From Deltaproteobacteria bacterium ADurb.Bin151 (GTDB lineage: Bacteria > Desulfobacterota > Syntrophia > Syntrophales > Smithellaceae), in assembly GCA_002070455.1 (NCBI GenBank), contig MWDG01000004.1, positions 1-64,000 of the forward strand: a stretch of 64,000 nucleotides of DNA. Direction: 5' to 3'. Positions 1 to 64,000 of this stretch are shown here, one piece after another (positions within the stretch are counted from its first letter, which is position 1; the number at the start of each line of letters is the position of its first letter). The notes under the pieces are model-generated. The model saw nothing but the letters and a program-made list of their open reading frames with translations. It made no database searches and was not told the origin of the DNA. A program made the position numbers and the translations under genes.

Positions 1-741
1 GCTGTGCGGACGCTCAAATCCCCCTTTCATCCGCCAGTAGGCTGCGGGGGATCCATCTGACGGTTGGGCGGCATGGACAATGCCCAGCACCTTGTCTTTG
101 ATTCCTTCCCGCATGCAGGCATTTCTCGCCACCAGTCCCCCCATGGAATGGGTCACCAGGATCACATAGTCACAATACCGGCCCATATCCCGATAGAGTT
201 GGATCACCCGGTCAATTTCCGCGGCAAGCTTTTGTCCGGCCAGGCCATTGGAGGCGGTCCAGTTATAGCCGAAGACATGGACGGGAAACTCGAAAAAGAG
301 ATTCACGGTCTGGTCCCATTCACGTGTCTGCAATTTCTTGAGGAATTCGCCGCAGCTGTTCCAGTAAACGCCGCCCCAGCCCCGCTTATCGCGGGTCTTG
401 TCATGCGGATCGGCAAGAACCTTGTTGTGCTTTTTGTCATCGTTAAAGACTTCCAGGTAGGAGGGGTCAAACTTTTCCCCAATCATGAGTTGCTTGCGGT
501 TTTTTGCTGATGCACCCCAGAAGAGACCATAATTTTTCAACATCAACCACTTATCATCCGGGTCCCAGACCGTATCCCCTTTTTGGTTTTTCAACCGGCT
601 TCCCATAATGCCGGGCACAAAGATGATGGGCAGAATGTCGCGCTCGATGACAATCCGGTTTCGCTTCTCTGTTTCCAGGCCTTCCACCGGATTTTTCAGG
701 TCCCTGGATCTGACTTTGAATATTTTCGTTAAACCTGACAT
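1..741 (-). CDS. LCAT/PGAP1-like alpha/beta hydrolase (lipase), partial
   Basis: Open reading frame running off the left window edge; 247 residues visible, C-terminus missing. It starts at an ATG preceded by an AGAGGA ribosome site. Near residue 37 lies PGIMGS, the oxyanion-loop signature of lecithin:cholesterol acyltransferase-like lipases. Further on lies THSMGG, the GxSxG nucleophile elbow, so this is a serine esterase or phospholipase. I see no signal peptide. It lies 27 bp downstream of a Tli4-type immunity gene on the same strand. That pairing is typical of antibacterial lipase effectors (Tle) with their immunity proteins, which makes this a candidate toxin. Secretion by a type VI system is inference, since no T6SS gene is in view. 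The alternative is a housekeeping esterase. Confidence 0.8.
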   Translation of the reverse strand, partial: MSGLTKIFKVRSRDLKNPVEGLETEKRNRIVIERDILPIIFVPGIMGSRLKNQKGDTVWDPDDKWLMLKNYGLFWGASAKNRKQLMIGEKFDPSYLEVFNDDKKHNKVLADPHDKTRDKRGWGGVYWNSCGEFLKKLQTREWDQTVNLFFEFPVHVFGYNWTASNGLAGQKLAAEIDRVIQLYRDMGRYCDYVILVTHSMGGLVARNACMREGIKDKVLGIVHAAQPSDGSPAAYWRMKGGFERPHS

Positions 742-768
742 GACGATTCCTCTTTTATCCTGATTCCG

Positions 769-1761
769 TTAACGCCTGCAGGCCGGACGGAATGAATCCA
801 ACAAATCATCCCAAATTTTCGTTTTTTCATCCAAACTGCCGTCGGGACATTCAAGGCCTATTTTTATTTCAGGGTATTCGCCGGAATCCTCCTTGCCCGG
901 AGAGTCCCAGGCAAAAAAGAGCTCTGAAACATCATTTACGGTCCCGCGTATGATAATTTCCTGACCGGGGAGACCGGCAACCGTCCGACTTCCCGTTCTT
1001 ATCTTGTACACATCGACTCCGGGAGCAAAATTCATGGCCAGGGAAGCAACCAGGCGGTCCAATACGCCCACATCTTCAATTTTTTGCGTTTCATTCATCT
1101 CGATTCTCAGTTTTATGTCCATTGGCCCGGCAAAACGGGCATAGGTTCTTTCATGCTCCAGATAGGGAAGTTCGATTCTTCCGTGGTTCAGACAAAAAGA
1201 ATCCTTCGTTAAATTGTCAAAACCGTATTGGTAATGTTTAAGAATGTTAGTAAAGTTCTTAATCATCTTGTCTGTATTGGTTCCGTCAATTGTCAACCAG
1301 GCACCACCGGACGAACCAAAATCAATCAAGACTGTCCAGTATATGAGGGAGGGGTGTACGTAGTTTCCGAAATACGAAACTGCTTTTGCCCAGTTACCAA
1401 TACCTTTGACTTCCCTCTCTTCTATGATTATCCGATCCTTGCCTTTAGGCAGTTGCAGCTTTTTAATTTTAGCCAACTTTTGCGTCCAGAGAGATTCTCT
1501 TTCTTTGGCGCGGTCTCTTTCCTTCCACTTGAAATCGAACACTTCTGCATATCGGATCTTTTGGCTCTGGATCTCCAGTTGAAATTCTGCCGGCAGGTCG
1601 ATGGCAAATCTGCCCGTGTAGTAGGTCTTCATTCCCTGTTTTGCTCCTTTCGTTGTTCCTGTTGGCTTAAGAAGGGATCTTCTTTCCGCAGCATCTGAAA
1701 ATCCGCAAAGGATCAGGCTGATCATCACCGCGATCAGCAGTGGTGACAATTTACGCATCAT
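769..1761 (-). CDS. Tli4-family (T6SS lipase immunity-like) secreted protein
   Basis: 330 residues. Residues 1-24 form a cleavable signal peptide (basic start, hydrophobic core, FSDA end), so the protein is periplasmic or outer-membrane associated. The segment TGRFAIDLP near residue 49 and the C-terminal block with RTVAGLPGQE, FAWDSPG and PEIKIGLE resemble the N- and C-terminal domains of Tli4, the immunity protein that neutralises Tle4-type phospholipases in the periplasm. The gene is directly upstream of the lipase gene on the same strand, so immunity would be made first. Two ATGs are in tandem (1761, 1758) behind GGAGG, and either may be used. The family call is from memory of the pattern, not from a search. 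Otherwise it is an exported protein of unknown role. Confidence 0.6.
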   Translation of the reverse strand: MMRKLSPLLIAVMISLILCGFSDAAERRSLLKPTGTTKGAKQGMKTYYTGRFAIDLPAEFQLEIQSQKIRYAEVFDFKWKERDRAKERESLWTQKLAKIKKLQLPKGKDRIIIEEREVKGIGNWAKAVSYFGNYVHPSLIYWTVLIDFGSSGGAWLTIDGTNTDKMIKNFTNILKHYQYGFDNLTKDSFCLNHGRIELPYLEHERTYARFAGPMDIKLRIEMNETQKIEDVGVLDRLVASLAMNFAPGVDVYKIRTGSRTVAGLPGQEIIIRGTVNDVSELFFAWDSPGKEDSGEYPEIKIGLECPDGSLDEKTKIWDDLLDSFRPACRR

Positions 1762-1850
1762 GTCCTCCTTCCTTATTCTTTATCCATTGACCTGTTTTGC
1801 AGGCTGTCCCAAAAGACACAAAGACAAGGCGTTGCAAGGACCAGGCAGAT

Positions 1851-1914
1851 TTGTAGGGCGCGTTCCACGAACGCGCCAATAGATTGCGGATTGTTCAGGG
1901 AACAATCCCTACAA
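1851..1914. repeat. 64-bp double-hairpin palindromic repeat
   Basis: Bounded by perfect 8-bp inverted ends, TTGTAGGG and CCCTACAA. Inside are two further hairpins: GGCGCGTTC/GAACGCGCC and GGATTGTT/AACAATCC. The structure is like REP/BIME or small MITE-type intergenic repeats. It sits in the gene-free stretch 1762-2165 upstream of the Tli4-like gene and downstream of the galT-like gene. I see nothing else convincing in that stretch. Confidence 0.7.
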
Positions 1915-2165
1915 GGTGCGTGATCATGCGAGAGGGAGTTTGCCATTTGTTTATGCGCTGCAGATCATTTACTGAATATGCATTGCGGTTATCCCTGCTG
2001 CCAACGGAACAAAACTCCACACACAGCGCGGTGGTCAGCACAAAATATTATTTAATTTTTTAAGTAAATATTTGAAGACGTGTTTTTCTAAACGTTGACG
2101 TGAATTTTGTCAATATAAAAATGTTTTTTGCAGGAAAAGAATCATCCTGTTGCTTTTCTGGATAA

Positions 2166-3200
2166 CTACACAAAATAAGATCGGAGCTCCTTGCAAAGCT
2201 GTTCCGGCGCAATCGGGCAGATGATTTCATCGTGCAGTTTTTCAAAATAATTGATATCGCTTGTGCCCAGAGGATTCAGTTCAAAGCGGGGCATGATTTT
2301 GCCCTGCACCCAGAAATTCTTGTCCGGCGTCATTGTCGCGTAAAGCGACAGGTTGAAACTCATGTAGTTATTGACGTACAGGTATAGGAAAACCCGGGAC
2401 AGACCCAGCAGCATCTCGTCAAAGTTCGCTTCAGTCAGGTCGAAAAAGGAAGTCTTTTCCTTGAAATAAAAATCCACTTCCCCGGCCATGCCTTTGGGAG
2501 AAAATGCCGTGAGCCAGGAAATGGTGCCGGTGGACACAATATAACGTTCTTTAGTCTCCTCTTCCATGACCAGGATGTTTCTCCAAAGATTGCCACCATC
2601 GGATGCGGCCATATAGTTTTGCGCACTGGCTAACAGCCGCCGCATGAAATTGGTCGGCTTTTTGCCGACGATGGTCTGCAGGTGGGGATGAATCAATCCG
2701 CCTCCGGCAGGCGGCATGTAGTTCCAGTTAATCGAACAGTATTGGTAGCCTTTCTGCAGTTCGGCAATGCGAAAAAAATAATCACGGCAGATGGCAAAGC
2801 CGTCGCGCATCGTTTCAGCCGTCAACTGGTCGAGTGGAATGAAGTGGCGGGATGACAGGATGGCCACAGCGTTGGCGGCATCGTAAGGAAACGCGTTGGG
2901 AAACAAAAAAGCGCTTCCTTTTTTGAATTTTCCCCCTTCAACAATATCCGGTGTGAATTTCGGCGTCAGTTTTTCAAACAGTTCAGGGCAGAATGGACAG
3001 ATCGATTCCGGTGATTTTTCCACATACGCATCGGTGTCCGGTTTTCGGGCGGGATGAACGCGGTAGGGCAGGATTCGGCTCGCGACGCCTGTGGTTTCAT
3101 CATATCGCTCTTCAATGGGCATGTCTTTCGGCTCGAAGCCGTCAAAGGGGTTGAGATAGCATCCGGTGGTGAGGTCTTTGTGAAAACCGATGTCTTTCAT
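2166..3200 (-). CDS. GalT-like nucleotidyl transferase (HIT superfamily)
   Basis: 344 residues from the ATG that overlaps the stop of the upstream DHH gene (ATGA). The signature HPHLQ at residues 171-175, preceded by NxxPPAGGG, matches the active site of galactose-1-phosphate uridylyltransferase, where the histidine between Pro and Gln carries the uridylyl group. CPFC at 68-71 looks like half of a structural metal site, also seen in GalT. The expected reaction is nucleotidyl transfer between a sugar-1-phosphate and UDP-glucose or another NDP-sugar. Many deltaproteobacterial members are only distant from true GalT and have no galactose operon around them, so the substrate is uncertain. Translational coupling to the phosphoesterase suggests a shared pathway or control. 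Confidence 0.75.
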   Translation of the reverse strand: MKDIGFHKDLTTGCYLNPFDGFEPKDMPIEERYDETTGVASRILPYRVHPARKPDTDAYVEKSPESICPFCPELFEKLTPKFTPDIVEGGKFKKGSAFLFPNAFPYDAANAVAILSSRHFIPLDQLTAETMRDGFAICRDYFFRIAELQKGYQYCSINWNYMPPAGGGLIHPHLQTIVGKKPTNFMRRLLASAQNYMAASDGGNLWRNILVMEEETKERYIVSTGTISWLTAFSPKGMAGEVDFYFKEKTSFFDLTEANFDEMLLGLSRVFLYLYVNNYMSFNLSLYATMTPDKNFWVQGKIMPRFELNPLGTSDINYFEKLHDEIICPIAPEQLCKELRSYFV

Positions 3201-4267
3201 GTTGTTTCTTCCTCCGTTTTTACGGCAGATGAGTCCGGTTTGCTCATGCCGCCTTTTTTCAGGCATTGATTCAGAAAATGATCCATTCTTTGCTGGGACA
3301 GGTCACCTTTCAATTCTGCCTTTAAAATATCCAGGGGGATTTCAATACGGGCAGCGCTGCGATGGCCGCCGCCCTTCCCAATTAGATTGCATACACGTTT
3401 GGCAACCGCTCCGCAATCCTGACGGTAGCCGTCGCCACGGAAAATGATAATCAGCTTGTCGTTGACGATGGCCGAAACAACAACGAAATATGTGCCGATT
3501 AAGTGAAGATAGAAATCCGCGACCTGTACGCAGATGTCCGGACTGTCCACACGACCGAGAAATCCCACCCGACGGCCGCGATGATGTTTCATGACATGAA
3601 AGGCCTGATCGAAATATTTTAAATAGCTCATCGGTGTCTGATTGAGTTCAATACGCCGGATCAGCCGCATATTGGCATAACGGGTATGATAGGTGTAGGC
3701 ACGAATGTCTTCAGCAGCGGTGTCGCGGTCGAAATTGTCGGTATCCGTTTTGATGCCATACAGAAGCGCCGTGTGCAGACTGCGCGGGATACGGATGCCG
3801 GCGCAGCGTAAATATTCCGTCAAGACGGTGGACAACGCGCCGTAGCGGGGCCGGATGTCAACGAACTCGGCGGCCCAGTCTCCCTGTCGGGGGTGATGGT
3901 CAAAGACGATGTTCGGTTTGATCGTCATGAGCGTATCGCCGAAAAAAGACGGCTGTGCGTCCAGTAGTGCAATCAGATTGAAGGTACCCGCATCCACCTG
4001 GGTCAATAATCGGATATTGAGTCGCATCGCCCGGGCCAATTCCCTGTTCTGGTGGCGCCGGAACGGTTCCGTTGCCACAAAAATACATTTTTCAAAACCT
4101 CTTTTTATCCGGATGATTTCACGAAGTGCCATGGCTGAAGCGATGGCGTCCGGGTCCGGACTGCCATACATTAAAAGCATCAGCGAGGCATTCGGCTGAG
4201 ACACGTCCAGAAGTTTTTTCAGGTTTTGTTGTGTTTCGCTTTTTACTGAAACAGATTCGAAATTCAT
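3197..4267 (-). CDS. DHH-family phosphoesterase (NrnA-like)
   Basis: 356 residues. Motif I reads GSPDPDAI (35-42), motif III is FDHHP (122-126), GIKTDT lies at 171-176, and the DHHA1 substrate-binding block GGGHRSAA is near the C-terminus. This is the DHH/DHHA1 architecture of oligoribonuclease/pAp phosphatase NrnA and related nucleases, which use Mn2+ to cleave short nucleotides. The histidine that normally opens motif I (H-x-NPDGDA) is a tyrosine here, so one metal ligand may be changed. The start at 4267 is chosen because GGAAAAGAG sits upstream and the longer frame reads into the basic-rich leader. The gene is followed by galT with a 4-base ATGA overlap. Exact substrate unknown. Confidence 0.8.
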   Translation of the reverse strand: MNFESVSVKSETQQNLKKLLDVSQPNASLMLLMYGSPDPDAIASAMALREIIRIKRGFEKCIFVATEPFRRHQNRELARAMRLNIRLLTQVDAGTFNLIALLDAQPSFFGDTLMTIKPNIVFDHHPRQGDWAAEFVDIRPRYGALSTVLTEYLRCAGIRIPRSLHTALLYGIKTDTDNFDRDTAAEDIRAYTYHTRYANMRLIRRIELNQTPMSYLKYFDQAFHVMKHHRGRRVGFLGRVDSPDICVQVADFYLHLIGTYFVVVSAIVNDKLIIIFRGDGYRQDCGAVAKRVCNLIGKGGGHRSAARIEIPLDILKAELKGDLSQQRMDHFLNQCLKKGGMSKPDSSAVKTEEETT

Positions 4268-4344
4268 TGCTCTTTTCCATCTGGTGAAATTCGGTTTCTT
4301 TCGTCTATGAATATCCTTCCGTCTCCGGACAGATCTTACACAGT

Positions 4345-4598
4345 CTGTTGCCCAAACGATATTCCTTTGAGCGGCCATTGAAAGCGTTTTGTTTCATGAT
4401 TGAAGGCCTATGGCCTTCCCGGTAAGGAATATACGAATTATTGCGCTTCGCAAATGCTGCGCGCTTCCGGTCAAAGTGCAGCGAAAGATTAGTAATGACA
4501 ACTGTTTGAGCCGCAGGCGAGTTTTGTCATTACCTTTCGCAAGCTTTAGATTTATTCAAAACGCTTTCAGGCAAGCGAAAAAAATATTTGGGCAACAG
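4345..4598. repeat. MITE-like repeat family 1, copy A
   Basis: 254 bp with perfect 12-bp terminal inverted repeats CTGTTGCCCAAA / TTTGGGCAACAG. Nested inside are more inverted pairs: GAAAGCGTTTTG with CAAAACGCTTTC, TAATGACAA with TTGTCATTA, and the palindrome GAAGGCCTATGGCCTTC. A second copy lies inverted at 18553-18808. No transposase is encoded, so this looks like a non-autonomous element. It fills most of the gap 4268-4853 upstream of thrC. The rest of the gap holds a small hairpin plus T-run at 4764-4796 (see rejected list). Confidence 0.8.
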
Positions 4599-4853
4599 GC
4601 CGTTACAGACTCAATCCGCGCTCTGGACAGTTTCCGTCATACGAGAGTGTATTTCCTGTCCCATGTTCCTTCCGTGTGAAATAAACGCCGCGCCGCTCTT
4701 TTGATACTAAAATGATTTTTAACATAGAAGTGATCATTTTCCAATAGTTATTCAGCCTCTGGCGTGATCTCCGCTCCTGCATCACCTGTCTTTTTTGTTG
4801 ATTTATTTACGCCAATACGTTTAAAGAAAACATGAGATAAAAGGATGTGAAAG

Positions 4854-6239
4854 ATGCCCATTCGCTATTACAGCACCAATCGTCATGTGAACGCTGTAGA
4901 GGGAATTACTCCCTTTACCGAAGACGTGTCTTTTCAGGAAGCACTGCTCGCCGGTCAGGCGCCGGATGAAGGTCTGTTTATGCCTGACAGGATTCCGCAG
5001 CTGTCCATGGGTGATATCATTGCGCTGCGCGACAAACCCTACTGGCAGGCCGCCCTTCTGGTATCCAGCGCTTTTCTGTCCGAAGAATTTACGCCCGACG
5101 TGCTGGAGTCGATCGTCAAGGATGCTTATAATTATCCTGTGCCTCTGGAAGCGGTCTACCCGCGTGCATTTATTCTTCGTCTTGATCAGGGACCGACGGC
5201 ATCCTTCAAGGATTTTGCAGCCCGGATGATGGCCAGGTTAATGAGCCATTGCCGTCCTCACGGGGAGCGGATCAATATTCTGGTAGCGACCTCCGGCGAC
5301 ACCGGCAGCGCCGTGGGTGAAGCATACAAAGGAGTCTCGGGCATCGACGTGAATATTCTGTATCCGGCCGGTGAAGTGAGTCCGATGCAGAAAAAACAGC
5401 TCGACACCATCAGCGGCAATGTCCAGGCGTTATGTGTTGACGGGAAATTTGATGATTGTCAGAATCTGGTGAAAGAAGCTTTTGCCGACCCGGAGCTTGC
5501 CTGTTTCAATTTATCATCGGCCAATTCGATCAATTTCGGACGCATTCTGCCACAGATGGTTTACTATGTTTATGCTTACGCGCAGCTGGCCGGAGCCGGA
5601 GAGGAAGTCCTGGTTTCCGTTCCTTCGGGTAATTTCGGAGACGCGCTGGGCTGCGAATACGCCAGAAGAATGGGCTTGCCCGTGGCAAAGCTCATTATGC
5701 CGACGAATGAAAACGACGAATTCCCCGTTTTTCTGGAAACGGGAAAATATCAGAAAGTATCGCCTTCGCGGGCCTGTATTTCCAATGCCATGAACGTGGG
5801 ACACCCCAGCAATCTGGCGCGCTTTTTTGAATTGTATGGGGGCACCGTGGATCGGTCGGGACGCGTCCACCGATACCCCGACCTTGATCAGATGCGCCAC
5901 CGCATTTTTTCCGTGAGCGTCACGGACGAACAGACCCGCAGAACGATCAAGAGTGTTTATGAGAGATACCATGTTATTTTGGAGCCGCATGGAGCCGTCG
6001 GCTGGGCGGGTCTTGAAACCTACCAGCAGAAAACAGGCGACTCCAGACTGGCCATTTGCCTGGAAACAGCACACCCTGCCAAGTTTCCGGACGAAATAAA
6101 AGAGCTTCTGGGGATCGAACCGGAGCCTCCGGAGAGCATGAAAGATCTTGCCCGTCGGGACGGCAGCGCCATCAATATATCCAAAGATTTTGCATCCTTT
6201 AAAAAGTATTTGCAGAGCCATTTGAAGATCAGGAAGTGA
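4854..6239 (+). CDS. thrC: Threonine synthase
   Basis: 461 residues, the usual length of the longer (class II) threonine synthase. The N-terminal Thr_synth_N domain contains FQEALLAGQAPDEGLFMP. The PLP-binding lysine is K119 in TASFKDFAARMM. The phosphate/PLP loop is ATSGDTGSA, followed by the family motif YPAGEVSPMQKKQL. The enzyme converts O-phosphohomoserine to threonine plus phosphate in the cytosol. The start is supported by AAAGGATG upstream. The gene stands alone from other threonine genes (no hom or thrB here) and is followed 41 bp later by a DUF1460 gene. A divergent phosphoesterase lies across a repeat-filled gap. Confidence 0.95.
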   Translation: MPIRYYSTNRHVNAVEGITPFTEDVSFQEALLAGQAPDEGLFMPDRIPQLSMGDIIALRDKPYWQAALLVSSAFLSEEFTPDVLESIVKDAYNYPVPLEAVYPRAFILRLDQGPTASFKDFAARMMARLMSHCRPHGERINILVATSGDTGSAVGEAYKGVSGIDVNILYPAGEVSPMQKKQLDTISGNVQALCVDGKFDDCQNLVKEAFADPELACFNLSSANSINFGRILPQMVYYVYAYAQLAGAGEEVLVSVPSGNFGDALGCEYARRMGLPVAKLIMPTNENDEFPVFLETGKYQKVSPSRACISNAMNVGHPSNLARFFELYGGTVDRSGRVHRYPDLDQMRHRIFSVSVTDEQTRRTIKSVYERYHVILEPHGAVGWAGLETYQQKTGDSRLAICLETAHPAKFPDEIKELLGIEPEPPESMKDLARRDGSAINISKDFASFKKYLQSHLKIRK

Positions 6240-6280
6240 ACGATTCACCGTTTCATTTTTTCGAAAGGTCAGGGTGATGC

Positions 6281-7060
6281 ATGATGGAAACAGAAATCTA
6301 TTATTCCGAGAGTAAAGAACTCTGGCAATACACCATGGAACAGGATCTGTACCCGGGTGAGTTGATTATTGAAATAGCGCGTTTTTTCCTGGGGGCTCCG
6401 TATCGTGCAGGCACGCTCGAGACGCTGGGCAGGGAGAAGCTGGTCGTCAATCTGGCTGAATTTGATTGCGTTACTTTTGTGGAAACGGTTCTGGCCCTTG
6501 CCTTGTGTGCCGCATCAGGAAAAATGTTGCCTTCCGAATTGCAAAAGAGAATAAAAGCCATCCGCTATCGCCAGGGGAAAATAGACGGCTACGGATCGCG
6601 TCTGCATTATTTTACCGACTGGCTCCGCGACAACGAAAAGAAGAAAGTGCTGAAAGATATTTCGCAGGACCTCAAGGGCAGGCCCTGTCGCAAGAAAATT
6701 AATTTCATGACGTCGCACAGCGATCTTTACCCCGCACTGAAAAATGCTGCCATGGTTGATACCATGCGACGGATTGAAAATAATCTTTCCCGCAGAACAT
6801 TCCACATCATCGGCAAAGACATGTTCAATGCGATAAAAGCCAAAATTCAAAGCGGCGATATCATCGCCTTTGCGTCGGGCCTCGAAGGATTGGAGGTCGC
6901 TCATGCAGGTTTTGCCGTCCGACAGGGAAATTCCCTGAATCTTCTACATGCGTCCAGCAAGGAGGGTGCGGTGGTCATTTCAAAGATAAGCCTTGCGGCT
7001 TACCTGAAGGCAAATAAAAATTTTACCGGCATTCTTGTGGCGAGGTTTTACCGGGTGTAA
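6281..7060 (+). CDS. DUF1460 / AmiA-like amidase-fold protein
   Basis: 259 residues. FLGAPYRAGTLE (about 37-48), EFDCVTFVETVLAL (60-73, candidate nucleophile C63) and HYFTDWL (near 109) are the conserved blocks of the DUF1460 family, a papain/NlpC-P60-like fold characterised as N-acetylmuramoyl-L-alanine amidase-like enzymes. A role in peptidoglycan hydrolysis or recycling is therefore likely. No clear signal peptide is visible, although many family members are exported, so the location is open. Tandem ATGs at 6281 and 6284; either could start. It follows thrC by 41 bp and probably shares its transcript. A TetR gene converges on its 3' end. Confidence 0.75.
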   Translation: MMETEIYYSESKELWQYTMEQDLYPGELIIEIARFFLGAPYRAGTLETLGREKLVVNLAEFDCVTFVETVLALALCAASGKMLPSELQKRIKAIRYRQGKIDGYGSRLHYFTDWLRDNEKKKVLKDISQDLKGRPCRKKINFMTSHSDLYPALKNAAMVDTMRRIENNLSRRTFHIIGKDMFNAIKAKIQSGDIIAFASGLEGLEVAHAGFAVRQGNSLNLLHASSKEGAVVISKISLAAYLKANKNFTGILVARFYRV

Positions 7061-7081
7061 CGGGGATCTTATTTATTGCAT

Positions 7082-7720
7082 CTACTGCGGAAGGTCAGAG
7101 CTGAAACTTCGTGCGATGACACCGGCGATATTCAGCATATGCCGGCGCACCGCCTTGGGCGATCGCCCCGGATAGTTCCTGAAGGTGATGAGCACTCCGT
7201 TTAAAGCCGCAAAGAAAGCGTGGGATAATGGCCGGACCGGCTCGGCCCTTTTCATCTTGTTGAATAACCGGTCAAACTGATCAAAAATTTTTCGTTCTGC
7301 CGCATTGAGCTTTTCAATTTTTTCCACTGAAAGTGAACCGTCAAGCATGAAGTGGGTCATCATTCTGAAGTACTGATCATTATCCATAAGATAGGTCACG
7401 TAGGCATCGCTGATTTCTACGAGATCAGGGGTTTTTGACTTTTCAATCAGTTCGTTCAGCGTATCCGTTATTTTTCCGGCTCCCTCCAGAAACGCTTCCA
7501 CGAACAGGGCCTGCTGATCCGGGAAATACCGGTAAATGGTGGCATGGGAAATGCCCGCTTCCCGGGCAATGTCGCGGATGCTGACTTCGTTAAATGGTTT
7601 GACGGCAAAAACGCGCTCGGCGGCCTGTATAATGACTGCCTGCCGGGCAAGTTTGGCCTCCTTCTTGAGGTGGGCAAAAGCGTTGTTTTGTTTCGTCCGA
7701 TCGTTTTTCATAGGGTGCAT
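7082..7720 (-). CDS. TetR/AcrR-family transcriptional regulator
   Basis: 212 residues. The N-terminal helix-turn-helix spans about 30-62 (VSIRDIAREAGISHATIYRYFPDQ region), and the C-terminal ligand domain is helical. It is divergent from two acyl-CoA dehydrogenase genes. The shared upstream region carries two palindromic boxes overlapping a strong promoter (7756-7797), so it is most likely the local repressor, relieved by an acyl-CoA as in FadR/PsrA/FadP-type TetR regulators. The ligand is inference. Alternative starts at 7720 or 7711 cannot be separated because neither has a strong ribosome site. Confidence 0.9.
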   Translation of the reverse strand: MHPMKNDRTKQNNAFAHLKKEAKLARQAVIIQAAERVFAVKPFNEVSIRDIAREAGISHATIYRYFPDQQALFVEAFLEGAGKITDTLNELIEKSKTPDLVEISDAYVTYLMDNDQYFRMMTHFMLDGSLSVEKIEKLNAAERKIFDQFDRLFNKMKRAEPVRPLSHAFFAALNGVLITFRNYPGRSPKAVRRHMLNIAGVIARSFSSDLPQ

Positions 7721-7755
7721 TTCATATCATAAATTTTTCCGGCGGTGAAAAAAAC

Positions 7756-7797
7756 TTGACTCTGTGACCATTGGTTTGTATAGTAACCACTGGTTAC
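7756..7797 (+). promoter_or_regulatory. Sigma-70 promoter with two TetR-type operators
   Basis: -35 TTGACT (7756-7761), 17-bp spacer, -10 TATAGT (7779-7784). A perfect 15-bp palindrome, GTAACCACTGGTTAC, covers 7783-7797 (-10 end and +1). An imperfect copy, GTGACCATTGGTTTG, covers 7764-7778 (spacer). Centres are 19 bp apart, so two dimers could bind one face and block RNA polymerase. This would drive the acyl-CoA dehydrogenases and is most simply read as the target of the divergent TetR protein. Confidence 0.8.
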
Positions 7798-7901
7798 AGA
7801 TTTGTCAATGTATTTATGGGCCGTCCGGTTCGGGAATTTCTTTCGCGAATACGGCGGTGATGGAAAAGAATATCTTTTGCAGTTTATTTGAGGAGGTTCC
7901 C

Positions 7902-9494
7902 ATGTCGTTTGCAGATAGAAACAATCCTTACAGCTTCAACGAATTCCTGGACTGGCGCCAGGGTGTCGATTATTATCTTGATGATCCGTTCATACAGAAA
8001 GTGGTGCGGCATTTTACCGGTGAGATTTGGGAGCAGGTGGATGCGGAAGCTCGTTCCGTTTCCGCCAGGGCGTCTTTCCGGTGGCGGGATATGGCCGATC
8101 GCATCGCCCGTCCGGAGCTTCGTCCCTTTATGCTGCATTATGACGGACACCACAACCGCATTGACCGTATATGCCGGCCGCGGGACACGGAAATCCTGGA
8201 GCAGGAAATTTTCTCTGAATCGTTCTTTTCCGACAAAACGCCGCCCTGGGTGAAACTGGTGAAGATGTTTTTGATCTACCAGAACGGCGAGGCCTGCGTG
8301 GCCTGTCCCATTACCTGCACGGAAGGCCTGGTCATGCTTTTGGAAAAATATGCCGATACTCCGGAAACAAAAGAGATTCTTCGGCACTGCAAGGAAGGCA
8401 GTGATGGTGATTTCGCCATCGGTGCCCAGTACCTCTCCGAAATCCAGGGAGGATCGGATGTCCCGTCCAATGTTCTGGAAGCCGTCAATGAAAACGGCAT
8501 CTGGAAGCTTTACGGGACAAAATTTTTCTGCTCCGCCACGCACGCGGACTATGCCGTGGTGACAGCCAAACCGGTCGGATCTGAGAAAGTGGGCCTATTT
8601 GTCGTGCCGTCGTGGTTGCCGGGGAACAAAGAGAAGGAAATCCGCAACGGCTACACGATCGACCGGATCAAGTGGAAGATGGGCACCAGCGAACTGACCA
8701 CGGCGGAACTCACTTTCAACGGCGCGGTGGCTTACCCGGTCGGGCCGCTGGACAAAGGCGTAGCCAACGTGGTCGGCATTGTGCTGACCTATTCCCGCTT
8801 AACAGTCGGGCTTTCCGCCGCCGCGTTTATGACGCGGGCCGTTCGGGAGGCGGAAAAATACACTTCGTTTCGGCAGGCATTCGGATTGCTGATCAACCAG
8901 TTTCCACTTGTGGCCGTGCAGCTGGAGAGGATTACAAAGACCACCCGCAGGACCGCTGCCGGAGCCTTTAAGCTGTACCGCGATTTTCTGAAACTCGAAG
9001 GAGGTCTGAAAGGCAGCCAGGGCAGTGATGAGCCGCTGCCGGCGCGCAGAAACCGCTTCAACGTCCGCGAACTGATCATGCTGCAGAAGATTGCCGCCTC
9101 GTGGGACTGTACAGACGTGATCCGCGAAGCCATGTCCCTTTTCGGCGGCCACGGTGTAATGGAAGATTTCTCATCCCTGCCACGACTCTACCGGGATTCG
9201 GCCATCAATGAATTGTGGGAAGGTCCCCGCAATGTTCTGCTGACGCAGATTCACCGCGATTTACAGCAGGCAGCGTCCTGGTACCGGCCGGAAGAATTCG
9301 TTGCCGAGATTCTCAGGGAGACTGATCCGTCGCTGGTGGATGAACTGTCGAAAGAAATCAGGGCACTCGTATCCCATCCCAACCTGTTTCAAAACGATGA
9401 TGTGACCATCGATGTCTGCCGGCGCTGGGACTCCTTCTGCCACAAATTTTTCCATGCCTATCAGGATCTTGCCCTGAAAGAGGTGGAAAATTAA
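7902..9494 (+). CDS. Acyl-CoA dehydrogenase (long, ~530-residue type)
   Basis: 530 residues from an ATG with GAGGAGG seven bases upstream. Longer in-frame readings extend into the promoter and are rejected. FAD-dependent alpha,beta-dehydrogenation of an acyl-CoA. Visible blocks: AIGAQYLSEIQGGSDV (173-188, FAD/substrate loop), FRQAFG (323-328), LFGGHGVMED and the catalytic-base motif ELWEGP with E440 in the usual position. It is longer than MCAD-type enzymes (about 380 residues), with an N-terminal domain as in AidB/VLCAD-like groups. It follows the TetR-controlled promoter, and the next gene is a second dehydrogenase 101 bp away. Substrate chain length cannot be told from sequence alone. Confidence 0.9.
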   Translation: MSFADRNNPYSFNEFLDWRQGVDYYLDDPFIQKVVRHFTGEIWEQVDAEARSVSARASFRWRDMADRIARPELRPFMLHYDGHHNRIDRICRPRDTEILEQEIFSESFFSDKTPPWVKLVKMFLIYQNGEACVACPITCTEGLVMLLEKYADTPETKEILRHCKEGSDGDFAIGAQYLSEIQGGSDVPSNVLEAVNENGIWKLYGTKFFCSATHADYAVVTAKPVGSEKVGLFVVPSWLPGNKEKEIRNGYTIDRIKWKMGTSELTTAELTFNGAVAYPVGPLDKGVANVVGIVLTYSRLTVGLSAAAFMTRAVREAEKYTSFRQAFGLLINQFPLVAVQLERITKTTRRTAAGAFKLYRDFLKLEGGLKGSQGSDEPLPARRNRFNVRELIMLQKIAASWDCTDVIREAMSLFGGHGVMEDFSSLPRLYRDSAINELWEGPRNVLLTQIHRDLQQAASWYRPEEFVAEILRETDPSLVDELSKEIRALVSHPNLFQNDDVTIDVCRRWDSFCHKFFHAYQDLALKEVEN

Positions 9495-9595
9495 ATTGAA
9501 AAGAAGATACATAAAAAGGAAGTTTTTGTTTGCACGATGACCGGCAGGATAACAAAGACAAAATGCATCTGGAATATACAACGTAAGGAGGCTTT

Positions 9596-10846
9596 ATGTT
9601 CGACTATTTATTGACTCAGGAGCAGATTAAATTGCGTGACGAGGCAAGGGATTTCGTGAAGTGGGTTCCCCGGCAAATGGTCCTTGATATGGATGCGGAC
9701 GTCATCAAATTTCCCAGGGAATTTCTTCGGGAGGCGGGCCAACGGAATCTCTTTGGCTGCCGTTATCCCAAAGAGTGGGGGGGGCGGGGCATGGACTGGG
9801 TGACGACGGGGGCAATGCTGGAAGAGATCGGCACGCTCGGTTACGAGTTTGCCTGCGTCTTTGGCGTCGGGGCGGAACTGGTCTGCGACGCGATCATGCA
9901 GCATGGAACCGATGCGCAAAAGGACAAGTATGTGAGGCCGCTCCTCAAAGGCGATATTTTTGCTGCTGAGTGCCTCACGGAGCCCCGCGGGGGGTCTGAT
10001 TTCTTCGGCGCGACAACGAAGGCGGAAGATCATGGGGATTACTTTCTTTTAAACGGGCAGAAGCGTTTCATTGTCGGTGGTGAGGGGGCGGATTATTTCC
10101 TCGTCTATGCCCGGACCAATTTTGAGCCCGGTGTGAAGTCTCAGAAAGCGATCACCGCCTTCATTGTTGATCGTGGTCCAGGTGTCGAAACAAAGTATCT
10201 CTACAATCTCATGGGTTGCCGCGGCGGCGGCACGGCGCGCCTCGTTTTCAAGGACGCGAAAGTGCCGAAGGAGAATGTCCTGGGAACCGTAAACGGAGCC
10301 TACGAGGTATTCAACACGATGATGATCCCCGAGAGACTGGGAACGGCAATCATGACGATCGGTTCGGCCCGTGTCGCCCTTGAAATTGCAACACACTACA
10401 CGACCCGCCGCAAGGCTTTTGGTTTGCCCATCAACACCTTTCAGGGTGTGAGTTTTCAGGTGGCCGAGGGTGCCATGCTGCTCGACGCCGCCCGTTCGCT
10501 GGGCTACACGACGTGCAGGGCGGTTGATTCGGGGATGAATATCGACCGTGTCAGGCGGATGATTTCTGAATCTAAAAAATTTATCACCGAATCCTGCCAG
10601 AAGATTGTGCACAATGCCATGCAGGTGGTCGGCGGGATCGGCTACACGAATGTCTTCCCCATCGAACGCATCTACCGGGACGTGCGTCTGGCTTCTATCT
10701 GGACGGGGACAAGTGAGGTGATGTCGATGATCATTGCCCATGAGTGGTACCGCGAGCAGAGGAAGGCAAAGACTGATTCCAAAATGAGGGATTTCGAAGC
10801 CGATGCCGCGGAAGCCTTCGCGGAGGAAGAGAAGATATACGAATAA
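9596..10846 (+). CDS. Acyl-CoA dehydrogenase with relocated catalytic base
   Basis: 416 residues, start with AAGGAGG upstream. Family blocks: YPKEWGGRG (58-66), CLTEPRGGSDFFGATT (126-141), RKAFGLPINTFQ (272-283), VVGGIGYTNVFPIERIYRD. At the position of the MCAD catalytic Glu376 the motif reads IWTGTSE with T370, not Glu. At the position of MCAD Thr255 there is E246 (PERL), the place used by isovaleryl-CoA and long-chain acyl-CoA dehydrogenases. The active base is therefore probably E246, suggesting a branched, cyclic or long-chain acyl-CoA substrate. A C-terminal acidic tail (about 395-416) is unusual. Probably co-transcribed with the preceding dehydrogenase and ended by the terminator at 10873. 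Confidence 0.9.
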   Translation: MFDYLLTQEQIKLRDEARDFVKWVPRQMVLDMDADVIKFPREFLREAGQRNLFGCRYPKEWGGRGMDWVTTGAMLEEIGTLGYEFACVFGVGAELVCDAIMQHGTDAQKDKYVRPLLKGDIFAAECLTEPRGGSDFFGATTKAEDHGDYFLLNGQKRFIVGGEGADYFLVYARTNFEPGVKSQKAITAFIVDRGPGVETKYLYNLMGCRGGGTARLVFKDAKVPKENVLGTVNGAYEVFNTMMIPERLGTAIMTIGSARVALEIATHYTTRRKAFGLPINTFQGVSFQVAEGAMLLDAARSLGYTTCRAVDSGMNIDRVRRMISESKKFITESCQKIVHNAMQVVGGIGYTNVFPIERIYRDVRLASIWTGTSEVMSMIIAHEWYREQRKAKTDSKMRDFEADAAEAFAEEEKIYE

Positions 10847-10872
10847 ACCGCCTTTCGGAGCATTCAAAACCA

Positions 10873-10918
10873 AAACGGCTGACGGGATTATCCATGATAA
10901 TCGTCAGCCGTTTGTTTA
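10873..10918 (+). terminator. Rho-independent terminator
   Basis: Perfect 12-bp stem AAACGGCTGACG (10873-10884) with CGTCAGCCGTTT (10902-10913), 17-nt loop, then GTTTA. It closes the TetR-controlled acyl-CoA dehydrogenase operon. Confidence 0.8.
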
Positions 10919-10936
10919 TCAAACAGCCAATCCTGC

Positions 10937-10966
10937 TTGACACACTCATGAGAATGTCGTTATAAC
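10937..10966 (+). promoter_or_regulatory. Promoter of the cdaA-ybbR / corA operon
   Basis: TTGACA (10937-10942), 18-bp spacer, TATAAC (10961-10966). The ~130-nt leader before the start codon at 11099 is rich in inverted repeats: TCCCGC/GCGGGA (10975-10990), GAACGTTAA (10992-11000) with TTAACGTTC (11025-11033), and ACCTC..GAGGT around the palindrome CAGCATGCTG (11041-11063). None has a T-run, so no terminator is seen. Confidence 0.65.
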
Positions 10967-11098
10967 GTTTCCAATCCCGCTTGCGCGGGACGAACGTTAA
11001 TTTTCCTGAGCTTACTGCGATAGGTTAACGTTCATTTCATACCTCGACAGCATGCTGTGAGGTGTTTGATTAATTTCTGGAAAGCCGGAAACGAACAG

Positions 11099-12553
11099 AT
11101 GATGGATCTTGTCAACTCCGCAACCGAAGTGATTAAAAGCATTCGCATTTATGATATCCTGGACATGGCGATCATTGCAGCGATGATCTTTACGTTGCTG
11201 ATGTGGTTTAAAACCAGGGCGTCCCGTTTTGTTTTCATCGGTATCCTGCTTCTGGGCGGCGTTTATTTGGTTGCCCGTTTCTTTCAGCTCTATATGACCG
11301 TTATAGTCCTCCAGGGGTTTTTCGGTATCCTGCTTTTTGTGCTGGTCGTCATTTTTCAGGAAGACCTGCGCGCTTTTTTCGAGCGCCTGGCCATGCTTGG
11401 CAACTTACGGAAAGAAGCCAGACCCTTGTCGGAATTGGAGAAGGCGGCCGGCATCATTGCCCAGACCGCGGCAAACCTGGCAAAAAAACGAGTTGGGGCT
11501 TTGATTGTCATTGCGGGCAATGATCCATTGGAAAGGCACTTCAATGGAGGGACGACGCTGAAGGGCCTGATTAGTGAACCCCTTCTGGAGAGCATTTTTG
11601 ATCCTCATTCTCCGGGCCACGATGGGGCTGTTGTTGTCAAGGGAAACCAGCTCACGATGTTCGGCTGCCATTTGCCCCTTTCCGTGAACATCGACCGTTA
11701 CAAGGGCATTGGGTTGCGCCATACTGCAGCACTGGGATTGACGGAGCGTTCAGATGCTCTCTGCGTGGTGGTGTCTGAAGAAAGAGGCACGATATCGCTC
11801 GCGCTGGGGGAATCTTTGGCGGTAATTTCCAGTGCGTCTGCCCTGAATGAGACGCTGAAGAAGTTCTACATTGCGCACGCGCCTGCGCCAAAATCACGCC
11901 CCGTCGGGAGATGGCTTCGGGAAAATACGAAGGAAAAGATCATTGCCGTGGGGTTGGCCTGCATCTTATGGGTAGCTTTCGGCTATCAGCGTGACATTGT
12001 GCGACGTGATTTTGTCGTTCCCATAGATTATAAAAATATTCCGCAGGGCTGGCAGATCAACGAACCCCAAAAGACGGAAGCGAAAGTTGTTTTTCAGGGG
12101 CCGGAGCAGGCTTTCCATTTGCTCAATGAAAAGTCCCTCCGCCTTTCGCTGGACTTGACCCCGATTGCAGACAAAAAAAGGGAGTTTGTCCTGAACAAAG
12201 ACATGATCAATGCGCCTTCCAATTTGTCTGTTGAAGAGATCAGCCCGGCCAAAATTAAAATTTCCGCATCGAGGCTGGTTCCCGCGACGCTGGCGGTTCA
12301 TGCCGCCACAAGAAACCGGTTGCCCGATGATCTTGCTGTGCATAAAATAACATGGAGTCCGGTTTCTGTCAGCGCGATGATTGATTCCCGGCTGAAACCC
12401 GAGGAAATCAGACTGGAAACGGAGCCGGTCGATCTGCAGAACATATCGTCAAACGTAACTACTGTTATGAAAATTATGCCGGCTGCCGGTGTTTCTTTTC
12501 CGGACGATCAGGTGCCACTGGTGCGTGTGACCATCCGGGTCAAAAAGAAATAG
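11099..12553 (+). CDS. Diadenylate cyclase (CdaA) fused to YbbR domains
   Basis: 484 residues. Three N-terminal transmembrane helices lie within about 18-88, followed by a DAC (DisA_N) domain with DGA at 175-177 and RHT at 207-209, the ATP-binding/catalytic motifs that make c-di-AMP from two ATP. A fourth helix (about 281-296) leads to YbbR repeats (about 300-484), which would be on the outer face. In Firmicutes CdaA and its YbbR-domain regulator CdaR are separate adjacent genes; here they are one chain. The start at 11099 (ATGATG) is preferred over a GTG 14 codons earlier because GGAA lies upstream. CorA follows 10 bp later. TrkA/TrkH, a typical c-di-AMP target type, lies elsewhere in the window. 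Confidence 0.9.
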   Translation: MMDLVNSATEVIKSIRIYDILDMAIIAAMIFTLLMWFKTRASRFVFIGILLLGGVYLVARFFQLYMTVIVLQGFFGILLFVLVVIFQEDLRAFFERLAMLGNLRKEARPLSELEKAAGIIAQTAANLAKKRVGALIVIAGNDPLERHFNGGTTLKGLISEPLLESIFDPHSPGHDGAVVVKGNQLTMFGCHLPLSVNIDRYKGIGLRHTAALGLTERSDALCVVVSEERGTISLALGESLAVISSASALNETLKKFYIAHAPAPKSRPVGRWLRENTKEKIIAVGLACILWVAFGYQRDIVRRDFVVPIDYKNIPQGWQINEPQKTEAKVVFQGPEQAFHLLNEKSLRLSLDLTPIADKKREFVLNKDMINAPSNLSVEEISPAKIKISASRLVPATLAVHAATRNRLPDDLAVHKITWSPVSVSAMIDSRLKPEEIRLETEPVDLQNISSNVTTVMKIMPAAGVSFPDDQVPLVRVTIRVKKK

Positions 12554-12563
12554 GAGCGAAAAG

Positions 12564-13625
12564 ATGTCTTCCTCGGTGAAAAAAAGATCGAAGAAAGCCG
12601 GAATGGGGCCGGGGTCTTTAATCCACATCGGCAATACATACGGTGAAAAGTCAAGAATCACGCTTATACGCTATGATGAAGCGTCTCTGGTAGAAAAAGA
12701 AATCAGTTCAGCCAAGGATTTGCGCGAAGAAAGAAACAGGCCGGGGGTTCTCTGGGTCAACATTCATGGTTTACAGGACGTGCATTTGCTGGAAGAGATT
12801 GGCGTGATTTTCGGCCTTCATCCCTTGACCCTGGAGGATATCCTCAGTACCGATCAGAGACCCAGAGCGGAAGATTATATTGATTATATCTTCATCGTGT
12901 TAAAGCACATTCACAACCATGTGGATCAGAGTCTTCATGCGGAACAAATCAGTATTGTTCTGGGGAGGAATTTTGTCCTTTCTTTCCAGGAAAAGGAGAC
13001 TGCGCTGTTTGATCCGATTTTCGAGCGATTGCGTGCTGCAAAGGGAAAAATCCGCAAGGCGGGCGCGGATTATCTTGCTCATCATCTTATGGATGCCATT
13101 GTGGACCAGTACTTTGTTGTTCTGGAAGAAATTGAAGAGAAAATTGAACAGCTGGATGATGATCTGGTTCGTGACGCGACCCCCGCCAGACTCCATACGA
13201 TCCATCATCTGAAAAGAGAGTTGATTTTACTGCGCAGATCGCTTTGGCCGCTGCGGGATGCGATTGGTTTGCTTCAGCGTGCCGATTCCCCTCTGATTAT
13301 TGATTCCGATTTGATTTACTTTAAGGATATTTCCGATCATATCATTGCCATCATTGATACGGTGGACACCTTTCGGGAGATGCTTGCAAGCATGCTTGAC
13401 ATTTACCTTTCTTCCGTAAGCATGAAACTCAATGAAATCATGAAAGTACTGACGATTATCGCGACGATTTTCATGCCGCTGACATTTTTGGCGGGGGTTT
13501 ACGGGATGAATTTCAAATACATGCCCGAACTTGACTGGCCGTGGGGATATTTTGGCATTTTGGCGGTAATGCTGTTGATCGCATTGGGGATGATTCTTTT
13601 TTTTCGCAAAAAGAAATGGATTTAA
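12564..13625 (+). CDS. corA: CorA-type Mg2+/Co2+ channel
   Basis: 353 residues. A long cytoplasmic N-terminal domain is rich in helices and Asp/Glu (LTLEDILS, HLMDAIVDQYF, KRELILLRRSLWPLRDAI). Two transmembrane helices follow at the C-terminus, with the pore signature YGMNF (GMN at 314-316) after the first, and a basic tail RKKKW. These are the defining features of CorA, a pentameric inner-membrane magnesium channel. The start 10 bp after the cdaA-ybbR stop with GGAG upstream implies one operon, linking c-di-AMP synthesis with cation transport. The next gene begins 83 bp after the stop. Confidence 0.95.
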   Translation: MSSSVKKRSKKAGMGPGSLIHIGNTYGEKSRITLIRYDEASLVEKEISSAKDLREERNRPGVLWVNIHGLQDVHLLEEIGVIFGLHPLTLEDILSTDQRPRAEDYIDYIFIVLKHIHNHVDQSLHAEQISIVLGRNFVLSFQEKETALFDPIFERLRAAKGKIRKAGADYLAHHLMDAIVDQYFVVLEEIEEKIEQLDDDLVRDATPARLHTIHHLKRELILLRRSLWPLRDAIGLLQRADSPLIIDSDLIYFKDISDHIIAIIDTVDTFREMLASMLDIYLSSVSMKLNEIMKVLTIIATIFMPLTFLAGVYGMNFKYMPELDWPWGYFGILAVMLLIALGMILFFRKKKWI

Positions 13626-13708
13626 CCACCTGCCAAAACGGTTGCAATCGGTTTGAAAATATGCTCAATTCATTGAAGAAAAATTTAAAAATTCAGGAGG
13701 CTACCCGT

Positions 13709-14188
13709 ATGCAGGTATTCACAGCCAATGATATTGTGGAAGTTGCTGTCCGCATTGAGGAAAATGGTATCACTTTTTACAATTTCGCAGAAAAAATCGC
13801 TAAAACGGAAGATGCAAAAAAACTCTTTGCCCAACTGGCCCAGGCCGAGGCGGCCCATAAGCGGACTTTTGAGAAACTTTTATCACAAATTGAATCCTAC
13901 ACGCCGCCGGAGCGCTATATCGGTGAATACGCCGATTATTTGCGCAATTACGTGGACAACAACCTTATTTTCACCAAAGAAGTCATGGACAAGCAGCTCT
14001 CTAAAGTGACTGATACCGTTGGTGCGTTAGAATTTGCCATGCAGCGCGAACTGGATTCAGTTTTGTATTATCACGAAGTGAAGAATCTTGTTCCTACGGT
14101 TCAGCATGAAACGATTGAGAAAATTATCAACGAAGAAAGAAAGCACTATGCTATGCTCGTTGAGATGAAAAAGAAATACAGTTGCTGA
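13709..14188 (+). CDS. Rubrerythrin-like ferritin-fold diiron protein
   Basis: 159 residues, start preceded by AGGAGG. Four-helix ferritin-like domain with carboxylate/histidine ligands in the expected pattern: EENG near the N-terminus, EAAHKRTF in helix 2, then MQRELDSVLYYHE and NEERKHYAML in the last helices. It lacks the C-terminal rubredoxin zinc/iron knuckle of classical rubrerythrin. Such proteins in anaerobes reduce peroxide or store iron, and the electron donor would have to be a separate rubredoxin. The 3' end abuts a MITE-like repeat whose left inverted end begins at the last base of the stop codon. Confidence 0.85.
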   Translation: MQVFTANDIVEVAVRIEENGITFYNFAEKIAKTEDAKKLFAQLAQAEAAHKRTFEKLLSQIESYTPPERYIGEYADYLRNYVDNNLIFTKEVMDKQLSKVTDTVGALEFAMQRELDSVLYYHEVKNLVPTVQHETIEKIINEERKHYAMLVEMKKKYSC

Positions 14189-14428
14189 TACCAGGTCGCA
14201 TGTAGTTGCCAATTTCAGAGTGGCAACTACCAGGTAGGGAAGGAATAGTCTCTTTTTGCGCTTCCTTGTGGAATGCACATCCGGTCTTTGGCTAACTTTG
14301 TTGGCATCGGTCGCGTGCCCCCAGACATGGGGGTCGGCTTCCTCAATGTATCAATAATACGCCTGCGGAGCGCGGTCACTGAGCCTGTTGAAGTGCCGCC
14401 CCGTTATCCTTTGAATGCAACTTGGTAT
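14188..14428. repeat. MITE-like repeat family 2, copy 1 (long form)
   Basis: Bounded by imperfect inverted ends ATACCAGGTCGCATG (14188-14202) and GAATGCAACTTGGTAT (14413-14428). It shares with a 123-bp copy at 56446-56568 the blocks GCTAACTTTGTTGGCATCG, GTCGGCTTCCTC, GTATCAATAATACGCCTGCG and CGTTATCCTTTGAATGC. This copy is about 118 bp longer because of extra segments: a hairpin GTAGTTGCC/GGCAACTAC near the left end, CCCCCA..TGGGGG in the middle, and a segment near 14371-14400. The intergenic stretch 14189-14528 holds only this and a terminator. Confidence 0.75.
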
Positions 14429-14449
14429 GAGATCATACCGGACCAAGAA

Positions 14450-14476
14450 AAGCCGCCCTTTGAAGCGGCTTTTCGT
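14450..14476. terminator. Bidirectional terminator between convergent genes
   Basis: Stem AAAAGCCGC (14450-14458) with GCGGCTTTT (14465-14473), 6-nt loop, A-run before and T-run after the stem, so it can work on both strands. It separates the CorA/ferritin-like operon from the convergent cyclase gene. Confidence 0.75.
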
Positions 14477-14528
14477 ATGGTTTATCGTAAGGTCTTTGAT
14501 CTGCTCCTGAATTTCCGTTGCGGCATTT

Positions 14529-16382
14529 TCACTTTTCGCTGAAAGTCCATATTCCGTCCCAACCGCTTCCCGGAGACTGAGACTGCAGAACCTCCAGCCG
14601 TGAAGTAAACACTTTTGATGGCGTGTCTTCCGGATTCAGCTTTAGACATGATTCAAAACATTCTCTGGATTTCAACCACTCCTGATTTCGATAGTGAGCA
14701 AGTCCCTTTTCAAACTGTTCACGCACTTCCAGCATTACCATGCTGATTTCACCCTTGAGTCCGAGCAGTTCAAAAATTCTTACCGGTTCCGTTTTCCCAG
14801 CTACGCGAATCAGGTCCAGCTCGCGACTTTCCATTTTATCACGAACGATTTCGTTGGTTTCCCCGGACATCATCAGGTTAGTCCCGTAGAACTTGTTGGC
14901 GGCTTCGAGGCGTGAGGCAAGGTTCACAGTATCACCTATGACGGTATAGTTTTTTGCTGCTTCCGCGCCGATCGACCCGACAATGACATCTCCCGTGCAG
15001 ATTCCCATGCGAACATGGATATTAAAACTGAACAAAGTCTTGCGAAGCCCAATGATTCCAGGCAGGTCTTTTTCGAATTGTTCCATTAGGGCCTGCTGTT
15101 GGAGGGCTGCAATGCAGGCAAGCTCGGCATGTTCACTGCTGTCTGTGAACGGAGGGCCCCAGAATGCCATAATGGCGTCGCCGATGTATTTATCGATCAC
15201 ACCATGATTCCTTCGTATGGGTTCGGACATCATGCTAATGTAGTGGTTAATCAGTTTGACAACATTGTCCGGGGAAAGATGCTCGCTCATTTCGGAAAAA
15301 CCCTGGATGTCGGAAAAGAACACCGTCATTGTCCGCTTTTCTCCCTGTTCGCGGGTCGGATCCAGCAGCGTGCTTACGACTTTCGGGTCTATGTATTGTC
15401 CGAACTTTTCCTTGATGGTTTCTTTTTCCCTGAGTCCTGAGACCATGTAGTTGAAGGATTTTGCCAGTTGCGCAATTTCATCTGAAGATTTTACCTGAAT
15501 CTGGATATTCAGATCGCCTTCCTCAATGGCCCTTGCGCCGTACAGCAGTTTTTTCAACGGTTCAACCAGGTTGCGGGTCAGCACGTAGGCCAGAATCAGG
15601 GCAAGCAGGGCGCCCGCAAATGTCATGCCCCAGTTGAACCAGAAAGCCTGCCTTTCCAGTTTGTTGGCTTTAACCGCTGCATCATTCGTGTACTGATGCA
15701 GCAATCGCGACACGATGGCGGTTTCTTTGGCAAGTTCTCTCCTGCTGAAGTCGAGTTGTTCCTTGAGCAGGGCCAGGTTTTGCGGGTTCCCTTCTTCCCG
15801 TTCTTTCAGATATCTGAGGACATTTCTGTGCATGGTGTTGCATAGTGGCGGTATATCCGAAAGCTGACCCTGGATTTTCGTGAATCTCTGGATCATCTCC
15901 GGGGTTTTGGCGACAACGTTCGATGCCAGAGCTTTTTCCACCAGTTTCTCGCTTTCACTAATCTTGTGGTTCGTGCAATATCTTTGTAACTCATACGTTA
16001 CAATATATCGTTGTTCTCCTTCGGCAAATTTATCCCGGATCTTTTTCCTGAAAGACCTTATGTTTTCATTGTTGCAGGTTCCAATCCCTTTGACGAATTG
16101 TTCACCTTCCTGACGGATCAATTCCATTCCACGGCCGGGATTGGAAGCCAGAAAACGCTCAAAAGACAGGATCTGGGTAAGGTGGCTCTGCCGAACATCA
16201 CTCACCATCTGATCCAGCGGGATGTAAAAATCTGATAGGATGAATAACTCATTATTCAGATTCTTTAGATTGTGATTCGAAATTCCTGTAACGAGGCTCA
16301 TCAAAAGAACGATGACCAGCATGATTCCCAGGATTTTTACTCCGATAGGCCTTCGTACTTTTTCATCTTCCATCGTTTTCAT
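14529..16382 (-). CDS. Membrane-bound class III adenylate/guanylate cyclase with HAMP
   Basis: 617 residues. Transmembrane helix at 15-33, a helical periplasmic sensor region (about 34-248), second helix at 249-268, HAMP linker 269-321, class III cyclase domain about 350-530, then a TPR-like helical tail. Metal-binding aspartates are D358 in FFSDIQGF and D402 in KYIGDAIMAFWG. The family makes cAMP (or cGMP) from NTP in response to a periplasmic signal. Periplasmic ligand unknown. It is a single gene between two terminators, convergent with the CorA operon. In Desulfobacterota such proteins are common and are mostly uncharacterised. Confidence 0.9.
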   Translation of the reverse strand: MKTMEDEKVRRPIGVKILGIMLVIVLLMSLVTGISNHNLKNLNNELFILSDFYIPLDQMVSDVRQSHLTQILSFERFLASNPGRGMELIRQEGEQFVKGIGTCNNENIRSFRKKIRDKFAEGEQRYIVTYELQRYCTNHKISESEKLVEKALASNVVAKTPEMIQRFTKIQGQLSDIPPLCNTMHRNVLRYLKEREEGNPQNLALLKEQLDFSRRELAKETAIVSRLLHQYTNDAAVKANKLERQAFWFNWGMTFAGALLALILAYVLTRNLVEPLKKLLYGARAIEEGDLNIQIQVKSSDEIAQLAKSFNYMVSGLREKETIKEKFGQYIDPKVVSTLLDPTREQGEKRTMTVFFSDIQGFSEMSEHLSPDNVVKLINHYISMMSEPIRRNHGVIDKYIGDAIMAFWGPPFTDSSEHAELACIAALQQQALMEQFEKDLPGIIGLRKTLFSFNIHVRMGICTGDVIVGSIGAEAAKNYTVIGDTVNLASRLEAANKFYGTNLMMSGETNEIVRDKMESRELDLIRVAGKTEPVRIFELLGLKGEISMVMLEVREQFEKGLAHYRNQEWLKSRECFESCLKLNPEDTPSKVFTSRLEVLQSQSPGSGWDGIWTFSEK

Positions 16383-16515
16383 GATTAGCCCTGTTTGTCC
16401 TGTTCGTGATGATTACGCAATATATTAATAAACGTTATGGCAAGTTGAAAGCAAGTGTTTTTTCGGAGCCTTTGCCTGGAAAACCAAATCCGGTGCAAGG
16501 GGAATTCTATGAAAA

Positions 16516-16557
16516 AGCAAGAAACCCCACCGCTGAACAACGGTGAGGTCTCTTTGC
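16516..16557 (-). terminator. Terminator of the acyl-CoA synthetase gene
   Basis: On the minus strand a stem GAGACCTCACCG / CGGTGGGGTTTC (16541-16552 with 16521-16532) is followed by TTGCTTTTTC. It lies about 80 bp beyond the stop of the acyl-CoA synthetase. Confidence 0.7.
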
Positions 16558-16630
16558 CGGAAAATGGACAGGAGCCTTTTAGAATAATTCAATGACTTCC
16601 TGAAGCCAACGACAACTTTTGATCTTAAGG

Positions 16631-18424
16631 TTATTTTACGTACAGCTTTTCTATCTGGTCCTTGTATTTATCAAACACGATGCGTCTCTTGAGCTTCATG
16701 GTCTGCGTCAGCATCCCGTTTTCCAATGAGAAAGGTTCCTCAAGGAATATAAGTTTTCTCGGAATCTCATAGTTGCCGTAGGTGTCTTTTAACTGATTCA
16801 TAATTTCATTTTCGAGGAATTTCCTGGTCTCTTCTCTCTTCAGCAGTTCCGCATGGTCCTTGGGTAAATTGTTTTTCTCCGCCCATTTGTCCAGAGCGAC
16901 AAAATCAGGGATGATCAGGGCAATGTTAAATTCACGGCCTTCCCCGTAGATCATGGCATTTTCTATGTAATGATTCAGCTTGATGTCTTCTTCAATGGCC
17001 ACGGGGAATACATACTTGCCGTTTTCGAGTTTAAACTGTTCCTTGAGTCTTCCTGTGATATACAGGAAACCTTCCGCATCCAGACGTCCGCGGTCGCCCG
17101 TCCGAAATCCACCGTCAGGAGTCATAACAGCCGCAGTAGCTTCCGGTTTGTTATGATATCCCTGCATCACGTTCGGTCCATAAATGATGACCTCTCCGTC
17201 GATGGAATCCTCCCCGACAACTGACTTGTCGATGACCACTTTGCCAAGGCCCATTGCAGGACCGACAGTGCCGATTTTGTATTTTGTCGGGCGGTTCATG
17301 GTTGCCCCGGGTGAAGTTTCGGTCAATCCGTAAGCGTCATAAAGCGGGATACTCATATCCCAGAAAAAATGAGCAATTTCCGGATTCATCATGGCGCTTC
17401 CCGTCATGGAACCTTTTAATCTGCCACCAAGCTTTTCCCGGATTTTCTTGAAAACGATCGCATCGGCAATCTTAAATTTAAGATTCACCATGAAACTGGA
17501 TTTCCCTTGTTCGGCCAGTTCACGTTTTTTCTTGCCGCTTTCAACTCCCATGACGAATAGTGTCTTGGCCAGTCCGCCTTCTTCGTTCATCCTTGTCCAT
17601 AAACCGTCATATATTTTATTAAATACTCTGGGAACGGCTGTCAGGAAGGTTGGTTTCACCAGGCCAATATCATCCGCGATGGTCGCAGCGCTTTGTGCAA
17701 AGCCTATGGATCCGCCCAGGTAACAGTAAATGACCAGTTCAGCAAGTCCGAAAACATGCGCCCAGGGCAGGATGGACAGCGCCCTGTCGTTTTCATTCAG
17801 CATCGGAAAACAGGCGATAGCGGCGTGAGCATTGGATGTGATGTTCGCTTGAGAAAGAAGGACACCCTTCGGATCGCCGGTTGTGCCCGACGTGTAAATC
17901 AGGATGCAGATGGAGGACGGATCTGGATAGATACTTTTCACAAATTTGGCCGCGCCCTTCTTTTCCAAATCTGCCAAGGTGTCCGGGCCGTCTCCTTCCA
18001 TCAGAATAATTTTTTGCAACGACGGGATCGAAGAAAGGACGTCTTTTATTTTATTGTAGATTTCTTTCTTGCTGATAAAAAGCACTTTAATTTGAGAATC
18101 ATTGATAATGTATTGCCAGACCTTGGCCAGTTCGGCTTCATACATGGGAACAAACCGTGCGTTCACGCCGCTTGTGGCAAAAAAACAAATGGCCCACTCT
18201 GTGCTGTTGTTACATATGATACCGACCGCATCATCCTTTTGAATACCCAGTTGACTCAAACCGCTTCTGACATTATCCACACGTTTCCCAAAATCAGCAA
18301 AAGTGATCCATTCATATTGTTTCAATGCTTTGTTTTTTGTTCCGAGAAACGGCCGCTGTGAATATTTTACAACTGATTTTTCAAGTATTTCCACAATGTT
18401 ATCCGGCTTGACCAACTGATACAT
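16631..18424 (-). CDS. Long-chain acyl-CoA synthetase (AMP-forming, FAA1/FadD15 type)
   Basis: 597 residues, the length of the long bacterial/eukaryotic-like ACSL group. P-loop ILIYTSGTTGDPKG, the A5 block YDAYGLTETSPG, and the TGDRG / GRLKEQFKLENGKYV blocks of the ATP-binding and hinge regions are all present. It activates a fatty acid with ATP and CoA to acyl-CoA plus AMP and PPi, the entry step of beta-oxidation or lipid recycling. Start supported by AAGGGGAGGG. Transcribed from its own promoter (18482-18510) and closed by a terminator, so it is monocistronic. The C-terminal catalytic Lys region (LTQTMKLKRR) is of the ACSL type. Chain-length preference cannot be told. Confidence 0.9.
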   Translation of the reverse strand: MYQLVKPDNIVEILEKSVVKYSQRPFLGTKNKALKQYEWITFADFGKRVDNVRSGLSQLGIQKDDAVGIICNNSTEWAICFFATSGVNARFVPMYEAELAKVWQYIINDSQIKVLFISKKEIYNKIKDVLSSIPSLQKIILMEGDGPDTLADLEKKGAAKFVKSIYPDPSSICILIYTSGTTGDPKGVLLSQANITSNAHAAIACFPMLNENDRALSILPWAHVFGLAELVIYCYLGGSIGFAQSAATIADDIGLVKPTFLTAVPRVFNKIYDGLWTRMNEEGGLAKTLFVMGVESGKKKRELAEQGKSSFMVNLKFKIADAIVFKKIREKLGGRLKGSMTGSAMMNPEIAHFFWDMSIPLYDAYGLTETSPGATMNRPTKYKIGTVGPAMGLGKVVIDKSVVGEDSIDGEVIIYGPNVMQGYHNKPEATAAVMTPDGGFRTGDRGRLDAEGFLYITGRLKEQFKLENGKYVFPVAIEEDIKLNHYIENAMIYGEGREFNIALIIPDFVALDKWAEKNNLPKDHAELLKREETRKFLENEIMNQLKDTYGNYEIPRKLIFLEEPFSLENGMLTQTMKLKRRIVFDKYKDQIEKLYVK

Positions 18425-18481
18425 AAATCCCTCCCCTTGTGATTTGAATTCGATCTCTGTTTTTTTATTCCGATGACTAAA

Positions 18482-18510
18482 CCTATAGAGATAATTATTT
18501 TGCTTGTCAA
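18482..18510 (-). promoter_or_regulatory. Promoter of the acyl-CoA synthetase gene
   Basis: On the minus strand TTGACA (18505-18510), 17-bp spacer, TATAGG (18482-18487), 57 bp upstream of the start codon. No obvious palindrome overlaps it. Confidence 0.65.
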
Positions 18511-18552
18511 CAAAATACAGGTATTACATTTGAATACTTGTCTTGAAACCGT

Positions 18553-18808
18553 CTGTTGCCCAAATATCCTTTACGCTCGCCTGAAAGCATTTTGAACAAA
18601 TCCAAGGCTTGCGAAAGGTAATGACAAAACTTGCCTGCGGCTCAAACAGTTGTCATTGCTGATCTTTCGATACGCCTTGACCGGAAGCTCGCAGCATTTG
18701 CGAAGCGCAATAATTCGTATATTCCTTACCTTGGGAAGGCCATAGGCCTTCAGTTGTGAAACAAAACGCATTCAATGGCCGCTCAAAGGGATATCTTTTG
18801 GGTAACAG
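18553..18808. repeat. MITE-like repeat family 1, copy B (inverted)
   Basis: 256 bp with ends CTGTTGCCCAAA and TTTGGGTAACAG (one mismatch). Inverted relative to copy A at 4345-4598 but with the same inner blocks (TAATGACAA / TTGTCATT, GAAGGCC palindrome, ATTCGTATATTCC). It takes up most of the gap 18425-18860 between the acyl-CoA synthetase promoter and the 3' end of trkH. No coding capacity. Confidence 0.8.
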
Positions 18809-18860
18809 GCCAAAAAGATATTATCATGCATACGGTTAAGAGATTCATTGCCTTTGGGTT

Positions 18861-20309
18861 TCATTTTCGCCAGAATGCCGGCATCAGCAAAACAATGATC
18901 GTATAGATCTCCAGGCGTCCCAAAAGCATCGCAAAGATCATGATCCATTTGCCGGCCGGGTGAACTCCGGCAAAGTTGTCCATTGGCCCTATGCTGCCGA
19001 GGCCCGGCCCCACATTCCCCAGGCAGGTTGCCATTGCGGAAAGAGCGGAGATCATGTCCATGCCCAGGCCAGCCAGGGCAATCACCCCCAGGATAAATAT
19101 TCCCATGTAGAGCAAGAAAAATCCCCAGATGCTGCGCATGATTGTTTGGGATACCGGTACATTGCCGAGTTTGACCATGGTGGTGGCATGGGGATGAATG
19201 ATCCGGAAGATTTCAAGGTAGCAGTGCTTGAGCATCAGGATGATCCGCATGATCTTGATGCCGCCGCCGGTAGATCCGGCCATGCCTCCCAGAAACATGC
19301 AGACAAAGAGGATGGCCTGAGAAAAGGCAGGCCATTTTTCATAATCGGCTGTTACAAATCCTGTCGTGGTGAGAATCGATACGACCTGAAATGATGCATA
19401 ACGGAAAGCGTCCAGAATTCGGGGGTAAATCGTTGAATAAACATCCAAAAACACGAGAAAGATGAATAATCCTGCAATGGAAAGATAGGCCAGGAATTCC
19501 GGATTGACGAAGAACTGGCGCACGTTGCCCCTGACCAGTTTGTAATGCATGGTGAAATTGATTCCCGCCAGAAACATGAAGGTCAGGATAACGAAATCAA
19601 TATAGGTGCTCTGGTAGTTTCCCACGCTGGCGTTTTTGGGAGAAAAGCCTCCGGTGGGCATAGTGGTGAAGCTGTGGTAGACCGAGTCATAAAGGGACAT
19701 TCCTCCAATCAGGAGAAGCAGAATTTGAAACACTGTCAGGAAGAAGTAGATTTTCCACAGGAGCTTTGCTGTGTCGGAAATTCGGGGCGTCAGTTTGTCG
19801 ACAACCGGGCTTGGGGTTTCCGCTTTATAGAGCTGCATTCCGCCGATCCCGAGAAAAGGAAGGATGGCGACAGACAGGACAATGATGCCCATTCCCCCTA
19901 GCCACTGAGTCTGGGCTCGCCAGAAGAGGATCGATGGTGGCAGAATTTCGATATTTGTGAGAATGCTCGCTCCTGTTGTTGTGAAGCCTGACATGGATTC
20001 AAAGTAGGCATCTGTGAATCCGGGTATGGCACCGGAAAAAAGGTAGGGGAGGGTGGCAAGAAGACCTGAAATGATCCACCCTAGCGCAACAATCATCATT
20101 CCGTCCCGGTGACTTAAATAAAAGTTTTGATGACCGCGGGTCCAGAGCAAAACACACCCACCAACACCACTAGTTACTGCAAGGGAAAGAAAAAGTGGCC
20201 ATGCTCCGTTGTCGTTGTAAATGAGACCTATGATGAGCGGCAGACACATGGACAAGCCCAGAAAAAAGACCAGTGCTGACACCAGATAGGCAATAAGACG
20301 AAAATTCAT
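18861..20309 (-). CDS. trkH: Trk potassium uptake membrane subunit
   Basis: 482 residues, strongly hydrophobic, with the repeated membrane-pore-membrane plan of TrkH/KtrB. Filter-region segments are visible: SGFTTTGAS after the first pair, TMPTGGFSPKN after the second, TTTGF in the third and CLGNVGPG in the fourth, each carrying the conserved glycine of the K+ filter. It forms the inner-membrane pore and works with the TrkA gating ring. The start ATG overlaps the TGA of trkA by one base (TGATG), so the two are translationally coupled. Confidence 0.93.
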   Translation of the reverse strand: MNFRLIAYLVSALVFFLGLSMCLPLIIGLIYNDNGAWPLFLSLAVTSGVGGCVLLWTRGHQNFYLSHRDGMMIVALGWIISGLLATLPYLFSGAIPGFTDAYFESMSGFTTTGASILTNIEILPPSILFWRAQTQWLGGMGIIVLSVAILPFLGIGGMQLYKAETPSPVVDKLTPRISDTAKLLWKIYFFLTVFQILLLLIGGMSLYDSVYHSFTTMPTGGFSPKNASVGNYQSTYIDFVILTFMFLAGINFTMHYKLVRGNVRQFFVNPEFLAYLSIAGLFIFLVFLDVYSTIYPRILDAFRYASFQVVSILTTTGFVTADYEKWPAFSQAILFVCMFLGGMAGSTGGGIKIMRIILMLKHCYLEIFRIIHPHATTMVKLGNVPVSQTIMRSIWGFFLLYMGIFILGVIALAGLGMDMISALSAMATCLGNVGPGLGSIGPMDNFAGVHPAGKWIMIFAMLLGRLEIYTIIVLLMPAFWRK

Positions 20310-21667
20310 CAAAAATACTCCAGCTTGACGGTCAAAAGACTTTCCAGATTGTTGATGACCTGCTGCAGTGCAAAGATGATCAGGCGGTCATGCGGAAGGA
20401 CAACAGTGTCTCCGCGGGGAATTATGATTTCACCGCCCCGAACGATGGCTCCCAGAATCGCACCGGAAGGAAAGTTGACTTCCGCCAAGGGGACGTTAAC
20501 AATGTCCGAGGTCTCCATGGCCTCGGCTTCAATCGCCTCAGCCTGTTCTTCACGAAGAGGTGCTACGGAGATGATTTTTCCGTGGCGCAGGTATTGAAGA
20601 ATCGCTCTCACCGCCGACATTCGGGGATTGATGACTGTATCGAGGCCAATGGTAGAAACAATATTCATATAGCTTAGTTTGCTGACACGGGTAATGGTTC
20701 TCCGTGTTCCCAGTTCTCTGGCCAACAGGGAGATGAGCACATTATTCTCTTCGTCTCCTGTTACGGCAATCAGCATATCCATTTTGCCCGCGTTTTCTTC
20801 ACGGAGCAAGTCCCGGTCCGTAGCGTCCCCTTTAATAACGATGATGTTATTTAAATGCTCATTTGCATTTTTGCATTTTTCACCATCCTGGTCGATGATT
20901 CTGACATTCAGAGTCCTGTTGTCCAGGGCGCGGGCGATGTCCATGCCTGTTCCCCCCGCTCCGACGATGATGATGTTTTTTGCGGGTCGTGTTGACATGC
21001 CAAGACGGGTAAGCATCTGGTTGACATCCGACTTTTTAACCACCAGATAGACAAGATCCATGGGCTTGATTGCATCGTTTCCGCTGGGGATGAGAATCTT
21101 GTGCCCCCGGACAATCGCGCCAACCAGCAGATTGGGGTCATGAGTCCTCAGCTCCGTAAGTTTTACCCCTGCAAGAGGCGAGTCGTTTGTAATCAGGAAG
21201 CTGACAAGTTTTACCTCGCCATCCAGGAAATCAATCACCTCGGAGGCGCCTGGAATCTCTATGAGACTGAGAATCCTGCTGACCATCAGATTCTGGGTGT
21301 TGATGATCAGATCAACTCCGAGCAGGTCCTGACTGAAAAGGGATTTTTCTTTTAGGTATTCTTTGTTTCTGACCCGGGCGATTTTTACAACGCTGGGATT
21401 GAGACTGCGGGCCAGCAGGCAGGCGATGAGGTTCACTTCGTCGCTGTCCGTTGCGGCGGTCAGGAGTTCTGCATCCTGAATTCCGGCCTGACGAAGCACT
21501 CGGGGACTGGTTCCCGATCCGAGCAATGCCTGGACGTCGATATTTTCACTGATCCGCCGTATCTTTGCCGGATCCTTGTCAATGAGTACAACATCCTTTT
21601 TTTCGTCGGATAGTTTTTTCGCAATGTGATATCCGACCTCTCCGGCGCCGATAATGATCACGCGCAT
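20309..21667 (-). CDS. trkA: Trk potassium uptake regulatory subunit
   Basis: 452 residues with two tandem RCK units. Each has an N-terminal Rossmann fold with a nucleotide-binding loop (GAGEVGYHIA at 7-16; GAGGTGMDIA in the second half) and an RCK_C (TrkA_C) domain (about 140-220 and 370-450). NAD(H)/ATP binding controls opening of TrkH. RCK_C domains of this family are known c-di-AMP receptors in Firmicutes. Given the diadenylate cyclase in this window, that control is a reasonable but unproven idea here. Directly upstream of trkH with stop/start overlap. 106 bp downstream of the sigma-54 response regulator. Confidence 0.93.
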   Translation of the reverse strand: MRVIIIGAGEVGYHIAKKLSDEKKDVVLIDKDPAKIRRISENIDVQALLGSGTSPRVLRQAGIQDAELLTAATDSDEVNLIACLLARSLNPSVVKIARVRNKEYLKEKSLFSQDLLGVDLIINTQNLMVSRILSLIEIPGASEVIDFLDGEVKLVSFLITNDSPLAGVKLTELRTHDPNLLVGAIVRGHKILIPSGNDAIKPMDLVYLVVKKSDVNQMLTRLGMSTRPAKNIIIVGAGGTGMDIARALDNRTLNVRIIDQDGEKCKNANEHLNNIIVIKGDATDRDLLREENAGKMDMLIAVTGDEENNVLISLLARELGTRRTITRVSKLSYMNIVSTIGLDTVINPRMSAVRAILQYLRHGKIISVAPLREEQAEAIEAEAMETSDIVNVPLAEVNFPSGAILGAIVRGGEIIIPRGDTVVLPHDRLIIFALQQVINNLESLLTVKLEYF

Positions 21668-21773
21668 ATTAACCCCCGTTCCGGGTAAACATGAGACCTT
21701 ATAATAATAGCGTTAGTAAGCTTTCTCTGTGGTTCTCTTTCGCTGGGTATTGCCTGTCAAATCAGCAACTCTT

Positions 21774-23135
21774 TTAGTTTTTCAGATCATACTTCTTCAG
21801 CTTATACCGCAGCATTCTCTCCGACATTCCCAGCATTTCCGCGGCCCTGGTCTGGTTGTCTCCTGTTTTGTTCATGGCTTCAGTGATCAGACGTTTTTCC
21901 AGTTCTTCAAGCGATTCCCTGAGGGATCCTGAAGATTCTTTTTTTGATGGATCTTCAAGGTCATCGCTTTTAAAGGGAATGTCGTTCACGGTGATGTATT
22001 CGTCCCGTGCAATGACGACAGCCCGTTCCATGATATTAACCAGTTCCCGGACATTGCCCGGGTAGTCGTACTTCAAAAGCAGATCGCGGGCCTCTGCGGT
22101 GATGCCTTTGATGTTTTTTGCGTTTTCTCTGGCAAATTTATCCATGAAATGATCGATCAGTGCGGGCAGGTCATCTTTTCTGTCCCTCAGCGGTGGGAGT
22201 GACATCGTCACCACCTTAAGTCGGTAAAAAAGATCTTCCCGGAAGATTCCTTCTTTCACCTGAATGTCCAGGTCGCGATTGGTTGCACTGATGATGCGGA
22301 CATCCACGGAGATATTCACATTGCTGCCCAAGCGGGAAATTTCCCTCTCCTGCAGGAACCGTAATAATTTGACCTGTATGGCCGGACTCAACTCCCCGAT
22401 CTCATCAAGGAACAGTGTTCCGCCGTCTGCTTCTTCAAACCGGCCGATCCGACGTGAGCTCGCACCGGTGTATGCGCCTTTTTCATGTCCGAATAATTCG
22501 CTCTCCAGCAGATTTTCCTGGAGGGCGCCGCAATTCACCACGATAATCGGTTTATGAGCGCGTGGACTTAATTGATGGATCAGGCGCGCCAGCAGTTCCT
22601 TGCCGGTTCCGCTTTCTCCCTGGATCAGCACGGAAGCACGGCTGGCCGCTACGCGGCTGGCCATGTTAATCAATTCCAGCATTTGGGGACTTTTATAAAT
22701 AATCTGTTCAGTTGTGACCCCTCGATTGCCCAGTTCCTGCTTAAGGAGCTCATTTTCACGGATGAGCCCGCGACGTTCCGTTACACGATCCACCAGAATG
22801 AGCAGTTCGTCGAGTTCCACGGGTTTGGTAATATAGTCGATGGCGCCGACCTTGATAGCTTCTACAGCGGTTTCGATTGTCCCGTAAGCGGTGATGATGA
22901 CGACGTCGATTTCATGGTTGATCCTTTTTACTTCCTTTAGCACTTCCATGCCGTCCATGCCGGGCATTTTGTAATCCAGCAGAATTAAATCGAACTGATT
23001 TTCTGCAACCATTCTGATGCCGGTTTCACCATTTTCAGCTTCCGACACCTGGTGACCTTCTTTGATCAGAAAATCACGAAGCATTTCTCTTTGTGAACGG
23101 CCATCTTCGACGATTAGAATATTTAATTTCCGCAT
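21774..23135 (-). CDS. NtrC-family sigma-54 response regulator
   Basis: 453 residues. Receiver domain 1-120 with phosphoacceptor D54 (LLDYKMPGMDG). AAA+ domain about 145-380 with Walker A GESGTGKE (173-180) and the sigma-54 contact loop GAYTGA (220-225), a Phe-to-Tyr variant of GAFTGA. Fis-type helix-turn-helix at the end (NQTRAAEMLGMSERMLRYKL). Partner of the histidine kinase 22 bp upstream, resembling ZraSR/AtoSC systems. It would activate sigma-54 promoters. I found no convincing TGGCAC-N5-TTGC site nearby, so the targets lie elsewhere or are diverged. Confidence 0.93.
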   Translation of the reverse strand: MRKLNILIVEDGRSQREMLRDFLIKEGHQVSEAENGETGIRMVAENQFDLILLDYKMPGMDGMEVLKEVKRINHEIDVVIITAYGTIETAVEAIKVGAIDYITKPVELDELLILVDRVTERRGLIRENELLKQELGNRGVTTEQIIYKSPQMLELINMASRVAASRASVLIQGESGTGKELLARLIHQLSPRAHKPIIVVNCGALQENLLESELFGHEKGAYTGASSRRIGRFEEADGGTLFLDEIGELSPAIQVKLLRFLQEREISRLGSNVNISVDVRIISATNRDLDIQVKEGIFREDLFYRLKVVTMSLPPLRDRKDDLPALIDHFMDKFARENAKNIKGITAEARDLLLKYDYPGNVRELVNIMERAVVIARDEYITVNDIPFKSDDLEDPSKKESSGSLRESLEELEKRLITEAMNKTGDNQTRAAEMLGMSERMLRYKLKKYDLKN

Positions 23136-23157
23136 GGTTCATGATCCTTCAGCGTTT

Positions 23158-24939
23158 TCAGGTTTTGTCCGTTATTTTTTCACGCGGCAGTATTATTTCA
23201 AAGGTAGTCCCAAAACCCTTACGGCTGATGACACGGACATCGCCTCCATGACCGCGGATAATTTCCATCGCCAGAGGAATTCCCAGTCCCAGTCCTTTTT
23301 CTTTTGTGGTGTATTCCGGGTTGAAGATTTTTTCGATCTCTTCCGCCGTCATGCCACAGCCGGTGTCCGTGATACTGACCAGGACATAATTCTTACTTTC
23401 TTTTTCCACCGTAATAGAAATCTTTCCCTGGTCTACAATGGACTCCATGGCGTTTTTGATGAAATTCAAAAATGCCTGCTGCAGTTTATTGATATCCATC
23501 GGAATGACGGCGGGGTTTAAATGCCATGCTGTTTCTATGGTAATACTCCGTGATTTCGCTTCCTCAGACATCAAACTGACGATTTTTTGCAGGACTTCCG
23601 TGACGGAAAAATCACTCAGTTCCAGCCGCCTGCTTTTTGAGAAAGAAAGAAATTCTTCTATAATGCCGTTGAGGCGCCTTATTTCATCGCGAATAACGCC
23701 GGAAAGGTTCTGAAACTCCAGTGCCTGCGCTTCATCGGAGGGAAGAAAATCCCTTTTTAACCGTTGTGTTGCCATGCTGATGGCGTTTAGCGGATTGCGG
23801 ATTTCGTGTGCCACGCCGGCAGCCAGCTGGCCTAGCGATGAAAGACGTTCAGCTTTTTCCAGGCGGCGTTCCATTTCGATAATGCCGGCCAGGTGGCGAT
23901 TCTGATCATGAAAGAGAAGCCACATGGACAGGAGGGCGATCACGACCACCAGCAGCATGAAAATAAAAATATTTCTTTGGTTTTCAGCAATGATCTTATC
24001 CATTGAACCGCGTTCGAGCCCGATACGGACAATACCGGCGACTTTTTTATCCAGGATAAAGGGGGCAGTCACATCAAGTATATTGTTGCCCTGTGCCTGT
24101 ACTTTCTGGCTGATGATCTTTTTCGTACTTTTGAGGATTTCCTGCTGATTGGCAGGAAGATCGATTAATTCTTTCGGCAATTGCCCGATTTTGCCGAGCA
24201 TTTTATTCTGATCATTAAAGATCTGGAGATACACCATGCCGTGGCCTTCTCCCATTTTGCTGATTCCCCGTTCCACGGCAACTTTCATGCTCCAGTATTT
24301 AAGACCTTCCTTATCCAGATTGATCACAATGGTTCCACTGTCGTCTTTGCGCCTCAGCGCAACAAATCCTATGCCATGAGTTACGCGGATTTTTTCAAGC
24401 AACTCAATGGTTTTTGCCTTGCGCCCGTTTACATACAGATCTTTTTCGCTTAAAATACTGACATTGAGGGGGTTGCTTTGATAAACTGCGTTTCCCTCCC
24501 TGTTGAGGATGCCCACGTACCAGAGACTGTTATCTTCCGCAAATTGCCGGAGATAGGCATTGCTGACGTTTTTTTTCTTCCACTGCTCATCGATTTTTTG
24601 CCCCAGTGCCGTGATCGCTTCCAAAACCAGTTTTTTTGAATAATCGGACTCCTGCTGCCGGGCAGTTTTGGACTGCGTGGGGATTTTCCCCGGCATTGCC
24701 ACAATGCTTTTCAGATTATCTTCCGTCAGCCGCTGTATAACGCTTACGGTGGTGAGCGCCTGATCTTGTAGAAAGCCGACCAGGTTGTTTTCGCTTCGCC
24801 TCAAATCAAGGAATCCCATCACGAGAATCAGGAATACCAGTACCGCTGAAACGATAGCTACGGCCAGCGGTTGCAGAAAACTGCCGTTATACGGGCGGCT
24901 GCGCCGGACAATGGTTTCTTTTTTTCTAAAAATATTCAT
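23158..24939 (-). CDS. Membrane sensor histidine kinase
   Basis: 593 residues. Transmembrane helices at about 25-45 and 323-343 bracket a ~275-residue periplasmic sensor (double-Cache-like: SNAYLRQFAEDNSLWYVGILN, RVTHGIGFVALRR, ITAPFILDKKVAGIVRIG-like blocks). HisKA follows with phosphoacceptor H378 (GVAHEIRNPLNAIS), then HATPase_c with DTGCGM and GLGLGI boxes. It phosphorylates the downstream NtrC-type regulator. No cytoplasmic PAS domain is obvious. Probably transcribed from the promoter at 24990-25017. Confidence 0.92.
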   Translation of the reverse strand: MNIFRKKETIVRRSRPYNGSFLQPLAVAIVSAVLVFLILVMGFLDLRRSENNLVGFLQDQALTTVSVIQRLTEDNLKSIVAMPGKIPTQSKTARQQESDYSKKLVLEAITALGQKIDEQWKKKNVSNAYLRQFAEDNSLWYVGILNREGNAVYQSNPLNVSILSEKDLYVNGRKAKTIELLEKIRVTHGIGFVALRRKDDSGTIVINLDKEGLKYWSMKVAVERGISKMGEGHGMVYLQIFNDQNKMLGKIGQLPKELIDLPANQQEILKSTKKIISQKVQAQGNNILDVTAPFILDKKVAGIVRIGLERGSMDKIIAENQRNIFIFMLLVVVIALLSMWLLFHDQNRHLAGIIEMERRLEKAERLSSLGQLAAGVAHEIRNPLNAISMATQRLKRDFLPSDEAQALEFQNLSGVIRDEIRRLNGIIEEFLSFSKSRRLELSDFSVTEVLQKIVSLMSEEAKSRSITIETAWHLNPAVIPMDINKLQQAFLNFIKNAMESIVDQGKISITVEKESKNYVLVSITDTGCGMTAEEIEKIFNPEYTTKEKGLGLGIPLAMEIIRGHGGDVRVISRKGFGTTFEIILPREKITDKT

Positions 24940-24989
24940 AATATTCTATATATTTGTGCCAATTAGGGATAACTTTACGTTTATCGGGT

Positions 24990-25017
24990 ATCTTAAGCTA
25001 TTCGCCGGAAATGTCAA
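24990..25017 (-). promoter_or_regulatory. Candidate promoter of the two-component operon
   Basis: Minus strand TTGACA (25012-25017), 16-bp spacer, TAAGAT (24990-24995), about 50 bp upstream of the kinase start. Apart from this and the hairpin at 25348-25388, the gene-free stretch 24940-25384 is AT-rich and I see nothing else in it. Confidence 0.5.
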
Positions 25018-25347
25018 TGAGAATTACCGGGAAGGTCGACGTTTTTGTCGAAAGTCTGGCAAGAATTGGTGATTCGATATGTTATTGTTATTATTATGAT
25101 TAATTTTTTGGGGATCCGGATATTCGACATTTATTGCCGAAAGCTCATGATCTTCAAACGCCGAAAAGAAAAGAATATGTTAATTATATCTGTTTTAAAT
25201 CAATAACTTATGTATTTTATGGGAATATTGGCATAATATCTGCTTTAATTAAGAGCAAAAGATATTTAGCCTCGACTAAAACAATTACGGGCATGATTAG
25301 CCGACGGCAAAATAACCATTGAAGGTATTCAGGCCTTCACTCTTCTC

Positions 25348-25388
25348 TCCTAAGGGGGGCTCTAACCAAGTCCCCCATTTTTTTTCAT
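25348..25388 (+). terminator. GC hairpin with T-run near the rarA 3' end
   Basis: GGGGG and CCCCC arms separated by about 12 nt (around 25355-25377) are followed on the + strand by ATTTTTTTT. In that orientation it is a textbook intrinsic terminator, but no gene is read into it on the + strand. On the minus strand, the direction of rarA, the T-run is absent. Its role is unclear. Confidence 0.4.
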
Positions 25389-26734
25389 TTTTTCTCTTTA
25401 ACATTTTTCTGACGCCGCCAGACATTGACTCTTTCCCTGATCGTTTTTTCAAAACCGGCATCTGTCGGTTCATAAAGCACTTGTCCCTGAAGTTTTTCCG
25501 GGAGATATTCCTGGGGTACAAAAGCGTCCTCATAATCATGAGCGTATTTGTAGCCTTTGCCGTATTCCAGTTCTTTCATTAATTTTGTGGGTGCGTTGCG
25601 AATGTGAAGTGGTACGGGGAGATAACCGGTTTTGTTGATCAGGTCCTTTGTCTGGCCAAAACCTTTATATAATGAATTGCTTTTGGGGGCGGTGGCCAGG
25701 TAGACTGCCGCCTGTGCCAGGGCGAGTTCACCTTCTGGCGGGCCTATAAAATGAAATGCCTGCTGGGCGGCCATCGTCAGCATAAGCGCGTGGGGATCGG
25801 CATTACCGATGTCTTCGGAGGCGAATCTGACCATGCGGCGCAAAATATAGAACGGATCTTCTCCTGCGATCAACATTCTGCCCAACCAGTAAAGCGTTGC
25901 GTCCGGGTCACTCCCACGCATGCTTTTATGAAAAGCGGAGATCAGATTGTAATGTTCTTCGCCGTCTTTGTCGTAAAGCATAGATTTTTTCAGCAGAGCT
26001 TCCTGTACGGACTGTCCCGACAGCTTTCTTGCTTCCGGAGGCAGACCCTGCACCATTGAAGCAGTGGCTTCCAGATTGTTGAGCGCGGTGCGGGCATCTC
26101 CGTCGGAAATCCTGATAATGAATTGAATGGCATCATCATCGGCCTGAATACCAAATTTCCCCAGGCCCCGTTGTTCATCGGTAAGGGCACGCTTCAGAAT
26201 GATGGCCAGGTCTTCTTCCGTAAACTGTTTGAGGAGCATCACGCGTGTTCTGGAAAGCAGAGGGGCAATGACTTCAAAAGACGGGTTTTCCGTTGTGGCA
26301 CCGATCAGGGTGACAAGCCCGCTTTCCACATGAGGGAGAAAGGCGTCCTGCTGGGCTTTGTTGAACCGGTGTATTTCATCAACAAATAGAATGGTTTTTT
26401 GCTTTTTGGCTTCCCAGAGTTCTCTGGCGTCATCAATCACGGAGCGGATTTCCTTGACACCCGATAAAACTGCTGAAAAACTGACAAAGTTTGTTTTTGT
26501 TTCATTGGCTAAAATGCGTGCCAGGGTTGTTTTCCCCGATCCGGGCGGTCCCCAGAAAATCATTGAAAATAATTTGTCTTCCGCAATGGCACGCCTGAGC
26601 AATGTGCCTTCACCGGTCAGATGCGACTGACCCACATAGTCGGCCAGTTTCTGGGGCCTCATTTTTTCAGCCAGCGGCGCCGCGTCCATAACATCGCTTT
26701 CGGTTCCCAGACTGAACAAATCCAGATTCTTCAT
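25385..26734 (-). CDS. rarA: Replication-associated recombination protein A
   Basis: 449 residues. AAA+ ATPase with Walker A GPPGSGKTT (62-70), Walker B FVDEIHRF, then the MgsA/RarA C-terminal tetramerisation domain (RGSDPDATLYWLGRML, ASEDIGNADPHALM, GYLPVPLHIRNAPT). It acts at stalled replication forks and at lagging-strand gaps. The start overlaps the stop of a small Cys-containing protein by the 4-base ATGA, so the two are coupled. Confidence 0.95.
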   Translation of the reverse strand: MKNLDLFSLGTESDVMDAAPLAEKMRPQKLADYVGQSHLTGEGTLLRRAIAEDKLFSMIFWGPPGSGKTTLARILANETKTNFVSFSAVLSGVKEIRSVIDDARELWEAKKQKTILFVDEIHRFNKAQQDAFLPHVESGLVTLIGATTENPSFEVIAPLLSRTRVMLLKQFTEEDLAIILKRALTDEQRGLGKFGIQADDDAIQFIIRISDGDARTALNNLEATASMVQGLPPEARKLSGQSVQEALLKKSMLYDKDGEEHYNLISAFHKSMRGSDPDATLYWLGRMLIAGEDPFYILRRMVRFASEDIGNADPHALMLTMAAQQAFHFIGPPEGELALAQAAVYLATAPKSNSLYKGFGQTKDLINKTGYLPVPLHIRNAPTKLMKELEYGKGYKYAHDYEDAFVPQEYLPEKLQGQVLYEPTDAGFEKTIRERVNVWRRQKNVKEKK

Positions 26735-26988
26735 TTCTGCCTCTTCGATTTTTCAATGATTTCAATCAAGCTTGCAACCTTGTTTCCAGATTGTCCGCCG
26801 GCGAATCGTGACCATTCATCTTTGTTCAGATGATTTTTGAGAAAGGATGTAACGTCGAAAGATCTGAACCAGCATTGAATAATCCTTGAACAGGGCAGGT
26901 CGCCTGCTTCGCGCAGGCAGTAGGCAAAGTTTATTTCATCGCCCAGTTTCGGGCAGCGGGTTAATTTGTGGTCGTGTTCGGTCTTCAT
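26731..26988 (-). CDS. Small four-cysteine protein coupled to rarA
   Basis: 85 residues. Cysteines C12, C24, C33 and C39 sit in a CPxLG...FxYCxxExGxLPCxxIxxCW pattern that looks like a metal-binding knuckle (zinc or Fe-S). I recall similar small proteins as conserved hypotheticals in deltaproteobacteria, with no function assigned. The start at 26988 is chosen because a longer frame would run through the trpB2 terminator. Overlaps rarA by ATGA, which suggests a link to DNA repair or replication, but this is inference from position only. Confidence 0.65.
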   Translation of the reverse strand: MKTEHDHKLTRCPKLGDEINFAYCLREAGDLPCSRIIQCWFRSFDVTSFLKNHLNKDEWSRFAGGQSGNKVASLIEIIEKSKRQK

Positions 26989-27002
26989 AACGTTTCGAGT
27001 TT

Positions 27003-27049
27003 GTCGAAAAAAAGAAAAGCCGTCAAGAAATATATTTTCCTGACGGCTT
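27003..27049 (-). terminator. Terminator of trpB2
   Basis: Minus strand stem AAGCCGTCA / TGACGGCTT (27041-27049 with 27017-27025) followed by TTTCTTTTTTT (27003-27016). It starts 24 bp after the trpB2 stop codon. Confidence 0.85.
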
Positions 27050-27072
27050 GTAAAAAACATCAATAGCTCTTA

Positions 27073-28434
27073 TCAAGGTTTCGGGAAATCCTTGATGGCG
27101 TTCAATGCCCGTTCAATTTCATGATCCGGTAATTCATAGGCTTCTAATTTGCCTGCAAAGTAGGCATCATAGGCGGCCAGATCCACAAGGCCGTGGCCGC
27201 TCCAGTTGAAGAGGATCACTTTTTCCTTGCCTTCTTCTTTGGCGCGCATGGCTTCATCAACAACTGCCGCCAGAACGTGATTGGTTTCCGGTGCCGGAAT
27301 GAAGCCTTCGGAACGTGCCCATTTGACGCCTGCGTCAAAAGTCTTGAGCTGGTCGTAGGCTCTGGGTTCAACGAGATTTTCACGAACCATGTGGCTGATG
27401 ATCGGCGCCATGCCGTGATAGCGCAGACCGCCCGCGTGAATCGGCGCCGGAATGTAATCATGTCCGAGCGTGTACATGGGCAAAAGAGGCGTTGATTTGG
27501 CCAGATCGCCGAAATCGTATGCAAACGGGCCTTTGGTCATGCTGGGGCAGGAGGTAGGTTCTGCGCCGACGACTTTCACAGGTTTACCATGAATTTTGTC
27601 GCAGACAAACGGTGCGATAACACCTCCGAAATTGCTTCCGCCGCCGCAGCAGCCCATGACGACATCCGGGTAAATGCCGAGTTTTTGCATTTGCTTTTGC
27701 GCTTCCAGTCCGATGATGGACTGGTAGAGGATAACGTGATTCAGTACGCTGCCCAGCGCGTATTTCGTGTCTTTGCTGGTGACGGCATCCTCAATGGCCT
27801 CACTGATGGCAATGCCCAGGGATCCCGGAGAATCGGGGTGCTCCGCCAGCACATTACGTCCGGCCTGAGTGAGATTGCTGGGGCTGGGAATGCATTCCGC
27901 GCCCCAGGTGTTCATCATCATCCGGCGGTACGGTTTTTGTTCATAGCTGACCTTGACCATGTAAACGCGGCATACAAGATCAAACATTTTGCAGGCCATG
28001 GCCAGGGCGCTTCCCCACTGGCCGGCACCGGTTTCTGTCGTGATGCGCTTGGTTCCGGCAACTTTGTTATAATAGGCCATCGGGATGGCTGCGTTAGGTT
28101 TGTGCGAACCGGCGGGGCTGACGCCTTCATTTTTGTAATAAATCTGAACGGGGCAGCCCAGCAGCTTTTCAAAATTGCGGGCACGGTACAGGGGAGACGG
28201 ACGCCACAGCAGGTACTTTTGCAGGACCTCATCGGGGATATCAATCCAGCGCTGAGTGGAGGCCTCATGCTCAATGATATTCATGGGGAAAATGGCCGCC
28301 AGATCGTCAGGGGTGACCGGCTGACCCGTGCCGGGATGAAGCGGCGGCTTCATCGGGGTGGGCATGTCCGCCATAACATTGTACCATTGCTTTGGTATTT
28401 CGTGATCTTCCAACAATACTTTGACCTGTTCCAT
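27073..28434 (-). CDS. Tryptophan synthase beta-like protein (TrpB2)
   Basis: 453 residues, longer than standalone TrpB1 (about 400) and with the TrpB2 N-terminal extension (IPKQWYNVMADMP). PLP lysine K112 in AGSHKPNAA, ETGAGQWGSALA as the glutamate/ammonia-loop block, and GCCGGGSNFGG for the phosphate. TrpB2 joins indole and serine to give tryptophan, often without TrpA. No other trp gene is near. It is preceded by a tryptophan leader-peptide attenuator, which directly ties its expression to tryptophan supply and argues for a real role in synthesis or indole salvage. Start supported by AAGGAG. Closed by its own terminator. Confidence 0.93.
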   Translation of the reverse strand: MEQVKVLLEDHEIPKQWYNVMADMPTPMKPPLHPGTGQPVTPDDLAAIFPMNIIEHEASTQRWIDIPDEVLQKYLLWRPSPLYRARNFEKLLGCPVQIYYKNEGVSPAGSHKPNAAIPMAYYNKVAGTKRITTETGAGQWGSALAMACKMFDLVCRVYMVKVSYEQKPYRRMMMNTWGAECIPSPSNLTQAGRNVLAEHPDSPGSLGIAISEAIEDAVTSKDTKYALGSVLNHVILYQSIIGLEAQKQMQKLGIYPDVVMGCCGGGSNFGGVIAPFVCDKIHGKPVKVVGAEPTSCPSMTKGPFAYDFGDLAKSTPLLPMYTLGHDYIPAPIHAGGLRYHGMAPIISHMVRENLVEPRAYDQLKTFDAGVKWARSEGFIPAPETNHVLAAVVDEAMRAKEEGKEKVILFNWSGHGLVDLAAYDAYFAGKLEAYELPDHEIERALNAIKDFPKP

Positions 28435-28505
28435 ATACTTTCTCCTTCAAAAAGAATTTATACTGCGTCGCCGTCCTGCAGACGTTTTTGCGTAACTGTT
28501 TTAAG

Positions 28506-28546
28506 GTTAAAAAAAATGCCATGGATCTTTTCTTCCCACGGCATTT
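28506..28546 (-). terminator. Attenuator terminator before trpB2
   Basis: 11-bp arms (28536-28546 with 28514-28524, one mismatch) with an 11-nt loop, followed on the minus strand by eight T residues. It lies about 72 nt upstream of the trpB2 start codon and is the conditional stop of the tryptophan attenuator. Confidence 0.85.
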
Positions 28547-28605
28547 CAATACGTCTTCAAGTCATGGGAAGGAGCTTCCCTGCCCATGCTCAGTTATGAA
28601 AGAGC

Positions 28606-28665
28606 TTACGGGCAGACACGTTTTGTCTGCCACCACCAGTTTTTGTTTGGAAAAACGTTTTCCAC
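28606..28665 (-). CDS. trp leader peptide with Trp-Trp-Trp
   Basis: 19 codons from GTG (28665) to TAA (28606-28608), with three adjacent TGG codons at residues 10-12. An in-frame TTG three codons earlier is an alternative start. The ribosome site is weak (GTGGA nine bases upstream). Trp is the rarest residue in proteins, so three in a row, followed at once by the first arm of an attenuator hairpin and then by a terminator before trpB2, is the classic sign of a regulatory leader peptide sensing charged tRNA-Trp. Confidence 0.75.
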   Translation of the reverse strand: MENVFPNKNWWWQTKRVCP

Positions 28666-28797
28666 GGACTGCAATCCACTTTCTTAATAATTGGCTTTTG
28701 CCTAACACAGCCGCGAAAGCCTTGTCAAGGCGAAATTAAAACATGGGATTGATAACTACCTTATGCTCCATATATTCTTCAGCTTTTGTGTTTTTGC

Positions 28798-28827
28798 TTG
28801 ACACGCCGCTTTCTGCGTCTGTATACT
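28798..28827 (+). promoter_or_regulatory. Promoter of the DUF3597 gene
   Basis: TTGACA (28798-28803), 18-bp spacer, TATACT (28822-28827), 50 bp upstream of the start codon at 28877. Strong match to sigma-70 consensus. It is divergent from the trpB2 leader. Confidence 0.75.
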
Positions 28828-28876
28828 AAAATATCAAAAATAATTTGTTAGTTATTACGCCTTGAAAGGAGTCACT

Positions 28877-29299
28877 ATGGGTCTATTTAGCAAGATTCTA
28901 GAGAAACTTGGTATCAACAAGCCGGCAAAGGCGGAAACAACTGCCCCGAAGACTCCCCCTGCTCCACAGGTTTCCCCTGTCCCACAATCTGCCCCGTCAG
29001 CGCCGCCGGTTGCTCCTGCCGCTCCTGTAGCGATCGCGGTTGTCGATGTCGTGGCGCAGTTGGAAAAACTTGCCGCTGCAAACCCCGAAAAGCTCAATTG
29101 GAAAGTTTCGATCGTGGATCTGTTAAAACTATTGGGTCTCGAAAGCAGCTTCGCCGCACGGAAAGAACTTGCTGTTGAACTCGGGTGTCCGTCCGAAAAA
29201 ATGGGCGATTCAGCACAGATGAATATGTGGCTGCATAAAACAGTGCTGCAGAAGATTGCTGACAACGGTGGCAACATTCCGAAGGAACTGCTCGACTGA
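28877..29299 (+). CDS. DUF3597 domain protein
   Basis: 140 residues, start with AAAGGAG upstream. Short N-terminal segment MGLFSKILEKLG, a Pro/Ala-rich linker (about 16-58), then the DUF3597 domain (about 59-140: VDVVAQLEKLA, LNWKVSIVDLLKLLGL, ARKELAVELG, NMWLHKTVLQKIADNGG). The domain resembles LysM-associated/KTN small helical proteins of unknown function that are often annotated near cell-envelope genes. No signal peptide, so it is probably cytosolic or peripheral. Monocistronic from a strong promoter, which suggests a well-expressed housekeeping or stress protein. Function not known. Confidence 0.8.
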   Translation: MGLFSKILEKLGINKPAKAETTAPKTPPAPQVSPVPQSAPSAPPVAPAAPVAIAVVDVVAQLEKLAAANPEKLNWKVSIVDLLKLLGLESSFAARKELAVELGCPSEKMGDSAQMNMWLHKTVLQKIADNGGNIPKELLD

Positions 29300-29383
29300 C
29301 GGACACGGATTCCCCGGATAGTGTGGCGTGGGTATCGTAGATCTCCAAAAAAAGCTTCATATAAAAGCAGGGCAGAGGTGTGT

Positions 29384-29782
29384 TTATCTCTGGCTCAACT
29401 CCAAAAGGATTCCGCCGGTCGATTTGGGGTGGACAAAAGCGATTTTCGCGCCGCCCGCTCCATAGCGCGGTTTTTCATCAATAAGGCGGATGCCATTTGC
29501 CTTGAGTTCTTCCAGCGCCGCCTCGATATCATCGACACGCAGGGCCAGATGCTGGATGCCTTCCCCGTTTTTTTCGATGTATCTGGCGATGGGTCCGTCG
29601 GGGGATGTAGATTCCAAAAGTTCGATTTCCGAATCCCCCACCGGGAAAAAGGAAACCTTCACTTGCTGCTCAGCCACCACTTCCGACCCGGTTGACTGAA
29701 TGCCTAGCATTTCATAGAGTTTTGCACTCTCCGCCAGGTTCTTTACCGCAATTCCAATGTGATCAATCTTCAAAATTCTCAT
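29384..29782 (-). CDS. mce: Methylmalonyl-CoA epimerase
   Basis: 132 residues, a two-module VOC (glyoxalase-fold) protein. IDHIGIAV at the start gives metal ligand H8. [18 protein letters not shown] and GILLELSQ supply the remaining metal/base residues in the pattern of methylmalonyl-CoA epimerase. It interconverts (S)- and (R)-methylmalonyl-CoA in the propionate/succinate route. Start with AAGGAG. Downstream of meaB on the same strand with a 56-bp gap that carries degenerate 7-bp repeats. The mutase itself is not in the window. Confidence 0.92.
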
Positions 29783-29787
29783 TACAC

Positions 29788-29830
29788 TCTCCTTCTAACA
29801 GCCTATCGCCTAACAGTCTACAGCCTTATA
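29788..29830. repeat. Degenerate 7-bp tandem repeats
   Basis: About four to five heptads of the kind AGCCTAT, CGCCTAA, CAGTCTA, CAGCCTT between mce and meaB. Weaker version of the 7-bp arrays at 33026-33166. Confidence 0.45.
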
Positions 29831-29838
29831 CCCTTTTT

Positions 29839-30894
29839 CTAAAACTTCCGCCCCTTCAGACAGTCCAGAACTTTAGCTGCCGCAGTGGTTGGTGTTGTGA
29901 GGCCGGTTTCTACTTCCCGGAGGGAATCAGCTAGAACTCCTGCTGCCGGACTATTGTAAAACCATTCCTGCACGCCTTCACGCACCATGAATTTTAACCA
30001 TTCCCGGTCCTGTTCTTTTCTCTTTTTTTGCAGTTCACCACCAGCCGTCATTTTTTCACGATGGTCGAGGATGATCTTTAAAATGTTGTCCAGTCCGTCC
30101 GTTGTAATGGAACTGCAGGTTACAACTGGTGGAGACCAGCTGAGGCAGGCCGGTGAAAGAAGATGGAAAGCCGTCTCATACTGGCGGCGTGCAATTTCGG
30201 CCCGTTCAACGTTGTCGCCGTCGGCCTTGTTGATCGCCACTGCATCGGCCAGTTCCAGGACACCTTTCTTCATTCCCTGCAATTCATCACCGCCTCCAGC
30301 GATCATCAGCACGAGAAAAAAATCGACCATAGAAGAAACCGTTACCTCCGATTGTCCCACGCCGACGGTTTCAATCATGACCGCTTCAAAACCTGCCGCT
30401 TCACAGACCAGCATCGTTTCACGCGTTTTTCGCGCTACGCCGCCCAGCGTTTTCCCCGAGGGGGAGGGGCGGATAAAAGCCATTTCATTGATTGCCAGTT
30501 TTTCCATTCTGGTCTTGTCGGCCAAAATGCTGCCGCCAGTTTTTGGCGAACTGGGATCGACTGCCAGGACGGCAACCCTGTACCCCTTGCCGGTAAGCAT
30601 GCTTCCGAAGCTTTCAATAAAAGTGCTTTTGCCCGCGCCCGGCAGTCCCGTGATGCCTATGCGCAGCGCCTTGCCCGTGTGTGGCATCAGGGCATCCAGG
30701 ATTTTTCTGGAGGCTTCCTGATCGGCCTGTAAAGAGCTTTCGACCAGGGTGATGGTTTTTGCCAGCATCCGCCGGTCGCAGTCTAGAACCCCTTCAATAT
30801 AGGGACGTAAATCCCTTTCCCCTTTTGTCATTTCATATCCAGTCTTTTGGTTTTCCGGCACTTCATGATATTCCAGCGGAAATTCATGCTGCAT
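29839..30894 (-). CDS. meaB: MeaB/ArgK-type GTPase, methylmalonyl-CoA mutase chaperone
   Basis: 351 residues. Walker A GLPGAGKST (83-91), AVDPSSPKTGGSILADKTRM (switch and MeaB signature), ETVGVGQSE (switch II), NKADGDN (guanine base recognition). MeaB protects methylmalonyl-CoA mutase and loads its cobalamin, using GTP. An internal ATG (M22) would give 330 residues, nearer the family norm, and neither start has a clear ribosome site. Same strand as mce, forming a propionate/methylmalonyl-CoA unit. No cobalamin riboswitch is visible upstream. Confidence 0.92.
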   Translation of the reverse strand: MQHEFPLEYHEVPENQKTGYEMTKGERDLRPYIEGVLDCDRRMLAKTITLVESSLQADQEASRKILDALMPHTGKALRIGITGLPGAGKSTFIESFGSMLTGKGYRVAVLAVDPSSPKTGGSILADKTRMEKLAINEMAFIRPSPSGKTLGGVARKTRETMLVCEAAGFEAVMIETVGVGQSEVTVSSMVDFFLVLMIAGGGDELQGMKKGVLELADAVAINKADGDNVERAEIARRQYETAFHLLSPACLSWSPPVVTCSSITTDGLDNILKIILDHREKMTAGGELQKKRKEQDREWLKFMVREGVQEWFYNSPAAGVLADSLREVETGLTTPTTAAAKVLDCLKGRKF

Positions 30895-31013
30895 GGTGTC
30901 ATGGACAATCCATATAAAAGTATACCTAAGGGTGGTAATACAGGCAATGGATATTTTGGGAAATGGGTCGGAAGGTAAAATGTTTCTGTTGAATAGAATG
31001 TGGCAGATGGCCG

Positions 31014-31394
31014 TTATTTGCCGATTTTTGCCCGTATTCTTTCCTGGTACTCTTTGATTTCGTGGCGCAGGATGTCCAGATCCTCGATGCGATCATCGAG
31101 CCTTTTGAGGTGATTGCCCAGAAGCTCCAGAAGCCTTTTGAGAATCTTTTCATTGGATTTTTCATAGGTCCACATGGCTTCGAGTTCCTGCATTTCGGAA
31201 AGCGTCATGCCCATGATCTTGAGGCGCTTGATTAGTTTCAGTCGTCTGAGATCAGCCTCGGTATAGATTCGCCTGCCCCCCTCAATCCGTTTGATGGAAT
31301 TGAGCAGGCCGATTTCTTCGTAGTAGCGGATGGTCCGCTGGCTCATGTCCAGAATTCTGGCCAGTTCGCCGATGGATGTAAATTCCCCGTTCAT
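31014..31394 (-). CDS. MerR-family transcriptional regulator
   Basis: 126 residues. N-terminal winged helix: TSIGELARILDMSQRTIRYYEEIGLL (6-31, with the MerR Arg-Tyr-Tyr-Glu block) and GGRRIYTEADLRRL. A C-terminal coiled coil (about 75-120) provides the dimer helix. No metal-binding Cys cluster, so a small-molecule or acyl-CoA sensor is more likely than a metal sensor. It follows the acyl-CoA synthetase gene by 57 bp with a terminator between, and precedes meaB. MerR regulators such as LiuR control acyl-CoA catabolism in proteobacteria, so control of the synthetase pair or of meaB-mce is plausible (inference). Confidence 0.88.
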   Translation of the reverse strand: MNGEFTSIGELARILDMSQRTIRYYEEIGLLNSIKRIEGGRRIYTEADLRRLKLIKRLKIMGMTLSEMQELEAMWTYEKSNEKILKRLLELLGNHLKRLDDRIEDLDILRHEIKEYQERIRAKIGK

Positions 31395-31410
31395 GAAATT
31401 TCCTGTTATA

Positions 31411-31443
31411 AAAAATCTGAAGGGGCACGCATAAGCGTGCCCC
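31411..31443 (-). terminator. Terminator between acyl-CoA synthetase and merR
   Basis: Minus strand perfect 9-bp stem GGGGCACGC / GCGTGCCCC (31435-31443 with 31422-31430), 4-nt loop, then TTCAGATTTTTT. It follows the 31452 stop by nine bases. Confidence 0.8.
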
Positions 31444-31451
31444 GGTGATGT

Positions 31452-33005
31452 TTATGATGCGCCATACGCTTCTTTCAGTTCGCGCTTTAATATTTTTCCG
31501 GATGGATTCTTGGGAAGTTGATCGGCGATAAATATCTTCTTCGGGCATTTAAATCCGGCCAGGTTGCTTTTGCAATAATTGATGATTTCTTTTTCGTCAA
31601 GAGAGGCGCCTTTTTTGGGGACAACCACCGCGGCCACGATTTCAATCCATTTCGGGTCGGGCAATCCGATAACCGCCAGTTCCTCGATACCGGGATACTG
31701 GTAAAGCACTTCTTCGACCTCGCGGGAAGCCACGTTTTCCCCGCCGGTCTTGATCATGTCTTTCTTACGGTCGACCACGTACAGATAACCGTCGCTGTCA
31801 AAGCGTCCCAGATCGCCGCTATGGAACCAGCCGAACTGGAAGGCTTCTTTCGTTTTTTCCGGATCGTTGAGATACCCGGTCATGACATGGCCGGATCGAT
31901 GAACGATCTCTCCCACGGTTCCTACCGGGACGAATTTCCCGTCGTCATCCATCAGACGGGTTTCCACGTTCAAAACCGGTTTGCCTGCAGAACCCGGCTT
32001 CAGCAGCTGATCTTCCGGTTTCAGAATGGTGGCTACCGGCCCCATTTCGGTCTGGCCATAGTAGTTCCAGAGTTTCAGGTTGCGGAAAGTCACGGAGAGC
32101 TGCTTGATGATTTCAACCGGCATGATGCTCGCCCCGTAGGCGGCTTTTTTCAGGCTGGCATGGTTGTAATTTTTGAATTCCGGGTGATTCAGGATTCCGA
32201 TCCATACCGTGGGCGGGGCGAACATGTGAGTGATCTGATACTTTTCAATGAGCTTGATCATCTCCAGTGGATCCGCTTTGTGCATGATGACATTCGTGGC
32301 CCCGATATAAAGGTAGGGCATGAGGAAACAGTGCAACTGTGCGCAATGGAACAGGGGAAGAGCGTGAAGGCTTACATCGTAGGTGTCGTACTGACCGTCA
32401 AAGATGCAGCTGTGATACTGGGACATGAGAGCGCGGTGCGAGAGCATCGCTCCTTTAGGCTTGGACTCTGTTCCGCTTGTGTAGGGAATCTGTACGACAT
32501 CTTCCGCGCTCACTTCCACCTGAGGCTCGTCGTAGGGCATGGTTTCCATCTCCGAGATCAAGTTGAAGAATCCGTCAGGAACACTGGAATCCCCCAGGGG
32601 AATAAAGCCCCATTTTTCAACGGTTGAAAATTTGTTCTGGTCCTTGGCGATAATCGGGTAGAGGATATCCTCCACAATGAAGATCCGTGACCCCGAATGA
32701 TTGATGATATAAGCAATCTCCTCGGCGTTGAGCATGTAGTTGATGGGTACCTGGATTGCGCCGATTTTGGCGAGGCCGATCATGCTGATGGGATAATAGT
32801 GGGAGTTGTATGCGTAGATCGCCACCCGGTCCCCTTTTTTGATGCCATAACGGGTCATAAGGTTGGCAAAACGTCTTGACTCCCGTTCCAGATCATAAAA
32901 GGACAGCTTAAGATCGCGGAAAATGATTGCGGTTTTGTCGCCGTATTTTGTTGCGGCTCTGCGGGCCATATCTCCAATGGTGTCGCGGTTGATGATGTTC
33001 GACAT
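31452..33005 (-). CDS. AMP-forming fatty-acyl-CoA synthetase
   Basis: 517 residues from MSNIINRD, start with GAGAAAGG upstream. A longer frame would translate a repeat array and is rejected. P-loop PYTSGTESKPKG (a TES variant of TSGTTGKPKG), WNYYGQTEMGP, SGDLGRFDSDGYLYVVDRKKDMI and the C-terminal lysine motif NPSGKILKR are all in place. Activates a carboxylic acid to its CoA thioester. The substrate could be a medium/long-chain or aromatic acid. It lies downstream of a second, distinct synthetase on the same strand, separated by inverted 7-bp repeat arrays. Terminator and MerR gene follow. Confidence 0.9.
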   Translation of the reverse strand: MSNIINRDTIGDMARRAATKYGDKTAIIFRDLKLSFYDLERESRRFANLMTRYGIKKGDRVAIYAYNSHYYPISMIGLAKIGAIQVPINYMLNAEEIAYIINHSGSRIFIVEDILYPIIAKDQNKFSTVEKWGFIPLGDSSVPDGFFNLISEMETMPYDEPQVEVSAEDVVQIPYTSGTESKPKGAMLSHRALMSQYHSCIFDGQYDTYDVSLHALPLFHCAQLHCFLMPYLYIGATNVIMHKADPLEMIKLIEKYQITHMFAPPTVWIGILNHPEFKNYNHASLKKAAYGASIMPVEIIKQLSVTFRNLKLWNYYGQTEMGPVATILKPEDQLLKPGSAGKPVLNVETRLMDDDGKFVPVGTVGEIVHRSGHVMTGYLNDPEKTKEAFQFGWFHSGDLGRFDSDGYLYVVDRKKDMIKTGGENVASREVEEVLYQYPGIEELAVIGLPDPKWIEIVAAVVVPKKGASLDEKEIINYCKSNLAGFKCPKKIFIADQLPKNPSGKILKRELKEAYGAS

Positions 33006-33025
33006 ATCTTTGCCTTTCTCTTTAT

Positions 33026-33166
33026 AAGGTTCAAGGTTCAAGGCGCAAGGTGCAAGGAGCAAGGAGCAAGGCTAAAGGTGAAAGTTTGATTTATCCTGCT
33101 TTTTTCCTTGGCCTTTGGCCTTTGGCCTTTTGCCTTTGGCCTTTAGCCTTTAGCCTTCAGCCTTCT
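33026..33166. repeat. Inverted pair of 7-bp tandem arrays
   Basis: Left array (33026-33081): eight heptads AAGGTTC, AAGGTTC, AAGGCGC, AAGGTGC, AAGGAGC, AAGGAGC, AAGGCTA, AAGGTGA. Right array (33111-33166): eight heptads GCCTTTG, GCCTTTG, GCCTTTT, GCCTTTG, GCCTTTA, GCCTTTA, GCCTTCA, GCCTTCT. Each unit keeps a fixed AAGG or CCTT core, in inverted orientation and with about 29 bp between, so the transcript can fold into a long imperfect stem. The stop codon and last residues of the upstream acyl-CoA synthetase lie inside the right array. Confidence 0.85.
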
Positions 33167-34800
33167 TTATACTTCTTCTCAAACATTTCTTTCATTTTAA
33201 ACTTCTGGATTTTTCCGCTGGCTGTCATGGGGTAGCTGTCAACAAATTCCCAGTATTTCGGAATTTTATGGCGGGCGATTTTCCCTTTACAGAATTCAAT
33301 GAATTCGTCGGCTGTTGCCGTCTGTCCGTTTTTCAACTGAATCGCCGCCAGTACCTGTTCACCGTATTTCTTGTCCGAGATGCCTACAACCTGGACATTG
33401 ACGACCTTCGGATGGGTAAAGAGGAATTCTTCCAGTTCCCGGGGATAAATATTCTCTCCGCCGCGGATGATCATATCTTTGATCCGGCCGGTCACTTTAA
33501 AATATCCGTTTTCATCCATTACCCCGAGATCGCCTGTGTGCAGCCAGTGGTCCTGATCGATGGTATTGGTCGTGGCTTCAGGCATTTTATAGTATCCCTT
33601 CATTACGCAGGCGCTGCGGGTTACGATTTCACCCTGGGTGTTTGACGGTAAATCTTTGCCGTTTTCCGGATCGATAATTTTGCCTTCGATATCCGGCAGC
33701 AGACGGCCGACGGTGGCGACGCGCAGCTCTATCGGATCATCGCGACGTGTCATGGTCATGACGGGTGCGGATTCTGTCTGGCCGAAGGCGATAACGACCT
33801 CAGGGCAGTGCATTTTCGAGATGACCTGTTTCATCGCTTCGACGGGGCAGGGCGCTCCCGCCATAATGCCTGTGCGCAGAGAACTCATATCATAGCGGTC
33901 GAAATCGGTATGGTTCAGGATGGTGACAAACATTGTCGGTACGCCGTTGACGGCTGTGCATTTTTCCCGATCTATCATTTGCAGTGCTTTGAGCGCATCG
34001 AAGTATTCCAGAAGAACCATTGTCGACCCGTGATAGACGCTGTTGAGCGTGCTCATGACACAGCCGAAGCAGTGAAATACGGGGACCTGAATCAACAGAC
34101 TGTCCTTTTCGGTCATTCCCATCACATCCCCGACCATCCGGGCATTGTTGACGATGTTGTGATGCGTCAGCATGACGCCTTTGGGGAAACCGGTGGTTCC
34201 CGAGGTGTACTGCATGTTGATGACATCGTCATCGGACAGGGACTTCGTCCGCTCGTCCAGCGTCTCTTCTGAAACGCTTTCGCCCATACTGATGAGATCC
34301 TGAAATTTGAACATGCCGGGTGTGCTTTCCCTTTTTCCAATATAGACAATGTTTTTCAGAAGAGGGAGCTTGGGGGAATCAATCTTTCCCGGCTGGTCTC
34401 TGTCGAGTTCCGGCAGAACACGGCGTACGGTTTCGTAAAAGCTGGTGTCCCGATACGCGTCGATCAGAAACAGAGTGGTGGAATCGGACTGCTTGACAAT
34501 ATATTCCAGTTCATGCGTCTGGTAATTGGTGTTGATCGTGACCAGAACTGCGCCGACCATCCCCAGTGCAAACTGCAGGTAAACCCATTCCGGGACATTG
34601 GTTGTCCATACAGAAACGTGATCACCGCGCTTGACCCCAAGAGCAATCAAGCCTCTGGCCGTCTTCCGGCATTGATCATATAACTGGGAATAATTCAGGC
34701 GGACATTGAATTCGGTAGCAACCAGCGCCGGATGATCCGGGATGCGGCCGGCGGTTTCCTTGATCACTTCTCCTATGGTTTTACTTACAAAATCGGACAT
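33157..34800 (-). CDS. AMP-forming fatty-acyl-CoA synthetase (FadD-like)
   Basis: 547 residues from MSDFVSKT, with GAGGTG upstream. Blocks: MQYTSGTTGFPKG (P-loop), IAFGQTESAP, HTGDLGVMDENGYFKVTGRIKDMIIRGGENIYP and the catalytic lysine block TASGKIQKFKM. The C-terminal residues Glu-Gly and the stop codon are encoded inside a 7-bp repeat array, so the end of the protein appears to have been shaped by repeat growth. Substrate is likely a medium/long-chain fatty acid. It has its own promoter with an overlapping inverted repeat at 34857-34874. Confidence 0.9.
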   Translation of the reverse strand: MSDFVSKTIGEVIKETAGRIPDHPALVATEFNVRLNYSQLYDQCRKTARGLIALGVKRGDHVSVWTTNVPEWVYLQFALGMVGAVLVTINTNYQTHELEYIVKQSDSTTLFLIDAYRDTSFYETVRRVLPELDRDQPGKIDSPKLPLLKNIVYIGKRESTPGMFKFQDLISMGESVSEETLDERTKSLSDDDVINMQYTSGTTGFPKGVMLTHHNIVNNARMVGDVMGMTEKDSLLIQVPVFHCFGCVMSTLNSVYHGSTMVLLEYFDALKALQMIDREKCTAVNGVPTMFVTILNHTDFDRYDMSSLRTGIMAGAPCPVEAMKQVISKMHCPEVVIAFGQTESAPVMTMTRRDDPIELRVATVGRLLPDIEGKIIDPENGKDLPSNTQGEIVTRSACVMKGYYKMPEATTNTIDQDHWLHTGDLGVMDENGYFKVTGRIKDMIIRGGENIYPRELEEFLFTHPKVVNVQVVGISDKKYGEQVLAAIQLKNGQTATADEFIEFCKGKIARHKIPKYWEFVDSYPMTASGKIQKFKMKEMFEKKYKEG

Positions 34801-34856
34801 ATGATGCACCTCGCCATAAATTGGAATTTCAATTAAGTGCAACCTGAAACCACTTA

Positions 34857-34901
34857 ACGTAAACTGGGTTACGTATAGCCGATTTATTTCTGTTCTGTCA
34901 A
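34857..34901 (-). promoter_or_regulatory. Promoter with overlapping inverted repeat, acyl-CoA synthetase
   Basis: Minus strand TTGACA (34896-34901), 18-bp spacer, TATACG (34872-34877). The inverted repeat ACGTAA-N6-TTACGT (34857-34874) overlaps the -10 end and the start site, a repressor-like position. Its GTAACC half resembles half of the TetR box at 7783-7797, and its TTTACGTTAA part is reminiscent of LiuR-type MerR sites. Neither link is proven. Confidence 0.6.
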
Positions 34902-34998
34902 TAATTTTTTTCAGAAGTGATCAGATGAGTGTTTTGTGTTTGCGAAGCCGGGATGAATTTTATGATATGTGAATATAATCAATAAATTATTGAATTAG

Positions 34999-35058
34999 AC
35001 TGCTCGCTGGCCCTACATGGTTTCCATTGCCCGGTGCCTGCTAAGGCCAGTGAGCAGT
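34999..35058. repeat. 14-bp inverted repeat after the amidase gene
   Basis: ACTGCTCGCTGGCC (34999-35012) and GGCCAGTGAGCAGT (35045-35058), one G:T pair, 32-bp spacer. It lies just beyond the amidase stop codon and may act as a weak terminator or processing hairpin. No T-run follows on the minus strand. Confidence 0.55.
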
Positions 35059-35066
35059 TTTCTTCT

Positions 35067-36557
35067 TCAGATTTTCGGCCTTTTATCAAACCATGGAGCA
35101 GCCCGCTCGAGTTGTCCGCCAAGCTGCAGCAGGAGGGATTCTTCAGCGAACCTGCCAATGAACTGCACGCCGCAGGGCAGACCTTCTTTGCTCCAGTGGA
35201 GCGGCACGGACATGGCCGGCTGCCCCGTGAAGTTCGCCAGCTGGGTGAAAGGCATTTTGATGAGACTTTTGGTGGCCATGACGTCAGCTAATCCTGATGC
35301 TTTCAAGATACCTCCCAGGTTAAGTGAATTAATGATTTTCAGCAAAAACTCTTCAGATGGTTTCTGCTTTGCCTCTCCGATGCGAGGGGGAAGAGAAGCA
35401 ATGGTGGGCGTCATATACAGATCGTATTTTTCATTGAATTTTGCCATTTGACGAGAAAAAGTGTTCCACTGACGCCTGGCCAAAACGAAATCACCTGCTG
35501 AGAAGGCCTTTCCTAGTAAATTCAAGGCCCACGTGGTTTCCTCCGTGTCATGATGGTTAAGCGGTCTGCCGACAACGCTTTTGAGCTCTTCAATATCGGC
35601 GGCGACTTCCCCGAAATAAAGCATGAAATAGCATCGGGCCACAGATTCTCCGTCAATTTCAGGGCTGGCCTCTTCAACCATGTGTCCGAGGCTTTCCAGA
35701 AGTTTTGCCGCGCTCTGCACGGCCTGAACGCACGAGGGATCAACTTGAGCTTTCAAAGGCGACGAGACTGTGTAGCCGATCTTCAGCGGTTTAGGATTCA
35801 GCCCGGCATATTCAAGGAAAGGTCTTTCCGGTGCAGGAAGGAGGCAGGGGGCCCCCGGGTCCGCGCCGTGCGTCGCATCGAGCATGGCTGCGGTATCGCG
35901 TACCGAGCGGGTGATCACGCCTTCCACTTCCGCTCCCTGCCATACTTCGCCCGATTCTGGTCCCAGCGGGTTACGTCCGCGCGTTGGCTTCAGTCCGAAC
36001 AGCCCGCAGCAGGACGATGGAATGCGGATAGAGCCGCCCCCATCACCGCCGGAGGCCAGCGGGACAATGCCTGCGGCAACCGCCGCACCGGACCCACCGC
36101 TGGAACCGCCCGGCGTTCGATCAAGATTCCATGGATTGCGTGTCGGACCATGCAGTTCGGGTTCAGTAATGCCCATCAGGCCGAATTCCGGTGTGTTCGT
36201 TTTCCCCAGAACAATCAGTCCGGATGCTTTGTAGCGCCTGGCCATTTCGCTGTCCTGTGTCGGGACGTAATTGCGGCAGGCTTTGCTGCCCTTGGTCATG
36301 GGTACGCCCGCGATGGCGGAAACAAGATCCTTGCATAAAAAAGGCACCCCGGAGAATGGGCCCTGCGGGATCGGTCCTTTGGCTGCAGTCCGGGCTGCGT
36401 CCTCCATGCGGTAAATAACCGCGTTAATCTTCGGGTTGATGCGGTCCATGCGCTGGAATGCCTCTTCACACAATTCCAGAGCGGTAACTTCCTTTTTTCT
36501 GATCAGTTCGGCCAATCCCAGACCATCGTATTTTTCGTAGTCGCTGAATCCCGGCAT
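35067..36557 (-). CDS. Amidase-signature family hydrolase
   Basis: 496 residues, start with GGGGAGGG upstream. Catalytic triad of the amidase signature family is visible: K76 in PFLCKD, cis-Ser S152 in [10 protein letters not shown], nucleophile S176 in [10 protein letters not shown]. Hydrolyses a carboxamide to acid and ammonia. Family members include GatA, fatty acid amide hydrolases and aryl amidases, and there is no gatB/gatC here, so it is a stand-alone catabolic amidase rather than GatA. Its acid product could feed the acyl-CoA synthetases beside it. It is transcribed toward those genes but separated from them by a hairpin and a promoter. Confidence 0.9.
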
Positions 36558-36757
36558 GTTTTTCCCTCCCCGGCATGGTTTGTCTTGGTTACCTGAAGAT
36601 CAATCCCCCTTGTTCGCGATATTCAGCAGTCAGAGTGTTGCAGTTGCCCGTTTCGTAGTTGTGATAGTCAAAACCAGGGCGCACGATGAAATGTATAGTA
36701 GCGAAAGTGTAACGAAGTCAAGCATATTTGACTCCCGAAGAGAAACAAAGGTAATTC

Positions 36758-38140
36758 TTATGAATTCTTGTCTTTTCCGGAAAGAAAAATGCGTTCAATA
36801 CGCCGGAAATCGATTTTACCGGTAGCGGTCCGGTTAATGGAGGAAACGATTTTAATGCGGCGCGGCATGGCAAAAGGCTCGAGCTTTTCCAGGATCATTT
36901 TTCTGAGCTGCACTTCTGTCAGTTCACAGGCGACCAGGGCGGCAATCACGCTTTCCCGTCCTTTTTCCGCGGGCAGTGCAATGACCACAGCGTCACGCAC
37001 GGTGGGCAGTGTCTGGATTTTATTCTGCACTTCGATAAGGTCTACCCGTTTGCCGGCTACTTTGACAATACCATCAGCCCGTCCCAGAAGCAGAAAACGA
37101 TCATTTTTATCCGGTTGGACTTCATCGCCTGTCACACAAAATCCTTCCAAGTCTTTTTCCATTTCTATGGATACAAAATCGGAGCGCACGGCCAGTCGCT
37201 TCCCCGACAATCTCCAGGATACAACATCGGCAGGCTTCCAGGCGTCTGTATTTTCACTTACATTGCGTAAGGCAATGCCTCCTGTCTCCGTTGAACCATA
37301 GATTTCATTGATGCCCAGGCCGGTTTTTTTCAGGAAATGCGTTGCGTCGGATCGATTTAAAACACCCGAAGAGGAAAATGCGGTTTTCAGGGATGGTACG
37401 GACAGGTTATCAACTTTCAAAGACCGGTAGTGAATCGGTACGCTCACCAGCACTGTGGCCTTGTGCCGGTTGATGACGGAGATGATTTCCTGTGGAAACG
37501 TATAAATTTCCGGCAGTACACGGGCATGCGACAGAAACGGGGTCAGGATGGAAAACAAAAGACCGTAAATGTGATAAGGTGGAACCGTTGAGATAAAAAG
37601 GTCTTTTGATGAAAGACCGAATTTATCCCGCAGGTAAATGGCTTCGGCCAGCAGGTTGCGCGGCGATTTAGACCAGACCTTGGGTTTGCCGGTCGAACCG
37701 CCGGTGAAAAGTTTTAAAAAAGGTCTATCCGGGTCGCGCATGTATTCAGAATTCAGATCCCCTGGATTTCCTTTCGAAGGTGTGATGATTTCGACGCCGG
37801 GCATCTCTTCAGGGTGATCGGTAATGGCACAATCAAAGCCGACTGCTTCGTACATTTCCATCAGTGCGTGGGTGGAAAAAGAATAAGGCAGAATCAAGCG
37901 GCAGGCCCCGGAAAGGGAAGCCAGCAGGGAAGCGGCGATCACCGCCTTGTTTTCCGTACACAGGCAGACGGACTTCTCCGTACCGCGTCTTGCCAGGGTT
38001 TTTTTCAAACCGGCGGCCAGTTCGAAAATCTCGCCGTAGGTATATCCGCCGTATATAAACTCTTTCTGGCACAGTGTTTTTGAAGGAGCCAGAATATTTT
38101 TGTAACTGCTGATGAAATGGTCTTTTGTTTCTGTTGTCAT
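36758..38140 (-). CDS. APE-type acyl-ACP/CoA ligase (ANL family)
   Basis: 460 residues, shorter than CoA ligases of the FadD group. P-loop FTGGSTGKPK (145-154), EIYGSTETGG, VTGDEV, LGRADGIVKVAGKRVDL and the catalytic lysine block RTATGKIDFRR. The small size and divergence resemble the AMP ligases in aryl polyene clusters (ApeH-like), thought to load an aryl acid onto the ACP. It is the only cluster gene on the minus strand, divergent from the dehydratase gene, with 196 bp between them. The precise acid is unknown; candidates are 4-hydroxybenzoate or a cinnamate from the ammonia-lyase at 51927. Confidence 0.8.
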   Translation of the reverse strand: MTTETKDHFISSYKNILAPSKTLCQKEFIYGGYTYGEIFELAAGLKKTLARRGTEKSVCLCTENKAVIAASLLASLSGACRLILPYSFSTHALMEMYEAVGFDCAITDHPEEMPGVEIITPSKGNPGDLNSEYMRDPDRPFLKLFTGGSTGKPKVWSKSPRNLLAEAIYLRDKFGLSSKDLFISTVPPYHIYGLLFSILTPFLSHARVLPEIYTFPQEIISVINRHKATVLVSVPIHYRSLKVDNLSVPSLKTAFSSSGVLNRSDATHFLKKTGLGINEIYGSTETGGIALRNVSENTDAWKPADVVSWRLSGKRLAVRSDFVSIEMEKDLEGFCVTGDEVQPDKNDRFLLLGRADGIVKVAGKRVDLIEVQNKIQTLPTVRDAVVIALPAEKGRESVIAALVACELTEVQLRKMILEKLEPFAMPRRIKIVSSINRTATGKIDFRRIERIFLSGKDKNS

Positions 38141-38336
38141 ATGGGTAATAATTTAAACGATGAATCATTTGTATTTTGGGGTTATCTATAAGAAACAGCA
38201 GAAAAAAGCAATGGAGGTTTTTGGGGGGGGACTTGTCAGGGATACCCGCACATCCGGCATCAGATGTTTAAAGATGTTTTTTGTTGACTTCTGTGCTGTT
38301 TTCTCATTAATTTGCATGAAAAAAAGGAAAAGACCG

Positions 38337-38756
38337 ATGATCGATATCGAATCGTTGATTCCGCATCGTGAACCGATAAAAGTCATCACGGAGATCAAAG
38401 AGATCACGGAAGATGGCGGTAGTTCCACGGCTGTAGTCAATCAGGGCTGGCCTCTCTGCGATGGTCAGGCGGTCAATTCAATGGTTTTGATTGAAGCCAT
38501 TGCCCAGACTTCCGCAGCGGTGGAAGGCTATAAACGGAAAGTAAGCGGCAAGGATCCAATCAAGGGTTGGCTGGTTGGCATTAAGTCCGCTGAATTCAAA
38601 ACGGACAGAGTTGCGCTCGATACCCGGATCACTGTTGTTGTTAAAAATCTGAATGCTTTTGAGAGTTACGCTGTGATCGAGGGTGTGGTAAAAGCGGGAG
38701 ATGATCTGCTGTTGACGGCAGTTCTACAGGCCGTGCGGCTCAACGATGAAGCATAA
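38337..38756 (+). CDS. FabZ/ApeP-like 3-hydroxyacyl-ACP dehydratase
   Basis: 139 residues, hotdog fold. Start at ATGATCGAT with AAGGA upstream. Longer in-frame starts lack a site. Catalytic His in LIPHREPIKVI and catalytic Glu in NSMVLIEAIAQTSA match FabZ geometry. It removes water from the 3-hydroxyacyl-ACP in each polyene extension cycle. Only one dehydratase is present, whereas well-studied APE clusters carry two (ApeI, ApeP). First gene of the long + strand run. The reductase frame is open from within its last codons, and coupling is likely. Confidence 0.85.
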   Translation: MIDIESLIPHREPIKVITEIKEITEDGGSSTAVVNQGWPLCDGQAVNSMVLIEAIAQTSAAVEGYKRKVSGKDPIKGWLVGIKSAEFKTDRVALDTRITVVVKNLNAFESYAVIEGVVKAGDDLLLTAVLQAVRLNDEA

Positions 38757-38784
38757 AAATTCACACAAGGAGCTTGATTCAATC

Positions 38785-39519
38785 ATGGAAGAAAGAAAAA
38801 TAGCAATTGTGACAGGGGCCAGCCGGGGAATCGGGCGTGCAACGGCTGTCGAACTGGCAAAGGCCGGTTACTATGTAGTGGTCAATTATAATTCCAGCGA
38901 GGCCGCTGCTGCTGAAACGCTGGCGCAGGTTCAGGCAGCGGGCGCCCAAGGCGAAGTGCAGAAATTTGATGTCGCCAATGCGGACGAAGTGAAAGAAGCC
39001 CTGGCAAGGATTGTCGGGGAGCACAAGAGAATTGATGTTTTGGTCAACAACGCCGGCGTCACCGCTGACGGACTGTTCCTGATGATGGGGGAAGACGAGT
39101 GGTACAGGGTAATCAATACAATCCTCAATGGATTCTATCATGTGACCAAACCGGTCCTGCGGGAAATGGTGAGAAAAAAACGCGGTGCGATTGTCTCCGT
39201 TTCCTCCATATCGGCCATGATGCCCAACCGGGGTCAGGCCAATTACGCTGCAGCCCAGGCAGGTATCATTGCTGCAACGCGCTCGATGTGTAAGGAAGTG
39301 GCGCGTTTCGGCATTCGGGTCAACGTGGTGGCTCCCGGACCGATTGATACGGATATGTTAAGCAGCATGCCTGTTGATGAAAATACCATCAAAAGCATGA
39401 TTCCGATGGGCCGCGTCGGGAAACCCGAAGAAGTGGCCCGGGTGATCCGTTTTTTATGTTCGGACGACGCGTCTTACATTACGGGGCAGGTTATCGGCAT
39501 CAACGGAGGAATGTTCTGA
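38785..39519 (+). CDS. FabG/ApeQ-like ketoreductase lacking the catalytic Lys
   Basis: 244 residues, start chosen for AAGGAG 12 bases upstream; an ATG at 38746 overlapping the dehydratase is possible. SDR fold with GASRGIG (11-17), NNAG (88-91), Ser region SVSSIS and Tyr154. The active-site motif reads NYAAAQAG, so the Lys of the YxxxK pair (E. coli FabG Lys155) is Gln158. With no Lys to lower the Tyr pKa, activity should be weak unless another residue takes over. It would reduce 3-ketoacyl-ACP with NADPH. It sits between dehydratase and LolA-like gene, the usual neighbourhood of APE reductases. Confidence 0.85.
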   Translation: MEERKIAIVTGASRGIGRATAVELAKAGYYVVVNYNSSEAAAAETLAQVQAAGAQGEVQKFDVANADEVKEALARIVGEHKRIDVLVNNAGVTADGLFLMMGEDEWYRVINTILNGFYHVTKPVLREMVRKKRGAIVSVSSISAMMPNRGQANYAAAQAGIIAATRSMCKEVARFGIRVNVVAPGPIDTDMLSSMPVDENTIKSMIPMGRVGKPEEVARVIRFLCSDDASYITGQVIGINGGMF

Positions 39520-39521
39520 AA

Positions 39522-40151
39522 ATGAGACAAAACTCCTTTCTGAAATTAACATGCCTGGCATTGTTTTACTTACTCATTTCTCCCGTCTGGAGCGTTTCGG
39601 CAGATGATTTTGCCAAACTGCGTAAGGATTCGGCCCGCATCTCGACCATGACAGCCGATTTTGTGCAAAAGAAATCTATGAAGATTCTGTCCAAGCCACT
39701 GATTTCAAATGGGAAATTTTATTACGCCGCTCCGGATTCCATCCGCTGGGAATATAGTAAACCCCTAAAGAGTGTGGTCCTTTCGGGTAAGGGGCAAACG
39801 AAACGCTATATCCCCTCCGGTGGTAAAATGGTTGAAGACAAAACAGGCGGTGCGAAAGCAATGCAGATTGTTCTGGGTGATGTTGCGGGCTGGATGAACG
39901 GAAAGTACGATACCAATCCGGCCTTTACCGCGACGATTCGGGAAGGAAACGATACCATGATTACAATGACGCCGACCGGTAAAAACATGGCCGGCATGAT
40001 CGAAAAAATTGAGATCGCGATTTCCCAAAAAAACGCGTCCGTCAAATCGGTCAGGATTGTGGAAAGCGCCACCTCTGAAACCCAAATCGATTTTCAAAAC
40101 GTTGTCGTCAACAAGAGCATTGATCCTTCTGTCTTCCAGGTTGTTCAATGA
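39522..40151 (+). CDS. LolA-like outer-membrane lipoprotein carrier
   Basis: 209 residues. Signal peptide 1-27 (hydrophobic core, ending VSA). The mature part has the LolA fold sequence pattern: STMTADFVQKKSMKIL, GKFYYAAPDSIRWEYSKP, IDFQNVVVNKSIDPSVFQ. LolA-type carriers ferry acylated molecules across the periplasm, and cluster-encoded copies are a hallmark of APE loci, where the cargo is thought to be the aryl-polyene lipid. Starts two bases after the FabG stop and overlaps the next lipoprotein gene by ATGA. Confidence 0.88.
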   Translation: MRQNSFLKLTCLALFYLLISPVWSVSADDFAKLRKDSARISTMTADFVQKKSMKILSKPLISNGKFYYAAPDSIRWEYSKPLKSVVLSGKGQTKRYIPSGGKMVEDKTGGAKAMQIVLGDVAGWMNGKYDTNPAFTATIREGNDTMITMTPTGKNMAGMIEKIEIAISQKNASVKSVRIVESATSETQIDFQNVVVNKSIDPSVFQVVQ

Positions 40152-40816
40152 AAGGCCTCTGTTTTCTGATAAGTGTATTTCTGCTTGCGTCCTGTGCGAC
40201 GCTGCCGGCAATTCAGGAACCGTCATCAGCACATGTAAAGGAGCCTATCCTTTGTCCGTTCCCGTTTCTTCAGGAAAAAACCCGTTTCATCCACACGATT
40301 GATGTTCAGGCAGCCGGACAGACGAAGGCTGTGATGATCGGCGTGACGGTTGCGGATCCCGCCTCACGGATGTTTTCCTGCGCCATCATGAGCACGGAAG
40401 GCATGGTGGTTTTTGAAGCTGTTGCAGGAAGCGAAGGTGTAAAAGTCATCCGGGCGCTGCCGCCTTTTGATAAGCCGGATTTCGCGCGCAACATGATGGA
40501 CGACATGGAACTGATTTTTCTGGAGCCTGCGGGCGAACTGGTCGAAAAAGGTGTCTTTGTTTCGGGAGACGTTGTCTGCCGCAGGCGTCAAGAGCAGGGC
40601 GGATGGGTCGATGTGGTGGCGGGTCATGACGGGCGCGTTCAGATCCGGCGCTACTCGGAATGCGGTGCCCTGAAGCGCACCGTGAATATGGACGGAAATT
40701 CCCGGGATGCTTATAAAACCATTGAACTGCGGTCCGCGGGATGGTTGGGTTACAGCCTGATGATGACTCTGATCGAATCCGAGATGGTCAGGGACATGCC
40801 GCCAGTGCAGAAGTGA
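40148..40816 (+). CDS. DUF3261-type outer-membrane lipoprotein
   Basis: 222 residues with a type II signal peptide: lipobox LASC, modified Cys16. The mature part is beta-rich with no enzyme motif. Small lipoproteins of the DUF3261 group lie next to LolA and MMPL genes in aryl polyene clusters, and this one occupies that slot. It probably helps insert the product into the outer membrane, analogous to LolB. The DUF number is assigned from context and overall pattern, not from a search. Overlaps the LolA-like gene by four bases. Confidence 0.7.
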   Translation: MKGLCFLISVFLLASCATLPAIQEPSSAHVKEPILCPFPFLQEKTRFIHTIDVQAAGQTKAVMIGVTVADPASRMFSCAIMSTEGMVVFEAVAGSEGVKVIRALPPFDKPDFARNMMDDMELIFLEPAGELVEKGVFVSGDVVCRRRQEQGGWVDVVAGHDGRVQIRRYSECGALKRTVNMDGNSRDAYKTIELRSAGWLGYSLMMTLIESEMVRDMPPVQK

Positions 40817-40830
40817 AAAGGATTCCGCCC

Positions 40831-42306
40831 ATGAAAGACCCGGTTACGGGGAAGGATATTATTATTATCGGAGCGGGCATTGGCGGTCTTTCCACTGGAA
40901 TTCTGCTGCTGCTTTTGGGCTACCGTGTCACGATTGTGGAAAAAAATCGTAAACCGGGCGGCCTGATGCGCTCGTATTTGCGCAAGGGTGTCGATTGTCC
41001 TGTGGGCGTGCATTATGTCGGAGCGCTGGGTCCTTCTGAACCCCTGGGAAAGATGTTTCATGTCCTGGGCATTTCCGTGGAGGATCTGTTTTATCCCATG
41101 GGATCTTCCGGTCTGGTTGACCGGTACCGGTTTGATGATTTTGTTTTCGACATGCCTCTTGGCATGGATGCGTACGAAAGAAACCTGAGAAAGGCCTGCC
41201 CGGCGGAAGGCCCCGCTCTGGATATTCTGATGAAAAGCCTGCGGGAAATTTCCGGCCAAATGATGGATCCATCCTTCTTTCTCCGTCAGAGCGATCCCTT
41301 TCAAAATATGGATTTTTTAAGGCCGATGGGGGAGCTCCTGGATGATCTGCGGGCCTCTGCACGATTGCGGGCCCTGCTTGCGGTACCGTGCCAGCTTATC
41401 GGTGTTGATCTCGACGATTGTCCGGTGATCTTTCATCACATGGCGGTGGCCGGGTATTTGTTTTCGTCCTGGCGTTTGAAAGAAGGAGGCGGTAAAATGG
41501 CTGATGCTTTTGCACAGCGTTTCACCGCGCTGGGTGGGAAGTTAATTCTGAATCGGGCCGTGCGGAAAATCAATCTGTCTTCCGGTAAAGTTACGGGAAT
41601 CAGTCTGGGTGATGGCGAAAAGCTTCTTGCCGACGCGGTTGTGGCGGCCATCCATCCCAAAACCATGCTGAGCATGCTGGATCCGGGGGCTCTTCGGAGT
41701 TCTCTGAGGGAAAGAATTTTAACACTGGAGGAAACCAAAGGGGTGATTGCCGTGCAGGCAGGCATTGATGCCGCAGCACACAGGGAGCTGGATTACAACA
41801 TTTACCGGTTGCGCCATGACGAGCGCGGGGGCATCACAAACGGCATTTTTTACCAGATACGGAAAGGCAATGCTTCAGGAACCAATCTGCTTTCCATCAT
41901 TGCCCGGTCGTTTTATCGTGACTGGAGCCTGTGGGAAAACACGGTATCAGGAAAGCGCGGTGCGGACTATGAAGATAAAAAACTGACCATCGCAAGGGAT
42001 TTGCTGAAAAAATCAGAAGAAGTGTTCGGACCTCTGAAAAACGCAAAGATTCTGGATGTCTTTACGCCTCTGACACTGCGCGATTATGTGAATTGTCCCG
42101 AAGGTTCCTGTTACGGGGTGTTGCGTTCCGTCCGTCAACTGCTTAAAATAGCATCTCTGAACAAACTGTCCATTAAGGGCCTTTATATGGCCGGGCAAAA
42201 TTCCGTTGCGCCGGGAGTGATGGGCTGTATCCTGGGGTCTTTCAACGCTGTGAGGCAGCTGGCCGGCACACCACGTCTCTATGGGGAAATATCGCGCTTA
42301 CTCTAA
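40831..42306 (+). CDS. CrtI/phytoene-desaturase-like FAD oxidoreductase
   Basis: 491 residues, start with AAAAGGA upstream. Dinucleotide fold IIIGAGIGGLSTGILLLLLG (11-30), followed by GGLMRSY and the C-terminal FAD block GLYMAGQNSVAPGVMGC, the layout of phytoene desaturases and retinol saturases. These enzymes add or remove double bonds in polyenes. Here it could introduce unsaturation or isomerise the aryl polyene without oxygen. Similar proteins are known from flexirubin-type pigment loci, but they are not part of the minimal APE set. A 137-bp gap with a promoter follows. Confidence 0.82.
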   Translation: MKDPVTGKDIIIIGAGIGGLSTGILLLLLGYRVTIVEKNRKPGGLMRSYLRKGVDCPVGVHYVGALGPSEPLGKMFHVLGISVEDLFYPMGSSGLVDRYRFDDFVFDMPLGMDAYERNLRKACPAEGPALDILMKSLREISGQMMDPSFFLRQSDPFQNMDFLRPMGELLDDLRASARLRALLAVPCQLIGVDLDDCPVIFHHMAVAGYLFSSWRLKEGGGKMADAFAQRFTALGGKLILNRAVRKINLSSGKVTGISLGDGEKLLADAVVAAIHPKTMLSMLDPGALRSSLRERILTLEETKGVIAVQAGIDAAAHRELDYNIYRLRHDERGGITNGIFYQIRKGNASGTNLLSIIARSFYRDWSLWENTVSGKRGADYEDKKLTIARDLLKKSEEVFGPLKNAKILDVFTPLTLRDYVNCPEGSCYGVLRSVRQLLKIASLNKLSIKGLYMAGQNSVAPGVMGCILGSFNAVRQLAGTPRLYGEISRLL

Positions 42307-42376
42307 TGCTGGACGGCAACGCTGATTTGTGTTACTTTTCGCGGCAATTTCGTTTTGGAAAAAATCCGGATAAGCA

Positions 42377-42406
42377 TTGAAATGGTGCTTGGAACCATAA
42401 TATTAT
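42377..42406 (+). promoter_or_regulatory. Internal promoter before the ACP gene
   Basis: TTGAAA (42377-42382), 18-bp spacer, TATTAT (42401-42406), 38 bp upstream of the ACP start. It lies in the first real gap of the cluster and could give extra transcript for ACP and ketosynthase. Confidence 0.55.
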
Positions 42407-42443
42407 AATACATTAGCGTCATTAAAGGAGTCGTCTGAAGTTC

Positions 42444-42710
42444 ATGACACGTCAGGATATAGAAAATGAAGTCCGTGACATTTTTTTAAGAGAGTTTGAA
42501 GTCGAAAATCCCGAACTCGATGTCAACTTACGTGAAGCCTATGGCTTTGACAGTATTGACGCAATTGACCTGCTTCTGGAAATCGAGAAGTTCCTGGGGT
42601 CTGAACTGACACGGGACGAGAAAAAGCAGGCGATGGACATCCGCACGATGCGACAGATCATTGATTACGTCGAAATGCTGGCGGAAAAGCGCCGCACCAC
42701 GAAGGGGTAG
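42444..42710 (+). CDS. Acyl carrier protein
   Basis: 88 residues, acidic. The phosphopantetheine site is Ser37 in YGFDSIDAIDLLLEIE, the DSI form used by APE and other type II carrier proteins rather than the DSL of housekeeping AcpP. It would carry the growing aryl-polyene chain. AAAGGAG lies upstream. Only one ACP is visible, whereas E. coli- and Vibrio-type APE clusters have two (ApeE, ApeF). Five bases separate it from the ketosynthase gene. Confidence 0.92.
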   Translation: MTRQDIENEVRDIFLREFEVENPELDVNLREAYGFDSIDAIDLLLEIEKFLGSELTRDEKKQAMDIRTMRQIIDYVEMLAEKRRTTKG

Positions 42711-42715
42711 GGCAA

Positions 42716-43957
42716 ATGACAGATCGCAGAGTCGTTATCACAGCCTGTTCGGCAATAACACCCATCGGTCACGGAAGGGATAAAATCATCGCAAGTCTTC
42801 AGAAGGGGATTTCCGGCGTTCAACCTCTGCGCGAAGATGAACTGTTCGGCCAGTTCATTCATTCGAGGGTTTACGGCACAGTAAGTGAGACGATTGCGTA
42901 TGACTTCAAACGGCAGCACCGCAAGACCATGGGACCGGTGTCTTATTATGCCTGCCAGGTGGCCAGGGAAGTGCTGGAGCAGGCGGGGCTTTCTACCGAG
43001 TTTATAACGGGAGGGCGACTGGGCATTGCGTTTGGCTCAATTCATGGTTCGCCCACGGTTCAGCGCGATATTTACAAAATATTTCTGAGCGCAAAAGATA
43101 AAGAGACGTATCAGAAAATCGGTGCGGTGGATTACCTGAAATCCATGGTGCATACAACTGCCGTGAATATTTCAAAAATGTTCGGCATTACCGGACGTAT
43201 TATTTCTTCGGGGACGGCCTGCACCACGTCGAGCCAGTCCATCGGTTTTGGCTACGAAGCGGTCAAGTACGGACTGCAGGATGCCATGCTCTGCGGCGGG
43301 GCTGATGAATATGACACGATCACGGTTGCCGTTTTTGATAATCTCCTGGCCTGTTCCACCGCTTTCAACGATCAGCCAGAAAAAACGCCCCGTCCGTTTG
43401 ACAGGGCGCGCGACGGTCTGGTGGTCGCCGAAGGCGCGGGCGCCGTTATGCTGGAAGAGTATGAATTTGCCAAAAAACGCGGTGCGCCGATTCTGGGTGA
43501 GGTGATTGGTTTCGCCTGCAACTCCAACGGAGGAGACCTGATTCTTCCTAATCTTGAAGGTATTACCAAAACACTGCAACTGGGTCTTGAAAACGCTAAA
43601 ATTTCCGCCGCGGACGTTGACCTGATCAGCGCTCACGCCACCGCGACGAAGATGGGGGACATCATTGAGGCACAGGCAGCCGCTGCGGTCTTTGGCTCCA
43701 ATCCTCATGTGGTGGCCCTCAAGAGTTACATGGGACACACGATGGCCGCCTGCGGAGTCATTGAAACGATTTTAACGCTTTACATGATGCAGGAAAATTT
43801 TATCGCCCCGACGCTCAATCTCGAAGATATTGACGAACGATGCGCGATGGTCAGGCACGTTCAGACACTCATGGAACATCCGGTCAAGACCGCGGCCATT
43901 CAGAATTTTGCGTTCGGCGGCGTCAACACGAGCCTGCTGATTCGAAAGTTGACCTGA
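42716..43957 (+). CDS. Beta-ketoacyl-ACP synthase, ApeR/FabF-like, active
   Basis: 413 residues. Full C-H-H triad: Cys169 in GTACTTSSQ, His307 in SAHATATKMGD, Lys336 and His341 in LKSYMGHTMAACG. Condenses malonyl-ACP with the acyl or aroyl chain. It pairs with the ACP directly upstream and is not beside the chain-length-factor-like gene, so it is the better candidate for the stand-alone (ApeR-like) ketosynthase that primes or supplements elongation. Six bases to the acyltransferase gene. Confidence 0.92.
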   Translation: MTDRRVVITACSAITPIGHGRDKIIASLQKGISGVQPLREDELFGQFIHSRVYGTVSETIAYDFKRQHRKTMGPVSYYACQVAREVLEQAGLSTEFITGGRLGIAFGSIHGSPTVQRDIYKIFLSAKDKETYQKIGAVDYLKSMVHTTAVNISKMFGITGRIISSGTACTTSSQSIGFGYEAVKYGLQDAMLCGGADEYDTITVAVFDNLLACSTAFNDQPEKTPRPFDRARDGLVVAEGAGAVMLEEYEFAKKRGAPILGEVIGFACNSNGGDLILPNLEGITKTLQLGLENAKISAADVDLISAHATATKMGDIIEAQAAAAVFGSNPHVVALKSYMGHTMAACGVIETILTLYMMQENFIAPTLNLEDIDERCAMVRHVQTLMEHPVKTAAIQNFAFGGVNTSLLIRKLT

Positions 43958-43963
43958 AATCAA

Positions 43964-44761
43964 ATGGCTTTTATTCGATTTTTTCAGTTGATCGGCAATT
44001 TTTGCCTCATGTTGATTTTATGGGGCTATTTTCTTTTCGGCTTTTTGTTCATATTGCTTTTCCTGTTTATTCCCTGTTATCTGTTTACAAAAAACAGTTC
44101 AGGGGTCATCCAGAAATTGTTCCACCTGCATATGAAGCGCTTTTTCAAACTGGCAGGCCTGCTCATTCCCCGCACAACATATAAAATCGACCCGGAAGTG
44201 TGTGCACTTAAGTCGTCTGTGATTGTATGCAATCACCTGTCCTACCTGGACCCGATCCTGCTGGTATCCCTGTTTCCGCGTCAGACGACGATTATTAAAA
44301 AGACGTTTTTCCAGGTGCCGGTTTTCGGATGGTTCATGAAGAAAGCGGGTTATGTGTCTTCCTCGCCGTCTGAAATGACAGGTGCGGCCATGATCAATCA
44401 TCTCGAGAGCATCAAAGCGCATCTGGCTGCAGGCGGCAATTTATTTTTATTCCCGGAGGGAACCCGGAGCCGTGACGGCAAGCTCGGACCCTTTAATAAA
44501 GGGGTGTTCAGTATCGCGAGGTACTGCAATACGGGATTAAAGCTGGTTTATATTCAGGGCACCGAAAAACTGTTCCCGCCCGGATCGTTTCTTTTTAAGA
44601 CCCAGGAAAAGAACACCATTACGATGGAATTAATCGCCACACTGACGCCAGATTATTCGGCAAAAAATTTTTCAATGAACGCAGTGGCCGAACAGACCCG
44701 TCAGATTTTTGAACGGAAAATCGCTGATGGAAAAGCTGCCGGTTCGGACATAAAAATATAA
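43964..44761 (+). CDS. PlsC-like 1-acylglycerophosphate acyltransferase
   Basis: 265 residues. Hydrophobic N-terminal membrane segment (about 8-40). Acyltransferase motifs NHLSYLDP (His91 and Asp96 of HX4D) and FPEGTRS (163-169). Transfers an acyl chain onto a lysophospholipid or similar acceptor at the inner membrane. Cluster-borne copies in APE loci probably attach the polyene to its lipid or glycolipid anchor. Read together with the fatty acid kinase fusion at 53899, it hints at acyl transfer chemistry dedicated to this product. Confidence 0.88.
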   Translation: MAFIRFFQLIGNFCLMLILWGYFLFGFLFILLFLFIPCYLFTKNSSGVIQKLFHLHMKRFFKLAGLLIPRTTYKIDPEVCALKSSVIVCNHLSYLDPILLVSLFPRQTTIIKKTFFQVPVFGWFMKKAGYVSSSPSEMTGAAMINHLESIKAHLAAGGNLFLFPEGTRSRDGKLGPFNKGVFSIARYCNTGLKLVYIQGTEKLFPPGSFLFKTQEKNTITMELIATLTPDYSAKNFSMNAVAEQTRQIFERKIADGKAAGSDIKI

Positions 44762-44789
44762 CATGAAATCAAATGGAGGAGGACGAGTT

Positions 44790-45347
44790 ATGGAATTACA
44801 GGAAGCCATACAAAAAAGACGCAGCGTTCGAAAATTTACGGATTCCTTTGTAACCGATGAAGAATTGAAAAAAATCTTTGAAGCCGTGCGCTGCTCCCCG
44901 TCCTGGGCCAACACGCAGGCATGGGAATTCGTTGTGGTGCGCGACCGCGAGGTGATTCAGCAAGTTGTGGCGACTTATTCCGAGAAAAATCCTGCAACCA
45001 AATGCTCACTTGTTGCTTCCGCTTTGATTGTTGTCTGTGGAAAAACCGGCGTCTCCGGATGTTACGGGGGAGTGGAAGTCACCAAACATGCCAACTGGTA
45101 TATGTTTGATCTGGGCATCGCCACGCAGACACTCTGTCTTACCGCTCATGAAATGGGACTGGGGACGGTCGTCGTCGGCCTGATGGACCATGATGCCTGC
45201 AAAAAAGTGATTAGCCTGCCCCAGGGGTATGAAGTGGCTGCCGTGATCCCTATCGGGCGACCGGCGGTGGAGCCGAAGGATGGGCCTCCACGCAGGCCGG
45301 TGTCCGAGATGGTGCATCTTGACATGTTTGGCAGGAAAATGTTTTAG
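44790..45347 (+). CDS. Nitroreductase-family flavoprotein
   Basis: 185 residues from an ATG with GGAGGAGG upstream; a start at 44763 lacks a ribosome site. FMN-binding pattern: QKRRSVRKFTD (start), CSPSWANTQAWEFVVV, GIATQTLCLTAHEMGLGT and IPIGRPA. FMN-dependent NAD(P)H oxidoreductase, some relatives of which reduce enones or act on aromatic rings. It is not a regular APE component. It may reduce an unsaturated or aromatic intermediate, or simply be a passenger. Ends before a 126-bp gap containing an inverted repeat and promoter. Confidence 0.85.
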   Translation: MELQEAIQKRRSVRKFTDSFVTDEELKKIFEAVRCSPSWANTQAWEFVVVRDREVIQQVVATYSEKNPATKCSLVASALIVVCGKTGVSGCYGGVEVTKHANWYMFDLGIATQTLCLTAHEMGLGTVVVGLMDHDACKKVISLPQGYEVAAVIPIGRPAVEPKDGPPRRPVSEMVHLDMFGRKMF

Positions 45348-45369
45348 AGAATTGCCCGTTTACAGATGG

Positions 45370-45448
45370 TGCCCTTACCTGCTTATTTTAATATTCGTTT
45401 GACTTTTTAGTCTACGCATTTTAGATTTCTCATTTATTGGTAAGGGCA
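45370..45448. repeat. 79-bp segment with 10-bp inverted ends around a promoter
   Basis: TGCCCTTACC (45370-45379) and GGTAAGGGCA (45439-45448) are perfect inverted repeats. Between them a promoter-like pair TTGACT (45399-45404), 17-bp spacer, TAGATT (45422-45427) points toward the ketosynthase gene. Either a small mobile remnant or a hairpin/operator for the second half of the cluster. Confidence 0.6.
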
Positions 45449-45473
45449 TTGAACACAACAGGCTAAAATTACT

Positions 45474-46727
45474 ATGAAAAATAAAAAGCGCATTGTGATC
45501 ACAGGCTTAGGGACGATAAACGCCATTGGCAAAGATGTCGCGCAGTTTGCGGTTTCTTTACGGGAGGGTGTTTGCGGCATAAACGATATTGATCTTTTCG
45601 ATACAACCGAATTCCGCACGCATAAAGGCGGACAGATCAGGAATTTTAATGCCCGCGCCTCCATTCCGGACGAATTTTCCCTCAAAAGAATGTCCCGCGC
45701 CGATCAGCTGGTCTTTGCCGCGACGATTGAAGCTCTCACCGATGCCGGTCTTTATCCGTTGCCGGAACGGTTCAAAGAAGATATGGGGGTCATTATCGGC
45801 GGAGGTTCCGGCGGGTTGTTCGAAGCGGAAAACTTTTATGCGGATCTGCTTGTGAAAGGTCTCGACAGGTCGAGATTTTCCCGTCTGTCGACCGTTTATT
45901 GCGCGTCTTCTGCTGACCGGATTGCTTCCAACCTTGGACTTTTGGGACCTAAAACCACATTGATGACTGCCTGTTCATCCGGCGCCAATGCGCTGGGTTA
46001 TGCGAGGGATCTGATTGAGAGCGGCCAGGCGGGAATTGTTCTGGCGGGGGCTGTGGAACCGATGTGCCGGATTACCTATGCGGCTTTCAACGCCCTGAAG
46101 TCTTTGGATGAGGATGTCTGCCGGCCCTTTGACAGGACCCGCTCCGGTCTTTCGCTGGGAGAAGCGGCGGCCATTCTGGTTCTGGAATCGCTGGAATCAG
46201 CGTTGACTCGGGGGGCAACCATTTACGGCGAAATTCTGGGATACGGAGTGAGCTGTGATTCATTTCACATGACCGCGCCCGATGAAAAAGCATCCGGTGC
46301 TGTTCGTTCCATGCAGGCGGCCCTGAAAGACAGCGGATTGTCCACGCAGGACATTGATTACATCAATGCTCACGGAACCGCGACGCCCGCCAACGATGTG
46401 ACAGAAACCAGGGCCATTAAGGAAGTATTCGGACCGCGCGCCTATGCTATTCCGGTGAGTTCAACAAAATCCATGCATGCCCATCCGCTGGATGCGGCGG
46501 GCGCGCTGGAAGCGATAGTTGCTTTACTTGCGCTGTCGCAGGGCTTTATTCCGCCGACGATCCATTTTAAGGAACGCGATCCTGAGTGTGATCTGGACTA
46601 CGTGACGGAAGGTGCGCGTTCATCTGACTTACGCCATGTTTTGTCCAATTCCTTTGCGTTTGGCGGGAACAACACCACAGTGATTTTCGGGAAATACGAA
46701 GGGCAGGGTGCGGCTCATGGATCATGA
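45474..46727 (+). CDS. Beta-ketoacyl-ACP synthase, ApeO-like, active
   Basis: 417 residues. Cys167 in MTACSSGANA, His300 in NAHGTATPAND, Lys332 and His337 in TKSMHAHPLDAAG (the usual TGH is HAH). All catalytic residues are kept. Its stop codon overlaps the following chain-length-factor-like gene by 11 bases, the arrangement of KS-CLF heterodimers such as ApeO-ApeC, so it is the likely chain-extending subunit. The start has no strong ribosome site. Confidence 0.92.
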   Translation: MKNKKRIVITGLGTINAIGKDVAQFAVSLREGVCGINDIDLFDTTEFRTHKGGQIRNFNARASIPDEFSLKRMSRADQLVFAATIEALTDAGLYPLPERFKEDMGVIIGGGSGGLFEAENFYADLLVKGLDRSRFSRLSTVYCASSADRIASNLGLLGPKTTLMTACSSGANALGYARDLIESGQAGIVLAGAVEPMCRITYAAFNALKSLDEDVCRPFDRTRSGLSLGEAAAILVLESLESALTRGATIYGEILGYGVSCDSFHMTAPDEKASGAVRSMQAALKDSGLSTQDIDYINAHGTATPANDVTETRAIKEVFGPRAYAIPVSSTKSMHAHPLDAAGALEAIVALLALSQGFIPPTIHFKERDPECDLDYVTEGARSSDLRHVLSNSFAFGGNNTTVIFGKYEGQGAAHGS

Positions 46728-47970
46728 ACATGACCGATCGGACAGTCAGCGCATTGTCGTGACGGGTTTGGGGCTTGTTTCGCCGCTGGGTGCAGGGAAA
46801 GACGAATTTTCCCGGAGGCTTTCTGAAGGCGCCTGTGCCATTGACACCGTGCAATCGCTAGATACCAGCGCTGTGTCTTCGCATCTCGGGGCGGAAGTCC
46901 GTGATTTTTCCCCGCGTGATTTTATTTCTGTAAAAAATCTACGGAGGATGGACAGGACGTCATTGATGACAGCCGCGTCAGCAAGAATGGCGCTCGACGA
47001 CGCGGGCGTGACCGTCAGTGCTGAAAACCGGGATCGCATCGGCATCCTTCTGGGTACGTCGTTTGGAGCGACGGACGTTACGGTTCAGGTTGCTGATACG
47101 CTCTTGAAGGAAGGGCCGTCTTCGGTCAACCCGATCCTCGTTCCCAATACGGTGATGAACGCGCCGGCAGGTCACGCGTCCATTGAACTGGGATTTCGAG
47201 GCGTCAATATTACCGTTACGCATTTTGCCGTTTCCGCGGAAACAGCCATTGCGTATGCCGTTTCCGAAATCAAGCGCGGCACGGCGGATTTCATGCTCGC
47301 AGGCGGAGTGGATATTTTATCGAAATTTTATTATGAGTCTCTGTCGAAGTTTCATGGCCTGTCGCCGGACAAAGACGGGGCCGAAGGAGCGCGTCCTTTC
47401 GACGTCATGCGCAACGGTTACGTTGTCGGTGAAGGCTGCGGCATTCTTTGCCTGGAAAGCCTGTCTTGTGCCAGGAATCGTGGTGCGAGGATATACTGCG
47501 AAATCACCGGTGCCGGTATGGGGTCTTCACCCACGTCGCCCACTCAGTGGCCGAAAGATACCCAAGGGATCCGGCGGACGTTTCAGAGGACGTTGAATAG
47601 TGCGGGTCTTGCCCCTGAAGATATTACTGCGATAATGGCATCGGCCAACGGAGACAGGGTGCTGGATGCCGTAGAAGCGCGAGCTTATGACGAGTTGTTT
47701 GATGCATGTGGACAAAAACCGTTTGTGACCTCTGTCAAAGGTTCCCTCGGCGAGAGTTTTTCAAGCGGTGGTATTCGGGCTTGCGCCCTCGCTTTATCTG
47801 TGAAAAACAAATGGCTGCCCCCCACGGTCGGACTGTCCAATCCGCTTTTGCCGATGAATTTTGTAACGGGGCAGAAAAAGGAAATCGATGTAAAACATGC
47901 GGTTCTTGCCGGGATATCTTTCGGCGGAACTTATGTATATCTGGTTTTCAGTGATTACAAAAGTCAATGA
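46717..47970 (+). CDS. Chain-length-factor-like ketosynthase (ApeC-like), inactive
   Basis: 417 residues from the ATG at 46717; a GTG at 46708 is possible. Ketosynthase fold throughout, but all catalytic positions are lost: the Cys block reads VTHFAVSAETA (Cys to Ala171), the first His block reads ASANGDRVLDA (His to Asn), and the last reads VKGSLGESFSSGG (GH to GE), with only the Lys kept. That is what is expected for a chain length factor, which forms a heterodimer with the active ketosynthase and sets polyene length. Overlaps the active partner by 11 bases. Confidence 0.9.
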   Translation: MDHEHDRSDSQRIVVTGLGLVSPLGAGKDEFSRRLSEGACAIDTVQSLDTSAVSSHLGAEVRDFSPRDFISVKNLRRMDRTSLMTAASARMALDDAGVTVSAENRDRIGILLGTSFGATDVTVQVADTLLKEGPSSVNPILVPNTVMNAPAGHASIELGFRGVNITVTHFAVSAETAIAYAVSEIKRGTADFMLAGGVDILSKFYYESLSKFHGLSPDKDGAEGARPFDVMRNGYVVGEGCGILCLESLSCARNRGARIYCEITGAGMGSSPTSPTQWPKDTQGIRRTFQRTLNSAGLAPEDITAIMASANGDRVLDAVEARAYDELFDACGQKPFVTSVKGSLGESFSSGGIRACALALSVKNKWLPPTVGLSNPLLPMNFVTGQKKEIDVKHAVLAGISFGGTYVYLVFSDYKSQ

Positions 47971-47979
47971 GGAAATATT

Positions 47980-49503
47980 GTGAATATCGGAGAATGGATC
48001 AGTAAACGGGCGATGATCGCGCCGGATAAACCGTTTCTGACGGAAAAAAACAAGTCCTATAATAATGAACATTTCAACAGGCGGGTCAATGAAACCGCAC
48101 GTGCCCTTGAAAATCTGGGAATCGAGAAAGGCATGCGTGTGGCTCTTTTGATGTCGAACTCCAGCGAGTTTCTGGAAATATTCTTCGCCTGTGCCAGGAC
48201 CGGTATGATCATGGTGCCGCTCAATTTCCGTCTGGCCGTTCCGGAACTGCTGTATATTCTACGCGACAGTGCACCTGAAATCTTAATCTACTCAAATGAA
48301 TTTGCGTCGAAAGTCGGCGAAATCAAGGCCGCCGGTATCCCCACGATGCGCTACTATCGCCTGGGAGAGGGCAACGACCCGTCTGATCCGGATTTTGCAG
48401 ATTATGTCGAAAATTTTGAAATCAGCGAACCGTTGAAAAGTCCGGGGGCTGATCTGTCCGATCCGCTGTTTATCATGTACACGTCCGGCACAACGGGTGA
48501 TCCCAAGGGAGCGGTCCTGACGCATCAAAATATTTTGTTCGGTGCGATTCATTCGCTTCTGGGATACGGGGTTGACCGGTCATACAAATCGCTGGTTGTC
48601 GCGCCGCTGTTTCATATCGGTGCGCTTGCGGCTTCCGTGACGCTGATTATTTACGCCGGCGGCAGCATCATGATCAGCAGTTTTTATAATGCCTCGGAAA
48701 TCCTCAAGACCATCTGCCGCGAAAAAATCAACTATATGTTTGCCGTTCCGGTTATGTACCAGATGATCGCGGATACGCCTGAATGGCATGACGCGGATCT
48801 GTCGCACGTGCATTTTTTCATTTCCGGCGGTGCGCCGATTCCCCTTCCGGTCATCCGGAAGTATCAGGACGAAAAGGGTGTGGGATTTGTGCAGGGCTAT
48901 GCCCTTACAGAGACCGGACGGCTGACCTCGCTGGACCTGGAAGACTCGGTGCGCAAGGCTGGCTCTGTGGGCAAGGAAGTGTTTCATGTGAATTTGCGCA
49001 TTGTGGACGATCAGGGCCGCGATATTCATACGGCAGACCCGGGAGAAATTCTTGTTCAGGGACCGAATGTGTTTTCCCGCTACTGGAACAATGAGACGGC
49101 GACAAAAGCCGCTTTCAGGGACGGCTGGTTTTGCACCGGCGACATGGGGAGACGCGACGAGGAAGGTTTTGTTTATATTGTGGGGCGAAAAGTGGAGATG
49201 ATCATTTCGTCCGGCGAAAATATCTATCCCGTAGAGGTGGAGCGCGCGCTGCAGACGCTACCCGGCGTAAAAGAAGCCGCTGTAGTGGGAATTCCCGATC
49301 CAAAAAGAGGAGAGGTTGTCGGCGCGTTTATTATCCCGAACCGGGAAGTGCAAATGTCCGAAGCGGACATCATCAATGCGCTTTCGGGGAAAATTGCCAA
49401 CTTCAAAGTTCCGAGGAGAGTCTTTCTGGTTGATGAATTTCCGCGCAATCAGAGCGGGAAGGTTTTAAAAAGAATTTTAAAAAAGCGCGTGGAAGGAAAA
49501 TAA
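47980..49503 (+). CDS. AMP-forming acid-CoA ligase within the cluster
   Basis: 507 residues from a GTG start with TGAGGA eight bases upstream. P-loop IMYTSGTTGDPKG, GYALTETG, TGDMGRRDEEGFVYIVGRKVEMIISSGENIYP, catalytic lysine in NQSGKVLKR. Full-length class I ligase forming acyl-CoA. Set between the chain length factor and an acyl-CoA dehydrogenase, it could activate the aryl acid made by the ammonia-lyase or a fatty acid. The dehydrogenase start codon follows the stop codon directly, so they should act together. Substrate unknown. Confidence 0.88.
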   Translation: MNIGEWISKRAMIAPDKPFLTEKNKSYNNEHFNRRVNETARALENLGIEKGMRVALLMSNSSEFLEIFFACARTGMIMVPLNFRLAVPELLYILRDSAPEILIYSNEFASKVGEIKAAGIPTMRYYRLGEGNDPSDPDFADYVENFEISEPLKSPGADLSDPLFIMYTSGTTGDPKGAVLTHQNILFGAIHSLLGYGVDRSYKSLVVAPLFHIGALAASVTLIIYAGGSIMISSFYNASEILKTICREKINYMFAVPVMYQMIADTPEWHDADLSHVHFFISGGAPIPLPVIRKYQDEKGVGFVQGYALTETGRLTSLDLEDSVRKAGSVGKEVFHVNLRIVDDQGRDIHTADPGEILVQGPNVFSRYWNNETATKAAFRDGWFCTGDMGRRDEEGFVYIVGRKVEMIISSGENIYPVEVERALQTLPGVKEAAVVGIPDPKRGEVVGAFIIPNREVQMSEADIINALSGKIANFKVPRRVFLVDEFPRNQSGKVLKRILKKRVEGK

Positions 49504-50658
49504 ATGGATTTTATTCCCTATACCCAGGAGCATCGGATTTTTCGGGAGTCTTTCCGAAAATTTCTGGATAAAGAGATTGTCCCCCATGTGGAACAGTGGG
49601 AAGAAGACGGAATTGTGCCGCGCTGGGCCTGGAAGAAAATGGGGGATAACGGTTTTTTGAGCACGTCCGTGCCTGCCGAATACGGTGGACAGGGTGCCGA
49701 TTTTCTCTACAGCGCCATTTTGATTGAAGAGATGGCCAGGGCCAATTTTTACGGGCTTTCCGCACGTTTGCACGGTGATGTGGCGGTGCCCTATCTGATG
49801 CAGCTGGCGACCGAGGAACAGAAGAAAAAATATCTGCCGGGCTGTATCAGCGGGGATATCCTCATGGCGATTGCTATGAGCGAGCCGGCAGCCGGCAGCG
49901 ATCTGGCGGGCATGAAAACCACAGCGCTGGAGGATGGCGATTCATTTATTCTCAATGGACAGAAAACATTCATTTCCAACGGCATCAATTGCGACCTGGT
50001 GATTGTGGCGGCGAAAGATCCCCGGGAAAGCAATTCGCACGCAGCCGTGGATTTATTTCTGGTCGAAGCGGGAACCCCCGGCTTTGAAAAGGGAAAGAAG
50101 CTCAAAAAAATCGGCTGGCGATCGCAAGACACGGCGGAGCTTTTTTTTGCTGATTGCCGGATTCCGAAAGAAAACCGTCTGGGGCCAAAAGGTACCGGAT
50201 TTAAAAACCTGATGATCAACCTGCAACAGGAACGACTGATTTGCACCATCGGAGCGCAGACGGCCGCGGAATTCATGCTGGAGGAAACGATCCTGTACTG
50301 CAAACAGCGTGAGGTCTTTGGGAAAAAGCTTAGCCAGTTGCAGAATACGCAGTTTGTTCTGGCGGAAATGGCGGCGGAAGTTACGGTCGGCCGCACATTT
50401 GTGGATAAAATGATTCTGGAACACTGGAAGAAAAATTCCGTGACTGTTGAAGTATCCATGGCGAAGTTATGGATTACGGAAATGGCCTGGAGAGTGGCCG
50501 ACCGGTGTCTGCAGCTTTTTGGCGGCTATGGCTATTGTGAAGAGTATCCGATTGCGCGCGCTTGGAGGGACATCCGCGTAACACGCATCCTGGCCGGCTC
50601 CAATGAAATCATGAAGCAGATTATCGCGAGAGCCGTCATAAATAAAAGGGAGATGTAA
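49504..50658 (+). CDS. Acyl-CoA dehydrogenase (LCAD/IVD-type base)
   Basis: 384 residues. Blocks AMSEPAAGSDLAGMKTT, GLGPKGTGFKN, REVFGKKLSQLQNTQ and LFGGYGYCEEYPIARAWRD. The MCAD Glu376 position is Ala364 (RILAGSNE), whereas Glu243 (QQERL) occupies the Thr255 position, as in long-chain and isovaleryl-CoA dehydrogenases. It starts at the base after the ligase stop codon. An acyl-CoA dehydrogenase in an aryl-polyene locus is unexpected. It may desaturate the CoA thioester made by the neighbouring ligase, for example turning an arylpropanoyl-CoA into a cinnamoyl-CoA starter (inference). Confidence 0.88.
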   Translation: MDFIPYTQEHRIFRESFRKFLDKEIVPHVEQWEEDGIVPRWAWKKMGDNGFLSTSVPAEYGGQGADFLYSAILIEEMARANFYGLSARLHGDVAVPYLMQLATEEQKKKYLPGCISGDILMAIAMSEPAAGSDLAGMKTTALEDGDSFILNGQKTFISNGINCDLVIVAAKDPRESNSHAAVDLFLVEAGTPGFEKGKKLKKIGWRSQDTAELFFADCRIPKENRLGPKGTGFKNLMINLQQERLICTIGAQTAAEFMLEETILYCKQREVFGKKLSQLQNTQFVLAEMAAEVTVGRTFVDKMILEHWKKNSVTVEVSMAKLWITEMAWRVADRCLQLFGGYGYCEEYPIARAWRDIRVTRILAGSNEIMKQIIARAVINKREM

Positions 50659-50666
50659 AAGACATT

Positions 50667-51896
50667 ATGAAATTTTTGTTGATTTATCCAAAATGGGAAA
50701 AACTGGACCGTCAGACACGTTTTATCCTTCCGCCTCACGGGCCGGTGGTGATGGCCGCAGCATTGCCCGCCGATGTGGAAGTGCAGTTCATTGATGAAAA
50801 TGTCGAACCGCTGGATGTGAACACGGACGCGGATTTTGTAGGCATTTCCACGATGCTGACCGCGCAGGTCAAACGCAGCTGGGAAATCGCAGACGCCTTC
50901 CGTGCCAGGGGAATCAAAGTTATCTGCGGCGGGATTGCCACGATGCTGCATGCCGAAGAATTTGAAAAGCACGCCGACTCGGTTTTTCTGGGAGAGGCAG
51001 AAGGCAGAATGGAGCAGGTCTTTGATGATTTCAGGGCGGGCGGGCTGCAAAAGATTTATAATTACATGCAGAATTTTCCACCCATTGAAAGTGTGGGGCC
51101 GGCGCGCCGCAGCATCCTGAACCGCGAGCTGTATAATTACCGCGGGGTTCAGATGGTGGATCTGTTTCACGCTTCACGTGGTTGCCGCTTCAATTGCTAT
51201 CCGTGTTGTGTGCGGTTTCTGGGCGGCCGCAGTTTCCGTCCGCGCCCCTTCGATAAGGTCGTTGAAGAACTGGCCGGCATTGACAACAACCGCCTGTTCA
51301 TTGTCGACAATTCACTGGCGCAGGACAGGGAATGGGAAATGGAGCTGTTTAAGGAAATGATTCCTCTGAAAAAGAAATGGTGCGCTCACCCGATCGAAGA
51401 TGATGATAAAGTGCTTGATCTTGCGGCGCAGGCGGGCGCCTGGTTTGTTTATCAGACTATTTTCGATTCCTCGGACTTTATTCGGGACCGGGTCAAACGC
51501 TATCATGATCACGGAATTGCCGTGGAGGGCAGCATTTTGCTGGGCCTGGATTATCACACGGAGGATTATATCAAACGCTGGATGGACTTTTTGCTGGAGA
51601 TTGAACTGGACATGGCGGAATTCACCATTTTGACGCCGTTTGTCCATACCCGTACTTTTGATGATTTGCATCATGAGGGCCGGATCTTCTCTTATGACTG
51701 GAGCAACTACACCTGCGGTAAAGTGGTTTTTCAACCGAAGCTGATGACGCCCGAAAAACTGCAGGAGATGTACTATTACTGCTGGGACAGGTTTTATGAA
51801 GAAGAACCCGCAAATTACAAGATGTTCAAAATGCTGAAAAAAGTAATGGATAAGGAAAAAGCGGATGGTACCTACAAGCCGCGCGTACGTAAGTAG
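50667..51896 (+). CDS. B12-binding-domain-type radical SAM protein
   Basis: 409 residues. The N-terminal ~130 residues have the Rossmann pattern of cobalamin-binding domains (MKFLLIYPKWE, DFVGISTMLTAQVKRSWEIA, KVICGGIATMLHAEEF, SVFLGEAE), though the DxHxxG cobalamin motif is not evident. The radical SAM core has the [4Fe-4S] ligands Cys173, Cys177, Cys180 (ASRGCRFNCYPC). Such enzymes methylate unactivated carbons or rearrange rings, and suit an oxygen-free pathway. Probable role: tailoring the aryl head or the chain. Between the acyl-CoA dehydrogenase (8 bp) and the ammonia-lyase (30 bp). Confidence 0.85.
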   Translation: MKFLLIYPKWEKLDRQTRFILPPHGPVVMAAALPADVEVQFIDENVEPLDVNTDADFVGISTMLTAQVKRSWEIADAFRARGIKVICGGIATMLHAEEFEKHADSVFLGEAEGRMEQVFDDFRAGGLQKIYNYMQNFPPIESVGPARRSILNRELYNYRGVQMVDLFHASRGCRFNCYPCCVRFLGGRSFRPRPFDKVVEELAGIDNNRLFIVDNSLAQDREWEMELFKEMIPLKKKWCAHPIEDDDKVLDLAAQAGAWFVYQTIFDSSDFIRDRVKRYHDHGIAVEGSILLGLDYHTEDYIKRWMDFLLEIELDMAEFTILTPFVHTRTFDDLHHEGRIFSYDWSNYTCGKVVFQPKLMTPEKLQEMYYYCWDRFYEEEPANYKMFKMLKKVMDKEKADGTYKPRVRK

Positions 51897-51926
51897 CTAT
51901 TAACGTAAATGAAAGGAGTCTGAAGA

Positions 51927-53483
51927 TTGATGAAGAAAAATGGCAGAAAGGCCGCCCTGGTGATCGATGGCAGCCATGTCAGTTTTGAAGATATGCTTGC
52001 CGTTGCGAAGGATGGAATGCCGGTAGTGATCAGCAGGTCAAAAGAGTTTGTCAGACGGATGGGCCGGACACAAAAAGCGCTAATGGATGGGATGCAGAAA
52101 GGTGTTGCGATATACGGTGTCAACACGGGATACGGCAAATCCTGCGGCAACCGGATCAGCATGAAGGTCGCCATGAAAAACGGTATCAATATTTTGCGGT
52201 TTCACGGTTGCGGTACAGGCGAACCGATTGGTATTGAAGAGACACGGGCTGCCATGTTAACAAGGATCATTTGCCTGGCGCGGGGTTACTCCGGCGTGTC
52301 GATTGATCTGCTCAAGCAAATGGCGGATTTCTTAAACGCAGGCATTACGCCCGTCGTGCCCTGTGAGGGTTCTGTCGGCGCTTCCGGTGATCTGACCCCG
52401 ATGTCCTATGTCGGGGCGACGCTTGCGGGAGAGCGCGAAGTATTTTATGAAGACGATATCGTTCCCGCCGCTAAAGCCATGAAGAAAGCGGGATTGAAAC
52501 CTTACAAATACCTGCCGAAGGAACCTCTTTCGATGGTCAACGGCACGACAACCATGACGGGCATCGCCGTGATTGCGGTTGAACGGGCCCGGAGAATCCT
52601 CGATGCCGCCATTGCCGCGACAGCGCTCAGTGTGCACGCGATGAAGGGCAACGCCCATCATTATCATCCGGTAATTTCGGAGGCCAAGCCGTTTCCGGGC
52701 CAGGTGCAGGTCGCAAATAAAATAGCCCGCCTCCTGCTGTCCAAAGTGTCTGCACGTCAACTGGAAGACGACGCGCTGGAAACCTTGCAGGACCCCTACT
52801 CACTGCGCTGTACGCCGCAAGTGCTGGGGGTGCTGTCTGACGCGCTTGCCTGGATTAAACAGTGGGTGGAAACAGAAGCCAACTCATCCAACGACAACCC
52901 GATATTTGATCCCGCCACCGGTCAGGTTCTGATGGGCGGCAATTTTTACGGGGGCCATATCGCCTTTGCCATGGACGGGCTGAAAGCTGCGCTGGCTTCC
53001 GCCGCCGACATGTGCGACCGCCAGGTCATGCTGCTGGTGACGCCCAATTTAAACCGCGGATTGCCGGGTGACCTGGTCCGTCTCAACGGCGGACAGGAGG
53101 GGTTTTATCACGGTTTCAAGGCCATGTCGATTGCAACGTCGGCCCTGGCTGCGGAAGCGCTTAAAGAAACGATGCCTGCCGCGTCCTTCTCTCGCTCAAC
53201 CGAATCACACAACCAGGACAAGGTCAGCATGGGAACCATAGCGGCCCGGGATGCCGAAAGAGTATGTACGCTCACGGAGCGGGTGGTTTCCATTCACCTG
53301 CTGGCGGCTGCGCAGGCCTGTGATATCCGTCAAAACATCCAGACAAGACCACTTTTGGCCGAACTGCTCCACAAGATCAGGCAGGTCAGCGATCCGGTGA
53401 TTGAGGACCGGCCACTGGACGAAGATATTGAAAGAATGTGCGTGGTGATCCGATACACTGATTTTTTTCAGGGAAAGTCATGA
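51927..53483 (+). CDS. Aromatic amino acid ammonia-lyase (HAL/TAL/PAL family)
   Basis: 518 residues, start with AAAGGAG upstream. The MIO cofactor tripeptide Ala-Ser-Gly is at 151-153 (GSVGASGDLTPMS). The active-site Tyr62 is in IYGVNTGYG. The substrate-selectivity pair is Phe91-His92 (LRFHGCG), unlike Ser-His of histidine, His-Leu of tyrosine or Phe-Leu of phenylalanine lyases. It releases ammonia from an aromatic amino acid to give a cinnamate-type acid. APE and xanthomonadin/flexirubin loci often include such a gene to supply the aryl starter. The mixed pair leaves the substrate open. Overlaps the thioesterase gene by ATGA. Confidence 0.92.
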   Translation: MMKKNGRKAALVIDGSHVSFEDMLAVAKDGMPVVISRSKEFVRRMGRTQKALMDGMQKGVAIYGVNTGYGKSCGNRISMKVAMKNGINILRFHGCGTGEPIGIEETRAAMLTRIICLARGYSGVSIDLLKQMADFLNAGITPVVPCEGSVGASGDLTPMSYVGATLAGEREVFYEDDIVPAAKAMKKAGLKPYKYLPKEPLSMVNGTTTMTGIAVIAVERARRILDAAIAATALSVHAMKGNAHHYHPVISEAKPFPGQVQVANKIARLLLSKVSARQLEDDALETLQDPYSLRCTPQVLGVLSDALAWIKQWVETEANSSNDNPIFDPATGQVLMGGNFYGGHIAFAMDGLKAALASAADMCDRQVMLLVTPNLNRGLPGDLVRLNGGQEGFYHGFKAMSIATSALAAEALKETMPAASFSRSTESHNQDKVSMGTIAARDAERVCTLTERVVSIHLLAAAQACDIRQNIQTRPLLAELLHKIRQVSDPVIEDRPLDEDIERMCVVIRYTDFFQGKS

Positions 53484-53896
53484 GCGCAGACAAAAAAAGT
53501 TTCGAAGTGAAAATCAGCGTGCCGTTTTTTGACCTCGATCCCATGCAGATCGTCTGGCACGGCAATTATCTCAACTATTTTGAAATCGCCCGCGCGGCGC
53601 TTTTCGAGCATTATGGCGTTGACCTTTACTCATACTATGACCGGGAAAAAATTATTTTTCCCATCATCCGGACCTCTACCAAACATATTTTCCCGCTCAG
53701 GCACCGCGATGAAATTATCTGCAAGGCGACCCTTGCGGATGCCAATATCAAGCTGGTTGTGGATTTTGAAATCCGCAAGACAGCCGACAACAGTGTTTGC
53801 GCGCGGGGACGCACAGAACAGGTAGCTGTAAAAACCCCCGAAATGGAGACCCTGTTTTCCATTCCGCAGGACATCCGTGAACTTTTGGGATATTAA
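53480..53896 (+). CDS. 4-hydroxybenzoyl-CoA-type thioesterase (ApeK-like)
   Basis: 138 residues, single hotdog domain. Signature VPFFDLDPMQIVWHGNYLNY (14-33) with catalytic Asp18 and the helix start, as in YbgC/4HBT thioesterases. It hydrolyses an acyl- or aroyl-thioester. In APE clusters a small thioesterase (ApeK) unloads or edits the chain on the ACP. Four-base overlap with the ammonia-lyase and two bases to the kinase fusion indicate tight co-translation. Confidence 0.88.
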   Translation: MSADKKSFEVKISVPFFDLDPMQIVWHGNYLNYFEIARAALFEHYGVDLYSYYDREKIIFPIIRTSTKHIFPLRHRDEIICKATLADANIKLVVDFEIRKTADNSVCARGRTEQVAVKTPEMETLFSIPQDIRELLGY

Positions 53897-53898
53897 AC

Positions 53899-55608
53899 AT
53901 GGATGATCTTCTGAAAAAATCTTTTGTTGCCGGTGTCGAGCGGGTGGCGGCCTGGGCGGATCTGCTCGATGAGATCAATGTATACCCCATCGCCGACGGC
54001 GATACGGGGCGAAACCTGTTTGTCAGCCTTTCACCGCTTCGTTTTGCAGGTGAGCCCAAAGAGAAGCTTGCCCGTAGGCTTCTGATGACTGCGCGCGGGA
54101 ACTCCGGCAATATCGCCTCACAGTTTTTTTCGGCTTTTTATGATGTCGATTCTCCGAAGAATCTGAAGGCGGCCGTGCAGGAGGGGAACGCCCGGGCATG
54201 GAAAGCCGTCAGCGATCCCAGACTGGGGACGATGCTTTCCTTTTTTGATGCTCTCGAAGAAAATCTCAGTCAGCAGGATTTTACCCCGGATCAAAAGAGG
54301 GTGGATCAAATTGTGTCCTGCCTCGAGCAGGCTGTGATTGAAACACAGGACCTGCTGCCCAAACTGGCCGAGGCGGGAGTTGTCGACGCCGGGGCGCTGG
54401 GCATGTACATTTTTTTTGAGGGATTTTTCTGCACGTGGTCGGGATTTGCCGGTCCCTATCGACCGGTGACGGAGGTGTTCAAAGACCGCCTGCGGATTTC
54501 CCCGGAATTTCAGGAATCGGTAATCAACGGCTACTGCATTGACTTTGTGGTGAAAGCCGATGGTTCTCCCGATGATCTGGCCAAAATTACCGGCGGACAG
54601 GAAAGCGTTGTCATGATTCAGGAAGGTGATCTTTGTAAAATTCATTTGCACACCGAAGACAGGGAAAAGATGAAGACCCGGATCGGCGCGCTCGGAGCCG
54701 TTATCAACTGGGAGGACGACAATCTCTCCGAGCAGATCCGTGAATTCAGAAATGCCCCCGCTGATTCCGCGCTGCACATCATGACGGATGCCGCCGGTTC
54801 ACTTACCCGCGAAGACGCGAGAAAATACGGCTTCACCCTTTTGAACAGTTACCTGAATGTCGGCGACAAATCGCTGCCCGAAACCTGTTTTTCCCCGGCA
54901 GAACTCTACGCTGCCATGGAATCAGGAATCAAGGTATCCACATCTCAAGCCTCTGTTTTTGAACGGCATCAATCCTACGCCAGCGCTGTGGCCCGTTTTG
55001 AAAAAGTATTGTATTTGTGTGTCGGTTCCGCGTTTACGGGCAATTACGACGTGGCAAGCCAATGGAAAAAGGAGCATGATCCGGACAACCGCCTGATGGT
55101 TGTCGATACAGGTGCGGCGTGCGGCAGGCTGGGCGTGATTGTTCTGTCGACGCAGCTCTATTTCAGACACACCGGAGATGTGGAAAATACTTTTACCTTC
55201 GCCAAGGAGGCTGCCGCAGCATCCGAAGAATATCTTTTCCTGGAGAAGCTTCAGTACCTGGCCGCCGGTGGCAGGCTTTCCAAAACCGGTGCGTTCGTAG
55301 GCGATGTTTTGAAAAAGAAACCCGTCATTTCACCACAGTCGGAAGGCGCGAAAAAAGTAGGTTTTGTCAGAAATCAAAACGAACAGATTGATTTTGCGCT
55401 GGAGAAGATGGCGGCCTCATTGGGTAGGGATTCCCGCGCGCTGATCATGCTGGAATATTCGGATAATGTCGGTCAGGTGACACAGTTTATGGAAAAGATT
55501 CAAAATCTCTATCCGATGGCGGCTATTGCTCTTCAGCCTCTGTCGCTGACATCCGGCGCGCACATGGGACCGGGGACATGGGGCGTGGCGTTTTTGAAAA
55601 CAGGTTAA
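53899..55608 (+). CDS. Single-chain fatty acid kinase: DhaL + FakA-middle + DegV/FakB
   Basis: 569 residues. Residues 1-190 form a DhaL kinase domain with NVYPIADGDTGRN (DGDTG 33-37) and GNSG (67-70) for ATP-Mg. Residues 195-285 match the FakA middle domain, with HLH in KIHLHT (247-252). Residues 292-569 form a DegV/FakB domain: TDAAGSL, STSQAS (347-352), GSAFTGNY (376-383), YLAAGGRLSKTGAFVGD. In Staphylococcus FakA phosphorylates a fatty acid held by a separate FakB; here donor and acyl-binding modules share one chain. Expected product: acyl-phosphate. Its place between thioesterase and glycosyltransferase suggests it re-activates the acid released by the thioesterase. Confidence 0.85.
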   Translation: MDDLLKKSFVAGVERVAAWADLLDEINVYPIADGDTGRNLFVSLSPLRFAGEPKEKLARRLLMTARGNSGNIASQFFSAFYDVDSPKNLKAAVQEGNARAWKAVSDPRLGTMLSFFDALEENLSQQDFTPDQKRVDQIVSCLEQAVIETQDLLPKLAEAGVVDAGALGMYIFFEGFFCTWSGFAGPYRPVTEVFKDRLRISPEFQESVINGYCIDFVVKADGSPDDLAKITGGQESVVMIQEGDLCKIHLHTEDREKMKTRIGALGAVINWEDDNLSEQIREFRNAPADSALHIMTDAAGSLTREDARKYGFTLLNSYLNVGDKSLPETCFSPAELYAAMESGIKVSTSQASVFERHQSYASAVARFEKVLYLCVGSAFTGNYDVASQWKKEHDPDNRLMVVDTGAACGRLGVIVLSTQLYFRHTGDVENTFTFAKEAAAASEEYLFLEKLQYLAAGGRLSKTGAFVGDVLKKKPVISPQSEGAKKVGFVRNQNEQIDFALEKMAASLGRDSRALIMLEYSDNVGQVTQFMEKIQNLYPMAAIALQPLSLTSGAHMGPGTWGVAFLKTG

Positions 55609-55610
55609 AC

Positions 55611-56369
55611 ATGAACAGGAAAGCCGGCAAGACTATTAAGAACACGAAGAACTCTAAAAACAGCAGGAACCGCTTTGCTGTTGTCATCCCGGTGTATAAT
55701 CATGCAGCAACGGTGGTGCAGGTTGTCAGACAGGTTCAGAATCTGGGGTATCCCGTATTTGTCGTGGATGACGGATCAACCGATGAAACTCCCCAGCGTC
55801 TTGCGGAAATGAAAGGCATTACGGTTTTGCATCATTCGATAAATGAAGGCAAAGGCGCAGCGATTTTGACCGGTTTCATGGCGGCTTCTCATGTGGCCGA
55901 TTTTGCGATTACCCTGGATGCGGATGGTCAGCATTATCCTGAAGATGTTCTGAAATTAATCAGCGCGATTCCAGCCAAAAAACGTCCGATTGTAATTGGA
56001 ACACGCGAAGGCATGACCACACTGCAGGAAAATCATGCGCCCTGGACAAGCCGTTTCGGCCGGAAGTTCTCGAACTTCTGGGTCAGGATGTCCGGTGGCC
56101 CAAAACTTTCCGATTCGCAAAGCGGCATGAGAATTTATCCGCTGCCGGAATCCATGAGCCTCGGCGTGCGTGCGCGGCGATTTCAGTTCGAAGTGGAAAT
56201 CCTTGTTTTGGCGCACAAAAGGGGCATCCCGATTATCGAAGAGCCGGTCCGCGTGTTTTACGGCCCGGATGGATCAAGAGTTTCCCATTTCCGGCCTTTT
56301 GTTGATTTTTTACGAAATTCAAAAACCTTTACCCGTCTGATTTTTTCCCGGATATTCTTCCGGCACTGA
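55611..56369 (+). CDS. Family 2 glycosyltransferase
   Basis: 252 residues, starting two bases after the kinase-fusion stop. The first 20 residues are basic and Asn/Lys-rich. GT-A fold with VVIPVYNHA, DDGSTD (53-58) and DADGQ (103-107) for the nucleotide-sugar and metal, then LSDSQSGMRIYP and the C-terminal EVEILVLAHKRGIPI of the dolichyl-phosphate-mannose-synthase-like group. Transfers a sugar at the inner membrane. APE products are reported to be part of larger glycan/lipid conjugates, so this could glycosylate the anchor. A MITE-like repeat follows before the exporter gene. Confidence 0.9.
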   Translation: MNRKAGKTIKNTKNSKNSRNRFAVVIPVYNHAATVVQVVRQVQNLGYPVFVVDDGSTDETPQRLAEMKGITVLHHSINEGKGAAILTGFMAASHVADFAITLDADGQHYPEDVLKLISAIPAKKRPIVIGTREGMTTLQENHAPWTSRFGRKFSNFWVRMSGGPKLSDSQSGMRIYPLPESMSLGVRARRFQFEVEILVLAHKRGIPIIEEPVRVFYGPDGSRVSHFRPFVDFLRNSKTFTRLIFSRIFFRH

Positions 56370-56445
56370 TTACACGGCAGATGCGTCAAAAGCACGGGAG
56401 CCCCTCTGGAGGGTTTATACTTGCCAGTGTTCTGGAAATATGTTT

Positions 56446-56568
56446 ATACCAAGTCGCATCCTTTAGCTAACTTTGTTGGCATCGTTGTCGGCTTCCTCGA
56501 CGTATCAATAATACGCCTGCGGAGCCTCCTCCTTGCCGTCGCGTTATCCTTTGAATGCAACTTGGTAT
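56446..56568. repeat. MITE-like repeat family 2, copy 2 (short form)
   Basis: 123 bp with ends ATACCAAGTCGCATCC and GAATGCAACTTGGTAT (inverted, three mismatches over 16). Shares four blocks with 14188-14428 in the same orientation. It sits in the 248-bp gap between the glycosyltransferase and the exporter and interrupts an otherwise tight cluster. No coding capacity. Confidence 0.8.
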
Positions 56569-56617
56569 TAACAATCAACAAAGAATACAATAATCACTCG
56601 ATATTCTAAGGGTATTC

Positions 56618-59600
56618 ATGCCGCTGCAAAAATACTCCATCAAATGGTCAATCATCATCATTACGGCTCTGGCTGTAGGACTGCTTTTTTTCTGGGAAAC
56701 CAATCATTTAAAAATTGAAACCGATATCCTGGAATCCATGCCTCATCATGATCCGGTGCTGAACTCTGCCCGGCAAGTGATCCATCATCTGCCGATTCAG
56801 GACAAGATCTTTATTGATCTGGAGCAGGCATCTGATAATCGGGATGAACTGGTCAAAGCGGCATCTGTTGTTACGGATAAGTTGAACAAGAGTGGTTTAT
56901 TTACCAGGGTCGGCATCAGTGATGCGGTAAATAATTTTCCGGAGCTGCTTGGGCATGTCAATAGCAATTTGCCGTGGCTTTTGAGTGCGTCTGATCTGGA
57001 ACAGAAGATTCAGCCGCTGCTGGAACCGGGGCAGATCAGGAAGGCTATGACGCACAACCGGCAGAGCCTCGAACAGCTCGAAGGGATAGGCCGCAGTGAA
57101 ATGATGGCTTCGGACCCGCTGGGATTCGCAGGCGTTATTCTGGGACAAATGTCAGCACTGCTACCGGCCGGCGGGGCGCAGTTTTATTCCGGGCAGCTGC
57201 TTTCCGGAGACGGCAGACATGCACTGATTGTTGCCCGCATAGCCGGGTCGGGCACAGACACATCAAAAGCCGCCCGGATTGATCGTCTTCTTGAGGAATG
57301 CCGTGAGGAACTCAACTCAGAGACCAAAGCAAAAGGTTCATTCACCCTGACATCTGTGGGAGCTTATCGCGCGGCGCTCGATAACGAAACCGCGGCCAAG
57401 CGCGACACCAGGCTGGCGATCTTTCTGACAACCCTGGGGATCGCCCTCTTGCTTATTTTTGCCTTCCCCCGTCCCCTTATTGGACTTTTGGCGCTGCTGC
57501 CTTCCGCTGTAGGAGCGATTGCCGCGTTATTTGTCTGCTCTTTCCTGTTTGAATCCATGTCCATGCTGGCTGTTGGTTTTGGCGGCGCGATCATGGCTTT
57601 CACCGTTGATCTGGGTATCACGTACCTGCTGTTTCTGGATCAACCATACGCCACTTACGGAAAACAGGTGGCACGTGAAGTCCGCTCGGCGGAATTGACG
57701 GCAATTTCAACAACCATTGGCGCTTTCCTGCTGCTCCTGATCAGCGACTTCAAAATCCTTGCCGAAATTGGTGTCTTTGCGGCGCTTGGCGTTGCGTTTG
57801 CGTTTGCTTTTGTGCATTTTGTCTTTCCGAAAATCTTTCCTTCCATGCCGCCTGCGGCGCGAACCACCAATCCTTTTCTCCTTGATGCAATAGTGAGAAT
57901 ATCCTCTCCGGCAAAGTGGAAGGCGATTGCCGCCGCCCTCTTTGGTTTGACGATGCTTTTTTTTGCCAAGCCGGTTTTTAATGTGGATCTGCAGGCCATG
58001 AATTCGGTAAGCAAAGATACGATCCGGGCCGAACAGAAGCTCCAGGGGATCTGGGGGGATCTTTCGGGCAGATGCTATGTTTTATTGCAGGCTCCGGATC
58101 TTGAAGCATTGCAGGAGAAAAATGATCGGTTAATGACATTGCTGGCCGCCGATGTAAGAGAAGAGAAACTTGCCCCGGTATTTTCTCCTTCCGTTTTGTT
58201 TCCTTCTGAAAAACCGGCTCAAAAAAATTATGAGGCCTGGCGCGGCTTCTGGAGTCAGGAACGCCTGGCCCGGTTGGAGCTCAACCTGAATGCAGCGGCG
58301 CGGGAAAATGGTTTTACCGCGGATGCTTTTGATCCTTTCTGGAAAATGATTCACCAAAACATGCCACGAACGTTTGAGATCCCTCAAAAGTATTTTGAAA
58401 TGCTTGGTATTTCCGCAACGCCTGAAGGCTATACACAGTTGACGCTGCTTGGTGCAGGGAAAAATTACCGTGCGGAAAATTTATTTGGCACAATTTCATC
58501 AGCGGGCATTGCTAAATTGTTTGACGCTGATTTATTCAATAAAAAAATGGGGGAATTTTTAAAAAGTCTGTTTGTCGAAATTGCCCTGATCGTCAGCCTT
58601 GGTTTAGTTGTGGTGATATCTCTTTTCTTTTTAGACTGGCGTTTATCATTGACAGCGATCGCTCCTGTCGTGTTTGCTCTTCTGGCCACCCTGGGCACAC
58701 TGAAAATCATCGGCCATCCGCTGGATATTCCCGGAATCATGCTCTGGATTGTCATTATGGGGATGGGGATTGATTACTGCATTTATTATATCCGTACTTA
58801 TCAGCGCTGTTTTGACGACAAGCATCCGGCCATGCGGACCATCAGACTGGCAATCTTTCTGTCGGCTTCCACGACATTGATCGGTTTTGGCGTCCTGATG
58901 TTTGCCAGTCATGAGCTTTTAAAGAGCATCGGAATCGTTTCTTTTCTGGGTATTGGCTATTCATTGATCGGGACCCTTTTAATTATACCTTTTCTCCTGG
59001 AGAAAATATTTGCTCCGGTTCCAGATCCTGCAGGCAAGTTTGTCATTGGGTCGAAAGAGCATATTCGGCGAACGCTCTTGCGCTACCGGCATCTACCCGG
59101 TTATCCGCGGGTTTTTGCCCGTTGCAAGATGATGGCAGATCCGATGTTTAAGGAATTGGATCAATATGTGAAAAATCCCCGCCGGATCATCGATATCGGT
59201 TGCGGATTCGGTATTCCGGCTGCCTGGCTGCTGGAAATTTATCCCGGCGCGAAGGTATTTGGCCTGGAACCGGACGAAGAAAGGGTGCTGATTGCCAACC
59301 GTGCGATCGGTCAGCGCGGGTTTGTGCAGGCGGGTTTGGCGCCAGACCTGCCTTCCGTGGACGGCAGCGTCGATTATGTTACCATGCTGGATATGCTTCA
59401 TTACATTAATGATGAAGAATTGCGTTTAGTGCTGGGGCGGATTAACAAGAAACTGGAAACGGGTGGAACGCTCGTTATTCGAGCGACGGTTCCGTCGGAC
59501 CGGAAATTTCCCTGGAAGCGCTGGATTGAAATGATCCGCTTAAAACTCACCAACACAAAATACTTCTTCCGTCAGGAAAAGGAAATTGCCGGGCTTATGT

Positions 59601-59683
59601 TGGATGAAGGATTTACCGTTGATGTTCAGGCTTCCACTGCCATAGACGTAGAAGAGAAATGGTTTGTGGGGAAAAAATCATGA
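56618..59683 (+). CDS. MMPL/RND exporter fused to SAM-dependent methyltransferase
   Basis: 1021 residues in one uninterrupted frame. Residues 1-820 form an RND-superfamily MMPL exporter: one N-terminal helix, a periplasmic porter loop, five helices near 270-410 (LAIFLTTLGIALLLIFAF, GGAIMAFTVDLGITYLL), a second loop, then five more helices near 650-800 (GIMLWIVIMGMGIDYCIYYI, with the Asp of the proton relay). Residues 850-1021 form a class I methyltransferase with motif I DIGCGFG (859-865), GLEPD, and LDMLHYI. Separate MMPL and methyltransferase genes are the rule in APE clusters; here they are joined. It probably methylates and exports the product toward the LolA-like carrier. Confidence 0.88.
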   Translation: MPLQKYSIKWSIIIITALAVGLLFFWETNHLKIETDILESMPHHDPVLNSARQVIHHLPIQDKIFIDLEQASDNRDELVKAASVVTDKLNKSGLFTRVGISDAVNNFPELLGHVNSNLPWLLSASDLEQKIQPLLEPGQIRKAMTHNRQSLEQLEGIGRSEMMASDPLGFAGVILGQMSALLPAGGAQFYSGQLLSGDGRHALIVARIAGSGTDTSKAARIDRLLEECREELNSETKAKGSFTLTSVGAYRAALDNETAAKRDTRLAIFLTTLGIALLLIFAFPRPLIGLLALLPSAVGAIAALFVCSFLFESMSMLAVGFGGAIMAFTVDLGITYLLFLDQPYATYGKQVAREVRSAELTAISTTIGAFLLLLISDFKILAEIGVFAALGVAFAFAFVHFVFPKIFPSMPPAARTTNPFLLDAIVRISSPAKWKAIAAALFGLTMLFFAKPVFNVDLQAMNSVSKDTIRAEQKLQGIWGDLSGRCYVLLQAPDLEALQEKNDRLMTLLAADVREEKLAPVFSPSVLFPSEKPAQKNYEAWRGFWSQERLARLELNLNAAARENGFTADAFDPFWKMIHQNMPRTFEIPQKYFEMLGISATPEGYTQLTLLGAGKNYRAENLFGTISSAGIAKLFDADLFNKKMGEFLKSLFVEIALIVSLGLVVVISLFFLDWRLSLTAIAPVVFALLATLGTLKIIGHPLDIPGIMLWIVIMGMGIDYCIYYIRTYQRCFDDKHPAMRTIRLAIFLSASTTLIGFGVLMFASHELLKSIGIVSFLGIGYSLIGTLLIIPFLLEKIFAPVPDPAGKFVIGSKEHIRRTLLRYRHLPGYPRVFARCKMMADPMFKELDQYVKNPRRIIDIGCGFGIPAAWLLEIYPGAKVFGLEPDEERVLIANRAIGQRGFVQAGLAPDLPSVDGSVDYVTMLDMLHYINDEELRLVLGRINKKLETGGTLVIRATVPSDRKFPWKRWIEMIRLKLTNTKYFFRQEKEIAGLMLDEGFTVDVQASTAIDVEEKWFVGKKS

Positions 59684-59731
59684 CGCCTGCAAATATGAGA
59701 TGTATGAATTTGCATGGTTTACTGGTGTTGG

Positions 59732-61645
59732 CTATTTCCCCTTCAGAAATCCCGGATATAATTTTTCTGCGCATTCCGGGCATAGCCCGTGGGTGAATTC
59801 CGCTTCGGAGTGATCCTGGATATAGGATTCAATCTGGTTCCAGTAACCCTTGTCATCCCGGATTTTCTTACAGGAAGCACAGATGGGAAGCAGACCGCTT
59901 AACATTTTGACTTCAGACATGGCATGCTGAAGTTCTGAAATCAGATTTTCCCGTTCTTCTTCATACTGTTTGCGTTCAATGACCCTTCCCAGGCGTTCTG
60001 CAACCGCTTTTATGAGGTTGTGTTCGTCCGTCAAAAAGGTTGTATCTTCAGCACCGGGAATTCCATCCAGGTAAAAAACATTTAAAGAGCCGAGGGCTTC
60101 TCCCCGTACGTTGAGGGTTGAAGATATTTTCCATTTTGTTTCCCGAAAATTATCGGTTTCGAATTCCATGTCTTTGAAAACAATTTTTGCGCAGGCAACT
60201 TCGGGATACACAAAACCGGAGGGCAATTGATTGGCCACGCTCTGGAAAAGATCCGGCAATGAACGGCTGCCTTCTATCAAATTCGCAATGGAATAAAGGC
60301 AATTCAATTCCTTGACGCGTTCGAGAAGTTCTTTTTCCGCCTGTTTTTTTTCTGTAATATCGCGGGAAACCCCGTAAATAGCCTTCAATACACCGTGCTC
60401 ATCCCGAATCGCGCTGATAATGGCATCCAACCACCGGGTTGTGCCGTTTTTATGATAGTATTCCAGTACGAGGGTCACTTTTCTGTCCGGATCAGTATTT
60501 TCGCGCTTTTCAAGGATTTTTTCGACGTCCAGAGTTTTCAGGGCAACCGACAGGGAATCCGGCGTCAACTGTTCCTGGACACTTTGCTGCATCCGTTCCT
60601 CCGGGGTAAATCCTAAAACAGCTTCTATGGAAGGGGTGACATAGACGGTTTTCAAGTCCAGATCCATGATCCATAAAATATCGTTCATGTTTTCGGCAAG
60701 AAACTTGTATCTTTCTGCGGTTTCTTTTTGCTTTTGTTCTTCTTTTTTGCGTTCGGTGATGACCGTTTCAATACCGTTCCAGCACACCGTACCGTTTTGC
60801 ATTAAAGCAGGTGTTGATGTGAGGGAGGACCACCGGATCCCGCCTGATGGATCCTTAACCCTTACGTCCATCTGGAACGTAGATAATGTTTTTAGGGCCT
60901 TATCTTCGGCTTGTTTGAGCAGGACAATGTCATCTTCATGGACATTACTGTAAATTTTTGCCGCATCGGCAATGGCTTCATCAGGGGATATTCCATACAA
61001 TTTTTTTACTGAGTCGCTCACGTAGGTGAACTTCCTTTCACCGTCACGCTGCATTATTGCCTGATAAATCATGCTGCCGGGGATGTTTTGAGTGATGGAT
61101 TCCAGACGTGATTTACTGGCCTGCAACTCTTCGTCCAGCATCTGCAAATGCTGATTTGTTGCCTCCAGGTCCTGAATTTTCTTTTCCAGTTTTTTGAAAA
61201 GAATTTCGTTATATTTCCTGAAGAATTCCATCTCCTCGCCCAGGGGTTTATCCGCAGATTGCTTTACTGTGCGGCTGTTTTCCAGGACCTCTTGAATGAT
61301 TTTGATCAATACAGAAGATTCCTGAGGTTTAATGAGGAATTTCTGTGCCCCGAGGTTCAGGGCAAACGCCTCGTCTTTGGCATCCGTGTAGGTAGCTGTG
61401 TAAAAGATGAAGGGAATCGATTTGAGAAGATCATTGGCTCTACATTCCATGCACAGGGCATATCCGTCCATCACCGGCATCAGAATATCCGAAACAATCA
61501 GATCAGGCAGGCTGAGTCGGGCTTTTTCCAGTGCGTCTTTACCATTTTCCGCCAGTATTACATCAAAGCCTTGTGCTTTCAGAACGCTTTTCAACACAGA
61601 CAAATTGTCCTTGTTGTCATCGACAATTAAGATACGCCCCGTCAT
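59732..61645 (-). CDS. Response regulator with PAS domains, GAF-like domain and Cys-rich tail
   Basis: 637 residues. Receiver domain 1-120 (ILIVDDNKDN; phosphoacceptor in LIVSDILMPVMDG). Coiled coil about 150-190. Two PAS domains (about 190-300 and 310-440, with PAC-type DITEKKQAEKE). GAF-like domain about 450-570. The final 53 residues hold Cys589-x2-Cys592 and Cys622-x2-Cys625 around KKIRDDKGYWNQIE, a likely metal knuckle. There is no kinase, cyclase or HTH domain, so it must act through protein contacts. I associate this tail with many Desulfobacterota sensor proteins of unknown output. Convergent with the exporter gene. The 323 bp upstream (61646-61968) show no gene or clear site. Confidence 0.85.
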   Translation of the reverse strand: MTGRILIVDDNKDNLSVLKSVLKAQGFDVILAENGKDALEKARLSLPDLIVSDILMPVMDGYALCMECRANDLLKSIPFIFYTATYTDAKDEAFALNLGAQKFLIKPQESSVLIKIIQEVLENSRTVKQSADKPLGEEMEFFRKYNEILFKKLEKKIQDLEATNQHLQMLDEELQASKSRLESITQNIPGSMIYQAIMQRDGERKFTYVSDSVKKLYGISPDEAIADAAKIYSNVHEDDIVLLKQAEDKALKTLSTFQMDVRVKDPSGGIRWSSLTSTPALMQNGTVCWNGIETVITERKKEEQKQKETAERYKFLAENMNDILWIMDLDLKTVYVTPSIEAVLGFTPEERMQQSVQEQLTPDSLSVALKTLDVEKILEKRENTDPDRKVTLVLEYYHKNGTTRWLDAIISAIRDEHGVLKAIYGVSRDITEKKQAEKELLERVKELNCLYSIANLIEGSRSLPDLFQSVANQLPSGFVYPEVACAKIVFKDMEFETDNFRETKWKISSTLNVRGEALGSLNVFYLDGIPGAEDTTFLTDEHNLIKAVAERLGRVIERKQYEEERENLISELQHAMSEVKMLSGLLPICASCKKIRDDKGYWNQIESYIQDHSEAEFTHGLCPECAEKLYPGFLKGK

Positions 61646-61968
61646 GTTCTTTTGCCTGTCTTTCTTTTATTGATTTTTTATCATTGAGGACTATTTGAAT
61701 ATGATCAGCACTCCAAAAGTTCGGGCCATAATAAGAAAGTTTACCACATCTTTCAAAGTTTACTCATCGATGGCCTATCTTTATTATTTTAGCTTATGAA
61801 GGAATGAAACTCAATCATAATATTATTGGAGCCTCATGTTGATTTGCAGGGATACTGACATTGAATTGAAGCAGGAAAGTTTTTCGACGGCTTAAAGATA
61901 TTTTGCCTTGCTTTATCTTCGATTCATTAATGATATTGAATTATTATGAATGACTGAATACCTTGAAT

Positions 61969-62400
61969 CTATTTGTCCAGAAACCAGTTTGGGGATTGGA
62001 CCTTCGCTTTGCCGCCAAGTTCCCAAAGCAATCTGATACCCAGTTTTTCGCATAATTCCTGCTCCTTACCGGGCACTGTTGTTGGGTTTCTATCGCCGCC
62101 ATTGCCAAAATAGATCCAGTCATATTGTTTTTTGTATTTGCTGTGTGCGCTTTTAATGCCATCACATGCCGTGTCATCAGAATCATTCATCGGTAATACG
62201 TCGATGACATATTTCATATTGCCTACGATGGTTGCCCGTTCTATCCAGGACATGAAAGGTTTTCCTTTTTTTCGGGTCAGCCAGTCATCGCTGTTTAAGC
62301 AAATGACAATTTCCCCGATTAAGGATGCGGCCTCAAGCATGTATACATGGCCCATGTGAACGGGATCAAAACCACCTGATAAAATGACTAAATTCTTCAC
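61969..62400 (-). CDS. Cytidylyltransferase-like nucleotidyltransferase
   Basis: 143 residues from a GTG start with GGTGGAG upstream. SGGFDPVHMGHVYML (8-22) contains the HxGH-type nucleotide-binding motif; the signature ISSTR is not clear. This is the RfaE-domain-II/GlyC-tRNA-type cytidylyltransferase fold that couples NTP to a sugar phosphate, pantetheine phosphate or similar acceptor. WNxFG-like YDWIYFGNGGDR and the C-terminal GKAKVQSPNWFLDK are reminiscent of family members with sugar-phosphate substrates. Monocistronic. Substrate not determinable. Confidence 0.75.
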   Translation of the reverse strand: MKNLVILSGGFDPVHMGHVYMLEAASLIGEIVICLNSDDWLTRKKGKPFMSWIERATIVGNMKYVIDVLPMNDSDDTACDGIKSAHSKYKKQYDWIYFGNGGDRNPTTVPGKEQELCEKLGIRLLWELGGKAKVQSPNWFLDK

Positions 62401-62573
62401 CGGACTCCACCTTTCAACGAATCATCGTAATGAAGTATAGGAAACGGGAACCTGTGTGTCAAGGCAATCTTGATCCGACGAAAAGGAAGGGGGCGATTTT
62501 GTCTACCGCTTATTGACATGTTGGAAAAGTCAAATCGGAGATCCAAGATCGTACCGATGGCCTTTGTTAATCT

Positions 62574-62972
62574 TTACGGTTCGTATACTATTTCAATATC
62601 TTTGTATTGTGTTTCGCTTTTAAAGGGCTGTAACGTCGATGGATTCTTTATTAAAAGTTTCTTTGGGCCCAACCAGATCACTTTGATTTGTCTTTCTTTT
62701 GGATGTCCATCGATAATGTAAATATTTCCACCATCATTTTTCAGCTTTTTCCCGTTTGGTATGATTGAAACCCGGGTGCTTTTCGCTGAAGCAATTCCGC
62801 AGTTTGTCTGGAAAAGGACGGCTTTATAATTGCCGGCAGGTGATAAAACTTCCTCGGATATTTTGTTGATGCACTTTCCTGAAAAAAAGGTGCTCATTGC
62901 ATAAATTACAACGCTGATGATGACAACACAACAGGCAAGAATTATGGTGGGATTTTTTATAAATTTATTCAT
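62574..62972 (-). CDS. Small membrane-anchored protein, DUF5412-like
   Basis: 132 residues. One N-terminal transmembrane helix (about 9-30) and a 100-residue external domain with SPAGNYKAVLFQTNCGIASAK, a pattern I associate with DUF5412-type proteins (SPDG.YKA...CG). Two Cys (in GKCIN and TNCGIA) could form a disulfide. No catalytic motif. Function unknown. The gap to the preceding gene (62401-62573) holds no clear feature. Confidence 0.65.
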   Translation of the reverse strand: MNKFIKNPTIILACCVVIISVVIYAMSTFFSGKCINKISEEVLSPAGNYKAVLFQTNCGIASAKSTRVSIIPNGKKLKNDGGNIYIIDGHPKERQIKVIWLGPKKLLIKNPSTLQPFKSETQYKDIEIVYEP

Positions 62973-63019
62973 ATGATCGTGGCCCTTGCAGTTAAATAAT
63001 TCACCGGTTGCCCCGCGGA

Positions 63020-63415
63020 TCAGGCCGCATTGACGGGTGGCATTGGCGAGGGGTCAATGTCTTCATAGGCCTCCGGTCGAAATCGCGGCGTACAGACGGC
63101 CAGAAAGAGCAGGTCCGTGCCGCCCACATTCTTGATGCGCTGGCGACAATCGGGTGGAATGAGCACGACATCGCCGGGGCCAACGCGCTGCGGGACCATG
63201 TTGCCGATCTCCACCATTCCTTCGCCGGAAAGGATCACGTATCGTTCCGTCGTTCCTATGAGGCGGTGCCATCTTGTTGTTTTTCCTGAAGGAACTCGCG
63301 CCTGTGCGATAGAGGCTTCCGTGTCCGCATCAATGTTTGAAAGCTCATTGACGAAGCAACCTTCAGGTGTATAGACTTCAGCATCTGGATTTATGCGTCG
63401 TATTTTTTCCTGCAT
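63020..63415 (-). CDS. Cupin-domain protein
   Basis: 131 residues from an ATG with AGGAAGG upstream. Cupin motif 1 with metal ligands: TRWHRLIGTTERYVILSGEG; motif 2: PGDVVLIPPDCRQRIKN. In motif 1 the second His of the usual H-x-H is missing (WHRLI), leaving H and E as visible ligands, and motif 2 lacks the usual His (R/Q instead), so metal binding may be weak or altered. Resembles the mannose-6-phosphate-isomerase-like stand-alone cupins of unknown substrate. Convergent context absent. Followed upstream by a membrane-protein gene on the same strand. Confidence 0.8.
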   Translation of the reverse strand: MQEKIRRINPDAEVYTPEGCFVNELSNIDADTEASIAQARVPSGKTTRWHRLIGTTERYVILSGEGMVEIGNMVPQRVGPGDVVLIPPDCRQRIKNVGGTDLLFLAVCTPRFRPEAYEDIDPSPMPPVNAA

Positions 63416-63541
63416 GCTATTTCCTTCCTGGTGCAGCAACTCCGGTATTGGAAAAAATTCTGGAGGGGCCGGTTAAACGCCCGGCCAGCACAGCAATCGA
63501 CTATATTTGGTTAAAGGATATTCATGTTGTTGCTTTCTCCA

Positions 63542-64000
63542 TTATCCGTCAGGAATTCTCTTCTTTTCGGCTCCGGGGTCGGGTTTATTCGTTAAGGTCG
63601 TTTTCCACTGTGCGAAGAGCAGTGCGAAACCGACGAAAGGCAACAGGATATCGGTCCAAAGAATGGATCCAGCGTTGCCCGGAGCCATGTTATGGGTCTT
63701 CATGATCTGGTAAATATGGCCCGCAGCTGCACCCCACAGGAAAAAGGCAGGAGGGATAAAGGTGGCTAATCGGAAGGCCAGGTTTTGTTTGAAAGCTATG
63801 AGGCCCGCCACGCCAATGCCAAGACTGGCAAACCCAACCTCCAGTTGAAAAGGACTGTTTGCCCAGCCGATGAATTTTGCAGTATACCCGGCAAACACCA
63901 CGTGCATCAGGAAGTTGTTCAGATACCCGATTCCGATGCTGAACAGGAAGAAATAGGCGACCAGGGCCTCGACAATCACGGGCTTGCTGCGCGGCTTTTT
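63542..64000 (-). CDS. DUF6790-like membrane protein, N-terminus beyond window
   Basis: At least 152 codons remain open to the right window edge, so the true start is probably outside. A GTG at 63979 is possible but has no ribosome site. Four hydrophobic helices: VEALVAYFFLFSIGIGYL, LEVGFASLGIGVAGLIAF, LATFIPPAFFLWGAAAGHI and ILLPFVGFALLFAQW. The GYTAKFIGWANSPFQ loop matches a family I recall as DUF6790. Integral inner-membrane protein of unknown function, with a short polar C-terminal tail. Confidence 0.7.
   Translation of the reverse strand, partial: KKPRSKPVIVEALVAYFFLFSIGIGYLNNFLMHVVFAGYTAKFIGWANSPFQLEVGFASLGIGVAGLIAFKQNLAFRLATFIPPAFFLWGAAAGHIYQIMKTHNMAPGNAGSILWTDILLPFVGFALLFAQWKTTLTNKPDPGAEKKRIPDG

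Follow-up and report, generated by a model that had tools for sequence, protein, structure and literature searches.

Introduction

Does a gene for a TrpB-like enzyme that stands apart from the trp operon respond to tryptophan, and what would such a response say about the purpose of its product? The question is raised by trpB2 in the window analysed here, a stretch of 64,000 nucleotides at the start of contig MWDG01000004.1 from Deltaproteobacteria bacterium ADurb.Bin151 (Syntrophales; Smithellaceae). The gene is of the trpB2_o type: it is not part of the trp operon, and the genome possesses trpB1 as well, which lies in a trpC-trpF-trpB1 cluster at the start of another contig (C46). For one trpB2_o gene the selective function was not identified (PMC1854888), and both a high affinity for indole and the use of phosphoserine have been cited for TrpB2 enzymes (PMC11917138). 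An earlier note on this DNA proposed that a tryptophan leader-peptide attenuator precedes the gene. Conserved Trp codons, conserved pairings and an upstream promoter element now support that proposal.

Results

Organisation of the trpB2 unit

The promoter, leader and gene all occupy the minus strand of the window (Table 1). The short reading frame with tandem Trp codons described in the earlier note is indeed present, and reads GTG GAA AAC GTT TTT CCA AAC AAA AAC TGG TGG TGG CAG ACA AAA CGT GTC TGC CCG TAA; no strong Shine-Dalgarno sequence was found before it. Tandem codons for the end product within a short leader frame, here WWW in 19 codons, are characteristic of the attenuator class. The probable -10 element is a weak match to TATAAT, preceded by an extended-10 TG (28707-28706, minus strand) and separated from the -35 element by an 18-nt spacer. 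A simple scan of the minus strand did not list this -10 and missed the leader element, because the terminator loop is longer than the scan allows and the -10 is poor. The trpB2 product scores 630.1 bits against TIGR01415 (cut-off 518.85) and 723 bits against NF009057 (cut-off 366). Since a terminator closes trpB2, the unit is monocistronic, consisting of promoter, leader, trpB2 and terminator.

Table 1. Features of the trpB2 unit, in coordinates of the window.
Feature	Position	Strand	Evidence
Promoter -35 element, TTGACA	28723..28728	-	TTGAC conserved upstream of relatives' leaders
Likely -10 element, TAGGCA	28699..28704	-	Conserved TGTGYTAsG stretch in relatives
Leader peptide ORF, 19 codons, GTG start, VENVFPNKNWWWQTKRVCP, UAA stop	28606..28665	-	Start site kept in relatives
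Three tandem Trp codons	28630..28638	-	96-100% conserved per base, 73 loci
Arm 1, GGCAGACA	28624..28631	-	1:2 pairing in 90.7% of cells, with two-sided changes in 3 pairs
Arm 2, TGTCTGCCC, with GCTC extension past leader stop codon	28602..28618	-	2:3 pairing
Arm 3, GAGCATGGGCAG	28580..28591	-	3:4 paired in 90.2% of cells
Arm 4, CTTCCCATG plus ACTT	28559..28571	-	4:5 paired in 89.6% of cells
Arm 5, AAATGCCGTGGGAAG	28532..28546	-	Alignment pairings
Arm 6, CCATGGCATTT, with eight-T run; intrinsic terminator with arm 5	28509..28524	-	5:6 paired in 94.9% of cells
trpB2, TrpB-like PLP enzyme (TIGR01415/NF009057)	27073..28434	-	HMM scores over curated cut-offs
Terminator after trpB2, 14-bp stem with T-run	27017..27049	-	Sequence

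Upstream lies a divergent DUF3597 gene (28798-29299, plus strand) with a near-consensus promoter, TTGACA-18-TATACT. Beyond the trpB2 terminator are a gene for a RarA-like AAA ATPase and a small ORF that belongs to no known family (25385-27063, minus strand); in many relatives, too, trpB2 has an ORF behind it, of about 450 aa.

Two alternative sets of pairings

Downstream of the leader ORF the minus strand carries GAGCATGGGCAG...CTTCCCATG and then AAATGCCGTGG...CCATGGCATTTTTTTT. All the pairings set out in the earlier note are found, both the 1:2 and 3:4 hairpins with the 5:6 terminator and its T-run, which together make up the termination form, and the antitermination alternatives 2:3 and 4:5; the cascade comprises six arms, however, not the five strands then counted. 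Arm 5 is shared, 28546-28536 pairing with arm 6 and 28540-28532 with arm 4, and an antiterminator mutually exclusive with a T-run terminator is another hallmark of the attenuator class. As judged from its pairings, the leader, with three successive hairpins and two alternative exchanges, conforms to the six-arm relay of the his type. The minus-strand fold has a z-score of -3.15, none of 200 shuffled sequences being as stable, and the window contains two copies of TGGTGGTGG where 0.38 would be expected. The plus strand gives a good fold too (z -2.85), the stems being symmetric, but a plus-strand reading was rejected because the minus strand is the one that carries both trpB2 and the Trp ORF.

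We assessed these pairings in an alignment of 66 leaders (A1), from which L030 and L044 were left out as false picks of coding sequence. In the termination form 92.2% of cells are paired and 12 of 28 pairs have changed on both sides; covariation is 0.233, compared with 0.169 in shuffled and 0.045-0.085 in slid controls, and sliding the 3' partners by 1-3 columns lowers pairing from 92% to 38-48%. The antitermination form is paired in 88.1% of cells, against 37-51% when slid in the same way, and its covariation barely exceeds the shuffled value (0.138 versus 0.125) because the core is nearly invariant. A core whose bases each take part in two or three pairings would be expected to vary little, and covariation there is hence weak evidence by itself. 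Within 2:3 the core is paired in 96.7% of cells and the extension in 72%, all four pairs of the latter having changed on both sides. The T-run terminator is present in nearly all relatives.

Conservation across Syntrophales

A TrpB-type match, counting both trpB types, was obtained in 95 of 99 related genomes, and 82 regions upstream of trpB2 were read, 81 of them long enough to judge. At 73 of these 81 loci in the order, and at 43 of 44 in the family, trpB2 is preceded by a short ORF containing two or more UGG codons, so that the conservation of Trp codons and pairings anticipated in the earlier note is borne out; eight of the 81 loci are without the leader. In 38 of the 43 family leaders a start codon (ATG in 31, GTG in 7) sits exactly 27 nt upstream of the first UGG. 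None of the arms in the drawn structures includes the first two UGG codons, and the conservation of these codons across the order is 96-100%, compared with 30-75% for the 27 nt that precede them. Since these codons are unpaired yet conserved, the pattern points to selection on them as codons rather than for RNA pairing. Variants with one Trp replaced keep the hairpins (WRW in L013 and L017, WQW in L063, WWR in L070).

Of 71 aligned leaders, 69 have TTGAC upstream, in most cases at a distance of 85-93 nt from the Trp codons, although in a few (L048 and L051, for example) the match is too near these codons for a promoter. A transcription start downstream of 28665 had been named as an observation that would count against attenuation; instead, the conserved promoter element precedes the leader.

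Outside WWW(Q/R) and a C-terminal VCP/ICP the leader peptide varies freely, and the codons of VCP/ICP form arm 2. This bears on the reading that the peptide acts mainly in trans, or as a small protein, with the hairpins incidental. The Sinorhizobium peptide peTrpL offers a precedent (PMC7298713), and precedent is what this reading draws on; the free variation of the peptide and the conservation of the RNA arms beyond the ORF speak against it, and we consider it very improbable.

Several loci depart from the common arrangement. L044 retains the promoter and has no attenuator. At L045, L046, L049, L059 and L082 the leader is lost and trpB2 lies behind a co-oriented ORF with a similar end, often NLWYRR.KG. 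In L012, L016, L026, L028, L036 and L043 an extra 100-300 nt separates the terminator from trpB2, several of these stretches resembling shared intergenic repeats. Matches to the pattern outside Desulfobacterota (in Celeribacter, Massilia, Devosia, Isoptericola, Mycobacterium, Actinophytocola, Cyanobium, Clostridia and Bacteroidales) were rejected, having no downstream trpB2 and mostly lying in long high-GC frames.

Ribosome masking and a model of attenuation

Ribosome positions were imitated in silico by blocking the bases that a ribosome would cover, with the transcript ended at arm 5, in 66 leaders. With a ribosome at the Trp codons, 2:3 forms in 54 of 66 and 4:5 likewise in 54; with a ribosome at the stop codon, 3:4 forms in 58, 4:5 in four and 2:3 in none; with no ribosome, 1:2 forms in 49 and 3:4 in 45. 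When the whole leader is folded, 66, 66 and 65 of 66 leaders (free, stalled and stop states respectively) form the terminator. Since the terminator wins at full length even behind a stalled ribosome, the switch would have to be decided before arm 6 emerges, and read-through would be kinetic. The transcript length at which 4:5 loses and that at which the arm-6 core emerges differ by a median of half a base. RNA polymerase hides roughly the last ten nucleotides of its transcript, which would place this loss near the end of the U-run, a position suggestive of a kinetic switch. Arm 2 and its GCTC extension are separated by the leader stop codon; a ribosome at the stop would therefore cover arm 2, and this placement is the geometry that attenuation needs.

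With high confidence we interpret the element as a ribosome-mediated transcription attenuator, a relay of three hairpins that makes expression of monocistronic trpB2 depend on charged tRNA-Trp. Sequence, conservation, pairings and in-silico folds form the basis of this model, and from them we infer the stalling, the kinetics and the cellular response. When tryptophan is ample, the ribosome would reach the stop codon directly after arm 2 and cover that arm; 3:4 would then pair, leaving arm 5 free, and terminator 5:6 would stop transcription. When charged tRNA-Trp is scarce, a ribosome stalled at the Trp codons would cover arm 1, permitting 2:3 to pair and releasing arm 4, which would capture arm 5 on its emergence, and polymerase would clear the terminator site before arm 6 could oust arm 4. 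Where translation fails altogether, 1:2, 3:4 and 5:6 would form and transcription would terminate. Under this model the cell would very probably make TrpB2 only under tryptophan shortage.

Other aromatic leaders in the genome and phylum

A covariance model of the leader (R1) was run over the same genome and 395 genomes of the phylum. In the same genome it found a second Trp leader, MKNIAVKLNLNNWWWWNLAGRIFRR, with WWWW and two tandem terminators, before trpE-trpG-trpD (L198; contig C44, 2657-2803, minus strand; TrpE identified by TIGR00564). The earlier note held that trpB2 is regulated by tryptophan with no other trp gene nearby; this reading is supported, but TrpB2 would not be alone under such control, because the trpE-trpG-trpD operon has this leader of its own.

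The same layout before trpE also helps to dispose of the simplest alternative, that the trpB2 element is an ordinary intergenic terminator with Trp codons there by chance. GC-rich hairpins with T-runs are common, and weak matches to the model elsewhere in this genome are plain hairpins. However, the Trp codons are kept at 73 of 81 loci while adjacent codons drift, and the upstream gene is divergent and hence supplies no upstream transcript to terminate. Conservation already contradicts this alternative, and its probability seems to us negligible.

A third, weak match (E 0.014) in the same genome is the leader MNRQSNANCNLFGFWFYYYYASVCLSLRRTW before a DAHP synthase gene. This leader (L221, 1462-1557; contig C8, about 55116-55272) carries FGFWFYYYY and two hairpins, and is a candidate general aromatic attenuator. 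Further weak matches in the genome, on C72 and C1, look like ordinary hairpins and were set aside.

Matches at E up to 0.001 were obtained in 138 of 395 Desulfobacterota genomes, some of them plain hairpins. Among the Desulfobacterota leaders read, those with Trp codons stand before trpE, trpB2, DAHP synthase and an aminotransferase; DAHP synthase and an aminotransferase are also preceded by F/Y-rich leaders, as is 2-amino-3,7-dideoxy-D-threo-hept-6-ulosonate synthase. In other Desulfobacterota, L202, L210, L214 and the second match in L199 combine leaders rich in F or Y with these tandem hairpins, the genes behind them coding for DAHP synthase, ADTH synthase, an aminotransferase and a 526-aa protein of unknown type. 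In one Thermodesulfobacteriota contig (L138) a Trp leader precedes a gene for a LivH-type permease, a candidate tryptophan or aromatic transporter.

Among these leaders, 23 of 29 allow an exchange between the last two hairpins through 4:5. In 14 of the 29, from relatives outside Syntrophales and including the trpE leader of this genome, a T-run follows the first hairpin itself, giving two coupled terminators. These double terminators favour another account of the trpB2 element: a Trp attenuator in which 3:4 is merely the decayed first terminator of an ancestral pair and 4:5 a by-product of sequence shared by the hairpins. Arms 3, 4, 5 and 6 do have a common GCCATGGG-like core, and the 4:5 complementarity could in part be a by-product of similar neighbouring hairpins. 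Against this account, G107 and A108 in the terminator loop (numbered on the first sequence of A1) serve 4:5 and lie outside 5:6 as drawn, and both are invariant or nearly so. Furthermore, without 4:5 a stalled ribosome would leave the terminator untouched, because 2:3 overlaps neither arm 5 nor arm 6. We regard decay as unlikely and favour the functional relay.

On a broader scale, Desulfobacterota may possess a phylum-wide set of aromatic attenuators, in which tandem hairpins are coupled by 4:5 and one stalled ribosome would disarm two terminators in turn. W-, F- and Y-rich leaders would thereby control trpE, detached trpB2, DAHP synthase, aminotransferases and the LivH-type permease, and in the Syntrophales trpB2 leader the first terminator would now be a pure relay. 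We judge the case for this generalisation to be evenly balanced.

Discussion

The E. coli trp attenuator consists of a short leader peptide with tandem Trp codons and a ribosome-dependent choice of terminator, and it controls tryptophan biosynthetic genes. The trpB2 leader has in common with it the tandem-Trp peptide, a predicted ribosome-dependent choice and a target in the tryptophan pathway, but the E. coli element (RF00513) has four arms and one exchange where the trpB2 leader has six arms and two. The earlier note was correct that the exchange is more elaborate than in E. coli trp; its kind is already known from the his attenuator, which alternates AB/CD/EF, EF being the terminator, with BC/DE (PMC10989985). 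Like that attenuator of E. coli and Salmonella (RF00514, His_leader), the trpB2 leader has six arms, with an exchange that ribosome position would set; it differs in having Trp rather than His codons, a different sequence and a lone trpB2 target. In the Rfam search no model covered the leader: Trp_leader (RF00513) gave no match at the gathering threshold or at E up to 10, and His_leader was the best sub-threshold match, its 24.7 bits falling below the gathering score of 49 for that family.

Trp attenuators have been predicted in Actinobacteria, including one for trpB2A of C. diphtheriae (PMC1262725). These likewise combine a double or triple UGG leader with a terminator, also before a trpB2-type operon; in C. 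diphtheriae, however, trpB2 is in an operon with trpA, whereas the gene described here is monocistronic, has other arm sequences and belongs to another phylum. A putative attenuator of the D. vulgaris aro-trp supraoperon (PMC1173090) is likewise an aromatic-gene attenuator from a related lineage, with a different operon as its target. A literature search on attenuators in Syntrophus and on TrpEb_2 regulation returned none, and an earlier prediction within reviews of trp attenuators is possible. Given the his-type exchange and these earlier predictions, the trpB2 leader is a known kind of device; its family, its lineage and its lone trpB2 target are new.

According to an Rfam-based survey, amino acid attenuator motifs are probably of gamma-proteobacterial origin with few transfers (PMC3766115). 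The trpB2 leader suggests that a lineage outside that survey has an aromatic attenuation regulon. Its chief use is as evidence on the role of a detached TrpB2 in tryptophan synthesis, a question that the attenuator makes testable: a Trp-codon attenuator found across the order is direct regulatory evidence, read from sequence, that the detached TrpB2 serves tryptophan supply.

Follow-up and report, generated by a model that had tools for sequence, protein, structure and literature searches.

The 64,000-nucleotide stretch of DNA analysed here (the window) carries a gene in which an RND/MMPL exporter is fused to a class I SAM methyltransferase (MT). This fusion is genuine, is old, and is found commonly in the phylum of the window. 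The gene is a single open frame on the forward strand (56618-59683, +) with an ATG start and no internal stop, and its 1021-aa product, an architecture that is kept in relatives, consists of the exporter (residues 1-797), a loop (798-812) and the MT (813-1021). An earlier note on this DNA had read it as one 1021-codon frame joining an RND/MMPL transporter to a class I MT, with the motif DIGCGFG at 859-865; translation, Pfam and AlphaFold2 bear out the joined frame, and the motif lies where it was said to lie.

The fusion protein and its occurrence

The AlphaFold2 model of the whole protein, made with an alignment of 30 relatives, has a pLDDT of 84.6 and shows 12 long helices in the RND arrangement, followed by a loop of ~15 aa and then by a Rossmann-type MT that runs to the end of the chain. 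The transmembrane (TM) helices of the exporter part (56618-59008, +) fall in this model at residues 10-30, 249-282, 286-310, 316-340, 348-375 and 379-406 (first set) and 433-449, 637-671, 674-698, 704-730, 737-762 and 766-797 (second set); they form two repeats with a large loop after the first helix of each, which is the topology of a 12-TM RND/MMPL protein. Pfam likewise recognizes an RND/MMPL domain in the exporter (MMPL, PF03176; 34.4 bits against a cut-off of 20.5) and places the best of two stretches at 187-404. In an alignment of 30 fused proteins D331 in TM4 is invariant and D719/Y720 in TM10 are nearly so (at least 90%), and we take these positions, with their charged residues in TM4 and TM10, to be those of the RND proton relay. 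From the established topology of the RND family, the C-terminus of the exporter is presumably cytosolic. The nearest solved RND lipid transporters are HpnN and MmpL3/4/5, HpnN by sequence and both by fold (HpnN is the best Foldseek match, E = 2.8e-21); unlike the window fusion, they are without a methyltransferase domain. That the exporter is itself HpnN was ruled out by its score of 79.4 bits against the NCBIfam equivalog, which requires 751.9 bits. For the fusion protein as a whole, NCBIfam gives no match above cut-off, only weaker ones to HpnN, HAE3 and a number of MT families, and the protein therefore falls outside all curated families.

The MT domain with its N-terminal helices (59054-59680, +) combines motif I (DxGxGxG; D859, G861, G863 and G865) with a Rossmann fold, as class I SAM MTs do. 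Four overlapping Pfam models (Methyltransf_23, 11, 25 and 12) lie at 851-1001 with 39-48 bits, each above its cut-off, and the isolated domain was modelled by AlphaFold2 with a pLDDT of 91.5. The residues that do not vary in the aligned homologues are the four of motif I, P885, D925, H928, R955, R985 and W1015, together with F833, K837, D841, P842 and F844 in the helices ahead of motif I. Because the SAM motif and further polar residues are unchanged across 31 MTs, down to ~34% MT identity, the MT looks active, and its catalysis is probably under selection. Structure searches with the domain returned generic matches only and did not narrow the substrate, and no tested substrate was found for any enzyme of the fused MT family.

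Could the fusion be an artefact of assembly, or of a frameshift that joined adjacent genes? The source genome is a draft assembly in 285 contigs, with Smithella/Smithellaceae MAGs as its nearest named relatives, and its draft state would allow such an error, but the same frame is present in dozens of independent genomes, including on one contig of >1 Mb. Of 59 relatives, 39 have the fusion protein, spanning 13 of 28 genera; it is in 80 of the 155 genomes of the class when matches cut by contig ends are included (full-length copies down to 43% identity), and an evenly drawn sample of 395 genomes from the phylum has full-length copies at 38-44% identity well outside the class. The 68 distinct fused proteins that were fetched, nearly all from other genomes and with full-length identities down to 37%, span residues <40 to >1000 in one frame, and the junction (795-857 in the window protein) is 59-65 residues long in every one of them. 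The same junction across independent genomes excludes an assembly error at about 59050-59150, which the earlier note had named as a finding that would refute it, and we regard an artefact as vanishingly improbable.

A profile of the MT matched in 74 of the 155 genomes of the class, where every match is either joined to MMPL sequence or truncated at the end of a contig, and in 31 of the 395 genomes of the phylum sample. Among the latter, 23 lie outside the class: 18 have intact fusions, two (G192 and G283) have interrupted fusions, one (G340) has a triple fusion, one (G200) has exporter and MT split and one (G223) has a distant free MT only. A scan of genome contigs with the single fusion protein as query matched only Smithella/Smithellaceae, and a search of viral contigs found no fusion.

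The surrounding gene cluster

By its gene content the region at 36.7-59.7 kb is an aryl-polyene (APE)/flexirubin-type cluster, in which the match of the dehydratase is weak. The genes are, with identities to the Ape proteins of E. coli CFT073 in brackets, an AMP-dependent ligase on the reverse strand (ApeH-like, 27%; 36758-38140) and then, all on the forward strand, a weakly ApeP-like dehydratase (20%, no Pfam match; 38160-38756), a ketoreductase (ApeQ-like, 45%; 38746-39519), a LolA-like carrier (ApeL-like, 32%; 39456-40151), a CrtI/CrtD-like FAD oxidoreductase (40741-42306), an acyl carrier protein (42444-42710) and three ketosynthase-type (KS) genes within 42716-47970 (42716-43957, 45474-46727 and 46708-47970; ApeO to KS, 31%), between which lie an acyltransferase (ApeD-like, 29%; 43964-44761) and a nitroreductase (44763-45347). 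These are followed by a second AMP-dependent ligase (47980-49503), an acyl-CoA dehydrogenase (49504-50658), a B12-binding radical SAM protein (50667-51896), an aromatic amino acid ammonia-lyase (51927-53483), a thioesterase (ApeK-like, 29%; 53480-53896), a 569-aa protein with DAK2, FakA-middle and DegV parts (53899-55608) and, directly upstream of the fusion, a family 2 glycosyltransferase (GT2; 34% to the N-terminal part of ApeJ; 55578-56369). The MMPL part of the fusion is 23% identical to ApeM. No other ammonia-lyase was found in the genome, and this one probably supplies the cinnamate/coumarate starter. The earlier note's picture of a cytosolic MT in an APE-type cluster is supported, and the MT is apparently active.

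In 38 of 78 loci GT2 is the gene immediately upstream of the fusion; a few genomes enter this count as two overlapping loci, and GT2 can be missed in short loci. Some fusions (e.g. L047, L050 and L097) have no recognisable cluster around them in the stretch that was read. The flexirubin cluster of Chitinophaga pinensis has, like that of the window, an ammonia-lyase start (there a tyrosine ammonia-lyase), type II KS, LolA, acyltransferase, glycosyltransferase and an exporter, the last of which is named there only 'predicted exporter' (PMC3992019). In E. coli a distantly related MMPL protein, ApeM, belongs to an equivalent cluster, where LolA-like, GT2 and acyltransferase genes are also found (PMC8253772), and there ApeM and ApeB, the predicted ring methyltransferase, are separate genes.

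Several further features of the cluster were observed. Histidine ammonia-lyase models outscore the FlxA/TAL models on the ammonia-lyase, and all of these scores are below cut-off; its substrate may be Phe or Tyr. The DAK2-DegV protein holds the kinase side (DAK2/FakA-middle) and the FakB side (DegV) in one chain and so resembles a one-chain fatty acid kinase. It is conserved in many related clusters, and a possible role is to turn the released polyene acid into an acyl-phosphate and so activate it. The B12-binding radical SAM protein is 61-84% identical in several related clusters, some of them with solo exporters, and could catalyse a second methylation or a ring-forming step in the pathway. 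In the gap that separates GT2 from the fusion, at 56442-56575, there is an element of 125-130 bp with roughly inverted ends (ATACCAAGT...ACTTGGTAT); the genome has ~10 full or partial copies of it, and it is probably a MITE-like repeat that has inserted into the operon.

Triple, split and solo forms

A protein search of plasmids returned two Bacteroidota records, from Aureispira and Persicobacter. The Aureispira protein (WP_264793640.1) is called in RefSeq a 'trifunctional MMPL family transporter/lysophospholipid acyltransferase/class I SAM-dependent methyltransferase'; that of Persicobacter (WP_338399298.1) has the same triple architecture and a RefSeq name of acyltransferase only, and its gene lies in a flexirubin-like cluster with the full ammonia-lyase/KS/LolA set. 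Their C-terminal MTs match the MT profile, N-terminal helices included, with E values of 2e-24 and 1e-23, respectively, in a search of 43 sequences. These proteins share with the window fusion the MMPL part in first place, a homologous C-terminal MT, and an adjoining CrtI-like oxidoreductase and AMP ligase. They differ in that an acyltransferase domain lies between exporter and MT, whereas Pfam finds no such domain in the short junction of the window protein, whose cluster has its acyltransferase as a separate gene (above), and their MMPL parts are only 23-24% identical to that of the window. The same MT family stands behind MMPL and lysophospholipid acyltransferase in one genome of the Desulfobacterota as well (G340; L112:4718-7399, contig G340:C179), where MMPL, acyltransferase and MT are in one frame whose 5' side is cut by the contig end. 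This triple fusion adjoins CrtI-like and KS genes.

Searches of PMC papers found no description of an MMPL-MT fusion and no paper on such pigments in Smithella. The earlier note had considered the fusion to be unknown from characterised APE loci, and this stands in so far as the arrangement is unlike that of E. coli, but its novelty is reduced by the trifunctional Bacteroidota relative that RefSeq already names. The note had also said that its view would be refuted if the architecture were widespread in ordinary APE clusters; since the bifunctional form is common in the phylum, this objection largely applies within the Desulfobacterota.

Two genomes have the MT family as a free protein behind GT2. 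In G200 the free MT (224 aa; L081:5514-6185) starts at the linker, is intact and lies directly behind GT2, and an exporter without MT is found 31 kb away on the same contig; in G163 the free MT (L085:5322-6052) is frameshifted and the fused copy is intact. In the exporter and MT trees, some basal supports of which are low, the G200 exporter groups with the G163 fusion among the fused exporters (supports 0.993 and 1.0). The free MTs of G200 and G163 lie inside the fused MT clade (0.964), but on another branch. Because both the exporter and the free MT of G200 nest within fused clades, the split is most likely secondary, and we reject it as the ancestral state. Suggestive, though in these two genomes only, is that each has retained a single MT of this family that apparently works. 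Finally, the MMPL-only relatives in APE-like loci (L087-L092 and L059-L061) have no MT of the fused family nearby, so such export does not in general require methylation.

Possible roles of the tethered methyltransferase

Both domains of the fusion are present and conserved, the exporter has a predicted 12-helix topology, the cluster has the content described above, and the MT is recurrently linked to exporter, acyltransferase or GT2, but what would an MT do at the end of an exporter? Its partners belong to the anchor and export end of the pathway and not to starter or chain synthesis, which favours late methylation, and methylation near export is plausible. From this we infer transport, methylation, substrate and order of steps as follows, and we give about even chances to the proposal of a bifunctional protein that exports an aryl-polyene/flexirubin-type lipid and whose MT methylates the lipid-linked product or its head just before export. 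The acyltransferase and the neighbouring glycosyltransferase would attach the released polyene to its anchor before methylation; the C-terminal MT (210 residues, cytosolic), being active, would then methylate the lipid-linked product or its sugar, phosphate or carboxylate head at the cytosolic face, just ahead of export; the 12-helix RND/MMPL transporter would use the proton gradient to carry the completed polyene-lipid out of the inner membrane; and the LolA-like and other carriers would then bring it to the outer membrane. Fusion would raise the local concentration of the enzyme at the exporter and fix a 1:1 ratio.

Alternatively, the fused MT might replace ApeB and methylate the aromatic head group, in which case it would be on the exporter only because enzymes of the pathway work near the membrane. 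The window's genome has no match to ApeB at E ≤ 1e-10, so ring methylation by the fused MT could still occur there; a single full-length ApeB orthologue (44%, G086) was found among the 155 class genomes, and the cluster has no conventional SAM MT other than the fused one. However, on comparison of the sequences the fused MT is of a different family and is not ApeB moved onto an exporter: orthology was rejected at 24% identity over 110 aa (E = 0.03), the MT profile does not match ApeB, and ApeB, a 352-aa protein of the O-methyltransferase type, has a dimerisation domain plus PF00891. In addition, the Persicobacter cluster has a 48% ApeB orthologue plus the fused MT, so the two are unlikely to share one job, and G086 also holds both. 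The recurrent acyltransferase, GT2 and exporter partners also argue against a replacement of ApeB, which we consider rather unlikely. The timing of methylation in E. coli aryl polyene synthesis is stated as not determined (PMC8253772).

The earlier note had suggested that methylation is a licence before transport, so that the MT domain would control access to the transporter and only methylated cargo would be exported. The near-fixed junction length in 68 proteins and the single clade formed by the fused exporters are consistent with such gating, but the linker includes the ~15-residue loop, exporter and MT are separate genes derived from fused ancestors in G200, and related exporters in APE-like loci are without such an MT. 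The split and solo cases thus do not support gating of transport by methylation, and the suggestion, weakened by them, now seems improbable. A non-catalytic MT domain, kept as a remnant or scaffold, is highly improbable, and no direct support was found for this reading: DxGxGxG, the acidic post-I region, D925/H928, R955, R985 and W1015 are conserved to ~34% MT identity, the free MT of G200 is intact where the exporter has lost its MT, and the fusion of G163 is intact where the free MT is frameshifted.

We therefore return to methylation of the lipid-linked product just before export as the preferred reading. In a wider and more tentative form, which we offer as a possibility with some doubt, the exporter-tethered MT family, attached directly or behind an acyltransferase, would mark a 'finish and export' module for polyene lipids that Desulfobacterota and Bacteroidota have in common, and would methylate the lipid anchor or the polyene end at the mouth of the transporter. 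The presence of a second MT family on the exporter suggests that in two phyla a methylation step is coupled to the export/anchor end of the pathway, and the fusion is a marker for finding such clusters in anaerobes.
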